A stretch of 64,000 nt of DNA from Erodium maritimum. Taxonomy: Eukaryota; Streptophyta; Magnoliopsida; Geraniales; Geraniaceae. Every line of letters begins with the position of its first letter. The first letter of the stretch is position 1. The notes beneath the pieces were generated by a model. That model ran no database searches, was not told where the DNA came from, and was given only the letters and a program-made list of their open reading frames with translations. Shown here piece after piece: positions 1-64,000 of this stretch. The stretch covers positions 47,042,039 through 47,106,038 of the forward strand of contig OY997593.1 of the NCBI GenBank assembly GCA_963921825.1, given 5' to 3'. The position numbers were made by a program, and so were the translations under genes.

Positions 1-533
1 TTTTTCTATTTTCTTTTTCTCTTTTTTGTATAAGTTGTCGGCCACCTGTAAGGTACCACCACTCATTTTCCCCCCAAAACTAACACCACCACTTGGTTGA
101 CAAGTGGCAAGGTGGGTCCCACACCCTTTGGAAAATATCTACTTGCTATTTTCCAATCAGATTCGCGAAAATCGGGCGTTTCGGGCCCCGAACGGGCACT
201 TTTCCCAAGAAATTACGAAACTTGACGGGCCACAAGGAAACTGCTCAAATAAGACCGATGTGACGACGGCTAAGCTTTTTGGGTTCAAAACGGTCCTCGA
301 ATGGACCAAAACGTCGCTCGGTTGACTTTTCCAACGAAAAGTCAATATTTCCCAAATTGATCAGAAAGTTGCCCTGAGTCCCCCGGAACTCACTTTGGTC
401 GATAACGGGGTCAACTTAAGTCCAGTATGACCCTCGGGGTCCAATTCCGGTTCAATTCAGTGTCTGCTCAAAATTTTTAAATTTTCCTGTTTTTCGTAGG
501 TTTGACTGACGTTGACCGGGAGTGGTTATTACA
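1..533 (-). mobile_element. S1: terminal part of a long LTR, cut by the window edge
   Basis: The last 533 bases of a long LTR end in TTATTACA, exactly like S7 and S9. The sequence before that end aligns by eye with the terminal 400-500 bases of S3, S7 and S9, including the TGACTGACGTTGACCGG block. The other end (TGTCACGCCCC) lies outside the window, so the TSD cannot be tested; the first five host bases are CTGAG. In the likely sense direction (minus strand) this is the 5' regulatory part of the LTR. No coding potential is seen. Confidence 0.8.
89..510 (-). promoter_or_regulatory. S1 LTR regulatory block: E-box dyad, TCP-like site, evening element, W-box dyad
   Basis: CCACTTG at 89-95 faces CAAGTGG at 101-107. 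GTGGGTCCCAC lies at 112-122. An evening element AAAATATCT lies at 132-140, with a degraded inverted partner next to it. A W-box dyad (GTTGACTTTTC, loop, GAAAAGTC) spans about 321-345, and two more TTGAC cores lie at 489-510. The motif identities are established plant cis-elements (clock MYB, TCP and WRKY binding cores). Function here is inference from their conserved order in sister LTRs. Confidence 0.5.
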
Positions 534-3184
534 CTGAGGGATGGTATGTGGGTGATGAGCCAAGTTGTAGATGCAGGTCAAACTACTTAAACCACCTAGA
601 GACCACCTAGAGCTCTTAAGGAGCAAAACATCGCTGTCTCGGTTGTTCCTTTCATCAACAGCTAGCATAAGATGCCTTTTTACTAGTTCTGATACTCTAT
701 TTTGTTAGACATACGCCCAAATTTTAATATGGATACAACATTATAATAGGCATCGTATGCTACTTTTGGGAATATCGACGGGTTTGATGCGCAGTTTGAA
801 GCTGAGATGGAAGGGTTATCAATTGATCTAGTAAGTTTTCTTTTTTATGTAGTTCACCATTTACATATACCATTACGCGTTATACACTCACATAATTATT
901 AATTGTGTTGTTGTGCAGGTTCTTATGGCCATTCTTAAAAGTCATCATTACACAGTCTTGTGTATAGACTTGAAGAAGTATAAGGCCGAAGTATTGGACA
1001 ACTATATTTCTAAAGAATTGGATGTCGTCTGATATGGTGACGTCCATAACGTAATGGTATGCTTCTTTTTTCCGTTCATTTGGTTTAAAACATGTGTGCA
1101 TGACGTTATATTAATTCTGGTGACGTTAATTTTAATAGCGGAACAAGATTGCTGACATGTCACGCCCCAAATCCGGTTTTGACCGAACTCGAGACGTGAA
1201 CTAAAATAATGATAATAAAGTAAGAAATATTTCAATGAAATAAACTCCAACAATGGTTCAAACTTATAAATCCTGATAATAAGAGTGAAATGCTCAAAAT
1301 TCAAGTAAAGAAGTTTAGTACAAAAAGAAAGTACGTCACTGGACAACCCAAAAACAAGGACTCTCGCCAGGCTCCCCAGCTCTGAGACGTCCTCTAAACC
1401 AACTCACGATCAAAACCTGTACAACAGTAGAAAAAGTGGGGTGAGCTTTTGCTCGGTAGGAAAAAAGTAGTAAAGGGAGTGAGCAATTACTCATAGCCAA
1501 GGATACCCGTTCGATTATGGCATAATAGTAAGTAGTGACAAAGGCCGATTAAGCCAGTGACTCAAAGTCCACACTTGGCCTCGCTCGGGAACAACCCGGA
1601 AATCAAACTCGATACTGAACAGGCACTCAAACATAAATGTATTCAAATCACAGAGAATCACACAACAGGTATAAGTAACCACAGAAAACCAACACAGATC
1701 AACACAGAGAGTAATATCGTTAGCAACCACCTCCACCTGTGGTATTCCAGAGCAATGTGCCGGCTTCCATGGCCCGGCTCACCATATCGTACCGAACTCG
1801 ACATCGGCCTAAATATCTTCCCGGAATACACAGCATCGGGGTACGACTCATAATATAGCGGACCGGAATCCTCCTTCGGTCGGGTATATCTTCCCGTACC
1901 ACGGGGCACAAATCACATCACACATACCATACCGGAACACTCATCGGTATAAACATTGCTTTGGAACACCCTCCTCGGCTCTAGATCCCTTGTACCAGAA
2001 TCACACATGCAGCACATGTATCGCACTGGAACCAATCCTCGGCCTGGATATCCTATACCGGAATCCTCCATTGTATAAATATCATACCGGAAGCCTCGGT
2101 CTAGATATCTATGTCGGAACCATCCATCGATATAGATATCGGACCGGAACACACCGCCTCGGAACATATCGTGCCGGAACAGCATCAGCCACGATATCGG
2201 ACCGGAACAACATCCTCAAACATATCATACCGAACATATCACACCGGCATACCATACCGAACAATCTTACCGAACACACCACATCGGTCTATCAATCACC
2301 CGATCATATCACAAGACAATAATTCACACTAACATTCACCACGTTCTCATAGCATATCATGATCCTTGATTTAACATCGGACCTACCACATATCAAGCAT
2401 TACAAACTACTAGTTACAACAAACACAACCAACACACAATCCTACGAGCCCAACTAGGGACCCACATGTGATAAAACAGCACGACAATTCCCACACCTAC
2501 GGCACGACATGGCCGCAAGTGGTTCCATATTTATATGACTACGCTAGTTATTCACATCCTACCTACGAGTCTATATTATATCGAGAATTTGTAACCTCTA
2601 TGCATACTAGTAACTTTCCGCAATTAAATCGGTATTCGCTACTTTTCCCTACCTCAACCGCTATCCAAACGTGAACGATCACGAGTCGCCTAGTAGCCTC
2701 CTCCGCCGTGCTCGGGAACAACGTCTAAGATTACAAGTAATCCGAGAATTAATAATAATTCAAGGGTGGTTCAAATAGAGAAATAATCAAACTAACCCCC
2801 AATTACTCAACTTGTCAAAATGGGCCCGGAAGGCCCATTTTCCTCGGAATACGGAAAACGTCCCTCGGGACTCCGAAAATTTCCCTTTTTGTTTCTATCG
2901 TTTCTAATTAAATTTACTTGTTCCAACGCACTTGCCGGAATCAAATTCCGATGTCAGAGCGTTCTAAAACCGCAATTAAAGTTTCTAAACTACAAATTCT
3001 GAATTTCCACGAATCACTTCCATAATTCGTTTCGGGTGTGAATTTTCGATCCGGGGATCACCCAAGACCACCCGAACACGAAACACCCGCTCCCCGGCCG
3101 AGTGGGCCCCACGGCCCAACGTGGACCGTGGGTGGCCGGACCGGACCGCCACCGTGTGGCCGGTCACGGTTCCGTGCCCCCCTT

Positions 3185-5042
3185 CTAATTAGCATTTAAT
3201 TCCGAGTGAGTTTTTAGAAACCAAAATTAAATACCAAACGACATTCCTTTATTATGTCGTTTGCAATTCCTTTAGGTCTCTTAAAACTTCCCTTTTTTTC
3301 CCCGAGTTGCAGACCCTGCCTATCTTCGATTCTCTGTCCATATTCAACATTTTTTCTCCGGCCGCCTAACTCCGCCTTTCTCCGCCTAAACACCATCAAG
3401 TCGGACGGCCGACTTGTCCCGCCCGATCTGCCTTAGTCGTGGCGCTAAGTATGATTTCCGCGCCTAGGCGGACGCCTAAGACGCCTTTTACAACCATGAC
3501 AGTCTCTTCTCCGGTCATGCCCAAGCCAGCTAAACAATACGAGTAAATCTGAAGCAACACCAAGGAGCTCAAGGTCTCATCCTTCTTTAAAGCTGGCGTC
3601 ATCAAGTTTCACAACAGTTACCAATTTATTTCCTAAGCATTTCATTATTTTTGAATATATATACTCACTCAATTTATTCATATTACATATATTGGTTTTG
3701 GTGAAATGCTATATGTTTTTACTGAACTGTTGTCGAAAATTTAGGCGGGCAAAATGGAAATGTTGGCCAATCTTTGCCGAAAATTTAGGTGGGGAAAATG
3801 TTGCCAAATGTTTTTGAGAGGTTCCAAAAGGCATGATATATACCCCTCTCATATCTATACTTCTAACAAATTTCACTCATGAGCTTCTACCTCTATTATG
3901 CAGATTTCTTGCCTCCAATGCTACCTCTGTTCATTACTCCGGCAACCTAGATGTACCTACTGCAAGTCTCCAGAACAAGTATTGAGTAAGTTTGCTCTGG
4001 TTTTACTTGTTTTGTTTCAGAACAGAGTATACTCAATCCTCATATGCTATTCCATTTGGTTATTTTTTTTAACCCTTTTCAATCTCTTTAATCCTCAGCT
4101 CTTATACCCCTCCGATGTCCACAACCGGCCTTTACCGTCGACCACCGTATCGTCACTCCAGCAACATCAACATATCCACGACCTCCTTTAATTAAATGAT
4201 TATGAGACCTTGTAAATGACACTCTGTACTGGTTTTGAACTCGCAAAAAGTAATTTAGTTTTGGCTTCCATTATGGATTGTTTCAGTTTCAATAGAGAAC
4301 ACAGATGTCTCATTTTTTAATCCCCTTCATTTTGATACTATTAGTCTTAAATCTACACTCATACATAGCAAACACAACTCTTTGGTGTGGGGTTTCTTTT
4401 ATTTTTCCTTTGTTTTTGGAGAGTGGGTAGGTTTTTATGTATAGGCTTGAGTGTACTTCTGGTGTTTTTTTTTTGTTTCTCCTGGTTGCCTTGTTGCTCT
4501 TTCTTTTTGCTGCAGGTCTGAGATGGTTTACAACTGATGACAATGGGGCTGCATTCACCTGAAGGTTATGCAGTAAATTCTGGTCACTTGTTTGACTCAG
4601 CTCAGAGGAGTTTGGACTGCTTCTCTCACTCATACTTGCTGGTTCTATCTTCTTCTAAGAACTAGTTCTGAATTTCAAGAGAAATGGCTCGGTCTTGGGG
4701 GGTTGTGGTATCTAGGTACTGATTTGGTTGGGTGTTTATTTCCCTTTTGGCTATATTTCTAACACTTGTTGGTGGGTTGGGGGATAGCTTGTTTTTTTAT
4801 CGGTGATCTTGTTTTTGTTTCATTACACTTGTTGGGGGATTAGTTTTCAAATGATAGGTATTGACTTGGAGGTCAAGTTATTGGTGCCTTGGAGGACAAG
4901 TCACTGTTGTGTTTTTAGGGCTTACAATTGGAAGTTCCTTTGTTTGTATTATTGAGGGGAATTCATCCCCTTTCATTGGGGTTTCATCCAAAAAACCATT
5001 TGATTTTAATCTAATGCTAGCTTTCCAAAAAAAAAAATTGTT
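3185..5042. other. Foreign sequence inside S2, unassigned
   Basis: This AT-rich stretch interrupts the LTR homology of S2. It has a short perfect dyad (AAACGACAT...ATGTCGTTT near 3237-3264) and two similar copies of a GAAAATTTAGGYGGG block near 3738 and 3779. I recognise no protein in it. It is probably cargo or remnant of the CACTA-type element whose right end lies at 5985, because no CACTA start is visible at its left edge. Confidence 0.4.
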
Positions 5043-5985
5043 TGTGACAAACTAATCGGGACACGCCACAATAAGTTTTGCAAGGAAGGACAAAATTATG
5101 TCGCAAACATAAATGTGATGGGATTGTTTGAGTTTATTCGATCATAAATGCGACGAGAGTGTTTGAGTTTGTCACATACATAAATGCGACGGAGGACATA
5201 AATGCGACGAGGCTCCAATTATGTTTGTCGATTTTCGCTATAAGCGATGACTTATATGCAACAATCTTATTTGCGACGAGTCATTTGTCACATATATTAT
5301 AAGCGACACAGAAAATGTTAAATACAACGAGTCGGAAGTATGTCGTATATAACGACATTCGGCGTAGTGACCATAGATGTAGCCACAGAGGATTGAAACC
5401 TCGAAGACTACATATACGTGGTCGTAGAGGTTATGATATACAATCATCTGCGACACCAGTTATGGAGTCGTAGATGATTGTATATCATAACCTCTGTGAC
5501 CACAAACATGTAGTTGTAGAGGATAGAACATACCACCCTCTACGACACCATAGATGTAGTCATAGAGGATTGAAACCTCCACGACTACTTCTACATGGTC
5601 GTAAGGGTTATGATATACAATCCTCTCTGACTCCATCGTTGTAGTCGTAGAGGTTATGACATACTACTTCTCTGACGGTATCTTTGATGTTGTAGGAGTT
5701 ATTTATCTCTACGACATCATATAAGTCGTTGTAGGAGTTATTTATCTCTACGATGTCATATAAGTCGTTGTAGGAGTAATTTATCTCTATGACGCCATAT
5801 AAGTCGTCGTAGAGGCTTTAACTACTACGACAACAATGTATGTAGTCGTAGAGGTGAAATGGCGACGACCTACAGTGCGACTCCGGGTTATGGAGTCGTA
5901 GAAGTTACTAAGAAACTTCTGCGACTACATAAGAGGCCTATGCGACTCCATAATAGAGTCGCAGAAGCTACTTTTCCTTGTAGTG
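5043..5985. mobile_element. CACTA-type transposon remnants (two right-hand termini)
   Basis: The right end reads CTTTTCCTTGTAGTG, the reverse complement of a CACTACAAGGAAAAG terminus, at 5971-5985. A second terminus, reverse complement CACTACGCCGAATGTC, ends at 5369. Between and before them lie dense short repeats in both orientations (GCGACTCC, GTCGTAGAGG, TAAATGCGACG), the arrangement expected of CACTA subterminal regions. No left terminus or transposase was found, so this is a truncated or nested pair. LTR homology resumes directly after 5985. Confidence 0.65.
5426..5495. repeat. Near-perfect long hairpin
   Basis: A 29-base arm at 5426-5454 pairs with 5467-5495 with one mismatch, separated by 12 bases. 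Copies of the arm sequence recur at 5600-5660, so this is the strongest member of the local inverted subterminal repeats of the CACTA-type remnant. Confidence 0.85.
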
Positions 5986-6657
5986 ATGGCCGGTTATACC
6001 CCCCCGGTGACCGGAATTTCCGGTGACTGGCCGGAGCTCCGGCGAACCTCCGGTCGCCGGAAAAACAACCCCCTTTTCTTCAAAAAGTTCCTAACAAGCT
6101 CTAGATTCTCCAAAACTCAATTGTTAAGTTCTAAAACCTCAAAATTAACCTCAACAACTCCAAAAAATTCAAACCCAAAGTGGGTTTTATCCAAATAATA
6201 ACAAACTCAATTGATTTCCATCAAACTCTTCCACTTTCTCTCCACAATCATCTATTTAACCATCAAAACCCCAAACCCATAACACCCAAGTCTTGTTAAA
6301 GCAATTTCTACCAAAACGGAATGGGTAGATGGTGAAGAAAATGGAAGAAAATGAGGGTTTTGGGGTAGAATTCGAGTGAAAGGATGCACTTTTCTTCTCT
6401 TCTTCTCCGTTCTTCTTCTTCAAGCTATGAAGGCTTCACACACACACACTCTCTCTATAAGTTTCGGCCAACACAATGAAAAATGCTTAATTTGTTGCCC
6501 ACATGTGTCCTTTAACCTAAAGGGTAAATGTCCCTTTCGTCCCTTTTTGTCTTTTTCCCCCTTAAGCCAAAAGGTGAGGTTAAATGAGTCTTTTTACACT
6601 CTTTTCTTCTCCTCCAAGACACATGCACATGTGTCCATGTGAGGTCCACCTCTACCC

Positions 6658-6831
6658 AAAATATCTCAGCTCAAATTAAATTAATTCGTTAAGACCCCTA
6701 ATTCGACCTAGTTTGACCCAAGTTTAACTTTTTCGCAAAATTACATATTTGAAAGGAAAGCTTTTTGGGTCCCGGAAAGGTCCCGAATGACTCCCGGAGT
6801 GATCGGTTGACTTTTCCGGTAGAAAGTCAAC
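6658..6831 (-). promoter_or_regulatory. S2 LTR regulatory block: evening element and W-box dyad
   Basis: AAAATATCT lies at 6658-6666 and GTTGACTTT...AAAGTCAAC at 6806-6831. These sit at the same relative places as in the other evening-element LTRs even though S2 is the most diverged copy. Confidence 0.45.
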
Positions 6832-7331
6832 TTTCCCCAAATCTCACCGGTTCGACCGGTGTCGACCGAGGGCGGTTCTTACAATGACATCATATTCGAG
6901 CATGATATAATTCTGGCGTGTAGAATCAGAGATGCTCCAATAGTCCGTCTACCACTACACTGGGTGTCACCAAGCAACAAAGATGACTGTGGGATTTATG
7001 CTATGTGGCATATGGAGTCGTATCTTGGGCAGGGTAGATGGACGGCTGTGTTGGAAATGGGAGATGTAAGTTTCGTAGAGCTTCACTCGATTTTAAGACT
7101 ATTATATTAGGTTATTCTTTATATGCACATACATAACTTGTGGAACATCATGGGTTTCAAGATCGTCAAATGTCATTGATCAGACGTTGGTTCACGTACA
7201 AGCTGATGACATTCGAGCTGAATAAGGCGTTATCTGCACAGGAGAAGAAATTGAAGAAGTTCTTACACGGGTATGATGAAGATTTCATGTTCACTCCGAA
7301 ATTCAAGGCTTTCTTGCAACGCAAGCGTTGA

Positions 7332-8149
7332 TCAGATACTTTATGCCCTATTATTGATATGGTTACAATGACTTATGATTTTGAACTGTTTTTGGTATGA
7401 TATGCTTGCGCCGCATGCGATGAACGATATTCAGAACTATGGTTTATATACATTTATTTATCAGACCAATATTTATTGCTTTTAGACTTACATATCATGA
7501 AATTGTTTGTTGATTTGTTTAATACATGGTCCACCGTCATTTCACTTAAGGATTGATATGAATTACACTATTCTCATTTACAAATATATTTTTTCATAAT
7601 ATCTTTTACCTAAATATTTACACTTACATATTATATTTATTTTATTACACATCAATCATATGGTTTTACATATAAATTGATATATTTATTTATCAGACCA
7701 ATTTTTATTGCTTTCAGAGTTACATATCATGAAATTGTCTGTTGATTCATCTAAAAACATGGTTCAATATTCTTTTACATAACAACTCATATGAGTTTAC
7801 AGTATTCCCATATAAACATATTTTTATATAATATTTTTACCCAAATTTTTACACTTACAAATCACATGTAACTTATTACATATCAATACACATCAAATAT
7901 ATGGTTCACTATTCTTTTGCATATGAATTGGTATGAATTACACTATTTTTATATACAAATATATTTATACATATATTTTTTTTTACCAAATATTTACACT
8001 TACATATCTTATATACTGTATTACACATCAATACACATCAATATGAGATTTGCAGAGTCATCAAATGATAGTTTTTTTAGTTTTACACAGTTGAGATCAG
8101 AGCCATACATATGGCAGTTATATATGATGCATGATGATATCAACACATT
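7332..8149. other. AT-rich sequence after the Ulp1 gene
   Basis: No gene is seen. Two diverged copies of a segment (TTTATTTATCAGACCAATWTTTAT and following) occur near 7450 and 7690, and a third similar tract near 7870-8040, suggesting old local duplication. It probably belongs to the transposon carrying the Ulp1 gene. Confidence 0.5.
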
Positions 8150-9310
8150 TTGCGTCGAACACGTGTAACTGATCAGTTAAGATCATCACAATACAAAGCA
8201 ATATTAATTAAAAGTACTCATTATCCTAATCATCTACACAGTAGGCACACGGAACGACAGTGTCTTTTCCATCATGACCGTAACAGTGTCACGTCTTATC
8301 AAACACGTCGGTTCAGCATGTTAAATAGGGGTCGTCATGTCACGCCCCGAATTCGGTATAACCGGACCCAGAACGCGAACGATAAAACACTAAAACGATT
8401 TTGAAACATTTTAATAAATCACTTAAATTCACCACTTAAGTTAATCAAAATAGTATTTTACAACTGAAAATACGTCCAAAACAAGCGGACAAAAACAAAG
8501 CGTATGCGCTAAACTCCCAAAAACCCGGACTCCCGCTCCCAGCTCTTCAAGCTTCGAGAGTTCCCCCTATACCGTCTCGCGACCAGTACCTGTAGGAAAA
8601 GCAGTTAGGGGTGAGCATTCGCTCACCACCACGGATACCAGACTGACTACAACATACTAGCAGAAAATGCCGGAAACACCACCAACAAACCAAACACCGG
8701 GGACTACTATCCCCAAACTCAAGTAACCCGACTGTCACACGAAAACTGTTAGTTTCCCCAACCAACTCAATCCCAGACGCGTAATGTAGACCCGACACAG
8801 CGGTTACGACCTCCACCAAAGACGCAAAAGATAACCACGCAACACCCAAGATCACAAAGGATCACACACAACAAAAAAGATCACAAAGGATCGCACACAA
8901 CAAACAAGATCACAAAGGATCGCACTCCAGCTACTCAGTGCCGGTTGCTAACCGGCTGGGCTTGAGCCTGCCCCACGCTACTTCCCCCGAACGCAGTCGG
9001 GCCGGGCGGTCGACCTGTTAGCGATAAATTGCGCAATACTTCTCCGATAGCTAGTCGGAAGGGGAGCCGCCCTCCATCGCCGAAGAATGCACAAATTTAC
9101 CGGTGGTTAACCCGGAAGGCTAGCCAACACCCACGCGCGCGACCACATGACCCCTTTATTGTCAGGCGGGCCCCCAACCTCGTTGTAGAAGAATGCACAA
9201 CTTTACCGATGGTTAGTCGGAAGGCTAGCCAACCCCCACGCGCGCGACCATAGGACCCCTTTATTGTCAGGCGGGCCCCCAACCTCAGGCAATCACAATC
9301 AACACCTAAG

Positions 9311-10425
9311 GTTCAACACCCCAAAGTCACTCATGGACACCCACGACACACCAACAGTAATACACGGGTCAACACCCCAAAGGCACTCATGGCCACCCAC
9401 GACACACCAACAGTAATACACGGGTCAACACTCCAAAGGCACACATGGCCACCCACGACACACCAACAGTAATACACGGGTCAACACCCCAAAGGAACTC
9501 ATGGCCACCTAAGACACACCAACAGTAATACACGGGTCAACACCCCAAAGGCACACATGGCCACCCACGACACACCAACAGTAATACACGGGTCAACACC
9601 CCAAAGGCACACATGACCACCCACGACACACCAACAGTAATACACGGGTCAACACCCAAAGGCACACATGACCACCCACGACACACCAACAGTAATACAC
9701 GGGTCAACACCCCAAAGGCACACATGACCACCCACGACACACCAACAGTAATACACGGGTCAACACCCCAAAGGCACTCATGGCCACCCACGACACACCA
9801 ACAGTAATACACGGGTCAACACCCCAAAGGCACACATGGCCACCCACGACACACCAACAGTAATACACGGGTCAACACCCCAAAGGCACACATGGCCACC
9901 CACGACACACCAACAGTAACACACGGGTTCAACACCCCAAAGGCACACCTGACACTCACGACACACAAACAGTAAAAACACGGGTCCAACACCCCAAAGG
10001 CACTCATGGCCACCCACGACACACCAACAGTAATACACGGGTCAACACCCCAAAGGCACACATGACCACCCACGACACACCAACAGTAATACACGGGTCA
10101 ACACCCCAAAGGTACACCTGACCACCCACGACACACAAACAGTAAAAACACGGGTTCAACTCCCCACGTGCACTCATGGCCGCCCACGACACACAAAAAG
10201 TAAAAACACGGGTTCAACTCCCCACGGGCACTCATGGCCACCCAAGACACACAAACGGTAAAATACAGGTTCAACTCCCCACATGCACTCATGGCCACCC
10301 AAGACACACAAACAGTAAAATATGAATTCAACTCCCCACGGGCACTCATGGCCACCCAAGACACACAACGGTAAAATACGGGTTCAACTCCCCACAGGCA
10401 TTCATGGCCACCCACAACCACAAAC
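9311..10425. repeat. 56-bp minisatellite, about 20 copies, inside S3
   Basis: The unit carries TACACGGGTCAACACCCC, then AAAGGCACWCATGGCCACCC and a CACACCAACAGTAA tail. Exact spacing is 56 bases between successive TACACGGG starts (9361, 9417, 9473). The left two thirds are nearly identical; the last seven or so units (after 10140) are more diverged. Shorter arrays of related units sit at the same place in S5, S7, S8 and S9, so this is a family-specific array that expanded in S3. Confidence 0.95.
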
Positions 10426-11701
10426 AATTCAATCAACCTCCGGGCACAACCAAATGCCACCAGTATTTCTATTGTTCGATAAGCTCACTTATCGTACGAC
10501 ACTACTAAGTGTCACATGCCTTTCTATTGTTCGATACATTCACGTATCAAACGACATCACTAAGTGTCGCCTTCATTTCTAGCGTTCGATAAACCTACTC
10601 ATCCTACGACACCACTAGGTGTCACATGCATTTCTACTGTTAACTTTCCCTAGTCAAGGCCGAGATCCGGCTACTTTTCCTTACCTCGTAACGCTTTCCC
10701 AAAAGTCCACGCCCAAGCTCCGACGTGCTTGCGATCACTCGCCTAGCTTTCCCTTGCCGCGGTCCTCGACACGATCTAACAAGATTACTATTAAAACACT
10801 TTTTAAGTTTGCAGACAAAGCTAAATTTTAATGAATTTGACGCCCAAACTCAACCCCGACAATGTCAATCACTCCCTAACTTCCCAATTACTCGACATTG
10901 TCAATAATGGGCCCTGAAAAGCCCGATTCGTCCGGCTCGGCGAATCTGTCCGGGATTGGAAAACGCCCTTCCGGGGCTCCGAAAATTCCCGTTTTCGTTT
11001 CTACGATCTTAGAATAATTCAAGGATTCCAACGCAATCGACGGAATCAATTTCCGACTTCCGAGCAATTTAATTCGCGTTTCAAGTTTCTAAACCCGTCA
11101 TTTCCAACTTTTACAATTTAATTCCAAAATTTGTTCCGGGGGTGGATGTTACTTGGGGATCGTCCTAAACACCCCGAACACGAAAACCTGAGACCCGAAC
11201 ATGTGGGCACCACCCGGCCACCCTTAGCCGTTGGTGGCTGGACCGGTTTTGGACCGGTTCACCACCATGGTGGCCGGTCCTAGCTCCGGCCAACCACCAC
11301 CCACGGTGACCGAAGCTCCCCCGAGCCTCCGGTCACTGGAAACCGCTCATTTTTCGCTCCAAAGCGCCTCCAACGAACTCCACACCTCAACTCAACCATA
11401 GTCTACTCGTTTCAACCAAAACCCTAACTTTTAAACATATGAAAACGAAAATCAATTAGGTTATCACCGTAGGGAATGATGACGGGAGCTTGATTCTTCG
11501 ACCGTTGAGACGATCCGTCGGTTAGATCGTCGGGAAATCAAAAAACTCTCCCCTTTTCCTTCTCTTTTTCCTCTTCCTTATCTCCTTCTTCTCTCTTCTT
11601 TCTCTCTCTTCTTTTCTTTTTTTTTTTCTCTTTTTTTTGAAGTGTGGCCGACCACCCCTCACCTCTCATCCTTTTGTTTTGTTCAATATTACCTAACACC
11701 A

Positions 11702-11957
11702 CCACTTGTGTGACAAGTGGCAAGTGGGTCCCATCCCTTTTGGAAAATATCTTCAAGATATTTTTCAGTCAGATTTGCGAAATTCGGCCGTCTCGGGCCC
11801 CGAACGGGCCCATTTTCCTAGAGATTACGAAACTTCAGGGTTACAAGGAAACGGCTCAACTAAGACCGTTGTAACGACGGATAATATTTTTGGATCCAAA
11901 ACGGGTCTCGAACGGACCAGAACGTCGCTCCGTTGACTTTTCCAGCAAAAAGTCAAC
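11702..11957 (-). promoter_or_regulatory. S3 LTR regulatory block with paired inverted evening elements
   Basis: CCACTTG at 11702-11708 faces CAAGTGG at 11714-11720, followed by GTGGGTCCCA. Two perfect evening elements face each other: AAAATATCT at 11744-11752 and AGATATTTT at 11756-11764. A W-box dyad spans 11932-11957. More TTGAC/GTCAA cores follow up to the LTR end. Confidence 0.55.
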
Positions 11958-12552
11958 ATTTCCTAAATTGGTCAGAAAGTTGCCCTGAGTCCCCCAGAAC
12001 TCACTTTGGTCGATATCGGGGTCAACTCAAGTCCGATATGACCCTCGGGGTCAAATTCAGGTTCATTTAGGTGTCTGTCCAAAAATTTTAAATTTTCCTG
12101 TTTTTCGCCGATTTGACTAGCGTTGACCGGGAGTGGTTCTTACACGTCATGTGTGGGTAGATGACGTCACTTTTTCTCTTACCCACACAATGTATAAGTG
12201 GTCATTTCCTCCCTTTGATACCGACATTAACTGGTGTGATAGTGGCTTCTCTCCTCCATCACAACACTTTAGCAGTGATGACGACGACGCGACGTCGAAG
12301 ACCCCATTCTCAGATCTTGACAATCACCCTTTCACTTCTGACGACGATGTTGGTTCAGAATCTAACCCCGAAGTCGTCTCTTCGAAGCATCGTAAACTGA
12401 ATCCACCATCTGATTCTGATGACTCTGAAGAAGAGTTGTCCGAAGAGGAAGACCCGGACGAGAAGGAGTCAGAGAAAGACGATGGCGAGGAAGCTGATGA
12501 CGAGGAAGATGGAGAGGGATCGGAGGAGGACGACGATGATGGAAGTTGGTAG

Positions 12553-12722
12553 TCTATATAATTTCCTTTTTTTATGTGTTATGTCTTTTTTGATGAAGTT
12601 TATGACCTATCGACTATGGTTTGGTCCTGGAAGTTTAATGGACCTTTAATTATGTTATGGATGATTTTGTGTGTTTAGAAATTTCCAACTTCTTTAATGA
12701 TTCTCTGTTCTATTACATATTA
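12553..12722. other. Short spacer after the acidic frame
   Basis: AT-rich 3' flank of the acidic frame. No gene is seen. Confidence 0.5.
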
Positions 12723-13192
12723 CTAGGTGTGGGCACTGCGCGATGCGCGGTGAAAGTCGTAAAAAATGTGTGGGACACTCCACATTGTAGAAGTTGGTGA
12801 AAACGGTGTACGATTGTATGTAATACGGTAAACATGTGATGGACGATAAAAGAACAGTTGTGTTAGTAATGAAAGGTCTTGTGACATTCGCTTTCAAGAA
12901 CGAAACATTCTGGATAATTCAAATAAGTCAACTTTTTCATATCCTCAAGTCCTCAATGATCCACGTTTCCATCCCATAGAAGTGCTTCAGGTTGAGTCAA
13001 GACCTGCAAAAGCCCAAAAGTTTCAAGAAAATGTCAAAGTCATATGACACATTACATGATATATAGGAAAGAGAACCCACCATCTTCCACCTCCTGCATA
13101 AGTCATCTCCTACATGAACTCTATATCTGTGTTACGACCTATAGTGAACCGCAAAAGACTAAGAAACAGGAAAAACAACAACATACATACAA

Positions 13193-13460
13193 CTAATTCT
13201 GCTAGTCGGTTTTATTCTTAAATATGATAATAGACATAATGCAACACAATACTTGGCGCACAAGAGAGTTCCATACAATTTTGTAGCATATATTTATTTC
13301 CAAATAAGAGCTACAAGATGGACTTGACAAACTTATTCTACTAATCGGTTTTATTCTTAAACATGAGAATAGCCCTAATGCTACATAATAATTAACGCAC
13401 TTGAAAGTTCCATCAAATTTCCTAATAGATATTTATTTCCAAAGAAGAACCAATATAAAA
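13193..13460. repeat. Two tandem copies of a 138-bp segment
   Basis: The segment beginning ACTAATTCTGCTAGTCGG at 13193 recurs diverged at 13331 (ACTTATTCTACTAATCGG). Both copies hold CGGTTTTATTCTTAAA and TATTTATTTCCAAA. Confidence 0.8.
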
Positions 13461-14705
13461 AATACCAATCCTAAAGTACCCTTCATTACAAATGTTGTTC
13501 TTTAGATTATATGGATTGTGATTGTATAATCTAAACAATCCAACACAAAATACAAAAGCAAACATGTACCATTCATACAGACATGCGGTTTCAAAGTGTT
13601 TTGAGACTGCATGAAATTAGCATCTCAAACTATCATCTTTCCCCTATTTATGTTATGTAGATTTATTTTCTTCTTGATATTCAATGAATAAGACCATTCC
13701 AATCTCACTCTTCCTTTGACATCGGGGAAGGTTGTTGGGGCCATGATCTAAGTGGCCATGGGTTCGGTCCTTGGCAATACTTTATTAACATGGGTGTTCT
13801 TTGGTGTATTTTTTCTGGAGGACCACACCCTTTTACTAATTACACATTTAATATAAATTACCAAAATTGTGACTCATGACTCCAATAGAAAGAATTGTAC
13901 AACCACCACAGTATAAACAAATATCCAAGGACAAATAATTAATGTTTGCAAAAAAAGTTGAGACACGAAAATATATTCCAAGAATCTATCATCTATGCTA
14001 GTTCACTTACAAAAGTGGATGTCAAGCTAACACAAGCACATGCAGCAAGTGTCCCAACAACTGAGAGCTGACCATCTATTCCAGTTAAAGGTTTCCACAT
14101 ATTTCAAAACGAAATTAGTATCAAATGTCTTACACAACACATAATAAAGGCACATAGTAATGTGTAAAAGTTTGCTTTGAGATTACATCACATTTACCTT
14201 GTATATTTAATATGAAACAGCTGGACAGTACTAAAGGGTATTACCCATATAACCTAGAGCAGTATACAAACAAACTGTCAAATAATTTATCTTCCGCAAA
14301 ACCTAGTGAAATTCATGTAGGGACCTGTACTACTACTATAGCTTCAACTTGCAAAGAACATATGACATGTTGCTTCTCCGGTACTCTTTTACCCCCTCTT
14401 CCTTCCCTATTAATGATATGGCTTGTAGTTTAATGAACCTTATAAATAAGCCGGGATCATTAAATTGAAAAAGCTAAAACAATGCATGCTTAATCCATAG
14501 TTAGCTCGCTGAAACTATTTAGAAACAACTACAATGAGCCAATGATATTTCTCTAAGACAAATTGCCAATCATCATTAGAATGTGTCAAATACATTTTTG
14601 TTATTGCAAATGTAAATTATTTCCTGTTTGATTCAGTCATCATTTCTCTCTTTTCCAACCATAGTTAGAGAAACTGTTTTCTTAGGAATCAGTTCCAGAG
14701 AAAAC

Positions 14706-15169
14706 AAAAACCGTAACCCTAATCGAATTGTGAATGGGAACTCAGCGGAACATAAACTAACCGGAACCAATAGAGGAAATTAGAAATTACCGGAAAGATG
14801 GGCTCGGCAGTACCTGAACGGGAACTCAGCGAAAGATGGAGCAGAAACTCCAGAAGCTCCCGACTTTATACCCACCACAAAGCCCTTGCCCTGGATCATC
14901 GATGAGTGATGGATCAGCTTCAGATTCTATAATTGTAACGGACGAAGAGAGAGAACAGTCACCGTAACAGGCAAAGAGAGAGAAGAAGAAGAAGAAGAAG
15001 AAGAAGAAGAAGAAGAAGAAGAAGAAGAAGAAGAAGAAGAAGAAGAAGAAGAAGAAGATGATGATGAATGGTCGGATGGTGAGGAAGAGGTATAGAAAAT
15101 TAGGGAAAGGAGAGAATGCCAGGGTGGCTTGTCAGGTGGCTAATTTCCCTCCTATTACCTTAAGTAAGA
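14706..15169 (-). repeat. Promoter/leader cassette, copy A
   Basis: This segment and 20003-20412 are homologous in the same orientation. On the minus strand both have a TATA box (TATAAA at 14865-14870 here), a leader with GCTTCTGGAGTTTCT, and a donor-like CG|GTAATTTC. Both stop being alike at the same base (...TAAGTAAGA). Copy A carries a GAA expansion in the upstream part. The downstream gene cannot be identified. Confidence 0.7.
14982..15057. repeat. (GAA)n microsatellite, about 25 copies
   Basis: An uninterrupted GAA/AGA run followed by GATGATGATGAATGG. It lies upstream of the TATA box of cassette A and is absent from cassette B, so it expanded after the duplication. Confidence 0.97.
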
Positions 15170-15777
15170 CAAATGCACACCAGAGAAATGATGTAAATAA
15201 ATAATCTTAAGAGATAAATGCTAACCTTGTCCTCCAGTCAGAAGCTCAGAATTTCATAATATGAAAACAGCAACCTAAAAAGAACATCTAGTGTCCTTAA
15301 CAAATAGTCTCTTAACTTAGGCTCAGGCATCTGAAGGCACAGATTGCTATAGGTAAATCTGAAGTACAGCTGAAACAAACCGTCAATTTTTGTATCATTT
15401 GAAAAAGAAATGTTGGATTAGCTAAGTCATTGGATTAGTTATGTTGTCCTCATAATGACAAATGATACCATAGCCAAAATGTCACATTCGTCAAATTAAT
15501 AAAACACATTAATAATTATAGATTTATATACATGGGGGATTAACATAAAGCCGGCATAAACCAAAATTGGAAATATAAAAATGAAATAATAGAACAAAGG
15601 AGCAGGCTAGCAACCAGAAGTGGTGCAAAATTAAATAAACACTTATTATCAACTTAATTAGGTTGTCACTGTTACGTTCTTGTTTTTTTCATGTGCGGCT
15701 CAACAACATGGCAATCCAATACTCACAAGGAATGGTCAGTATCAGTATGAGTTACTTTAGGCAGAGGACCCACTTAC
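15170..15777. other. Non-coding stretch before the RBOH exon
   Basis: No gene is seen. On the minus strand this is the intron downstream of the RBOH exon; the next RBOH exon, which would begin LWQLE, is not found here. Confidence 0.45.
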
Positions 15778-17513
15778 CTCAATATAACCAAGTCCTTCAG
15801 TGTCACGCCCCAATTTCAGTAAACCGAACTCGGGACGCGAACGTTTAAAATAAGAAAACACTTTGAAACCAAATTCATTAAAACACTTTACAATAACAGC
15901 TTAGTTCAACAAGATAATAAATACAGTTTAAAACACGTCCTAACAAGTGGACAAAGGTACACGGTATCCGTCACTAGACTCAAAAGACAAAACCCGGACT
16001 CCGCTCCTAGCTCCACAAGCTTCGAGAGCTCACCTAGTCCGTCCCACGAATAGTAGTCCGCTTTTGTTCCTTTTTAAACCCAAATAGCAGTCCATGTTAA
16101 CTAGAGTTCCAGATTCGTTCAACTGCTCAAATTCCGTTTTAAATCCGTTTAACGTCTAGTTTAAACGTTCAGGTTCCCAACTCAAACCAGTTTCGATCCA
16201 ATAATCCTAACAAGAAAACCTTTTGCTCGACTCTGGTTTCGTTTTCCTTTTTGATTAAAACCGTTTTATTTCCAAATTGATTCTCGTTTTTGAACCCAAA
16301 TTGATTTTAAACCCTTCAATCTCAAAACTGATTTCTTTTCCCCTTTCCTTTCAAAACTGATTTATTTCTTTAATTTAAGTTTGCTTCTGTTTCGATCCAA
16401 CACCACCCAAAACCGATCTCAAAACCCTAACTGTTTCAAAACAACTTCCTTTTTCTTCTCTTATTCCAATCTGATTTTTGTAAACTCAGTTTCTTCTATT
16501 TTCCGGATTCAACAGAACCGTTCCAAAATGTCCAGTTTAATCGTTCCAAAACGTTCCAAAATCAAGCCACAGTTTTGTTCAATTAGTCTCAAACCCGTCC
16601 TTTCTTTTCTAAAAAAAGTATTTGAAATCGTTTTTATTTTATTTTCCCTTTAGCAATTTATTCTCCTTAAAATTTCTGATTCCAAAACCTATCCACAAAC
16701 ATTTTCCGATCAACACTAACCGGATCTTCAAAACCCAGATTTAATCGAAAATCAAAAACTGGAAAACAAGGGTTTGGTTTCGAACCGGTCGGCCGCCGGC
16801 GAGGGCGGCGTCGGCCGGGGCCTAACCGTAGAGGAAGGGACGATGGCGTGGCCGGCGAGTGGCTCGGGACTGAGTGAGGACGGAGAGACGACCGGTGAAC
16901 TCGGTGTGGAGACGAGGGAGGACGATGGTGGCCGGACTCGGGAGCTGCGGCGCCGGCGACCGGAGTTGAGAGAGAGAGTGAGGTCGGGGTTGTCGGCGCT
17001 GTTGACCGGAAGAGAGGTGAGAGGAGATGGAGGGTTGAAGGAGATGGCCGGTGATGGAGATGGCCGGTGATGGAGATGGCCGGCGTCGGGAGGGAAATCG
17101 GAGAAGGAGAAGTCGTGAGGAGAGAGAGGGGGGCGTGGGGGTCGGCTGCGCAGGACGAAGAAGAGGGAGTGAAACTGAGGGTTCAACCTAATTTTCAGCC
17201 TTATAAAGGCGGGCCGGCTGCATTGGGCCTTAAACGGGCCAGAGACGTTGGCCTAAAACGAGAGGCACTGGACCGGGGCGGCCTGGCCTGGCCGGGTCTC
17301 CTGGTTGGGTCTGGTCCGCCCGACCCAGTTCTTTTTTTTTTCGCCTGTTTCAAAAACCTACCCCAAGGTTTTCAGATTGCAATTTAAGACCCTTTCGAAA
17401 GCGAAGCGGGTTTTACATTCAGGGTCTAATTCTTCCATGATCAGAGCTGCATATTCCTATGCTTGCTCCTTCAATCTCGATAACTTGTTTGCAGAAGCAC
17501 ACAACATTATGAC
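15778..17513 (-). pseudogene. Single exon of an RBOH NADPH oxidase, split by S4 and carrying a stop
   Basis: On the minus strand an exon runs from 17513 (after an AG acceptor) to 17418, then after S4 from 15800 to 15778 (before GTAAGTG). It reads VIMLCASANKLSRLKEQA, then stop, then EYAALIMEELDPEGLGYIE. This is the region just after the EF-hands of plant respiratory burst oxidase homologues, which make superoxide at the plasma membrane. The stop is TAG where RBOH proteins have glutamate. Intact splice sites show a genomic fragment, not a processed copy. No other RBOH exon was found nearby, so this is a captured or relic fragment rather than a broken whole gene. Confidence 0.85.
15801..17417 (-). 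mobile_element. S4: short solo LTR (1.6 kb), TSD TTCAG, site II-type promoter
   Basis: It starts TGTCACGCCCC and ends GGGTTTTACA. The perfect TSD, TTCAG, lies at 15796-15800 and 17418-17422. It aligns with S5 over both ends but lacks about 1.45 kb: the 3' part of the intron-like body, with the minisatellite and the acceptor. The junction lies near 16060, where S5 homology jumps. On the minus strand it keeps two GGCCC site II-like motifs, a TTTATAAGG TATA box (about 17201-17208) and a donor CTACG|GTTAGG near 16822. The GC-rich reading frames inside are not genes. Confidence 0.9.
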
Positions 17514-20002
17514 CTAGACCTAGAGACCATAAAATTTCATAATCAATAATTAATTTCATTACTCCCAAATAAAGTGATCAAACCTAAATTTCCCAATTCC
17601 ACGCAGCCCGACGTGAAGGGATACGGTGGCGATGAAACCTACCAATCACAAAATGCAAATTTCCGGTGAGTTTTGCTTCCTTTTTTTCATCCCGTCCGAC
17701 AAGGTCTTGCGATGTGTTCGATTTGGTTTTTGGGATTCTGCTTTCGTGTGTTCTTCCGATTAGTTTAGGTTTTTTTTTTCTGTTCTCCCCGGTTGAGCTA
17801 GGGTTACCTGTAATTTTTCCCGCGTTTCGTTGTTTGCTTTTTTTTAGAAAGAATGTTTTAGTGTCATGGTTTCATTTTATGATTTGTTGGGTTGTTTGTT
17901 TGACTTCTGAATTGGGTTTTATATATGGCGCAAGTTTTTTTTGTCCAGATATATATGTGACCAACATTTGATCTTACATCCTTTTGGTGACCAAATACAA
18001 CTATTTAATTCATAATTTTCACATTTTTATTATACAATACATGGCTGTATTTTAGGCCTTCACTCAAAATTTCAAAATTCATTATTTTACATTTATAAGA
18101 AACTGATAGCTAAAAAAAATAGATCAATTTCTGTGATTGATAGTGATGACATTGATTCTAGATGTAAACTTTAGTCAAATCAAGCATATGAGTTTTCCTC
18201 ATTTTTTTCATTTCTCTTATGTTCCATCGTCTAATCTCTAGTTTATAGAGCAAAACCATCTTCTTAGACATTATTAATCAATTCAAGCCGAATAAAATAT
18301 TTCAATCAATCAAACAACATGCCAAATGAATGTTGAATTGAATTTTATCCACAGAGCTCCAATCTAAAAAAATCAAGTCCTCTAACTTAAAAATCCAACT
18401 ATCATATTAGGATCAAAACACTCGACCATCTAGTACAGTAACATATCATCATCATATTAAGATCAAAACACTCATCCACTTAATCCAACAACAACCATAT
18501 TAAGATCAAAACACGAAACCTCCACTATCATATCATGGTATGCAATTGCATAACTATCACTCGAATTCACAAATTGTAAGCTTATCCTACCAAATAAAGA
18601 TACACATATGGGTGATTAAGACATCATCATCATCATCCTTACCAACTCATTACACTTTCTTTAGGTTCTTTTCAAATGTGTTAAAGCTATGCATTGATAT
18701 TATCATGATAGACAGATAAGAGTTATGATCATTATCCCGATCGAATGAAGGGAAGAGATGCATACTAACCAAATATCACAGTGCAGTGTAGTTGAAGACT
18801 TGACAGACACATCATCATATAAACAAATTGAGTAATGTTGGGTGATATGATTTCTTCTCCTAGCAAATATAACACATACCTACAATCATTGAAGCTTGGA
18901 CCAATCTAGGCTTCTTCTAGATACATAACACTATTAAATGGTTCAAATGTGCTGCAAAACAATAGTCATGCATCATATAAACAAATTGAGTAATATTGGG
19001 TGAAATGATTTCTTCTCCTAGCAAATACAACACATACCTACAATCATTGAAGCTTGGACCAATCTAGGCTTCTTCTTGATACATAACTCCATTAAATGGT
19101 TCAAATGTGCTGCAAAACAATAGCCATGTACAGTAATAGGAAGAGGGGAGAAGAAACGGTGCTAAAATTAAAGGCCAAACTTGTTGTTACAAACCCATCG
19201 TCTTCTTCTCTTCTCCGTATTGTCCACACCTTATTTATGCAAAGCTTCTCCAAATTAATTGTCGGAAATTGGAGTAATTCATGTTTATTCATGTCATCCT
19301 CTTACCTTAACTACATAACTTAAGTTTTACATACGATACTCGTGAAGGGTTATAGTACTGTATTGAAGATGTGCTATCTAAGAACTACACATAATTCAAT
19401 CAGGAGCGAAGAAAAGTTTCCAGAAAGGCGTTTTAAACATGTATTAAATCTTATACAGATTGTCAAGAAGGGCCAAAACACCAAGTATTGTACGAATGAC
19501 TATATAATACAAAACAGAAGACAACAATCATAACAATATCCAACAAAACCAAATTTTCACCAAACATTAGTTATTATGACATAAGATAATGGATGGACAT
19601 AGGAACAAGAATAAAAACTCTTCATGGATATTAAACCAAGCCTTACAGTAATCAGCAACAACGATAGAATTCAAAGAGGACACATATATTATCAAAAGAA
19701 GTATCTAACCTGACAACAAAATTAAATGATAGAATAACAAACACTACCTGATGCTATTTTCAGTATTTGAGATGTTAGCAAGTCCACCAACAGTCAAACC
19801 TGTAAACAATAACGAAGGAATCAAAACCCAGATAAATGATTTAGCATCATGTGATTCATATAAATTCATTTGAATTTGGGTTCGGCTGCTGCAATACGCT
19901 TGTGACGCATATATACAGGTAAAGTTGACTTTGTCCTCAAGTTCTCCTTGCCCATTGAATATCGATTAACCCAGCAACAAAATATATTAACGGCAACAAC
20001 AT
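17514..20002. other. Non-coding stretch between the RBOH exon and cassette B
   Basis: No confident gene is seen. On the minus strand a short exon-like piece with TTTACAG before and GGTAG after lies at about 19747-19800, reading LTVGGLANISNTENSI; I do not recognise it. A 158-bp tandem duplication lies at 18813-19128. The rest is AT-rich. Confidence 0.4.
18813..19128. repeat. Two tandem copies of 158 bp
   Basis: The unit beginning CATCATATAAACAAATTG at 18813 repeats from 18971 with only a few substitutions, ending ACAATAGYCATG in both. The close match implies a recent duplication. Confidence 0.95.
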
Positions 20003-20412
20003 AAACCCGTAACCCTAATCAAACCAGAAGAGAAAATTCAAACCACACAAAAGGATTAAAAGAAAACAGAGAAGAAATTACAGACGAGAAGAGATGAAAT
20101 TAGAAGTTACCTGAGACGATGAGCTCGGCAGTAAATGAACCGAAGCTCAGCGGATGAAGAAGAAACTCCAGAAGCTGTCGAATTTATACACACCACAAAG
20201 CCCTAGGCCTGAATCATTGATGATGAGGTGATTGTTCAGCTTCAGATTGAATTGTAACGGACAAATAATGAGGGGAAGAGTCGGCAAAGAGAGAAGCTAA
20301 GGAGGAGTCGAAGACTCACGCACTAAAGAGAAGTATAGAAAATTAGGGGAATGAGAGAATGTCAGCTTGGCTTGCCAGGTGGCTAATTTCATTCCTATTA
20401 CCTTAAGTAAGA
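20003..20412 (-). repeat. Promoter/leader cassette, copy B
   Basis: This is the second copy of the cassette at 14706-15169. It has TATAAATT at 20181-20188 on the minus strand, the same leader with GCTTCTGGAGTTTCT, and a cleaner donor CTCAG|GTAACTTC. It ends at TAAGTAAGA followed by T, which would fit a Helitron start (A|TC on the minus strand). Confidence 0.7.
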
Positions 20413-20655
20413 TTGTATATTTTTTTCATTATTTATGTTTGCTTCATAAGGCTTAATCAGAGTTATATTTAGTATACAGTAGCCCTAGTTATAACTCTTC
20501 ATTATATAGTACAATTACACTAATTTAATCATCAATATGTAGTTGCACTCTATATTAAAGGTTAAGGTTGAGTTACAATTTAATAAATAATATATACATA
20601 TTAAAAGACAACCATCAATATGTAATTATACGTCCTTATTATGTAATATACACTA

Positions 20656-21918
20656 GAGGAGAAATTTAATAGAAACCCTCATTATCCTAAAAACTGTGTG
20701 AACCAATACTAGTCATACACCCTTTAGATCCAACATTCACCATAATGCCACATCATCATCCCAATTCTACCAAAACTCACGTCCATTTCTTCCTTTCTCA
20801 CACAAGCAAGGGCATAATTGTAAAAGCATGGTGCCATGTGGACAAGTGTCCATTTTTTTCTTAACCAATTCACTAATTTAATATTTCCCGATTTGTTTGA
20901 AATCCGATTAGCTTCAAACTTACGCCAATATTTTTCTTTTTCCAAGGACTTCAAATCAAGATCAGTCATGAATATATTTTGAAGCACGGAAATAAAAAGT
21001 TATATTGGGGTAATAAAAACAATGTTAAGTGTTGATAAATCTTCACTAATAAATTTTTTATATCGAGGCATCAAACTAGTGCTAAATAGTGTTTAATGTT
21101 GATAAAAGTAGTGCTTAGTGTTCATAAAAAAACATGTGATGATGTAATAAAAATCATGTTCGATTTTGGAAAATGAGGTGATAAAACTAGTGTTCAGTGT
21201 TGATAAACCCAGTGTATAGTGTTGATAAACCCAGTGTATAATGTTGATAAACCCAGTGTATAGTGTTGATAAAAATTACACAGATTTAATTTATTTTTTT
21301 AAATCAGCCCCAAAATAAGGAGGATAACCTAGAGTTTAGTGTTGATAAAAAAAACATGTGATGAGATGATAAAAACACATGTAATTTAATGATAAACATA
21401 GTGTTTAGTGTTGATAAAACTAGTGCTTAGTGTTCATAAAAAAACATGTGATGATGTGATAAAAATCATGTTCGATTCTGGAAAATGAGGTGATAAATCC
21501 AGTGTATAGTGTTGATAAATCCAGTGTATAGTGTTGATAAACCCAGTGTATAGTGTTGATAAAAATTACCCAGATTTAACTTTTTTAAAAAAAATCAACC
21601 CCGAAAATAATTTTTTTTTCGTGCTTCAAAATATATTCATGACTGATCTTGATAGAAAGCCCTTGAAAAAACAAAACTAATGGCGCATGTTTGAAGCCAA
21701 TCGAAGTTCAAACGAAGCGGGAAAAATTAAATTAGTGAATTGGTAAAAAAAAATAATATGATGATTTTACTAAAAAGCCCTTACGCCTTACTAAAAAGTG
21801 CTGTTTTTTTGCAGTCAACAAATCAATTGCATCTCATCCATCCATTCTTAAAATGAATGGCTTGGATTGGTTCACACAGTTTTTACGTTAAAGAGTGGTT
21901 TCTATTTGATTTTTCCTC
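20656..21918. mobile_element. Non-autonomous Mutator-like element, 1.26 kb, 10-bp TSD
   Basis: ATATACACTA flanks it at 20646-20655 and 21919-21928. The ends are inverted: GAGGAGAAATTTAATAGAAA on the left matches GAGGAAAAATCAAATAGAAA reading in from the right, then AAAACTGTGTGAACCAAT on both sides. A second inverted block pairs 20870-20990 with 21615-21750, so the whole could fold back. Between the arms are many copies of AGTGTTGATAAA and GTGTATAGTGTTGATAAA (21015-21560). TSD length and long TIRs fit Mutator-like elements. No transposase is present. Confidence 0.85.
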
Positions 21919-21997
21919 ATATACACTAAAATGTAAATAATGATTATGCTGAAGTAAACCACACATATTTTCGCAAACAAACACAATAATGAAGTAG

Positions 21998-24900
21998 TGT
22001 AAAACCTGCTTCAAAAAAAAAAAATTGGGTCGGACCAGACCCGGCCCAAACCACAGACCCGGCCCAAGTCCAACCTATATAAGGTTGGATTAGGGTTCTG
22101 AAACCCTAACCCTCTCCCTCTCTTCTTCTCCTTCAGCCGCCCCTCTCCTCTCCCGACCTCACACTCGTCGTCCTCGTCGTCTCGCCGTCGCCGGCGTCTC
22201 TCCGGCCCTCTCCCTTGCCTTCCCTCTCCGTCCAGCCACCACGTCCCTCCCTCGACCCGACCTCACCCTCATCTCCTCCTCCACGCCTTCTTCTTCGTTC
22301 ACCTCCCTCACCGGATCCGACCACCACCGATCCCCTCCACCGGCTGTCCCGAGCCCGAGCTCGGCCGTCTTCGGCCAACCGCTCCGGCCGCCACCGTTCT
22401 GGGCTCCTCTCTGCCCGGCTTCACAACCACGCCCTCGTCCCGCCACCGTCTCCTCGTCTCAGACCGCCGCCGCCGCCACCCTACTCCGCCCCTCACGCTC
22501 GCCTCCGTCCAGATCTAGCCACTGCCCCTCGTACCCGACCTCGTCTCCTCTCCGTTCAGGCGAAACCCTCGCCGTCACCGAGACCCAACCTCCCTCTCAA
22601 GATTTCCGGCGAGACGAGCTCGCCTGGGACACGACCGTCCCGATGCTCCTCCCCTTCTTCACCATTTAGCCGTCGTCGCCGTCCACTCCCAGAGCCGAAG
22701 AGCCGCCGTGCTCCACCACCTCGTCTTCAACGGTGAGATTCTCACCACGGGGTGTGGTCGCCGGCGGCGTCTCCGTCGGTGGCCGGCCGGTTTCAAAACC
22801 GAGACCCTCTTTTTCGGTTCCCGTGTTGTTCGTTTCAAGTTAATTTGGACCTGCTAATGAAATCGATTAATATTTGGAACGGTTTTGAATTAAAAAGGGA
22901 AATATGTTAAATCAAAATCAGTTTTTGGATCTGCTTTGGTTGGAATCAAAATCAAGGTTTTGGAAAGAAAAAGTTGTAAAACGAAAATCCGATTTAAGAA
23001 AAAGTGGATTTAAAATGAAAAGGAATTAAAATCAATTCGGTTTTAAAAACGGTTTTAAATCGAGGAGTTGAGAATCTAATTTGTAAACGGGATTTAGGGA
23101 CGGTTGTTCAAAAACCGAACTTAATTCATTTTGGGCTCAAAAGATCGGAATAGAAACAGATTTGAAATAAAAGGGAATTTGATTTAAAACAAAAACCGTT
23201 CTGTTTTGAAAAAGGGTTATTAATCGGAATTGGGAACGACTCTGGAACTCTGGGTAAAATGGACTGCTAATTGGGTTTAAAAAGGAACAAAGGCGGACCG
23301 CTGAATCGGACCTCGGGATTCGTGCATTGGGATCGTGCCTCGCATACACCGGTTTCGGTGCTCGGGTACTCAAACCCGATTCGCCGTGACCCCGCTTTTA
23401 TCCCGCTCGAATTTAAGGGACAATTGTCGGTTGTAAACTGGATTAATCGTGACCGTTACATTAACCTAAGAACCGCCTCTAATTATGGCTTTCGTGTTAT
23501 CTTTAGAGTCCGGCTTCGATCGAAGTGAAGCTCGGAGGTAGCGAGCCAGAACGTCAGCAGCTAGGAAGCGTAGCGGTTGCTCTTCAGTTGAGGTAGGGAA
23601 AAGTAGCCGGATCTCGGCCCTGACTAGGGAAAGTTAACAGTAGAAATGCATGTGACACTGGGGTGTCGTGGGTTGAGTAGGTTAGCGAATATTAGAATTG
23701 CATGATACGGGAACGTAGCGATTATTGGAAATGCATGTGACACTTAGTAGTGTCGTAGGACCAGAGAACTTAGCGATAATTGTTTTACTGGAGGCATATG
23801 ACCATGCCCGGAGGTTGTTTGTGAAACTAGCGATCTTAGGACTGTTGGAGGCATCGACTATGCCGGAGGTTGTTGTGCGTTATTTGTTGTTGAGTTTGGG
23901 TGGCCTTGAGAGCCCGTGTAAATTGTTGTTGAGTTTTGGGTGGCCTTGAGAGCCCGTGTTACTATTGCTGAGTCTTGGGTGGCCATGAGAGCCCGTGTTG
24001 TCGTTTTGGTGTTTTGGGTGGCCGTGAGTGCCCGTGGGGTTGTGAACCCGTGTCGTTACTATTGGTGGTTTTGAGTGGCCGTGAGTGCCCGTGGGGTCGT
24101 TGACCCATGAGTCACTGTTGGTGTATCTTGGGAGGCCGTGAGTGCCTGTGGGGCTATTGAGTCCGTGTTTTAGGGTTGGTGTCTTGGGTGGCCATGAGTG
24201 CCTGTGGAGTGCTGAACTTGTGTTGTTGCTGTTTGTTGAACTGTGTTTGTGATTGTGATTGTGGTTACCTAAGGTTGTGGGCCCGCTTCATTAAACGGGG
24301 GTCCTCGATCACACGCGTCTGCACGTTCAGACGGGGTAGGGGGCCCGCCCGTCAGTAAAGGGGTCCTGGCCGCGCGTGTGTGGTTCGGTGGTTGTGAGTG
24401 TGATAGGTTGACAGTCTGATCCGACTTTGTGTCGAGGAAATGCGACAGGTCGACCGCCTGACCTGATGAGATCGGTAAAGGGCGTGAGGGAGGTTACTGA
24501 GCAGCTGGTTTGCAATCCTTTGTGATCTTGTTTGGTGTGCGTTTCTTTGTGATCTTGTTTGGTGTGCGTTTCTTTGTGATCTTGTTTGGTGTTGTGTAGC
24601 TTTCTGTCGTGTCCTTGGAGGAGATCGTCGATAGTTGTGTCGGGTTTACATCACGTGTCCGAATGTTGAGTCAGTTGAGGAAAGTTTGGGATCGTGTGCG
24701 TGTCTTTCGAGTCGTTGTTGGTGTTACCGGCATTGTCTGCTAATTATGCCGTAGTCAGTCTGTTATCCGTGGTGGTGAGTGAACGCTCACCCCTAGCTTC
24801 TTTTCCTACAGGTACTTGTCGCAGGTCGGACTAGGTGAGCTTCCGAAGCTTGAAGAGCTAGGGGCGGGAGTCCGGGTTACTTTTTAGTCTAGCGACGGAT

Positions 24901-25064
24901 ACCTCGTTTTTTGTCCGCTTGTGGGACGTTTTATTTGAGTTGTAATTATCTTTTGTTGAACTAAACTGGTACTGTAAAGTGTTTTAATTGAAAGAGTTTC
25001 AAAGTGTTTTCTTATTTTAAACGTTCGCGTCCCGAGTTCGGTTTACTGAAATTGGGGCGTGACA
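21998..25064 (+). mobile_element. S5: solo LTR, 3.1 kb, TSD AGTAG, site II/telo-box promoter
   Basis: It starts TGTAAAACCTGC and ends GGGGCGTGACA. The perfect TSD, AGTAG, lies at 21993-21997 and 25065-25069. The right part (from about 23590, AGGTAGGGAAAAGTAGCC) matches S6, S7, S8 and S9; the left 1.6 kb matches only S4. A donor CAACG|GTGAGA lies at 22733 and the acceptor TTTTCCTACAG ends at 24811. Both flanks carry the same host block (GCAAACAAACACAATAATGAAG), so it entered a small local duplication. Confidence 0.93.
22043..22109 (+). promoter_or_regulatory. S5 core promoter: two site II elements, TATA box, telo-box
   Basis: GGCCCA occurs at 22043-22048 and 22061-22066. TATATAAGG lies at 22076-22084 and AAACCCTAA (telo-box) at 22101-22109, followed by a pyrimidine-rich stretch. 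Site II plus telo-box is the established pairing in plant ribosomal-protein and cell-cycle promoters. Its use by this LTR is inference. Confidence 0.6.
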
Positions 25065-25069
25065 AGTAG

Positions 25070-25952
25070 TAGATTATATTTCACAAACAAACACAATAAT
25101 GAAGTAAACCACACATATTTCAGAAACAAATTTCATTAGATAAGGACAGTTTGTTTAGTTTCAAACGAAATTAAGTGATACAAAAAAAAGGAAAGGAGCA
25201 AACATTAAGTGTGCCCCCTTAACTAGCCTACTGAGAAGGGGAATGAGGTTTTCAAGGCTGACATGGAGGAGTACATGCTCAGCCAACAGTGCTTCATGGG
25301 CGGCTACATCTTCCAATGGCCACCCAGTTGTGTCCATTTCCCCCATATCGTAAATATGTTGAAGCAGGGCGATATGGGCTCTCAGGAACACCCCCTTGAG
25401 GCGTTCGAACTCGAGCTCCCATCGGTTCCTGGCAGCGTTACGCTGCAACGCTTATGTAGCTGCGACTAGATCACGCCTTCCTCCTTGTGCTGGGACATCA
25501 CATGCATCGTTAGCTGTCATGGCTTCGAGATCTGATGTAACTTCTAATATTTATAGACGCTCTATGTGGTAGATGGTGACGAGCATATATATATTTATAG
25601 ACGTTTGGGTTGCTTGTCAATCAACCCATAATTATCTAGGGCTTGCAGTTAAGTCCCTATGACATTATTTGTTTACATGTATTACACACATATTTATTGT
25701 TGTCCGCACGTGTTTTACATATACACCCCAAATATTAGTTGTCTATAGTATTAAATATAGTCACATACCCAAAACCATATAATTACATTATATGTTATTA
25801 TAATTACATAAAAAAGAAAATCAATAAATTGCAATTTTTTTATTGATTTATTTTGGCCTTATTAAATGTACCAATCAATATCATGACCATACAAAAGAAA
25901 GAAAAAAATTAAGCACGTCATTTAAAAATTGAAAAACAATTATATGAAACCA
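25070..25952. other. Flank of S5 and 3' side of the FAR1-like gene
   Basis: A minus-strand open frame at 25161-25448 (95 codons; rich in L, E, H and A) has no family I recognise and no start context. It may be a downstream exon or a transposon remnant. The rest is AT-rich with no gene seen. Confidence 0.35.
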
Positions 25953-27463
25953 TCATTTGGATACAGTTTTCTTTTTCCCGTACGCTGGATGATCACAGTT
26001 CCTGCTATCGTGTGGTTGCATCAAATTGCACGTATTGCACAGTCTCAACCGTTTATTGCTTTTTTCAATTGCCTTGTCCCTTTCCCTTTGCATGCGCTCA
26101 TTTGTTTGTAGGCGGCTCCCTTTAGTATTAGTCACAACGGGGGGTGAACTGCTATAATATAGGGCAGCGTTACCCCAGTCACTTTCGTGATTATACTAGT
26201 TCGGCTCCGACGTGTTTCTTCGACAACCTCATCTACAGTTTTGATTGTGTACTTTTGTACTATTCCCAACAACTCCCTTACACTTGACATTGCTGGATTC
26301 GACAGCGAAAATATTTCATCAAACCTCGCCTTCAATGCACCCAATATATCATTATCGCCTATTTCAGGTTCACTACTTGATGCACCGTCATCAGACATCA
26401 TACTGTACACGCCAGTGTCTCTACACCATCTATTGTATACCAATGTGCGTGGTATTTGTTTCCATCCGGTGGTTTGAAGGACAAAGAAAATATCGTGACA
26501 TATTATACTGCTTGATAACATCTTGTTGTAGCCATACTAAAAAACATTTGTGCTCAAAATTCGCTTCACACTGTAGACCTTTCCTGTTCCAAAAAACTTT
26601 GTGTCCTTGATAATGTATAGCTTCACATCATCATCATCACCATTCATGTCTGGTATACTACAGAAATCGGTTGCATCTTTAATGTCACCTTGTATGTCTT
26701 CAAAAATTGGACGCGTGTACAATCTCCATGCATCTACCTCCAACCTAGATGTTGTGTTATATCTCGGGAATGAAATGTAACTCTGCATCATGAAACTATA
26801 ATGTTGTTGTTGCTTATTTTCATTAACCGAATTACATCCCCAAATCAGCTGGACTAACCCCAGGTAACGATCCGTGTACTTCTCGAATACAACATTGGTT
26901 GACTTCGATCGGGATGTCCTCATAAATTGTCCCATTGGTAAATCACGATAATACGCCGGAATCCATCTATGTCTGATTTCATACATGCTTTTTAACCAAC
27001 CGTGTTCTTCTAACCCGAATTCTATCATCAGCACACCCCACTGGGTCTCAAAATGATCCAGCGTGTTATTATTATTGTAGGAAATATTATGTATCCTTTC
27101 GCGGAAGTCTGAGTTACCTAGCAGTGTACAGGGTACCTGCATTGTTATTGGTTAAAGTACTGCAAGATAATTACATAATTAAAGAAACCATTTATGTAAT
27201 AATTCGGTTATGAATTCTTAACAAACGTATTTTATGCTGAATTCACAATCTTGAGTTTTACAACTAACCTTTACTGATAGTTTGTCGAGTATGTGCTACA
27301 TACAAAACTTATGTTTTGATTCCGTAAAGACCTTTGGCACCGCTATCTTCATTGCTGGATCCTGATCAGTTACAAAGTACAAAGGTTGCTTGCCTTTCAT
27401 TGCTTTCAGAAACACGTCGAACATCCATGTAAACGACTTAGTGTCCTCATGTGTTACTAGACC

Positions 27464-30398
27464 TGTAAGAACCGCTCTCGGTCAACGCCGGTCAAATCGA
27501 GGAAAAACGGAAAAATCTATAATTTTGGAGATACACCTAAATGGACCTAAAATTGACCCCGAGAGTCATATCGGACTTAAGTTGATCCTGATATCGACCA
27601 AAGTGAGTTCTGGGTGACTCAGGGCAACTTTTTGACCAATTCGGGAAAAGTTGACTTTTTGTCACAAAAAAAGTCAACCAAGCGACGTTTTGGTCCGTTC
27701 GAGGCCCGATTTGGAACCAAAAAGCTTACCCGTCGTTGCAGCGGTCTTAGTTGGGCCGTTTCCTTGTGGAATGCGAAATTTCATAAATTCTTGGAAAATG
27801 GGCTCGCACGGGGCCTGAGACGGTCGAATTTTGCGAATCTGATTGAAAAATATCTACAAAGATATTTTTCCAACTAATGGGACCCATATGACATTTCTCA
27901 TAAAAGTGGAGGTTTGGAGTTGAAAGGACAATTACACCCTTGACTTTAAAAACTAAAGGTAAAGGATGAGAAGGGTAATTTAGTCATTTTAAGGTGTGGT
28001 TAGTTTTTAAACAATATAAAAAGAGAAAGGATGAAAGATGCTCAGCCAAAAACAGAAAAAAGAGAGAGAAAAGGAGAGAGAAGAAGGAGAAGGAGAAAAG
28101 AGAAGGAAGGTTAGGGTGTTGGGGCTTTGTAGACGATACGACCGTCGGATCGTCTCATTTCTTGCGTATTCAGCATCCTCTCAACGTTCCCGACGGTAAG
28201 AACCCGTCTTTTTCTCGTTTTGACACGTTTTAATTCTAGGGTTTGAGTTTAAATGGTTTAAATAAGGTTGGTTTAAGGATTGGATTTCGCTAGGAACGTT
28301 TTGGGGCGAAAATGAACGTTTTTCGGTGACCGGAGGCTCACGGGAGCTCCGACCACTGTGAGCCACCGTGGGTGGTGGCTGGTCACGGCTTGAACCGGCC
28401 CAGACCGGTCCATCCACCCACGGCTAATGGATGGCCGGGTGGGGCCCACGTGGTCGGGTCTCGGGTTTTCGTGTTCGGGTGGTCTCGGACGATCCTCGAG
28501 TCGATAATTCAAACCCGTAATAAATTATGGAATTAAATTGGGAAAATTGGAATGTCGGGTTTAGAAACTTTAAACGCGAATTAAATCTCTCGGACATCGG
28601 AAATTCCTTCCGTCGAATGCGTTGGAACACGTGAATTATTTTAGGATCATAGAAGCGAAATGGGAATTTTTGGAGCCCCGAAAGGGCGTTTTACGATCCC
28701 GGGCAGATTCGCCAAGCCGGGCGAATCGGGCCTTTCCGGGCCCATTGTTGACACTGTCGAGTATTTTGGAAGTTTGGGAGCGATCGGCATTGTCGGGGTT
28801 TCTTTTGGGCGTTAAATTCATTAAATTCGGTTTTGCCTGCATATTTAACAAGTGTATTATTTTTTGATCACCTTAGACCGTGCCACCGACCGCAGAAAGA
28901 GGAGGCTAAGCGGGTGATCGTGAGCATTGCCGAAGCGTGAGCATCGGACTTGGAACGCTTTACGAGGTAGGTAAAAGTAGCCGGATATCGGTCTTGACTA
29001 GGAAAAGTTATTAGTAGATTTGCATGTGACACTTGTTTGTGTCGTAGGATAAGTGAACTTATCGAACAATAGAAATGCATGTGACACTTGGTGGTGTCGT
29101 AGGATAAGTGAACGTATCGAACAATAGAAATGCATGTGACACTTGGTGGTGTCGTAGGATAAGTGAACGTATCGAACAATTGAAATGCATGTGGCACTTG
29201 GTTGTGCCCGTAGGTTGAGTGAACTGATTGTGTTTGTGTGTGGCCATGTGTGCATGTGGGGTGTTGAACCCGTATTGTTGTTGACTGACTTGCTGAGTGG
29301 TAGTTAGTCGTTTTGTTATTTTTCGCTATTTGTTGATATTGTGTGATTTGTGATATTGGTGTAGAGGTTTGGCCCGCCTGTCGACTCGCCATCGACAAAG
29401 GGTGCCACGGTACCGTGTTTGAGGTTGGCCCACCTTCCGACTAGCTATCGGTAAAGTGTTGCGTTGTTCCGCGATGAAGGAGAGGCCCTCCTTCCGACTA
29501 GCAATCGGAAAAGTGTTGCTATGTGCCGCGATGAGGCACGCTGCCTTCTTGAGGGGCGATCGGGTAAAATGCGAGGGTACGCCAGGCCTAGCCAATTTGC
29601 TACCGGATACCGTACAGTGTGTAGTTTGTTGATATTGTGTGACATTGCTTGTGATCTTTGTGTGTGGGTGGAGGTATGGCCCGCCTGTCGACTCGCCCTC
29701 GACAAAGGGTGCCACTGTTCCGCGATGAAGGAGAGGCCCTCCGTCCGACTAGCACTCGAAAAAGTGTTTCTCTGTGCCGCGATGAGGTACGCTGCCTTCC
29801 CGATCGGCGGTCGGGTAAAATGTGGGGCTACGTCAGGCCTAACGTCCTGCTAACGTAAAACCATGCTGTGGGTGTGGTATTGTGTGATTTTGATCATGGT
29901 TGTGTATGTTATTGAGGTCATAACTGATGTGTCGGGTCTACATTACGTGCACAGGTGTTAGATGGTTGGGGAAATTGACAGTTATTTGTGTGACAGTCGG
30001 GTTAATTTGTGTTTTGGGGTAGTAGTCCCCGGTGTTATTGTTTGTTGTCGGTGTTCCCGACATTTCTGCTGGTATGCCGTAGTCAATTTGGTATCCGTGG
30101 CGGTGAGCGAAATGCTCACCCCCTGCTGCTTTTCTTACAGGTACTGGCCGCGAGGCGGACTAGGAGAACTCTCAAAGCTTGAAGAGCTGGGAGCGGGAGT
30201 CCGGGTCTTTGGCAGTTTAGCGACGTATTTTTTTTTGCTTTTGTTCGCTTGTTTTGAACGTATTTTCAGTTGTAAAAATATTGTTTTTGATTAACATAAG
30301 TGGTGATTTTAAGCGGTTTATTAAAATGTTTGAAAATCTTTTTTACTGTTTCACCGTTCGCGTTCCGGGTTCGGTCATACCGAATTCGGGGCGTGACA
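27464..30398 (+). mobile_element. S6: solo LTR, 2.9 kb, TSD AGACC
   Basis: It starts TGTAAGAACC and ends GGGGCGTGACA. The perfect TSD, AGACC, lies at 27459-27463 and 30399-30403. It has the clearest transcription-unit layout: paired evening elements, a TATA box (TATAAAAAG at 28015-28023), a purine-rich leader, a donor CGACG|GTAAGA at 28196, an intron-like body of 1.95 kb, and an acceptor TTTTCTTACAG ending at 30140. Four copies of a roughly 57-bp GTGACACTTG-GTGTCGTAGGATAAGTGAAC unit lie at 29020-29240. It has a second, diverged set of repeats near 29360-29830. Confidence 0.93.
27650..28200 (+). promoter_or_regulatory. S6 promoter and leader: W-box dyad, paired evening elements, TATA, splice donor
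   Basis: A W-box dyad (TTGACTTTTT...AAAAAGTCAA) spans 27650-27678. AAAATATCT at 27847-27855 faces AGATATTTT at 27860-27868. TATAAAAAG at 28015-28023 is followed by a GA-rich leader (28021-28115) and a donor at 28196. The order, with the donor about 180 bases after the TATA box, is what sets the sense strand for the family. Confidence 0.6.
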
Positions 30399-31340
30399 AG
30401 ACCGATCCCAAACGTCACTGATTTTTTGTAGTTGTCAACTCCCGTAAATGGACACAATGGCATTGAATACCTGATACAAGAAATATGTATAAAATTACAC
30501 CCGTTAACATAATAATTACATATTAAGAAAACAATCTTACATGTTTGTTCTGTATGTTGAATAAAATGTGACATAGTCCCCATATAACTCATAGTTTTTT
30601 TATTGATATTTCGTCACACCAGAAGAGTTTGGCCAGCCTTCCCATTTTGTCCTCATCATGCTAAAAAAAGAACTATTAGCTTCCCGCTTTTCTCGAAACT
30701 CATCCAAGATGATTTGCACATCACCATTCCCGATCAATGCTTTTAGATCCCTCACATAATTAATGAAGTCTCTCTTCAATGCCCCCACCTTGTCAACTCC
30801 CCCGCATTGTTCACCATTAATCTGTAAGAATCAGTCGGTCTTATACCAGACTTTAGGCGTTTATCCAACCATTGTATATTATTTTCACCTATGTGTCTGC
30901 TACATCTCAACTGGTGGGCATGCGCTCTCCCAACTAATGGATGATTGTGGTACTCTATGAATTTCGTCACTTTGTATTATTCGTATCAGCTATGCGTGTG
31001 AAACGTATCATAGCCTCACATTTCGTCCTTGTCAACAATCGTTTCCGCCTTTTCTTTTCACTAGATTAAGGTGTGTACTATTTTTCTCGTATGGATCCTT
31101 CATTTGAGCGTACCATATACTTTATCTGAATGGTGTTACCCTTTCAACTTTACCGGAGTGTCTCCTAGTGTTGAAACCACCTACATTTCCATAACTGGTA
31201 TAAAATTCAATATCGTGGTTCAAAGTGCTGAATATATGTCCCACATATGGAGTCCGGTCAGTCCCGCATGATGGTACGTGTGTCTGTGCATCCCCTTCTG
31301 ATACGGATGTATCATCCCCAACATCAAATTCATTATCCAT

Positions 31341-34300
31341 TTCTGCACAGAATATGAGTACTCATACATAAAGTTATAGAATGATAAGTTTAAAATGTAA
31401 ATCAAATTTTTTATTGTGTAATTTACATATCAATATGTAAATATGTGTTAGCTAACTATAATTTACGTATATGAGTGGCATTCAAGTACTCTACTATTAC
31501 GTTCTATTATCACACACATATGTATACACAAATTCGTTATAAAAACGCAATCTTAAAATGCAAATCGAGTAATCTATTATGTAAATATACCGATGATAAA
31601 TTACTAGTAGTGAAAATTAATGCACATTAACCAACTATTGGATACCCCAATGCGTTCAATAAATAATCATAACACTCCAACAGACTACAAGATATAAAAT
31701 AGTTTATATCATGTCACTCAAAATCTGTAATTTACATCACATATTATGTAAACGTTATTACCGGATAATAATGTGCACTATTTTTTTTATATGCGATGAA
31801 TTTATTAAGTTAGGCTTCCGATGTGGAAACCCGCACAAAAAAAAAGCCACTATCGGCTACAACCAAATGAAACTGTTACCACCGAGGGAAAAACAACGAA
31901 ACAAAAACTCAAAAACAAAACCATTATAATAACAGTTACCCCCTGCAACTCCTCTCCTGCCACTGCTCCAGATACACGTACGAGGGGAAGCATTCCACTG
32001 TTCAAAAGAAAAAATCCCCTGCTAAATACGCTATGTTGAAACACATGAGGCTTCCAATTCTCAAAAACCTCAGAAACAGTCTGGGAACTGTTCCTGAACA
32101 CCACACAATTACACTGTAACCACAGATGCCAACAAGTGATATAATAAATTGTCAACCAGATCGAGTTTCCCAACAGCTCCGCCTCCCATGCCCCACAGTT
32201 ACAAGAAGTACAATTCAAGTCTCAGGAACGACTTAGAAGGAACCGCTGAAAGTATGGCCAACCACAATGTAGAATAATTTCACCATTGATTAGGGAGAGA
32301 ATCCCCCTCTTCTACCTCCTCACTCGACCTGAACTCCTCGGAGTCTTCCTGAAACTCCAGGTCAACCGAATCACCAAGTTCAAAATCTAAAGCTTCAATC
32401 TGATCTGTAGCGTCAGGGTTTCCTATAATGGCGTTCTGGCTAGCCTTAATAATTTTCCACTTCCTGTCTCGATCAACGTTTTCCTTGCCCAAAGAACTAC
32501 CTCTTGATGCATATGACCTGTAAACATAATTAGGTTTATCGGAAATTAATAAATTTTTTGTTAACAGAGGCTTCGGGTCGCGAAACGTGAGGCCCACGTA
32601 TTATGTAATTGTTTTCATAAACAAGTAAACGCGTCTAAAATACTGTAACATATTCATGTATTCAAGCTAACTATTTATTCAACTCATATTGCATAAGCTA
32701 TAGTCGTCAACACACAACAATATGCAAGACGCATGTGTATTCGATGACTATTGTTTTCAATCACAGGTGCAATAGTTCATGCATCAAAATACAGTTGCAA
32801 TAGTTCATATATCAAAATACAGTTGCAATAGTTCATGCATCAGATTACACTCTGGATATTTTTAACATATATAGCAATCAAAAGTAATTACGAACTCAAT
32901 TTAAGATTACGTACACTCAATGTTCTTGTCAATACAGATACGCAAAATGAAGCAGAGAGAGATGAATGCTATCAAACTTAAATGCGATTTTTGATGTGGA
33001 TGTGTGTTGCTGAACTTCTCCTTCGTGTTGTATGAGCTGTATGATTGACGTTACATCCTATGTTTGGCATGAATTGCGATATACTCCTCATATTTAGGAA
33101 TAAATCATAGATACGAACGTTATAATATTGAATCGACAATAGCCTTTTACATTTTTTCCCTGCATTGCGCGCGTTACCAACTTGTTGCTGCATCATCGCA
33201 CATTCAAATTCAATCCCCGATTCTTTTTAATCTACGATTCTCTATGGTCCGCAAGTTCGCACCACATTTATGGTTTGTACCCGAAACTCTCCTTATATAT
33301 ATATATATATTGTAAAATATATGAGACTAGGATGATGTTGTATGTTTTTTTTGCTGCAAATCAAATGTGGTGAAAGAAACAAATTGCTCATGGAATTAGG
33401 AATTCTTCGATTTGTCTTGCTACTCAGATTTCAACTCAATGAACTAATTTTCTAACTCTACCAGCCAATTAATTTTCCAGGAGGCAGGGTATGTATGATT
33501 GTGGTTTCTACCCTTCTGTTAAGCTATTAGAATTGTGAAGTGTGTTTTTTTCTCTCTTTCATTTTGATTCCTTGTATAGAACTTCAAACAAAAAGACCAT
33601 GCTTGATTTTTTCTGGAATCATTTGTGAATTCTTACTTGTATAACTAATCTGATTCATGTAGAATTCGTCAATAACTGTTCTCATTCTGTCTAAAACTCC
33701 TATTCTTTTTCTTGCAAGGATGTGAGTGAATTGTAATTTATGTTCTATTTGTGATCAAGCACATGAATATCCTCTTGTGAATTGTTAACTTACTATCCAA
33801 CATTTATAAACAGAAGCGCTGATACAATTGGTAGTCACTAGGGTTTATTAGTTTATCTTCTTATGAATTTGGATAAGTGCCTATTGGGTGCAGTGAGACT
33901 ACAACAATATAAGATTTTATCTGTGTTTATTGGACATTGGTTGGTGCCTTGAAGCTGTAATCCCTCTTCCTTAAGGTATAAGGGGAGGCTTAGTAGTATA
34001 TATGATTCATGAAGCATTTTATCATTTAAAAAAAGAAATCAGGGTCCTAACTTTTGCATGTGCAATAAAGTTAAGCCTTTAGTCCGAACACAATAATGGT
34101 TCTGTTAGTTTCTTTTAATGGCTATCATTGATGTATTCTTTTAAAATATTTGTATCGATAATTGAATATTTTCAATTACTAATTTGTATAAGCAGACATA
34201 ATTTTCCATTCTTTTTTAATTAAATTTTATACCGCATATATTTTATACCAGTTTAGTAGCAATTTTATACCAGTTTAAATTTCATACCATTTTATACCAG

Positions 34301-34835
34301 TTTCAATTAATTATTTGTATAAGCATAAATTTTTGTAGTTATATGGCTTTTTTATATTTTCTATTATATCTGGTTATGTGACCATGTATGCATGTTATGT
34401 TCTTTTCCTATAAGCGTTTTCTCTCTCTGCTTGAGTATAAGGTTGTGTCGTGAATAGGTTTTCCTGAAATATTTGTTGCAACTGGTTGACTAATCTCTAG
34501 ATTGCAGTCGCCCTGTTCCACCTTCTAAACCTGCATACTTTTCTTTTGTTCCAAAACTTACTATGTTAAGTTTTTGGTGCTATATCCTGTTTTCACACAA
34601 CATTAATGTATGTTTTTGGTGTTATATCCTGTTTTCCTTTGTTTGGTTTTACATACACCTCAAACTTGAATATTTGATCACTGGTTTGTTTTGATAAGTT
34701 TTGTTGATCATCCTTCTTGATACTTTTGAGTTCCTTGTTTTGGGTATTGATATGGATTTTTTTTGTATTGTGTATTGATGTAAGGACCAATCTGTAGGGC
34801 AAGGGGAAGTCCCTGTTGCTGGTGAGGATGCATCA
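31341..34835. other. Intergenic stretch between the FAR1-like and hAT genes
   Basis: Mostly AT-rich. A minus-strand frame at 32280-32597 (GDSVDLEFQEDSEEFRSSEEV, acidic) is unassigned. A possible LINE tail is listed separately. Three TTTTATACCAGTTT copies lie at about 34236-34300. The 3' part may be the 5' untranslated region and introns of the hAT gene. Confidence 0.4.
31850..32218 (-). pseudogene. Possible LINE ORF2 C-terminal remnant
   Basis: The translated stretch TIYYITCWHLWLQCNCVVFRN resembles the segment after the zinc-binding tail of plant L1 ORF2 proteins (tryptophans followed by LW-x-x-N-x-x-x-F). A run of eight T bases near 31778 could be its poly(A) end on this strand. No TSD was found and the match is short. 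Confidence 0.3.
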
Positions 34836-37066
34836 GTGATTGTCTATGAAGGTACACCTCTTGACGATTCGAAATTAAAGTATGAGGCATGGAAGGATTT
34901 TACTAGGCGTCAAATTGGTGATACTATATATGCATATTGCCATCATTGCCATACTAGGTTGACTGTCAACTCTTCTGCGTGCGGGACAACTAGTTTAACA
35001 AATTATCTTAAGACATGTAAAATAAATCCCAAAAGGCGTGTTGTTGAACCTAATCAAGGACTCCTCAACTTTAATAGTGCTACTAAAGAATTAACCCCTT
35101 GGCATTTTGATCAAACTGCTTGTGAAATTGGACTAGCTAAGATGATAATTTTAGATGAGCTTCCCTTTAGTCATGTAGAAGGCAAAGGGTTTCAGGCGTT
35201 CATGAAAATTAGTTGTCCAGCTCTGATGGTCCCCTCTAGGCACACTGTTATGAGGGGCATTTTCAAATTGTATGTATTTGAGAAGCAGAAGTTGTATGAC
35301 TATTTCAAGATTTGTGGTCATAGGATGTCCTTGACAACTGACACTTGGACGTCAGTGCAACAAATAAATTACATGTGTCTAACAACACATTTCATAGACC
35401 ATGACTAGGTTTCTCATAATATGGTAATAAATTTCTGCCCAATCATAGTGGTGAGGATATTGGGAAGGCCATAGAGTTGTGTCTTCAATCTTGGAGTCTT
35501 GATAAGCTCATGACGGTTACAGTGGATAATGTGATGTCTAATGCACTAGTCGTTGATTATTTGAGTGATCAAATGAACATGTTAGGCACGTCATCTTTAG
35601 GGGGGGAATTCATGCATATGAGATGCATTGCCCACATCATCAATCTCATAGTGCAAGAAGCCTTAAAAGATATAGCCACTTCTAAGGGAAGGATAAGGTA
35701 TGCCGTAAAGTTCATAAGAATGTCTCCTATAAGGTTGCAAAGGTTCGCAGACACTGTTAAACAAGCTAAGATAGATGGGAAGAAATTGCTATCTGCGGAT
35801 ATGCCCACTAGATGGAATTCAACGTATTTAATGCTCGAGTTGGCTTGCAAGTTGGAGAAGGCCTTCGAAGTGTATAACATTTTTTACCCTATTTTAGGGA
35901 ATGAGATGGGGACGAAAAAAAACATAAGAGACAAAGATAACAAAACCACACTTCTTGGTAGAATAACTCCACAAGATTGGGTTGAGTGTAGGTGTTTCCT
36001 GACCTATTTGAAGTTATTCTATAACATGATCATTCGTATCTCTGGGTCTTATTATGCTACGTAACAATATTTTGTATGATATATGTGATATTTACACCCA
36101 GATTGAGAAGGGTCTCAAACACGAAAATATAGACATGCAATCCATGGCCCGCAGAATGCTTGAGAAGTTCAATATATACTTTGGAACTTTCGATATGTTG
36201 AACTTTTATACATTTCTTTCCCCAATATTTGATCCAAGAAAGAAGATGGATTTCATCTCATTTGTCGTCAACAGGATGTACTTAAAAGAAACTACATCAA
36301 AACTAATGTTGGTTATCGAACGGGCATTAAATGATTTGTTTGGGGAGTATACACGAGCACATGGTTCTAGTACAAGTAATGCACAAATCATGGATTCAGA
36401 CTCCGGACCAATTGATCTTGTGGTCGAGAGTATGTTAAACAGGGCTACATTTGCGGCATACAAGAGGAGAAAATACAATCAGGAATGTCACGCCCCAATT
36501 TCAGCGAACCGAACTCGGGACGCGAACATTTAAAACATGAACACTTAAAACCTGTTTTGAATAAAACTCTGATATTTCCATTTAATTACCAAAAATAATA
36601 ATAGTATTTACAATACAAAAACGTTCCAACAAGTGGACAAGGTACACATCCGTCACTAGACTCAACAAAAGTAAAGACCAGACTCCGCTCCAAGCTCCAT
36701 GGACTTCAAGAGCTAACCTAGTCCGTCCGGTGATCAGTACCTGTAGGAAAAGCAGCTAGGGGTGAGCGTTCGCTCACCTCCACGGATAACAGACTGACTA
36801 TGGCATAATTAGTAGATAAAGCCAGTAACACTAAAACCAAACCCAACACCGGGACTACAGTCCCCAACTCAGGTACCCAACTGACCCACAACCCGTCACC
36901 TTTTCTCAACAGACTCGACACTCGATAAAAACAGTGTAAACCCGACACAACTATCGACGACCTCCTCAAGGACACGACAGAAAGACTACACAACGCCAAA
37001 CAAGATCACAAAGGATCGCACACCAGCTGCTCAGTAACCAATCTCAATCAGGTCAGGGTTCGACCT

Positions 37067-37358
37067 ATCGCAATTCCTCAACACGAAGTCGGATCAGGCT
37101 GTCGACCTTTCAAACTCGCAATTCCTCGACACTAAGTCGGATCAGGCTGTCGACCTTTAAAACTCGCAATTCATCGACACTAAGTCGGATCAGGCTGTCG
37201 ACCTTTAAAACTCGCAATTCATCGACACTAAGTCGGATCAGGCTGTCGACCTTTAGAACTCGCAATTCATCGACACTAAGTCGGATCAGGCTGTCGACCT
37301 TTAGAACTCGCAATTCATCGACACTAAGTCGGATCAGGCTGTCGACCTTTAGAACTCA
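37067..37358. repeat. 48-bp tandem array, about six copies, in S7
   Basis: The unit has AACTCGCAATTCATCGACAC, then TAAGTCGGATCAGGCTG and TCGACCTTTA. Because 48 is a multiple of three it creates a repeated 16-residue open frame on the minus strand that is not a gene. Confidence 0.95.
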
Positions 37359-39084
37359 CCACCCCAGGTAACCACAATCACAATCATAGGCAAGTTCAAT
37401 CACACAGGCACTCAAGGCCACTCAAGACACCTCAACAGTCAAGACTCGGGTTCAACAACCCCACGGGCACTCACTGCCACTCAAGACACCTCAACAGTCA
37501 AGACTCGGGTTCAGCAACCCCACGGGCACTCACTGCCACTCAAGACACAAAATTAATTACACGGGCTCTCAAGGCCACCCAAACTCCACAATTAAATACG
37601 GGCTCTCAAGGCCACCCAAACTCAACAATTAAATAACACGGGCTCTCAAGGCCACCCAAACTCAACAACAAATAACACGGGCTCTCAAGGCCACCCAAAC
37701 TCAATAATAAATAACACGCAACAACCTCCGGCATACTCGATGCCTCCAACAATTCTAAGATCACTAGTTTCACAAACAACCTCCGGGCATGGTCATATGC
37801 CTCCAGTAATTCAATTATCGCTAAGTTCTCTGTTCCTACGACACTACTAAGTGTCACATGCTTTTCTCTTGAACGCTACAATCCAGTATCGTGCTTTTCT
37901 AATAATTAAATAAATCTACTCAACCCACGACACCCCGGTGTCACATGCAATTCTACTATTAACTTTCCCTAATCAGGGCCGAGATCCGACTACTTTTCCC
38001 TACCTCGTATATAGATCCAAAAGCGCTCCAACAAAACCCGAAGTGGACCTAGTCACTCGCCGAGCTTTCCCTTGCCTCGGTCCGTAGCACGATCTAAAAG
38101 AACACAAATTCAAAGTACTTTTAAACTAGTACGAATAAACCGAAAATTAATAAACTTAACGCCCAAACGTAACCCCGACAAAGACGATCACTCCCAAACT
38201 TCCCAATTATTCGATATTGCCGAAAAAGGACCCGTAAGGGCCAGATTCGCCCGACATGGCGAATCTGCCCGGTTTTGGTTAATTGCCTTCCGGGGCTCCA
38301 AAAGTCCCCATTTTCGTTTCTACGGTCTTAGAATAAATCAAGGAACTCAACGCACTTGACGGAATCGAATTCCGACTTCTAAATCAATTAATTAACGTTT
38401 AAAGTTTCCCAAAACCCGTTAATTACAACTTCTCCAAATTAATTCCAAATTTCGATTCGATTAGGAATAAGTGGTCCGGGGGACGTTTTAAACCACCCGA
38501 ACATTAAAACCCGAGCAACCGAGCACGTGGGCCCCACTCAAGAGGCTTGGCCGAGACCCTAGGGTTTGAGGGAGGGGCTCGGCCACCAAGTGGTGGCTGC
38601 TGCCACCTCCGGCCAGCCACCACATGGCCGGCCGGCCACCACCCACGGTGGCCGGAGCTCCTCCCGAGCCTCCGGTCACCGGAAAACGTGAAATTAAACC
38701 CCCAAACACCTCTAAAACGTCTCCAACACCTCCCCACACTCTACACAACCCTAAGCCTTAGTTTATAACCAAACCCTAGCTCTTGAAAATAATCAAAACG
38801 AGAATCGGTTCGGGTATTACCGTAGAGGAGAACGAGGGGAACGGGATTGCTCTTTGCTTTGACTCGATCCAAGGGCTCGATCACAAACCCTAGCTCAACC
38901 TCCCTTCTTCTCTCTTCTTCTCCTTCTCCTTCTCTCTCTAAAACCTCTCTTCTAATTTCTAATTTAATTAAACTAACAACAAAACTAACTTTCTCTCCCT
39001 TAATACCCCATACTCGGCCAACCCTCTCCAACCACACCTTTTCCCTCCAAAAATTACACCACCATATACTTGACAAGTGTCAAG

Positions 39085-39318
39085 GTGGGTCCCATACCTT
39101 TTGGAAAATATCTAGTTGATATTTTCCAATCAGATTCGCGAAAAACGGACGTTTCGGGCCCCGAACGGGCACTTTTCCCAAGAAATTTTTAAACTGGACG
39201 GGCTTCAAGGAAACGGCCCAACTAAGACCGCTACGACGACGGCTAAGCTTTTCGGGTCCAAAACGGTCCTCGAATGGACCAAAACGTCGCTCGGGTGACT
39301 TTTCTAGCGAAAAATCAA
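39085..39318 (-). promoter_or_regulatory. S7 LTR regulatory block
   Basis: GTGGGTCCCAT follows a CAAGTGT half-dyad. AAAATATCT lies at 39105-39113, with an inverted partner carrying one mismatch at 39117-39125. The W-box dyad at 39293-39318 is degraded on one arm. Confidence 0.45.
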
Positions 39319-39890
39319 TCTTTCCCAAATTGACCAGAAAGTTGCCCTGAGTCCCCCGTAACTCATTTTAGTCGATAACGGGGTTATCTTAAGTCCAGTA
39401 TGACCCTCGGGGTCAATTTAGGTTAAGTTTAGTGTCTGTCTTAAATTTTTTTAAATTTTCCTGTTTTTCGCAGGTTTGACTGACGTTGACCAGAAGTGGT
39501 TATTACAAGGAAGGTATTGCCAAATATGAACTTGAAAGGTATCTCAAAGAAGAAGAAGTGGAGCCTACTACGAAATTTGATGTGTTGGTTTGGTGGAGTC
39601 AAAATGCAGTGCGATACCCGATCATTTCGAGAATGGCTCGTGATATATTAGACATTCAAGTTTCCACTGTCTCATCCGAGTCTGCTTTTAGTACTGGATT
39701 TTGACGGATTTTAGGAGTTCTTTGCATACTAATATCGTGCAAGCTCTAAATTGCACACAAGATTGGTTCAAAATGAAAGTTGCAAAGGATCCTATAGTGG
39801 AGGAAATGACACCGATGGCAAAAGCCGCTTCGTTGGTAGCGGATATGGAGAAACTTCAAATTTTCGAAGAAAGTTATTATTCAAGTTAAT

Positions 39891-40432
39891 ACAATTTGTT
39901 GTTTGTGTAATGTTATACTATATTATTATGACACGATAAATTAATTTGCAGAGCTAGTTCAAAATCTTCCATCATGCGGCGTGCCGATCATAATGTGATT
40001 AGTCATTATCAGAAGCAATGGTACGGATGTCATTCTAAATATCATTGTATCATAATGCACAGTTTTTATAAATTATTATTTATGATTCATATTATTTAAA
40101 TCTAATTGTAATTTTATCCGTGTTGTTGGTGCATGTACAAAATCTACAGTTTCGATTGGAGCTTGAAACCCAGAGATTGAAGCTTTGGATTATGTTTTAT
40201 TATATTATCTATTATGTTTTAATTTTACATACAAAATTTGATGTTAGGTGATTTGGGAAACGATTATGTATTATTGCATTTGGATTAATTAGTTGTGATT
40301 TTGGGGTGTTTTTCATCTTTAAAGATAAATCAGTTTGGACTATTTAAGTCCTTGTTGATTTGTTTTTGGCCCCACAACAAAAATTATCTTAAGTGTTTGT
40401 GTTATGTTTTGTTATTTTGTATGTTGTAAAAA
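39891..40432. other. 3' flank of the hAT gene
   Basis: AT-rich, no gene seen. It may contain the terminal part of the hAT element. Confidence 0.4.
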
Positions 40433-42478
40433 TGGTTTTGTTAATAATTTTTTTTTGAAACGGGTAACCGGAGAAGTGCATTACTTCCAAAAGGTAACCA
40501 AACAAGGTAGGCAGTAACCGCCCAGGGTTTCAGATATTTGTCCAGCGCTCATGGACCCATCAAAATAGCCTACTTGATATCGTAGACAACAACTTAGGAC
40601 ATCCCCTTACCAACGTCTCAGAAACACGAGACATGAAATGAAAAAACCTACCCAGAGCAGAAAATAAATTGTTCCAACAGTAAAACAGAGAGAAATAAAG
40701 CAAGCAATAGGACTGAGCTGTTGTTGCAGGCTGCCCGAGACCTCCCAACACTGGTTGTCCTGGGTCTGTAGGTATAGGCATGTTAGTCTTAGTGCCCGTA
40801 GTTCAATCCTAAATGTCCAAATGTATATATCATCGTTAGCAATAAATTAAAGCCGCTTTATATTACTTATGTGTTGGAGTAATATATCGATGCGTGCTCT
40901 GATCTATGCCCACCATACGAATAGAACCATAGATCGAGATAGATCACACTCGATGGGTCCCTAGTCAACAAAGCTTCACTAGAAGCGACTAGTATGAAAG
41001 ATGGCTCTTTATGGCTTACGTTCAGTTAGTCATTGGAATGGAATTCCGGAGTCTGATCATAGATATCATGTGGGACATGATATTGGACAACCCGCCCTGA
41101 GTATGTGCCATAGATTAAGTCATGAACATATTCAGTGTCGTAGCTTGTCATGTATCCTTAGACCAAGGAGTCTTTGTGATCGCTATGTAGTCAACAATTG
41201 AGTTTGACCTGAGCCTAACGTTGTCCGTAACAGGGCTTCCGTAACGGCCAGGATTGGCTTGGGGACGTGCTACATGAGTGACACGAAAGACGGCTAAGGG
41301 ATTTATCCCTCATACTGAGGTATGGGAAAGATATCGGTTCTCGACCGCTTGATTGAGAGTGACTGAAAGAATAGCATGGCCATGCACATGATACTGGGTA
41401 TCATATCTTCAGTCATCTCACATATCAAGGAACAGTGATTGAGAATAATAAGGATGACGGATCTATGCCTTATCTCAATCAGGATATCGGAGATAAAAGG
41501 ATAATGACAGGGATGACAAAAAGGTTAGAATCGACAGGGTCGATTCGTTATGCAGTGTCAGGAAATACTAAAGTCTCGTTAGTCGCCACTTAAATAGGAT
41601 CAAGTAAAATGTGATTTTACGATGATCTATTGACATGCATAAACCTAAGGGTCACACAGGAGGGTGAAACTCATAGACACATTTATGGAGAATGGCCAAA
41701 AGAGAGTTTTCTCGGGACATGACCAAAACTGGGTTTTGGGTCATGTGCTCGTAAGTGAATAGGACTTTACAGATCAAGACAAGTCTTGGAGTCTTGGGAT
41801 TGATCGCGTCGGAGAATGTTGGACATCTCCGGCATGGAAGGCTTGGAGGCGATGAGCGAATCACGAGACCTCGTTGGAAATGGTCACGGGTCATGTTCCA
41901 AGAGGCCCATGAAAGGCCCATGCAACCAAGGCCCGTGGAACTAATTAATCAAGTCTTGATTAATTGGTACTAAGTAAGCAAGACAAGGATTAAGGTGTTG
42001 GTGCTTTAGCACCTAACCCCATCTTGTCTCGCCATAGTTTGTCCTATGTACACCTTACTTGTCACCATACTTGTCCCATGCATGTAGTTGGACAAGTATG
42101 GGGTTTGTTATGTTTAAGTCATCTTTTTTCAATATAACAAACACAAGATAAGAATAGGAAACATAATTTTCTCTCCCTCCTCTCCCCAATTTCGGCCAAG
42201 GCAAGGTTTCATCTCCATTTTGTGTTCTTGAGTCCTCAATAAGAAGAACTACGTGGCTTTGATTCACATGTGGATACGTAGGCGTCTTAGAGTGTAATAA
42301 CCACTCCCGATCAACGCCAGTCAAACCCGCGAAAAACAGGAAAATTTTAAAAAATTCAGCAGACACTTATTTAAACCTAAATTTGACTCCGAGGTCATAC
42401 CGATCTTAAGTTGACCCCGATATTGACCAAAGTGAGTTCCGGGGGACTCAGGGCAACTTTCTGATCAATTTGGAAAAT

Positions 42479-42736
42479 GTTGACTTTTCGCTGGAAAAGT
42501 CAACTGAGCGACGTTTTGGTCCATTCAAGGACCGTTTTGGATCCAAAAAGCTTAGCCGTCGTCGCAGCGATCTTAGTTGATCCATTTCCTTGTAGCCCGT
42601 CAAGTTTCGTAATTTCTTGGGAAAAGTGCCCGTTCGGGACCCGAAACGTCTGATTTTAGCGAATCTGATTGGAAAATATCTAGTAGATATTTTCCAAAAG
42701 GTGTGGGACCCACCTTGCCACTTGTCCAACAAGTGG
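42479..42736 (+). promoter_or_regulatory. S8 LTR regulatory block with perfect dyads
   Basis: GTTGACTTTTC at 42479-42489 pairs with GAAAAGTCAAC at 42494-42504. Two perfect evening elements face each other (42673-42681 and 42685-42693) inside a 13-base-arm palindrome. GTGGGACCCAC lies at 42703-42713. CCACTTG at 42718-42724 faces CAAGTGG at 42730-42736. Confidence 0.6.
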
Positions 42737-44923
42737 TGGTGTTAGTTTTTGGGGGGGGGGGAATGGGTGGTGGTGCCTTAAGTGTGGCCGGCCACATATC
42801 AAAAAAAAGGAAAAAAAAAGAAAATGAGTTAGTTGTTTTAGAAAGAGAAAGAAGAGAGAAGAAAGGGAGAGAAGGAGAAGAAGAAAAGAGAGAAGTCTAG
42901 GGTTTGGAGCACTATTCACGTCATCTCCACCCTTGGATCGTCTCAAGGCTAGGAGGAAGTGCACTCCCCTCATCCTCCTCTACGGTATACACCGAACCGA
43001 TTCTCGTTTTGATAAATTTTGGAAGTTAGGGTTTATGTAAAACAATTGGTTTAGGGTGTTTTGAGGTTGGGGAAATTGTTGGAGACGTTTTGGAGGTGGT
43101 TGGAGGTGTTTGTTGACGTTTTCCGGAAGCTCGGGAGGAGCTCCGGCCACCGTGGGTGGTGGCCGGCCGGCCATGGGGTGGCTGGCCGGAGCTGGGACCA
43201 GCCACCACCATGGTGGCAGGGCCCCAATTTGAGCCATACGGCCCACGGCCAAGGTGGGCCGGGTGGGGCCCACATGCTCGGGTGATCGGGTTTCGTGTTC
43301 GGGAGTTCTAGAACGTTCCCCAGACCATTTATCCATAACCGAATCGAAAATTGGAATTAAATTGGAAAAGTTATAATTAACGGGTTTTAGAAACTTTAAA
43401 CGTTAATTAATTGACTCGGAAGTCGTAATTCGATTCCGTCAAGTTCCTTGGGACCCTTGAATTATTCTAAGACCGTAGAAACGAAAACGGGAATTTTTGG
43501 AGCCCCGGAAGGGCATTTCCAAAACCCGGGCAGATTCGCCATGTCGGGCGAATCGGGCCTTTACGGTTCCCTTATCGAAAATGTCGAGAAATTGGGAAGT
43601 TTGGGAGTGATCGACATTGTCGGGGTTAAGTTTGGGCATCAAGTTTAATGATTTTCAGTTTATTCCTGCGAGTTGTTAAGTGCCTTTAAATTGTGTTCTT
43701 TTAGATCGTGCCACGGACCGAGGCAAGGGAAAACTGGGTGAGTGACTGAGATCATCACCGGAGCTCGTTGGTTGGCTTTTGGGAGAACACGCACGAGGTA
43801 GGGAAAAGTAGCCGGATCTCGGCCCTGACTGGGGAAAGTTAACAGTAGAATTGCATGTGACACTTGGGGTGTCGTGGGTTAAGTAGGTTTATCGAATATT
43901 AGAAATGCATGATACGGGAACGTAGCGATTATTGGAAATGCATGTGACACTTAGTAGTGTCGTAGGAGCAGAGAACTTAGCGTTATTAGAATTACTGGAG
44001 GCATATGACCATGCCCGGAGGTTGATTGCGAACTTATCGAGATTAGGAGTACTGGAGGCATATGACCATGCCCGGCGGTTGATTGTGAAACTTTTGATAT
44101 TAGGACTGTTGGAGGCATTGGTTATGCCGGAGGTTGATTGTGTATTTTTGTGTCTTTGGTGGCCTTGAGGGCCCGTGTATTATTGTTGAGTTTTGGGTGG
44201 CCATGAGTGCCCGTGGGGTTGTTGAACCCGTGTCTTTACCTTTAGTGTTTTGGGTGGCCATGAGTGCCCGTGGGGTGGTTGAACTCGTGTCTTTACCTTT
44301 GGTGCTTTGGGTGGCCATGAGTGCCCGTGGGGTTGTTGAACCCGTGTCTTTATTGGCGGTGTGTCTTGGGAGGCCGTGAGTGCCTGTAGGGTTGTTGAGC
44401 CCTTGAGTTACTGTTTGGGTGTCTTGGGAGGCCATGAGTGCCTGTGGGGTTGTTGAGCCCGTGAGTGACTGTTGGTAGTTTTGAGAGGCCGTGAGTGCCT
44501 GTGGGGTTGTTGAGCCCTTAAATTACTGTTGGTGGTTTGAGTGGCCGTGAGTACCTGTGGGGCTGTTGAGTCCGTGTTTTACTGTTGGTGTATCTTGGGA
44601 GGTCGTGAGTGCCTGTGGGGCTGTTGAGTCCGTGTTTTACTGTTGGTGTATCTTGGGAGGCCGTGAGTGCCTATGGGGCTGTTGAGTCTGTGTTTTACTA
44701 TTGGTGTCTTGGGTGGCCATGAGTGCCTGTGAATGTTGAACCTGCGTTGTTACTGGTTGTTGAAGTTGCTTGTGATTGTGATTGTGATTGTGGTTACTTG
44801 AGGTTGGGGGCCCTCTTCATGAAACGGGGGTCCACGAGCACACGCGTCTGCATGTTCAGACGGGGTAGGGGGCCCGCCCGTCAATAAAGGGGTCCTGGCC
44901 GCGCGTGTGTGGTTTGGGTTTGT

Positions 44924-45121
44924 GAGCATTCTTTGGCTGGCTTACGAGTTAGAGTCTCTGTAAGTTGCGAGCATTCTTCGGCTGGCCTGACCGAGTTAGA
45001 GTCTCGGGAGGTTGCGAGCGTTCTTCGGCTGGCCTGACCGAGTTAGAGTCTCGGGAGGTTGCGAGCGTTCTTGGCTGGCCTGACCGAGTTAGAGTCTCGG
45101 GAGGTTGCGAGCGTTCTTGGC
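44924..45121. repeat. 47-bp tandem array, about four copies, in S8
   Basis: The unit carries GTTGCGAGCGTTCTTCGGCT then GGCCTGACCGAGTTAGAG. Related units occur, inverted, in S9 at 49790-49940 and again at 50487-50575. Confidence 0.9.
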
Positions 45122-46035
45122 ACTGAGCAGTTGGCAGCTGGCATGCGATCCTTTGTGTTCTTGTTTGGTGTGCGATCCTTTGTGATCTTGGGTGTTGCGT
45201 GGTGGTCTTTTGAGTCCTTGGGAGGGGTCGTGATCGTTGTGTCGGGTCTACTTTACGAGTCCGAGTGTTGAGTTTGTTGAGGAAGGTAACTGTTGTGGGT
45301 CTTTTGAGTACTTGGGTTGGAGTTTGTCTTTTCCGGTTTTGGGTTGGTTTTGGGTGTTACCGGCATTGTCTGCTAATTATGCCGTAGTCAGTCTGTTATC
45401 CGTGGTGGTGAGCGAATGCTCACCCCTAGCTTCTTTTCCTACAGGTACCGTTCGCAGGCTGGACTAGGTGAGCTTCTGAAGCTTGATGAGCTAGAAGCGG
45501 GTTTCTGGTTTATTTGAGTCTAGCAACGTATACCATGTTTTTGTCCACTTGTTGGGACTTATTTTGAGTTGTAAATATTATTTTGTTGAACAAATGGTGA
45601 TTTTAAAGTGATTTATAAAAAGGGTTACAAAATGGTTTATTGTTTCAAAACGTTCGCGTCCCGAGTTCGGTTTACTGAAATTGGGGCGTGACATAGAGAC
45701 TCAAGCCCAATCATTCGTTACCCGGTGTTCTTGTTTTTGGTAAGAAACAGTGCTGAATTTTTCTCTTGTGAATCCATTCTTTGTTAGTTATTTCATGGTT
45801 TTAATCGTCTCTTGGTTTTCATTAATTTTCCGCTGCGAGTTGGTTCATCTCCAACCCTACCTCGAGACCCAACAAGGCCAGTATCGGCCACACCCACCCC
45901 TGCTGGGTCGGATCATTCCTGCATAAGAGGCTGTCATGCCTCCGCCTGCTTCGCCTGGTCCTCCTCTGTGTTGTCCGGCTTGTTGAGTTTTGGTGGGAGA
46001 CTCGGATGATCCAGCGACTTCTTTGTCCTAGGAGC

Positions 46036-47517
46036 TCAAGCATACATCAACCCGCTCCTTGTCTTCAAGGTTGACTTCTTAGCCCTCCCCCGAATAGGGT
46101 CTGCTTTCCTCGGTGCTTCCTTGAGGTCTTTCTCCTTCCATGCCTGAATCCCTAGGTTATCTATAGGTCCGTCAAGGTTAGGATGACTCCCAGCAGAGTG
46201 GGCGTTGGCCAGATTGTCAGGCTTTGTAAACCAAGGTGGCCCTTCACAGGCTCTTAGCAGTCCACCCTGCAAAATATTGACTATCCCTCCTGAGGTAGTC
46301 CTAGCCATATTTTCAGACTTCCACGAGCAGTCTGCAGTGGAAAATCCATCCCCCATTGAGACCTCCCTGGACCGAATTATAGGATTCAGAGAGAGCCCAT
46401 TCAGGAGATCGTCAACAGCCGAAGGTTCCAAGGGAGGGGGTGGGTGTCACACCGTCTTGAACAGCCGATCCACATCCAGTTGACGCGGTAACAGGATAGA
46501 TGTGTCGTATCGGACCTCCTCCCGGCCTATTCCAGGCAGATGAGTCGTACACCCCATAATCCGGTGAGTCATTATCACGCACCTACGATAGAGATCCGTT
46601 AGTTTCTCATATTGCAACTCGATCACCGAGGAGGTAGCGGTGCCAGGGAAACGGAGACGGAGGCGTCTCCGGAGAGGCTGGTTTAGTTCCATACGAACTC
46701 GCATCCGTAGGAAAAGATCCTCCCGCCGAACAAAAGGTATTGGGTCCGAAACCACCTGGGTACCAATGATGGAGGCAATGAGTCCACGGACTTGTGAAGT
46801 CCGGGCCCCTCCCGGGACATTCAGAGCTCTGACTCCAAGGTCGATATGACTGAAGTCGATATCATTAGCTTGTACATAAGGCCTGAGGGGTTCCAAGAGC
46901 ACTGGAAAAACCTTGAAGACTCATGGCCCCCGATGACGAATATTTTCCATTGTCGCAGCGGATGGAAACTGAAATCTCGTAACCTCCGAAGACAGGTACT
47001 CAACCAGGATGCCATCCACCTTCCATTTCTGCAACATCATTGCGCAGACAGCATTCTGATTATGGGACCGATCCCCTGCAACCCGAGCTGCCAAGGAGAA
47101 TTGATAGGTACCTTTCTCAATCGCCAGATTCGGGCCAGAAGCGGCTCCCCCTGAGGAGCACCGCCACTCGACGGGCGGCTGCACGGGACAGAGGCATGAG
47201 CAGTCGGGTGCGGTACCTGGACATGGTCGCCGACGAGGATGGTCGATGAAGGGGTGGCGGATCTGGGTGCACTCCAACCGCCTCGGGCGAGATCCGGCAC
47301 GGGGACGCCGGTGGCTGCGGATAAAACAGGACGAGGGCTTCGTCCGTCCCCTGCCCGGTTTGTCCTTCAGTGGGGACAAGTCGTCGTTTCTCAAACGGAG
47401 GTCGAGGATGGTCATCGTTCTATGGAGGCGAGAACGTGACATCGGGGGCAGTGAGACGACGACATACTGGATCTGCTGTGAGCCGACGGCGGGGCGGGTC
47501 TGTTCGGCAGCGTCCAT
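46036..47517 (-). pseudogene. LINE ORF1 of DUF4283 type with in-frame stops
   Basis: One reading frame runs from 47517 to 46036, broken by TGA at 46921-46923 and 46447-46449. The N-terminal part ends in a DUF4283-like stretch (MLQKWKVDGILVEYLSS, FQFPSAATMENI). After the first stop it continues with the typical VLLEPLRPYV and LRMRVRMELNQPLRRRL. A degraded zinc knuckle follows, with the first cysteine missing. The C-terminal part is basic (GRAKKSTLKTRSGL). In plant L1 elements this protein binds RNA and accompanies ORF2. The first TGA stands where tryptophan is expected. True start not determined. Confidence 0.75.
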
Positions 47518-47849
47518 TTCCAGGCGACGTGGACGAGACGAAGCAATCGGATTTGCTGAGACGAGAGATGGATCTGGCGAAGCGGCTGACGACGCCGGCT
47601 TGAGCTCGCAGGGTGGACAGACACTCCTTCAACTCCGTGCAGCAGGGCGTTGATTGCCGAGGGAGAGAGAGACGAGGAAAGTGAAGTGGTGGACGGAAAG
47701 CGCTGCCAGAGGTCCTGGTGGTGATGAACGGAGTGGAAATAGGGGCGGCGACGTGAACCCTAGCTAGGGTGAAGAAGAACCTCAAAGAGGTGACCGAGAG
47801 CGTTTTTACTCTCTAACTAATGGACCTAAAATTGGTTTTGTTAATAATT

Positions 47850-48389
47850 ATTTATATAATATGTAGACATTCATATATAATTTTCTTTCAAATTTATTTC
47901 CCTGATTTATTTGTATATAAACTTTGGTTAAGAGATTAGAAAGTAAAAAAATTACTCTTTGGCCTGTTTTTCGGCCCATCAAAGGCTGAACAGCTTGAAC
48001 CTGCCCAGACCTGGTTACCCACTCACCCGCCCGGGTACAAAAACCCAAGCCACCCGCTGAAGACCGGATCCGGGTCCAGTTGGCTCAAACCCTTTCCGAC
48101 GCAAACCGGGTGGGTCCGGATATTGGGCCATCGGCCGGGTACCCGCCCATAGAGTACCCCTAGATAACACCTTTAACAACAAAAATTAACATGGTGAAGT
48201 ATATACGAATCTAGAAAAGACCCCCACCCTTCCTAACAAGGGATCGCCACGTTTGTCCTTTGGACACAGTCGTGCCGAACTGAGTGAAAGCAAAGCCTGC
48301 TGCTACAATGCGTGCCAGCTACAGTATCGTCCGTCTTCTGTCCTCATTCCGTCACGTGCGTAAGGTCGTGTGTTGTCTGAAGTCTGAAC
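47850..48389. other. Spacer between the two LINEs
   Basis: No gene is seen. The stretch at 47990-48165 is rich in CGGGTACCCG- and CCGGATCCGGG-like palindromes and ends AGAGTACCCCTAG, which looks like an unrecognised old repeat. Confidence 0.35.
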
Positions 48390-50070
48390 ACACATCCACT
48401 GTTTTTTTCTCAGCAAAACATTATTTTAAAATAAAACCTCATTTGAGGTAAAAGAGGAGTTACAAGTGTGTTGATGGAATTACAAGATACAAGTTCTTGT
48501 AAACACTGAAATGAACAATGAAGTGGTAACTTGCAAAACAAGAAACAAAACAATTCAAATCAAAACCCAATACTGAGAAGGTTTAGTTTATAGCCTTCTT
48601 TGAATTAGAGCAAATGATGAGAGGAATGAGGTTAGAGCAATTCATTATGAGGGATTTGGGATTGATCAATCGATCCTTACTGAGTGTAATATGTGAAGTT
48701 CTGTAGTTGTTGAAGATGTATGTTGCAACTGTTATTCTTGGCTTTTCTTATGGACTGAGATGAAGTTATAATAGAGACTTGGTTTTGCTGAAGGGATCTT
48801 AAGATTGTTGAAGGTTGGATCTGTGTAGTGAAGGTTGCTTAGTTGTTGTTGTTGTTGTTGTTGAAGCAAGCTGAAGAGTAGTTTGTGATGAGGGGCATGC
48901 TATATGTGAGTTGCAAGCCATAGGAGAATCTGACTTTGATAGCCTGCAGTTGAGATGAAAGTTTGAACACTTGTTGAAATCTCAGATTCTGCAGATGATG
49001 TTGAAGTAGTAGATGAGGCTTCCCAGCTGAATAAGCATATCCAAGTAGAACCTACAAAAGAAGGATAGCAGCAAAGGGAAGAGAAGAGAAAGAGACACAA
49101 AACTAGAGATCAACCTACCCACACACTAGTAAAAACAGAGAGGGAGAGAACCAAAACAAGGAAAAGAACCCACACACAAGAAGAGATCAGAAGAAATGGA
49201 ATCCCTGTCACGCCCCAATTTCAGTAAACCGAACTCGGGACGCGAACGTTTTAAAATAATAAACACCTTTGAAACCATTTTTATAATTCACTGTTAAAAC
49301 ACCAACTGTTCAACAAAATAATATTTACAACTTAAAACACGTCCCAACAAGTGGACACAAAAAACATGGTATACGTCGCTAGACTCAAATAAACCCAGAA
49401 TCCCGCTTCTAGCTCTTCAAGTTTCAGAAGCTCACCTAGTCCAGCCTGCGAACGGTACCTATAGGAAAAGCAGCTAGGGGTGAGCGTTCGCTCACCACCA
49501 CGGATAACAGACTAACTACGGTATAATTAGCAGACAATGCCGGTAACATCAATAACAAGGTCAACACCGGGGAACACTGTCCCCAACCCAAGTATTCCGA
49601 CTGAACACACACCCACTGTTACCTTCCTTGACCAACTCAACACTCTGACACGTAAAGTAGACCCGACACAACCATTGACGACCTCCTCCAAAGACACGAC
49701 AGATAAAACGCAACACCAATCAAGATCACAAAGGATCGCACACCAAACAAGATCACAAAGGATCGCATACCAGCTGCCAACTGCTCAGTGCCAAGAATGC
49801 GTGCAACCTCCCGAGACTCTAACTCTGTCAGGCCAGCCAAAGAATGCTAGCAACTTACCGAGACTCTAACTCGTAAGCCAGCCGAAGAATGCTTGCAACT
49901 TACCGAGACTCTAACTCGTAAGCCTGCCAAAGAATGCTCACAAACCCAAACCACACACGCGCGGCCAGGACCCCTTTATTGACGGGCGGGCCCCCTACCC
50001 CGTCTGAACATGCAGACGCGTGTGCTCGTGGACCCCTATTTCATGAAGCGGGCCCCCAACCTCAGGTAAC

Positions 50071-50122
50071 CACAATCACAATCACAATCACAATCACAAT
50101 CACAATCACAATCACAATCACA
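50071..50122. repeat. (CACAAT)n hexamer array, about 8.7 copies, in S9
   Basis: Perfect hexamer run. The complementary ATTGTG/GATTGTG run occurs at the same place in S8 (44770-44792) and S5 (24250-24266) with fewer copies. Confidence 0.95.
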
Positions 50123-52013
50123 AGCAAATTCAACAACCAGTAACAACACAGGTTCAACACTCACAGGCACTCATGGCCACCAAGACACCAACCGTAAAAC
50201 TCGGACCCAACAGCCCCACAGGCACTCACGGCCTCCCAAGACACACCAACAGTAAAACGCGGACTCGACAGCCCCACAGGCACTCACGGCCTCCCAAGAT
50301 ACACCAACAGTAACTCACGGGCTCAACAACCCCACGGGCACTCACGACCACTCAAACCACCAACAGTAAAGACACGGGTTCACAACCCCACGGGCACTCA
50401 TGGCCACCCAAAACACCAAAGGTAAAGAAACGGGTTCAACGACCCCACGGGCACTCATGGCCACCCAAAACTCAACAATAATACACGCTCGCAACTTCCC
50501 GAGACTCTAACTCGTAAGCCAGCCAAAGAATGCTCGCAACCCCCCGAGACTCTAACTCGGTCAGGCCAGCCAAAGACACCAACCTTAGTACACGGGCTCT
50601 CATGGCCACCCAAGACACAACAGTAATACACGGGCTCTCATGGCCACCCAAGACACAATTACACAAACAACCTTTGGCATAACCAATGCCTCCAAAAGTC
50701 CTAATATCAACAGTTTCACAATCAACCCCCGGGTATGGTCATATGCCTCCAGTACTCCTAATCTCGATAAGTTCACAATCAACCTCCGGGCATGGTCATA
50801 TGCCTCCAGTAATTCTAATAACGCTAAGTTCTCTGCTCCTACGACACTACTAAGTGTCACATGCATTTCCAATATTCGTTATGTTCCCGTATCATGCCTT
50901 TCTAATATTCGATAAACCTACTTAACCCACGACACCCCGGTGTCACATGCAATTCTACTGTTAACTTTCCCTAGTCAGGGCCGAGATCCGGCTACTTTTC
51001 CCTACCTCGTGCGTGTTCTCCAAAAGACAACCAACGAGCTCTGGCGTGACCTCAGTCACTCACCCAGCTTTCCCTTGCCTCGGTCCGCGGCACGATCTAA
51101 AAGGACACAATTTTAAGGCACTTTTAAACTCGCAGGAATAAACTAAAATTCAGTAAACTTAACGCCCAAACCTAACCCCGAAAATGTCGATCACTCCCAA
51201 ACTTCCCAACTACCCGACATTGTCGATAAAGGGCCCATAAAGGCCCGATTCGCCCGACATGGCGAATGTGCCCGGGTTTTGTAAATGCCCTTCCGGGGCT
51301 CCGAAAATTCCCGTTTTCGTTTCTACGGTCTTAGAATAATTTAAGGGTTCCTATGCACTCGACGGAATCGAATTCTGACTTCCGAGTCATTTAATTTGCA
51401 TTTCAAGTTTCTAAACCCGTCAATTACAACTTTCACAATTTAATTCCAAATTTCGATCCGGTTGTAGATTAATTACTTGGGGAACGTTCTAAACCACCCG
51501 AACACAAAACCCGATCACCCGAGAACGTGGGCCCCACCCGACCATAATGGGAAAATTCCCTTTTATGCCCCAAAACGTTCCTAACGAACTCCAAACCTCA
51601 ACCAATCATCTTTAAACCAATCTTAAACAACACCCAACCTTAATCAACCCATTTAAACTCAAACCCTAAAATTCAAACATTCCAAAACGAAAATCGAATA
51701 GGTTCTCACCGTAGGGAATGACGATGGGAGCTCGATTCTTCAACCGTTGAGACGATCCGTCGGTCGGATTGTCGGGAAATCACAAAACTCCAAGCTTTTC
51801 CCTTACTTTCTCTCTTCTCCTTCTCTCTCTTCTTTCTCTTTCTAACTCCCTTCTTTTTTTTCTAAAATGGACGTGTATCAACCTTTCCCTGTTATTTTTG
51901 TTTTAAAACTAACACCAACCTTTCTTTATTTACAAAACTAACGCTAACTTCTCTTTATTTACAAACTAACACTAACTTCTCTTCATTTGTTTTGTCCAAT
52001 AAACCTAACACCA

Positions 52014-52271
52014 CCACATAGTTGACATGTGGCTAGGTGGGTCCCACACCTTTTGGAAAATATCTCCTAGATATTTTCCAATCAGATTCGCGAAAATCGG
52101 ACGTTTCGGGCCCCGAACGGGCACTTTTTCCAAGAAATTACGAAACTTGGCGGGCTACAAGGAAACGGCTCAACTAAGACCGCTGCGACGACGGCTAAGC
52201 TTTTTGGATCCAAAACGGTCCTCGAATGGACCAAAACGTCGCTCGGTTGACTTTTCCAGCGAAAAGTCAAC
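52014..52271 (-). promoter_or_regulatory. S9 LTR regulatory block with perfect dyads
   Basis: CCACAT at 52014-52019 faces ATGTGG at 52027-52032. GTGGGTCCCAC lies at 52037-52047. AAAATATCT at 52057-52065 faces AGATATTTT at 52069-52077 with 13-base arms. GTTGACTTTTC at 52246-52256 pairs with GAAAAGTCAAC at 52261-52271. Three further TTGAC/GTCAA cores lie before the LTR end. Confidence 0.6.
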
Positions 52272-52541
52272 ATTTCCCAAATTGATCAGAAAGTTGCCCT
52301 GAGTCCCCCGGAACTCACTTTGGTCGATAACGGGGTCAACTTAAGTCTGGTATGACCCTTGGGGTCCAATTCCGGTTCAATTTAGTGTCTGCTCAAATTT
52401 TTAAATTTTCCTGTTTTTCGCAGGTTTGACTGCCGTTGACCAGGAGTGGTTATTACAATCTACAAACAAGACACCCTCACATTCACTCCACTTCCTTAAC
52501 CAACCCTCCCATACCACCCTTCCCAGGACCCAGTTGGAAGA

Positions 52542-55500
52542 TCAAATGACTGGTCTCCAAGAACCACATGCTCTTGGAGCAGCTTGCCAGGAATGGAATG
52601 AAAAGCCAAAGCCTTGATGAGTGAATTTTTCCCATTCAAGACTAAAAGATTGGTGGATGATTTTCTGGAGTACTTCTTCTGATGAGACACAAGTAGCATT
52701 GAAGATCAAGGCATTTCTTGCCAGCCATATTTGCCAAGCAGTGATGAGAACAATTTTCCTCCAGCATTTCTTTGTTTTTGTCTCCACCATGTAAGATCAG
52801 GAAGATAAGAGCTGTTTAAAATTTGCAGGAATAACTCCAACCACTCCCCACCAATTGAATACCTTTGTCCAAATTTCCCAAGATTTATGACAATGAAGAA
52901 GAACATGTGGACCATCTTCTAGGTCTACCTCACATCTAGGACATGTAATGCCTTGGAGAGAAAGTTGTAGGCCTCTTGAGTCCAAGAAACATTTGGTAGG
53001 AATGGCTTCCAGACAGGCTAACCAACCAAAAGCTGCAATTTTGGGGGGGATCTAAGGAAGCCAAAGGCATTTTGTCCAGGTAGCATTGATGGAAGGTGCA
53101 GAGCCTTGATTGTCAAGTAAAGTATAGAGCCTTTTAACTGAGAATCCTTTTGAATCCCAAACCCAAATCAAAGCATCTTGTTCAGAAGTTAGATGAATAG
53201 AGTTTAATATGTTATTGAGAGCTATTCAATCATGTGCAACCCTTCCTCTAGGATTGCATCTGAACTTTAGATCCCAAGTGTCCAATGCACAAGCCTTAGA
53301 GACTGTTAATTTCTTGCCTTGGGAAGATCTGAAAAGCCTTGGGAATAAAGTTTGAAACTGATATCTCCCCACCAAATATCAGTCTAAAAAAATACCCTAT
53401 CTCATCTACCCACTTTCCACTTTAATCCTTTAATTCCAAATAGGTCTGGAAATCTAGGCTAGGATCGTTATTCAGTGCTAAGATATGAGACATAAAGCTT
53501 GCACTTCCAATTTCTTCAAAAGATGATAGATCCCAATCAGAATCATTCCACCCATATTTACTGGTGATGACTAATTTCCACAGAGAAGACCTTTCAAGAG
53601 CAAACCTCCACCACCATTTTTCAAGGAGGGTAATGTTCATTAAAGAGAGATTTTTGAGTCCTAGCCCTCCCTCAGCTTTGGACTTACAGACTGTATTCCA
53701 GCTGACCTTACTAAAACTTCTTGCTTTATCTGATCCATGCCATAAAAATCTCCTTTTCCAAGAATTCATGGTCTTTAAAACACCTTTTGGGGCTCTTATT
53801 ATGGAGAAGAAATATAGTGGGAGAGCATTTAAGGTGGATCTGATAAGGGTAATTCTGCCCCCAAATGAAAGTAGTTTGGCTTTCCACAGTCCAAGTGCAG
53901 CTTTGAATCTTGCTATGATTGGCTCCCAAGTAATAAGTCTTTTTGGATTGGCCCCCAGAGGAAATCCTAAATAGTTGAAGGGTAGTGTGTCTGCTGAGCA
54001 TTCCAAGATATTTAGAACATTAGCTTCTTCTTCTTCCATAAGGTTGAAAATGATGACACTGGATTTTGCATAATTAACTAAGAGACCAGAGGCTAGTTTG
54101 AACATTGATAGAGCATACTTGAGGCACAAGTAACTGGTAGTGGATGATTGACTGAAGAAGATTGTATCATCTGCAAATTGCAGGTGTGACATCACAGGGC
54201 CTCTAGCATTGATTTGGATACCTTGTATTAGGCCTGCTTGTACACTTGAGTTGATGATCTGGTTTAGACTTTCAGCAACAATAACAAATATAAGGGGGGA
54301 AAGGGCACATCCTTTCCTCAGGCCTCTTGTCATTTGGAAATCAGGACTAGGAGAGCCATTAATTAATACTAAAACATAAGCTTGAAAGCAGGACATCATC
54401 CACATCTTCCATAGTGATCCAAAGCCCATTTTTGTTAAAACTTGCATCACAAATCTCCAACTGACCTTATCAAAGGCTTTTTCAAAATCGGCTTTGAAAA
54501 TAATGGCCTTTTGCTTTGCTTTTTTGAGATACTACACTACCTCAGAGGCTACCAAGATGCCATCAATAATTTGCCTCCCTGAAATGAACCCTGATTGTTG
54601 ATCACCTACCAAGCCATTGATCACTTCCTTAAGCCTTAAAGATAAGAGCTTAGAAAGTATTTTATAAGGCCCTCCCATCAGACTTATTGGTCTGAAATCA
54701 TCAAAGGTAAGAGGGGCTGTGGATTTTGGAATCAGAGTTATGAATGAGGAATTTAATCCTTTTCCAATATGGCCTGAGAAGAAAAATCCTTGGACAAAAT
54801 TCATAACATCAAGCTTTATTATCTGCCAACAAATCTGAAAGAAGTTGAGATTAAAGCCATCTGGACCTGGGGCTTTATCTGCATCACAAGCCATCACTGC
54901 TTGGTAGACTTCTTCTTCATTGAAAGGTCTTTCCAACCATTGTTGTTGGTCTGTTGATAGTGTTTGAAAGGGGAGGTTTGATAGGTCTATGTCTCTGTAG
55001 TCTGAAGCTTTAAATCTAGGCGCAAAGTGCTGTGATGCTGCCAATTTGATCTCTGTAGGAGTGGAGAGTAGTTTATCCTTATCAAAAATGTGAGAGATTT
55101 TTTTCCTTGAGTCCATGTAGTTTGCCAATCTATGAAAGAATTTTGAGCCTTTATCCCCTTCATGTATCCATTTTTTCTATCCTTTTGGCTCCACAGTTTT
55201 GATAATGCTTTGTATTTGTTGATCAACTCAGCTTTTAGGTGCCCTCTAATGGTACATTCTTGAGGGGTTAGAGACCTGCTTTCTACAATCCTATCCAAAG
55301 CCTCAATTTCAGAGATCAGCAAGGAGATTTGTGTATCAAGAAACCCAAATACTTGGCTATTCCACACCTTAAGATCTGCTCTGAGCAATTTTAACTTCAT
55401 CCATAATACATAGTGAGGTTGGCCTAAAATTTGATAAGAGTTCCAAAAACTTTGAACAACTGGAATGAACCTTTTGTCTTCAGTCTAGATGTTTAGAAAT

Positions 55501-56228
55501 TTGAAGGGTCTAGGCCCCCAATACACCACATTATCATAGAGGATCAATGGCTTGTGATCTGAGATAGTCCTTGGAAGACAGCATTGTGTGAGAGACTGGT
55601 ACAGCATGAGGAATTCCTGACTGATCAAGAATCTATCAATTCTTGAGGCTCTTGATTGAGGTCCAAACCAAGTAAATTTTCCTCCTTTTACTGGAAGATC
55701 AATGAGGCTTTGGTTGTTAATAAGTTTCTGGAGGTTGTGCATGTCTGATCCACTCCTTCTTTAACTTGATCTCTCCTCAATAGCTACTACAGCATTGAAG
55801 TCTCCACCCAATAAGATAAGAACATCAGAATGTAACCTTTGTAGCTCCATTTCAATTTCATCCCAAAGAGTTTTTCTTTCATCTCTAAAGTTGGGGGCAT
55901 AAATATTGATAATGCAGCAAGGTCTATTGCAAGATGTTATAGATCCTAGCCAAATCAAAGCTCCATTTAGGGGCAAGGAACTGGTGATGATAAAATCCTT
56001 GTTATTCCAGATTGATAGAATTCCCCCTGATTGTCCAGTTGCATCAATAAAAACTGAGCTCCAGCCTCTGTGTAGGCCACATAAACTTAGGAAGTTGTGT
56101 GGCATTTTAACAAGCTTTGTTTCCTACAGAAGAATAAAAGATGGCCCTTGCTTGTGCACCAAGGTACTGAAGGCTTTCCTCTTTTGGGAAGAGGATATTC
56201 CTCACACATTCCAAGAGAGGAATTTCAT
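52542..56228 (-). pseudogene. LINE-1 ORF2 (endonuclease, reverse transcriptase, zinc tail), decayed
   Basis: The start MKFLSWNV lies at 56228. The APE-type endonuclease spans about 56228-55540 (GGDFNAVV, SRIDRFLIS, SDHKPLIL). The reverse transcriptase spans about 55000-53500 with DADKAPGPDGF, FRPISLMGG, KADFEKAFDKVSW and the catalytic FADD (near 54175). A zinc-binding tail with CPRCEVDLEDGPHVLLHC lies near 52800-52950. Disabling changes: two stops just after the start, TAA at 55761-55763, TAG at 55485-55487, a frameshift near 55140, TAG at 54532-54534, TAA at 53422-53424, and further shifts in the tail. Family knowledge: the endonuclease nicks DNA and the reverse transcriptase copies LINE RNA at the nick. 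Confidence 0.9.
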
Positions 56229-56235
56229 GTCTGTT

Positions 56236-58949
56236 TCAGAGATTGGGAGGGGATGAGGGCCTCTTGCCCAAGAGAATATCAGCTTTTGAGTCTTTATCTA
56301 GATCAACAACATCATCTTCAGGGCCACCTTCAATATTTACTGAGTCATTTTGCAATTCTTCTAGAGCCTTGAGTTGACAGATTATTTCATGATCAGGAGC
56401 TGGGGATTTTAGGCCTATGGCTTTGCCAAATCCCCAAGCTTGTTCAGCTGCATATTTCTTCTTGAGAAAGGAGAATGAGGTTTCATTATCTGGTAATGCA
56501 GCAGCCTCCTTGAGTTTAGACCTGGTAACATAAGAATGTGGGGGTTTGTCTTTTGCAGATTTTTTCTTCTTGCTTTTGAGTTTGAAGGAGGGTTTTGGGG
56601 TTGCTTCTGAAAGTCCCAAAAAATCAGCAATCTCTAGTATATGAGCTTGTTCCAAAGGAGAAGAAGGCAGTGAGTCTGAGGTTAAGAGAGTAGGGTTTCC
56701 ACTGTTCAGTAAATCCAGCCCATGTGGACCCAGAGAGAGGGTTTGAGAGGGACAAATATCCCTTTGAATGTCAGTCTCTCTAGTGTGTTGGCTCTGCAGA
56801 GAGGAGAGATGAGTGTTATTTGTGTTTTGGGCCACTCCCAACATTAAATGCCCAACTGCATTTGTACTTTCTTATAGTAAAATAATGTTTTTTGATTGGT
56901 TTGAAGCTAAAATCAGTTGTTTGTTCTTTGATCCTTGCGGAAAAGCTTCCATAGAACTGATTGAGTGGGTTGAGAGGTGTTGTGCTTCAAACTGAGGTGA
57001 TTGAAGGGCAAGGGTTTGAACATCTGTGGGACCTGAAGTTTGAGCCTCAGAAGTGCTAACAGGTACTGTAGAGATTGTGGGCATTACTACTGGAACCCTT
57101 TCAACCTGTTCAAGGTTTATAGCTTGAGTCTGCAGTTGAGTTTGATAAGTATCTGGGACTATTAAGCTTTGTAGATCAGTAGAATCAATTTCCTTGGCAG
57201 AGTTTGGCTCTTGAATAGCAGGAAGTTGGATCTCTTCATTAATGATCGCGGTTGCAGGAATGATCCCCAAAGAATCATCCTCTTGAATTCATGATAATTG
57301 AATATTCCTAGCTTGTCTTCGCGTTGGGAACTCATTAATGTTCTGTAACAAATTCACCTGGTTCAAATCAGGGCTTTGAGACTGAGCCCCTTCCAAAAAT
57401 GTGTCATCTTTTTGTAGAGAATCACTTAAATCCAAATGAGAGGATGGTGTCAAAGCAGAGTCCTCTAAAGGTGAAGCAAGGGGATCTGAATGTGAGGAGT
57501 TTGAGGATGATTCTACCAGCATTTCTGAATCTGAAACTGAGGAGATAGGTGTACTCAGAAGAGGGATCATTGAACTGTCCATAGAGTTGATCCATACTTT
57601 AAATGGTTTTGCTCCCAGTGTTATACCAACTTCTTGGGATATATTATCCAGTCTGAGGGTGTGAACCAGAATATAAGCAATATCAACATAGGTGCCTTTC
57701 TTGGAGATTGGATGTGTATAAACCAGTGTCCCATGATCTGCTATGGCTGCTTGGAATGTTTCCTCACACCATCCTTAATAGGGGATGCCATGTATTGCTA
57801 TCCAAGAGAACCTTCCTCCAATGCCATTGAAGCTTTGAAACCCTAGAATGAAAGTTAACCAAGTGTGCAGCCATTCACCATTGTCTTTCATCATTTCTCT
57901 GTCAAACCATTCCTCTGGGCACTAAACCAGAACTACCTTGTTTCCCAACTCCCTGTAGAGATATTTCTCTCATAATTGCATCCACAGTGAAATTGAGGTG
58001 TGTAACTGCAAGATGGGATTTGTGGAGAATTTTTGCTTGTTCAGAAACAATTGAGCCCTTGTGATTATAATCTGCATAAACTTTTCCTTCCTTAAGAGGA
58101 TGAGTAGGGTAAACAGGTTCTATAGCATCTTTTTTTGGCTTTTTGTCCCAAGCCTCAGTGATAAACAGCTTGTGGTTTGAGAGAATCAAGCCATTACAAC
58201 TGTCAATAGCCTTCAGAAGATCCTCTTTGCTCTGAAAGTATACAAACCCAAATCATTTGCCTTTTGAGTTTGGTTTCTGAGCAACCATTGATTTGTAATA
58301 ACCTTGCAGGCTTCCAAAAGCTTCATCCAGCCAACCAGTTGAAGAAAAGGCTGGTATATTGTAAACAAAGGCAGGATATAGTTTGGGCAGGCTGTTGGTA
58401 TTAGGATGTTGGCCCCATTTTCTTTTCTTGTAAGCATTATATGGCTGAATGTGTTCAAACCCTGGTGGTGGAAATCCCATTGAGGAAGAATCATGCTGAT
58501 CAGGCCTTTGGAGTTGTTGCTGAGAAGCTGAGATCACCATAGATTTAGGGAACCTTTGATCAGGCCTTTGCAATCTCTCCTCCTGTAGTAGATGAGATTG
58601 AAGTTTCCTAGGAGCATAAACTTGTTCTTGAGCCTGTTTTTTTGGATCTTATAGCTCTGCTGCTATGTCTTTGATGGAAGGTTGGGGTTGAATCTGTGTC
58701 TGAAATAACTGGTCTGAAGTGTTTGTCATAAAACATTTTTTGTCCATCTATGAGTTTGGTAAGGCCACCAGATGAGTATTGTTGTGTCCTGTCTGAAGAA
58801 GAAGCTGAGTGAGGCTTTGAGCTTATGTGTTTGTTCTTGATCCTTTTTTGAGTAGAAATTGTTGGTGGTTGCTTGAATCATTCCCCACATAGGTCCTGCA
58901 AGGAGTTACCATGGTCTGCATCTCCAACAAGTTCTTCCAGAGAAAACAT
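56236..58949 (-). pseudogene. LINE-1 ORF1 with an RRM, decayed
   Basis: ATG lies at 58949 (MFSLEELVGDADHG). An RRM lies at about 58400-58140: RNP2-like AFVYNIP, and RNP1-like FGFVYF directly after a TGA (58253-58255) where glycine is expected, then LLKAIDSCNGLIL. A long Ser/Gln/Pro-rich linker follows (57582-56872). A lysine-rich segment (KLKSKKKKSAKDK) lies near 56570. Frames change between 58949, 58573 and 57582, and the last three blocks share one frame with stops at 57289 and 56872. RRM-type ORF1 proteins bind LINE RNA; the zinc-knuckle type seen in LINE-2 is the alternative. Confidence 0.8.
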
Positions 58950-59297
58950 GACTGCTATCTTAAACCCAAAGGACGAATTCTTGCTTGCTGGTGACTTGAA
59001 ACAGAGGAATTTGTAGACTTGAAGTAGAAAGCCTTGAGAGTAGAGGTAGAACTACCCTATACCTTGATGGTTCGATGACCTAATGGATTGTCATCATGAA
59101 CACTACACCAAGGATAGGAACATGAAGGACCCCATGAAGAAATTGAGGAGGAATGAAGAATGAAGATTCTTCACGAACTGTGATGATCTTCAAAGCGGTT
59201 ACTGTTGCAATCTTTAAATCTTCATGATGGTACTGTAGCAGCTTGAGAGCATCAGCTGGCCAGCTTGTTGTGTTGTTTTTTTACACATCCACTGTTT

Positions 59298-60401
59298 AGA
59301 ACCTAGTTTGGAAAAAGATAAGATGAAGCTCGCTTCTTTTGTTTCTGTTTTTAAAAAAATTGGTTTGATAGCTATGATAGTAGTGGCTGTGTAGTTTATT
59401 GTTGGTTTGACTATGATAATGGTGGCTGTGTGGTTTGGGATAGCGATGGTATGTTAAAAAAATTGAATATAAGAATTATAAAAGTAATTAAACTAATAAA
59501 GTAGTATTAAAAATTGAAAATTATTAATCAAAATCAAATTTCTGAAATTTAAAATAAAAATAACTAAAACAGTTATTTTTTTAATATGAAAAGAAATTAT
59601 TAATGAAAAAATATTTTTCTGAAATTTAAAATAAAATGAATAAAATAATTATTAATGAAAAATAAAAGAATTTTAAAAAATAATAAAGAAATAAATAATA
59701 TTAAAATAATATATATATATATAATAAAAAATAATTTTATTGATATATTTTAAAAATTAGAAAGTTTGTGAAGGTTAATATAGACATTTCATATGTCTAA
59801 AGGTCTTGCAGATTTAATGACATGTCTTTAAAATTTTGATGATTAATAAGAGATATTTTGGACATTTGGTGTTCATTGAATGGAAAATTAATAAAGTTAT
59901 GACTAAATTGAACAAAAAAATAAAGTTAGAGTGGTTAATATAATAAAAAAAAAGTAGTTAAGAGGATGACGTGGAAAAATAATAATAATAGGATACTTTA
60001 TGTGTATTATTAATTTGCAGTTCTTTTTAAGTATGAGATAAAAATTCCATTTAAATGCCACACATAACACGTCGAAGAGGTTCCCTCAAAAAACATGTCG
60101 TAGAGGTTTTTAAGGAAAAAATGTCGAAGAGAAGACAGATAATTACAATATATGACATTACACTTTATTTATGTCATATAAATATTATATTTAATCTTAT
60201 TTTTCAGAAGAATGGAGATACCCTAATGGTTAAACTTTAGTATATCTAAACCGAATATATCTAGTGGTGGAGTCAATTTTTTTAAGGGGGGATATCGATT
60301 TTTTAATAATAAAAAATTTAAGAAAATCATAACTATGAAATTAGATAAAAATTGTTTTTGAAAAAAGAAATAAGTAATAAATTAAGGACCATGTAACTCC
60401 G
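59298..60401. other. AT-rich spacer
   Basis: No gene is seen. It holds long runs of A/T, an (AT) run near 59710, and a diverged duplicate TRGTGGCTGTGTRGTTT at about 59383-59440. Confidence 0.5.
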
Positions 60402-60414
60402 CCACTAAATATAT

Positions 60415-61527
60415 TTTTTTTTGAGGGAGAAACGATGATATTATAAGTATAAAAGCATTCTGGTGCCTGCAAATACAAGAGTCACCATACATACAAATGC
60501 AGAAAAGTAAATTTTGCTCTTAGGCATAGGGCGGTCAGAGGGGTGGGACTGCGGTAGCGTTCAGGGACACCGATACAGTATAATCCAACCATAAGATACT
60601 GATCGAGCAGATCAGAGGATAAACAAGCAATGGTGGACCGATTACTCCCCCGGTAAGTCAGCGTGCGTCGTCCTCCCTTGACTGATAATGGTAGGGCTCC
60701 TGAACGCGGGATTGCTGACTCCGAAGTGGTAGAGAAGTAACTCATCAACTGTTGGTGGTACCAATGCCACCTATACACCAGGGAGAAGGTACAATCGACC
60801 AAACCCTCCCTGACCCCTTCGTACTCATTCTTGGAGGCGAGGGTGCTTGAAGCCCCCCGCCGCTGCAGATGACGCCCCATTCGACGCCGCTGATTCTATC
60901 TCTTCCAAAAACTCTTGCTTCCCTTCACCCGCCAACCACCACAGGAGCAGTAATCTCCAAATAGCCAATACCATGATCAAACCCCATGGCATAGTATGGT
61001 GATGAAACACCATGATAGTTGTGCCGGCGCCGCTGCTCTTCCTAACTCTATCAGTTGTCGACGGTTGGGGGTTATACCATGATCGGAAGATCTCTACCAA
61101 CCAACCCACCCGGAGTTCAATACTCGACGGGAAGGGGTTACAACGAGTAGCGGAGGGATCCGGTCTACTCCAAAGCAACGATCGGTCTACTAAAACCGAA
61201 TTGAAGATTCCCAATTGAAAAATCAGGATTAGGATGACGAAAAGGGGCACGAGATTACCTCCCATACGCTGTCGATCGCCCCTGCTTGCGAGCCCACCTC
61301 CTGGTTTGCCACCGCCGGCCGGCCTTTACGACGGCGACGGCGAGCTTCCTTCCATGTGATGCTCGTACAAGTAGGCAAGCCATAGAACCATACAAGGCTC
61401 CTTCATCTTGAACAATCCCAAGATCACCCTTGATACACCAGCGACAGCTGTAAAAGGGAAAAGCCCTAATCGCAGAGCACTGTATTCCTTCGTCATAGTG
61501 ATTAAAAGTACAATTATTCCACACACC
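60415..61527 (-). mobile_element. 1.1-kb retroposed sequence, 13-bp TSD, source unknown
   Basis: CCACTAAATATAT flanks it at 60402-60414 and 61528-61540. A T-run after the left TSD is a poly(A) tail on the minus strand, preceded by ATAATATCATCGTTTCTCCC. Three overlapping minus-strand frames (61524-61255, 61265-60825, 60880-60482) suggest a once-coding region, but I recognise no domain. One frame has hydrophobic stretches (LVPLFVILILIFQLGIF). It may be a 5'-truncated or internally deleted LINE, or a processed gene copy. No LINE proteins are seen. Confidence 0.7.
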
Positions 61528-61540
61528 CCACTAAATATAT

Positions 61541-61851
61541 CTATTGTGTCAATGAAATAAGATTTTTATTTATTATATGAATGCTGTGTCATATAAAATA
61601 AAATAAATGATTTTCTTAGAAAAGGTATTGTTTAACTCTTATACAGAGAAAGATGATTAAAAAAATATCTAAAACATAGATTATAATGTATAGATATTTT
61701 AAATTGTGTCAGACTTGATAAAAAAATAAGTTGACCTAGGATCTTTGTATGAGTATGACTCTTGCATGATCAATAAAGAAACCCAAGTGGTTGACATACA
61801 GTTTATCTGGTATGTATCGGGATTGAATGTAGAAGTAGAAGTAGAAGCGTG
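61541..61851. other. Short AT-rich spacer
   Basis: No gene is seen. (AGAAGT)n-like run at 61828-61848. Confidence 0.5.
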
Positions 61852-61854
61852 TTA

Positions 61855-62728
61855 GAGCACCCACATCAGTGGGATCACGAACTTTGGGGCTGAACCCTCT
61901 GTTGACTGGGCAGGGTTCAGCCCCCTGCCCCCTAAATTTTGTGTGCTGCACATCAGAAGGGCTAGTATGGAGGGCCTTATTTTCATAAATGCTGACTATG
62001 TAGTTAATTAAGTTTTTAACTGAATTTGTTAACGTTATTTTTAAATCAACAACTACTAAATAAAATAGAAATAAAATTCATAAATAGAAATAAAATTTCA
62101 TTAATAAAAATACAAAATTAAAAAAATACATAACTTAAAAAAATACATAATTCAAATTGACAATTCATTTGGTCGATATAAGCTTCTGCAGTGCTGAATT
62201 CTTTAATGACCGTTACTAATACCATATATATTTTTTGAAACACTAACAGTTACTATTCCTGATAATAACGTTTGAGCCTCGTCGATGGATAATTTTTATC
62301 GCAACAAAAATATGATTTTTAAAATAAAAAACTGATTTTTAAATTTAAAAACTGATTATTAAATTTTAAAACTAATATTTTTAATTAAAAACATATATTT
62401 TTTGTATATATATATTTATTAAAAACTAATTATTTTATAATATTTATATATTTATATATATAAATCAGATAATTAATAAAATATATTAAACTGATTTTTT
62501 TTTGGGTTTGGACAGGTGGCGCGCTACTAGTGGGCATCAGAGAGGCAGAGGAGCGCGGGGCAGCGGGGCTGAATTTGGCCTCGCGCCCCTGCCCCCCGAA
62601 CCCCCCCACTCCCTCTCCTCCCCCGCGCCCCGCATACCCCTCACCCCCCCCCCCCGAACCTCGGACCCTGTCTGCTGCTGCTCACCCCCCCCCCCCTCGC
62701 GCGCACCCCTCAGTTGATGTGGATGCTC
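61855..62728. mobile_element. PIF/Harbinger-like MITE, 0.87 kb, TSD TTA
   Basis: TTA flanks it at 61852-61854 and 62729-62731. The ends are inverted: GAGCACCCACATCAGTGG on the left against GAGCATCCACATCAACTG reading in from the right. A GGCTGAA block with adjacent GGCAG or GGGGC lies near both ends. A 3-bp TTA/TAA duplication with this kind of TIR is typical of PIF/Harbinger MITEs. No transposase is present; the middle is AT-rich. Confidence 0.75.
62575..62712. repeat. Strongly C-rich tract
   Basis: About 140 bases are dominated by runs of C (up to 12-13 in a row) with few G on this strand, inside the right arm of the MITE. Open frames crossing it are not genes. Confidence 0.9.
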
Positions 62729-62731
62729 TTA

Positions 62732-63503
62732 GACACCAAGGAGTCGGGGTGTGGGTCATGGGCCTATTTGGATTGCAATTTAATATCCTCATTCAGATGG
62801 ATGTAACGGGTCTTGCCATCTCTATCCATAAATAAAAGACAATAATTTCATCGAGCAAAACTAATTTGTGTTGTTCTTTCAGTAGTTTTTATATTATTAT
62901 AGTTTTGAGTTAAAATTGAACGTTTTGAAGTGAAAAGAAATCAATTATCCATCAAATTTTTTTGGTATAAGATGTTTCATAGAGCACCCTAAACCTCACT
63001 AGATCCGACCCTTTGTGACGAGGAAAGGCATGGGAACACGCAGCAATATGTTAAATTTTTTTAATGTTTTATTACATAGTCAAAAATGTTTATGACTGAA
63101 ATATGAGATTTTTTTTGAATATTTTAATAATACAATACAATGTTTAAGATTTTTTTTACTAATTTAGTGTTGATAATGTATTCTATCATTATGTTCATCA
63201 GGAATTAGTTATATTCACGTTAAAAAATTTATATACAAAATAAGATTTTTTTTAATATAAAAAGCTTTTTGTTTAAGAGGCGTCATGAAAAACAAGAAAA
63301 GAATCCAACGCACATATAGTCTATCCTACACAGCCAATCTAGCAAACACATGAGCAAAATAAGAATTCCTATTTATTATTGGCTGAAATTCATATTTATA
63401 TTTAATAAATTTATGAAGCATATATCATTTTACACATATATGTTTATGTACAAAAGCAAAATATCAGGACATGACTTATATACTTGAACATGTATGGAGA
63501 AAA
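62732..63503. other. AT-rich spacer
   Basis: No gene is seen. Confidence 0.5.
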
Positions 63504-63595
63504 GATGAAAAAGGAGTGGGCCCAAACTTAAGCAAAATGTGGGGTTGAAGATGAAAAAGGAACGGGCCCAAAACTTAAGCAAATTATGAGGTTGT
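63504..63595. repeat. Two tandem copies of 46 bp
   Basis: The unit GATGAAAAAGGARYGGGCCC, followed by AAACTTAAGCAAA, occurs at 63504 and 63550. Confidence 0.9.
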
Positions 63596-63692
63596 ATTTT
63601 AACCCAATCGAAACCAAAATAAAGGATAAAAGCCCAGTTGAAACCAAACCAAAGGAAAAAAACATGAAAAATTAAGGGTATTTCCAGAGGAT

Positions 63693-63750
63693 GGAATTGA
63701 ACTCGGGCGAAGGAAAATACAAGAGGCCTTTAACCACCATGCTAGTATTC
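63693..63750 (-). mobile_element. tRNA-like SINE head
   Basis: On the minus strand an A-box-like TAGCATGGTGG (complement of 63734-63744) is followed after 29 bases by a B-box-like GAGTTCAATTCC (complement of 63693-63704). This matches a tRNA-derived RNA polymerase III promoter. It does not fold as a functional tRNA as read, so a SINE head is more likely. The SINE tail should lie at lower coordinates; its end was not found. Confidence 0.45.
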
Positions 63751-64000
63751 ATTATGTTCAAGGAGTTCCATGGAACACCCTAAACCCCTTTCGTTGTGTC
63801 CCTGTTTGTAGGTAAATAAATTAATCCCTCGTAAGCATAGGCGAGATACAGTTACAAGAAATAATACATTGAAAATGTTTGTGAAATCGCTGCCAGGCAG
63901 AGACAGTATTATTATTAATATATACAAATGACTAAGTTCACGAATGGTTGTTGATAATATAGCCATGCGGTCATAGAGAGGCAATTTCTTATTGAAACAC
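63751..64000. other. Window end, unassigned
   Basis: No gene is seen. Confidence 0.5.

Follow-up and report, generated by a model that had tools for sequence, protein, structure and literature searches.

What is the block of facing palindromic words in the LTR at 42479–42736 of this Erodium maritimum sequence: a clock- and stress-responsive promoter, or a relic that is copied along with its element? The 64,000-nucleotide stretch analysed here (the window) contains nine LTR units, one of which, S8, carries a block with a predicted W-box dyad, a facing pair of evening elements (EE), a TCP-like site, and a CCACTTG/CAAGTGG dyad. The dyads are real, lie far above chance, and form a genuine pattern in an ordinary kind of element. 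They are inherited by copying from ancestral elements. The W dyad is also present in a sister LTR family, whereas the facing EE pair was observed in the S8 family alone, where it is polymorphic. We favor, with a probability of about one half, the reading that the block belongs to an inherited U3 promoter/enhancer, in which a WRKY-type W-box module predicted from the sequence would be the main constrained part and the TCP-like site and EE words would be variable accessories. A preliminary description of the locus had proposed a promoter under joint clock and stress control. That interpretation is partly supported: its W-box half gains support, and its clock half little.

Repeat units were defined by a BLAST search of the window against itself, and S2 was added from its LTR start and end, giving nine units in total (Table 1). 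The dyad block occupies positions 187–444 of the S8 LTR. S3, S6, S7, and S8 have TG..CA ends and perfect 5-bp target duplications (TGACG, AGACC, TTCCT, and TAGAG, respectively) and span just 2.9–3.8 kb, and are therefore solo LTRs. The target duplication has no match in S9 and matches only with a one-base offset in S2. The 3' end of S2 is of the type of a second LTR family. The U3 region is visible in seven of the nine units, S4 being a 3'-end fragment and S5 lacking the 5' part. A TIR transposon or foldback element, suggested by the inverted copies, is ruled out by the LTR ends, the target duplications, and the primer site. A 56–58 bp minisatellite lies inside the LTR, with about 20 copies in S3 and 10 in S8. 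Its copy number differs between LTRs and may explain part of their length variation. The window contains no Rfam match at the gathering score and no tRNA in a tRNA scan.

Table 1. LTR units, dyads, and other features of the window.
Feature	Position	Strand	Remarks
S1, LTR continuing past window edge	1..533	-	W dyad 321–346; EE right arm 132–140, left arm with 2 mismatches
S2, sister-family LTR	1158..6883	-	9-bp-arm W dyad 6806–6831; lone EE 6658–6666
S3, solo LTR	8338..12144	-	W dyad 11932–11957; EE pair 11744–11764
S4, LTR 3'-end fragment	15801..16055	-	U3 not found
S5, partial LTR without 5' part	23590..25064	+	U3 not found
S6, solo LTR	27464..30398	+	W dyad 27650–27678; EE pair 27847–27868
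S7, solo LTR	36486..39507	-	W-lost-clade letters TTGATTTTT..AAAAGTCAC; AAAATATCA/AGATATTTT at 39105–39125
S8, solo LTR	42293..45693	+	ends TGTAATAACC..GGGGCGTGACA; duplication TAGAG; ~3.4 kb
S9, LTR	49206..52457	-	W dyad 52246–52271; EE pair 52057–52077
W-box dyad GTTGACTTTTC-gctg-GAAAAGTCAAC	42479..42504	+	S8
TTCGGG-a-CCCGAA dyad	42633..42645	+	S8; absent from the preliminary description
Facing EE pair, 14-bp arms	42669..42697	+	S8; cores 42673–42681 and 42685–42693
GTGGGACCCAC, TCP-like site	42703..42713	+	S8
CCACTTGT-cca-ACAAGTGG dyad	42718..42736	+	S8
Conserved non-dyad stretches	42569–42579; 42507–42517		S8 277–287; S8 215–225
Minisatellite	9313–10426; 44171–44731		S3; S8
Adjoining frames resembling a broken hAT-type transposase	34779–36533	+	Pfam backs the last frame only (hAT-like RNase-H fold)
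Frame with CCHC_4 zinc knuckle	46447–46920	-	between S8 and S9
LINE-like element	53422–56123	-	RVT_1 in two frames (one below cut-off); weak endonuclease match

The evening element, predicted as the exact word AAAATATCT, occurs 14 times in the window compared with 1.34 expected, a count reached by none of 100 shuffles. Eleven of the 14 words lie inside these LTRs. GTTGACTTTTC with at most one mismatch is found 12 times compared with 2.4 expected. The dyad arms of S8 are 11 (W), 14 (EE), and 8 (CCACTTGT) bp long. The longest arm is reached by none of 300 shuffles in S6, S7, S8, and S9, and by 3, 1, and 8 in S1, S3, and S2, respectively. A chance origin of the dyads is ruled out by these shuffles and by backwards controls in the genome. 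The predicted W-boxes also cluster above chance: the six window family copies contain 4–6 TTGACY cores per 450 bp compared with 0.55–0.74 in shuffles, and S2 contains 3 in 300 bp compared with 0.46.

Perfect EE words face each other across 3–4 bases in S3, S6, S8, and S9, and the S7 partner has one mismatch, exactly as described earlier; the S1 partner has two. The EE had been placed at the same position in seven of the nine LTRs. The shared position holds, but for six copies, with the right arm present in all six and the left arm in four. S2 has a lone EE at a different distance from the W-box. The TCP-like site and CCACTTG dyad, said to be present in most copies, are each exact in half of them (GTGGGACCCAC in 3/6, CCACTTG/CAAGTGG in 3/6), and TGGGACCCA is found in all six. 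Outside the LTRs, AT-rich DNA at 61662–61700 contains two facing AAAATATCT words with 21 bases between them, probably by chance. A search for TATA words in the window found TTATA (S1, S2) and ACATAT (S8) in comparable sequence contexts, and a TATA word in S6. There is none in S3, S7, and S9, and thus no consistent TATA box among the window copies. The 90 genome copies described below share no TATA box either; TATAWA peaks there at 11 occurrences in one 30-base bin around LTR position 720.

The dyads occupy the first 450 bp, the U3 region, of 3–4 kb LTRs of a Ty3-type retrotransposon. In complete copies, a primer-binding site of the tRNA-iMet type lies directly behind the LTR. The LTR end GGGGCGTGACA is followed after 0–8 bases by TGGTATCAGAGC at 5,765 places in the genome (2863 + 2902, the two families together; control 0). 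GCTT and ATTT are the main spacers between the LTR end and TGGTATCAGAGC among the 100 matches listed. Eight such loci were fetched, four with GCTT, the LTR end of this family, and four with ATTT, which the end of S2 resembles. At one GCTT site (L098), a U3 anchor (L007) precedes the LTR end and primer site by 2.8 kb. The sequence behind this site (L105) matches Pfam RVP_2, RVT_1, and RNaseH, followed by H2C2, rve, and SH3_Tf2-1, with H2C2 above and rve below the Pfam cut-off. This order of protease, reverse transcriptase, RNase H, and then integrase in one copy identifies the element as Ty3-type (Metaviridae).

A 23-base anchor in the U3, outside the dyads, is matched exactly at 7,379 places (3683 + 3696) in the 763-Mb genome. 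The block is an LTR U3 scattered genome-wide in thousands of copies, as had been proposed. Facing AAAATATCT pairs with 9-bp arms number 5,817 (backwards control 0), and facing EE words with 11-bp arms and a 3-base loop number 1,504 (control 0). W-box dyads number 14,750 (backwards control 1). From the sampled copies we infer that this family accounts for most or all of the facing EE pairs and a share of the W palindromes. The W-dyad pattern also matched two viral contigs, with the same stretch around the match; they have no BLAST similarity to the window (E 0.001).

The exact EE and W-box words keep a fixed order and recur in such numbers against controls of 0 and 1, which favors a clock and stress promoter. 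CCA1/LHY/REVEILLE factors would bind the facing EE and WRKYs the W dyad, and the LTRs would pass this control to neighboring genes. Excerpts of published work offer precedents in the WRKY W-boxes of EVADE/ATCOPIA93, in TCP20 with PHRE (PMC12786077), and in carrot MITEs (PMC13102513). Motif words alone are no proof of binding, and we regard this proposal as unlikely; the conservation of the EE words, described below, speaks mostly against it.

The conservation of the dyads was first examined in a MAFFT alignment of the six window family copies against a rotation background. The four dyads together are no better kept than the remainder (0.830 vs 0.834 elsewhere, rotation p 0.58), and the W-box and EE cores score 0.885 vs 0.829 (p 0.11). 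The S6 loop is one base longer, which puts its right EE arm out of register in this alignment. After the S6 row is shifted by hand, the W-box and EE cores score 0.927 vs 0.827 (p 0.013), the same cores with TGGGACCCA 0.940 vs 0.824 (reached by no rotation), and the four full dyads 0.870 vs 0.830 (p 0.17). Loop columns vary more than arms (0.607), and among 229 changes the most frequent types are G>A and C>T, with 90 together. The background-level result of the first alignment and the prevalence of G>A and C>T are in line with dyads that have no present function, being ancestral palindromes that persist by shared descent while the copies differ by neutral decay. This reading is possible, though we consider it doubtful. 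Since the six-copy outcome depends on the alignment, copies from the genome were used.

The genome sample consists of the first 90 of the 100 anchor matches listed, all on contig C1 and picked regardless of their dyads, a choice by anchor that favors better-kept copies. The LTR start is recognized in 82 of them. The W dyad with 9-bp arms is intact in 73 copies and the facing EE pair in 32. Among 88 scorable copies, the left EE is present in 46, the right EE in 64, and both in 32; at least one EE is found in 78 of the 90. The TCP site has a core of the GGNCCCAC / GTGGNCCC type, and the predicted site conforms to it, with TGGGACCCA in 72 copies and GTGGG.CCCAC in 61. CCACTTG..CAAGTGG is found in 22.

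The W arms of 9 bp, a length chosen after the columns had been inspected, show a column identity of 0.957, a value that 3 of 398 rotations reach, compared with 0.849 in the other columns. The signal is weaker for 11-bp arms (0.923 vs 0.850; 35 of 396 rotations). TGGGACCCA has an identity of 0.916 (86 of 413 rotations). The EE left arm scores 0.81 vs 0.854 (309 of 413); in the right arm, loop length shifts the column register. The CCACTTG arms fall below their neighbors (0.737; 372 of 403). A word test of exact 9-mers near their place gives a similar ranking. The 390 9-mers have a median of 52 of the 90 copies; TTGACTTTT and AAAAGTCAA reach 76 and 75 copies, equalled or passed by 15 and 18 9-mers, respectively. 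TGGGACCCA reaches 69 (45 9-mers), the right EE word AGATATTTT 63 (95, above the median), and AAAATATCT 44 (264). Two further parts of the U3, which lie around TCTTAGTTG and GACGTTTTGG and belong to no dyad, are conserved like the W-box arms in the 90 copies.

Thus, when the dyads are compared with their background, as the preliminary description had suggested, the 9-bp W arms are kept above it, and neither the left arm of the EE pair nor the CCACTTG dyad is. The description had also named dyads mutating as fast as adjoining LTR sequence as an outcome that would speak against it, and this is what is found for part of the block. The frequency of at least one EE and the rank of the right EE word agree with clock binding, whereas a left arm kept no better than its neighbors and a pair intact in about a third of the copies do not. 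The low identity of the CCACTTG arms, and non-dyad words that are kept equally well, would suit a block without present function; the W arms, which are among the best-kept words of the U3, argue against it.

In the youngest copies sampled, the W dyad is broken and the perfect EE pair is absent. In 11 of the 90 copies, TTGATTTTT..AAAAGTCAC replaces the W dyad and both W arms are broken. All 11 have AAAATATCA/AGATATTTT and so are without one of the two EE words. These W-lost copies fall in one clade of 12 tips (12 of the 90 sampled) with support of 1.0, whose twelfth tip, L009, carries an additional change in the W region on top of the shared ones. The W loss is derived, because the W core is intact in S2 and in seven of the eight nearest outside copies, the eighth being L009. 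Mean pairwise identity is 0.955 among the 11 W-lost copies and 0.838 among W-kept copies, and the median terminal branch is 0.0044 compared with 0.038 (Mann–Whitney p 2.5e-7), an apparent youth that tandem arrays and gene conversion could inflate. Fourteen copies have a nearest neighbor at least 96% identical: 11 are W-lost, two have kept the W dyad, and none has the EE pair.

The W-lost form occurs at 589 + 572 places genome-wide, and AAAATATCA/AGATATTTT at 1682 + 1607 (controls 0 and 1). Same-strand pairs 8.0–8.8 kb apart, likely the spacing of the two LTRs of one element, involve 49 of 100 W-lost places compared with 5 of 100 anchor places among the matches listed; for pairs 5–12 kb apart, the figures among the matches listed are 53 and 20 of 100. 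Two W-lost neighbor pairs agree at 461/469 and 469/469 U3 positions, whereas seven other neighbor pairs, none W-lost, show 77–96% U3 agreement. W-lost LTRs also form two runs of three on contig C1, at 7105663, 7114178, and 7122693 (constant spacing 8,515 bases) and at 14174117, 14182565, and 14191013 (8,448 bases), a layout as in tandem LTR-internal-LTR-internal-LTR arrays.

Each of the 11 W-lost copies retains 4–5 TTGACY cores and at least one EE. The mean number of cores is 4.2, compared with 5.8 in the 79 other copies (3–8 per copy). The youngest sampled clade has spread although its W dyad is broken and it does not have the perfect EE pair. Recent spread therefore does not depend on perfect dyads, and the facing arrangement is not strictly required; single sites may still matter for spread. 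The loss of dyads in this clade is as expected for palindromes without present function, and the missing EE pair counts against clock control through facing EE. The clade also permits a reading of the dyads as brakes. CCA1 and LHY are repressors. The facing EE and the W palindrome would repress the element, and the W-lost clade would have escaped this repression and produced the latest burst. We consider this very improbable. If it were true, the genome would contain a released lineage alongside thousands of LTRs that can still be repressed, a natural experiment in shedding host regulation.

The sister family shares part of the block. Fifteen W-dyad places with another loop type were fetched, comprising 12 sister-type U3s and three of the first family. 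Since the W dyad, and not the EE, served to select the 12 loci, they give no measure of how often the sister family keeps its W dyad. A pattern match places the LTR start 43–54 bases ahead of the W dyad in 10 of the 12, and inspection by eye shows a variant start in the other two, L107 and L120. Over the 351 bases that begin at the W dyad, none of the 12 contains facing EE words. L120 has a lone AGATATTTT, as does S2, and L116 has AAAATATCT much further on. In the sister U3s (L107–L120), GTGGTCCCCAC (6/12) and GGACA..TGTCC (9/12) lie where the first family has its TCP-like site (GTGGGACCCAC) and CCACTTG dyad. A CCAAAAAGCTTA-like word and RTTTCCTT, each found in 11 of the 12, are U3 words likewise common to both families, so sharing is not special to the W dyad.

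S2 was chosen independently of its dyad. It retains the 9-bp W arms, although the rest of its U3 aligns poorly with that of the family. Its distal block consists of a single EE, GTGGACCTCAC, and a CACATG dyad, and bears a weak likeness to that of the family. The alignment score is reached by 9, 0, 3, and 0 of 500 shuffles against S1, S7, S8, and S9, respectively, and by 87 and 68 of 500 against S3 and S6, where the likeness is not clear.

The dyads are therefore not conserved as one unit: the left arm of the EE pair and the CCACTTG dyad change at least as fast as their neighbors, the EE pair is missing from all 12 sister loci, and the youngest clade has neither intact W arms nor the perfect EE pair. 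The absence of the EE pair from the sister loci weighs further against the clock and stress promoter. Other words equally common to the sister family are compatible with shared descent without function, but the W dyad kept by S2 in its divergent U3 is not readily explained in this way.

The palindromes could also act through their structure, either as an RNA fold or as a DNA cruciform; they might, for instance, template small RNAs and bring about silencing, as described for the palindromes of Sirevirus LTRs. The dyads of S8 and S9 fold far better than shuffles. In S8, the W hairpin has an energy of -15 kcal/mol (z -4.9 vs shuffles), the EE-TCP-CCAC block -32.2 kcal/mol (z -5.4), and the 450-nt U3 fold a z of -3.6. 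The S6 and S3 blocks fold more weakly (z -2.9 and -2.1). The greater variation of loops than arms is also in favor of hairpins, and palindromes of maize Sirevirus LTRs are small-RNA hotspots in the excerpts available (PMC10760457, PMC5311732). However, no covariation stands out in the 90 copies by our own pairing criterion, and pair changes in the W dyad are one-sided in nearly all cases. Pair 430/440 of the CCACTTG dyad (S8 positions) is T-A in 36 copies, A-T in 23, and T-T in 17. Compensatory evolution at this pair, for which S9 was suggestive, is rejected, since the pair ranks 885th by mutual information among 3160 column pairs. The outer EE pair changes from G-C to A-T on both sides in 14 of 88 copies, which can be read as a single inherited indel type. 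In addition, the maize study, as excerpted, reports no clear structure peak in Ty3 elements (PMC10760457). A role of the hairpins is quite improbable, and the dyads may fold simply as a by-product of their sequence.

An inherited promoter/enhancer with a constrained W-box module thus remains our preferred reading. The U3 would act as promoter/enhancer, and the W-box dyad together with the other TTGACY cores would constitute a WRKY-type module. The TCP-like site and one or two evening elements would add to this activity or tune it as variable accessories; clock control by the predicted EE sites is possible. If the motifs are bound, the family is a large potential source of regulatory sites in the 763-Mb genome. 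Because the family divides naturally into W-kept and W-lost copies, the role of the sites can be tested directly without designing any sequence.

Several known systems resemble parts of this element. It may belong to the plant chromovirus lineage Tekay/Del, with which it would share the long LTR, the iMet-type primer site, and the PR-RT-RH-INT order. Tekay/Del elements carry a chromodomain at the integrase C terminus; here, Pfam finds no family in the corresponding region (L105:5165-5506) at E up to 1. EVADE/ATCOPIA93 is a Ty1/copia element, whereas the element described here is Ty3-type with palindromic predicted W-boxes. The two are alike in having W-box elements in the LTR, which in Arabidopsis EVADE/ATCOPIA93 are bound and controlled by WRKY according to the excerpted text (PMC12786077). 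The same text has TCP20/TCP factors acting on bamboo PHRE elements (PMC12786077), and a CCA1 motif is listed for a set of Arabidopsis Pogo elements in part of another source (PMC8725346).

Among the open-access matches listed, including PMC11656987 and PMC5281569, the available portions describe no LTR with a facing EE pair. Published work already covers WRKY W-boxes in a plant LTR, MITEs that spread LHY sites, and palindromic LTR regions associated with small RNAs. Carrot DcTourist_15, like the present family, is mobile and redistributes LHY/RVE (EE-like) sites, but it is a DNA-transposon MITE with DAP-seq and expression evidence in the portion available (PMC13102513), whereas the LTR here is known from sequence alone. 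Maize Sirevirus likewise has a cluster of palindromes in the regulatory part of its LTR. It is a Copia element with small-RNA data, as far as the excerpts extend (PMC10760457, PMC5311732), whereas the present element is Ty3-type and its dyads are built from words resembling transcription factor sites.
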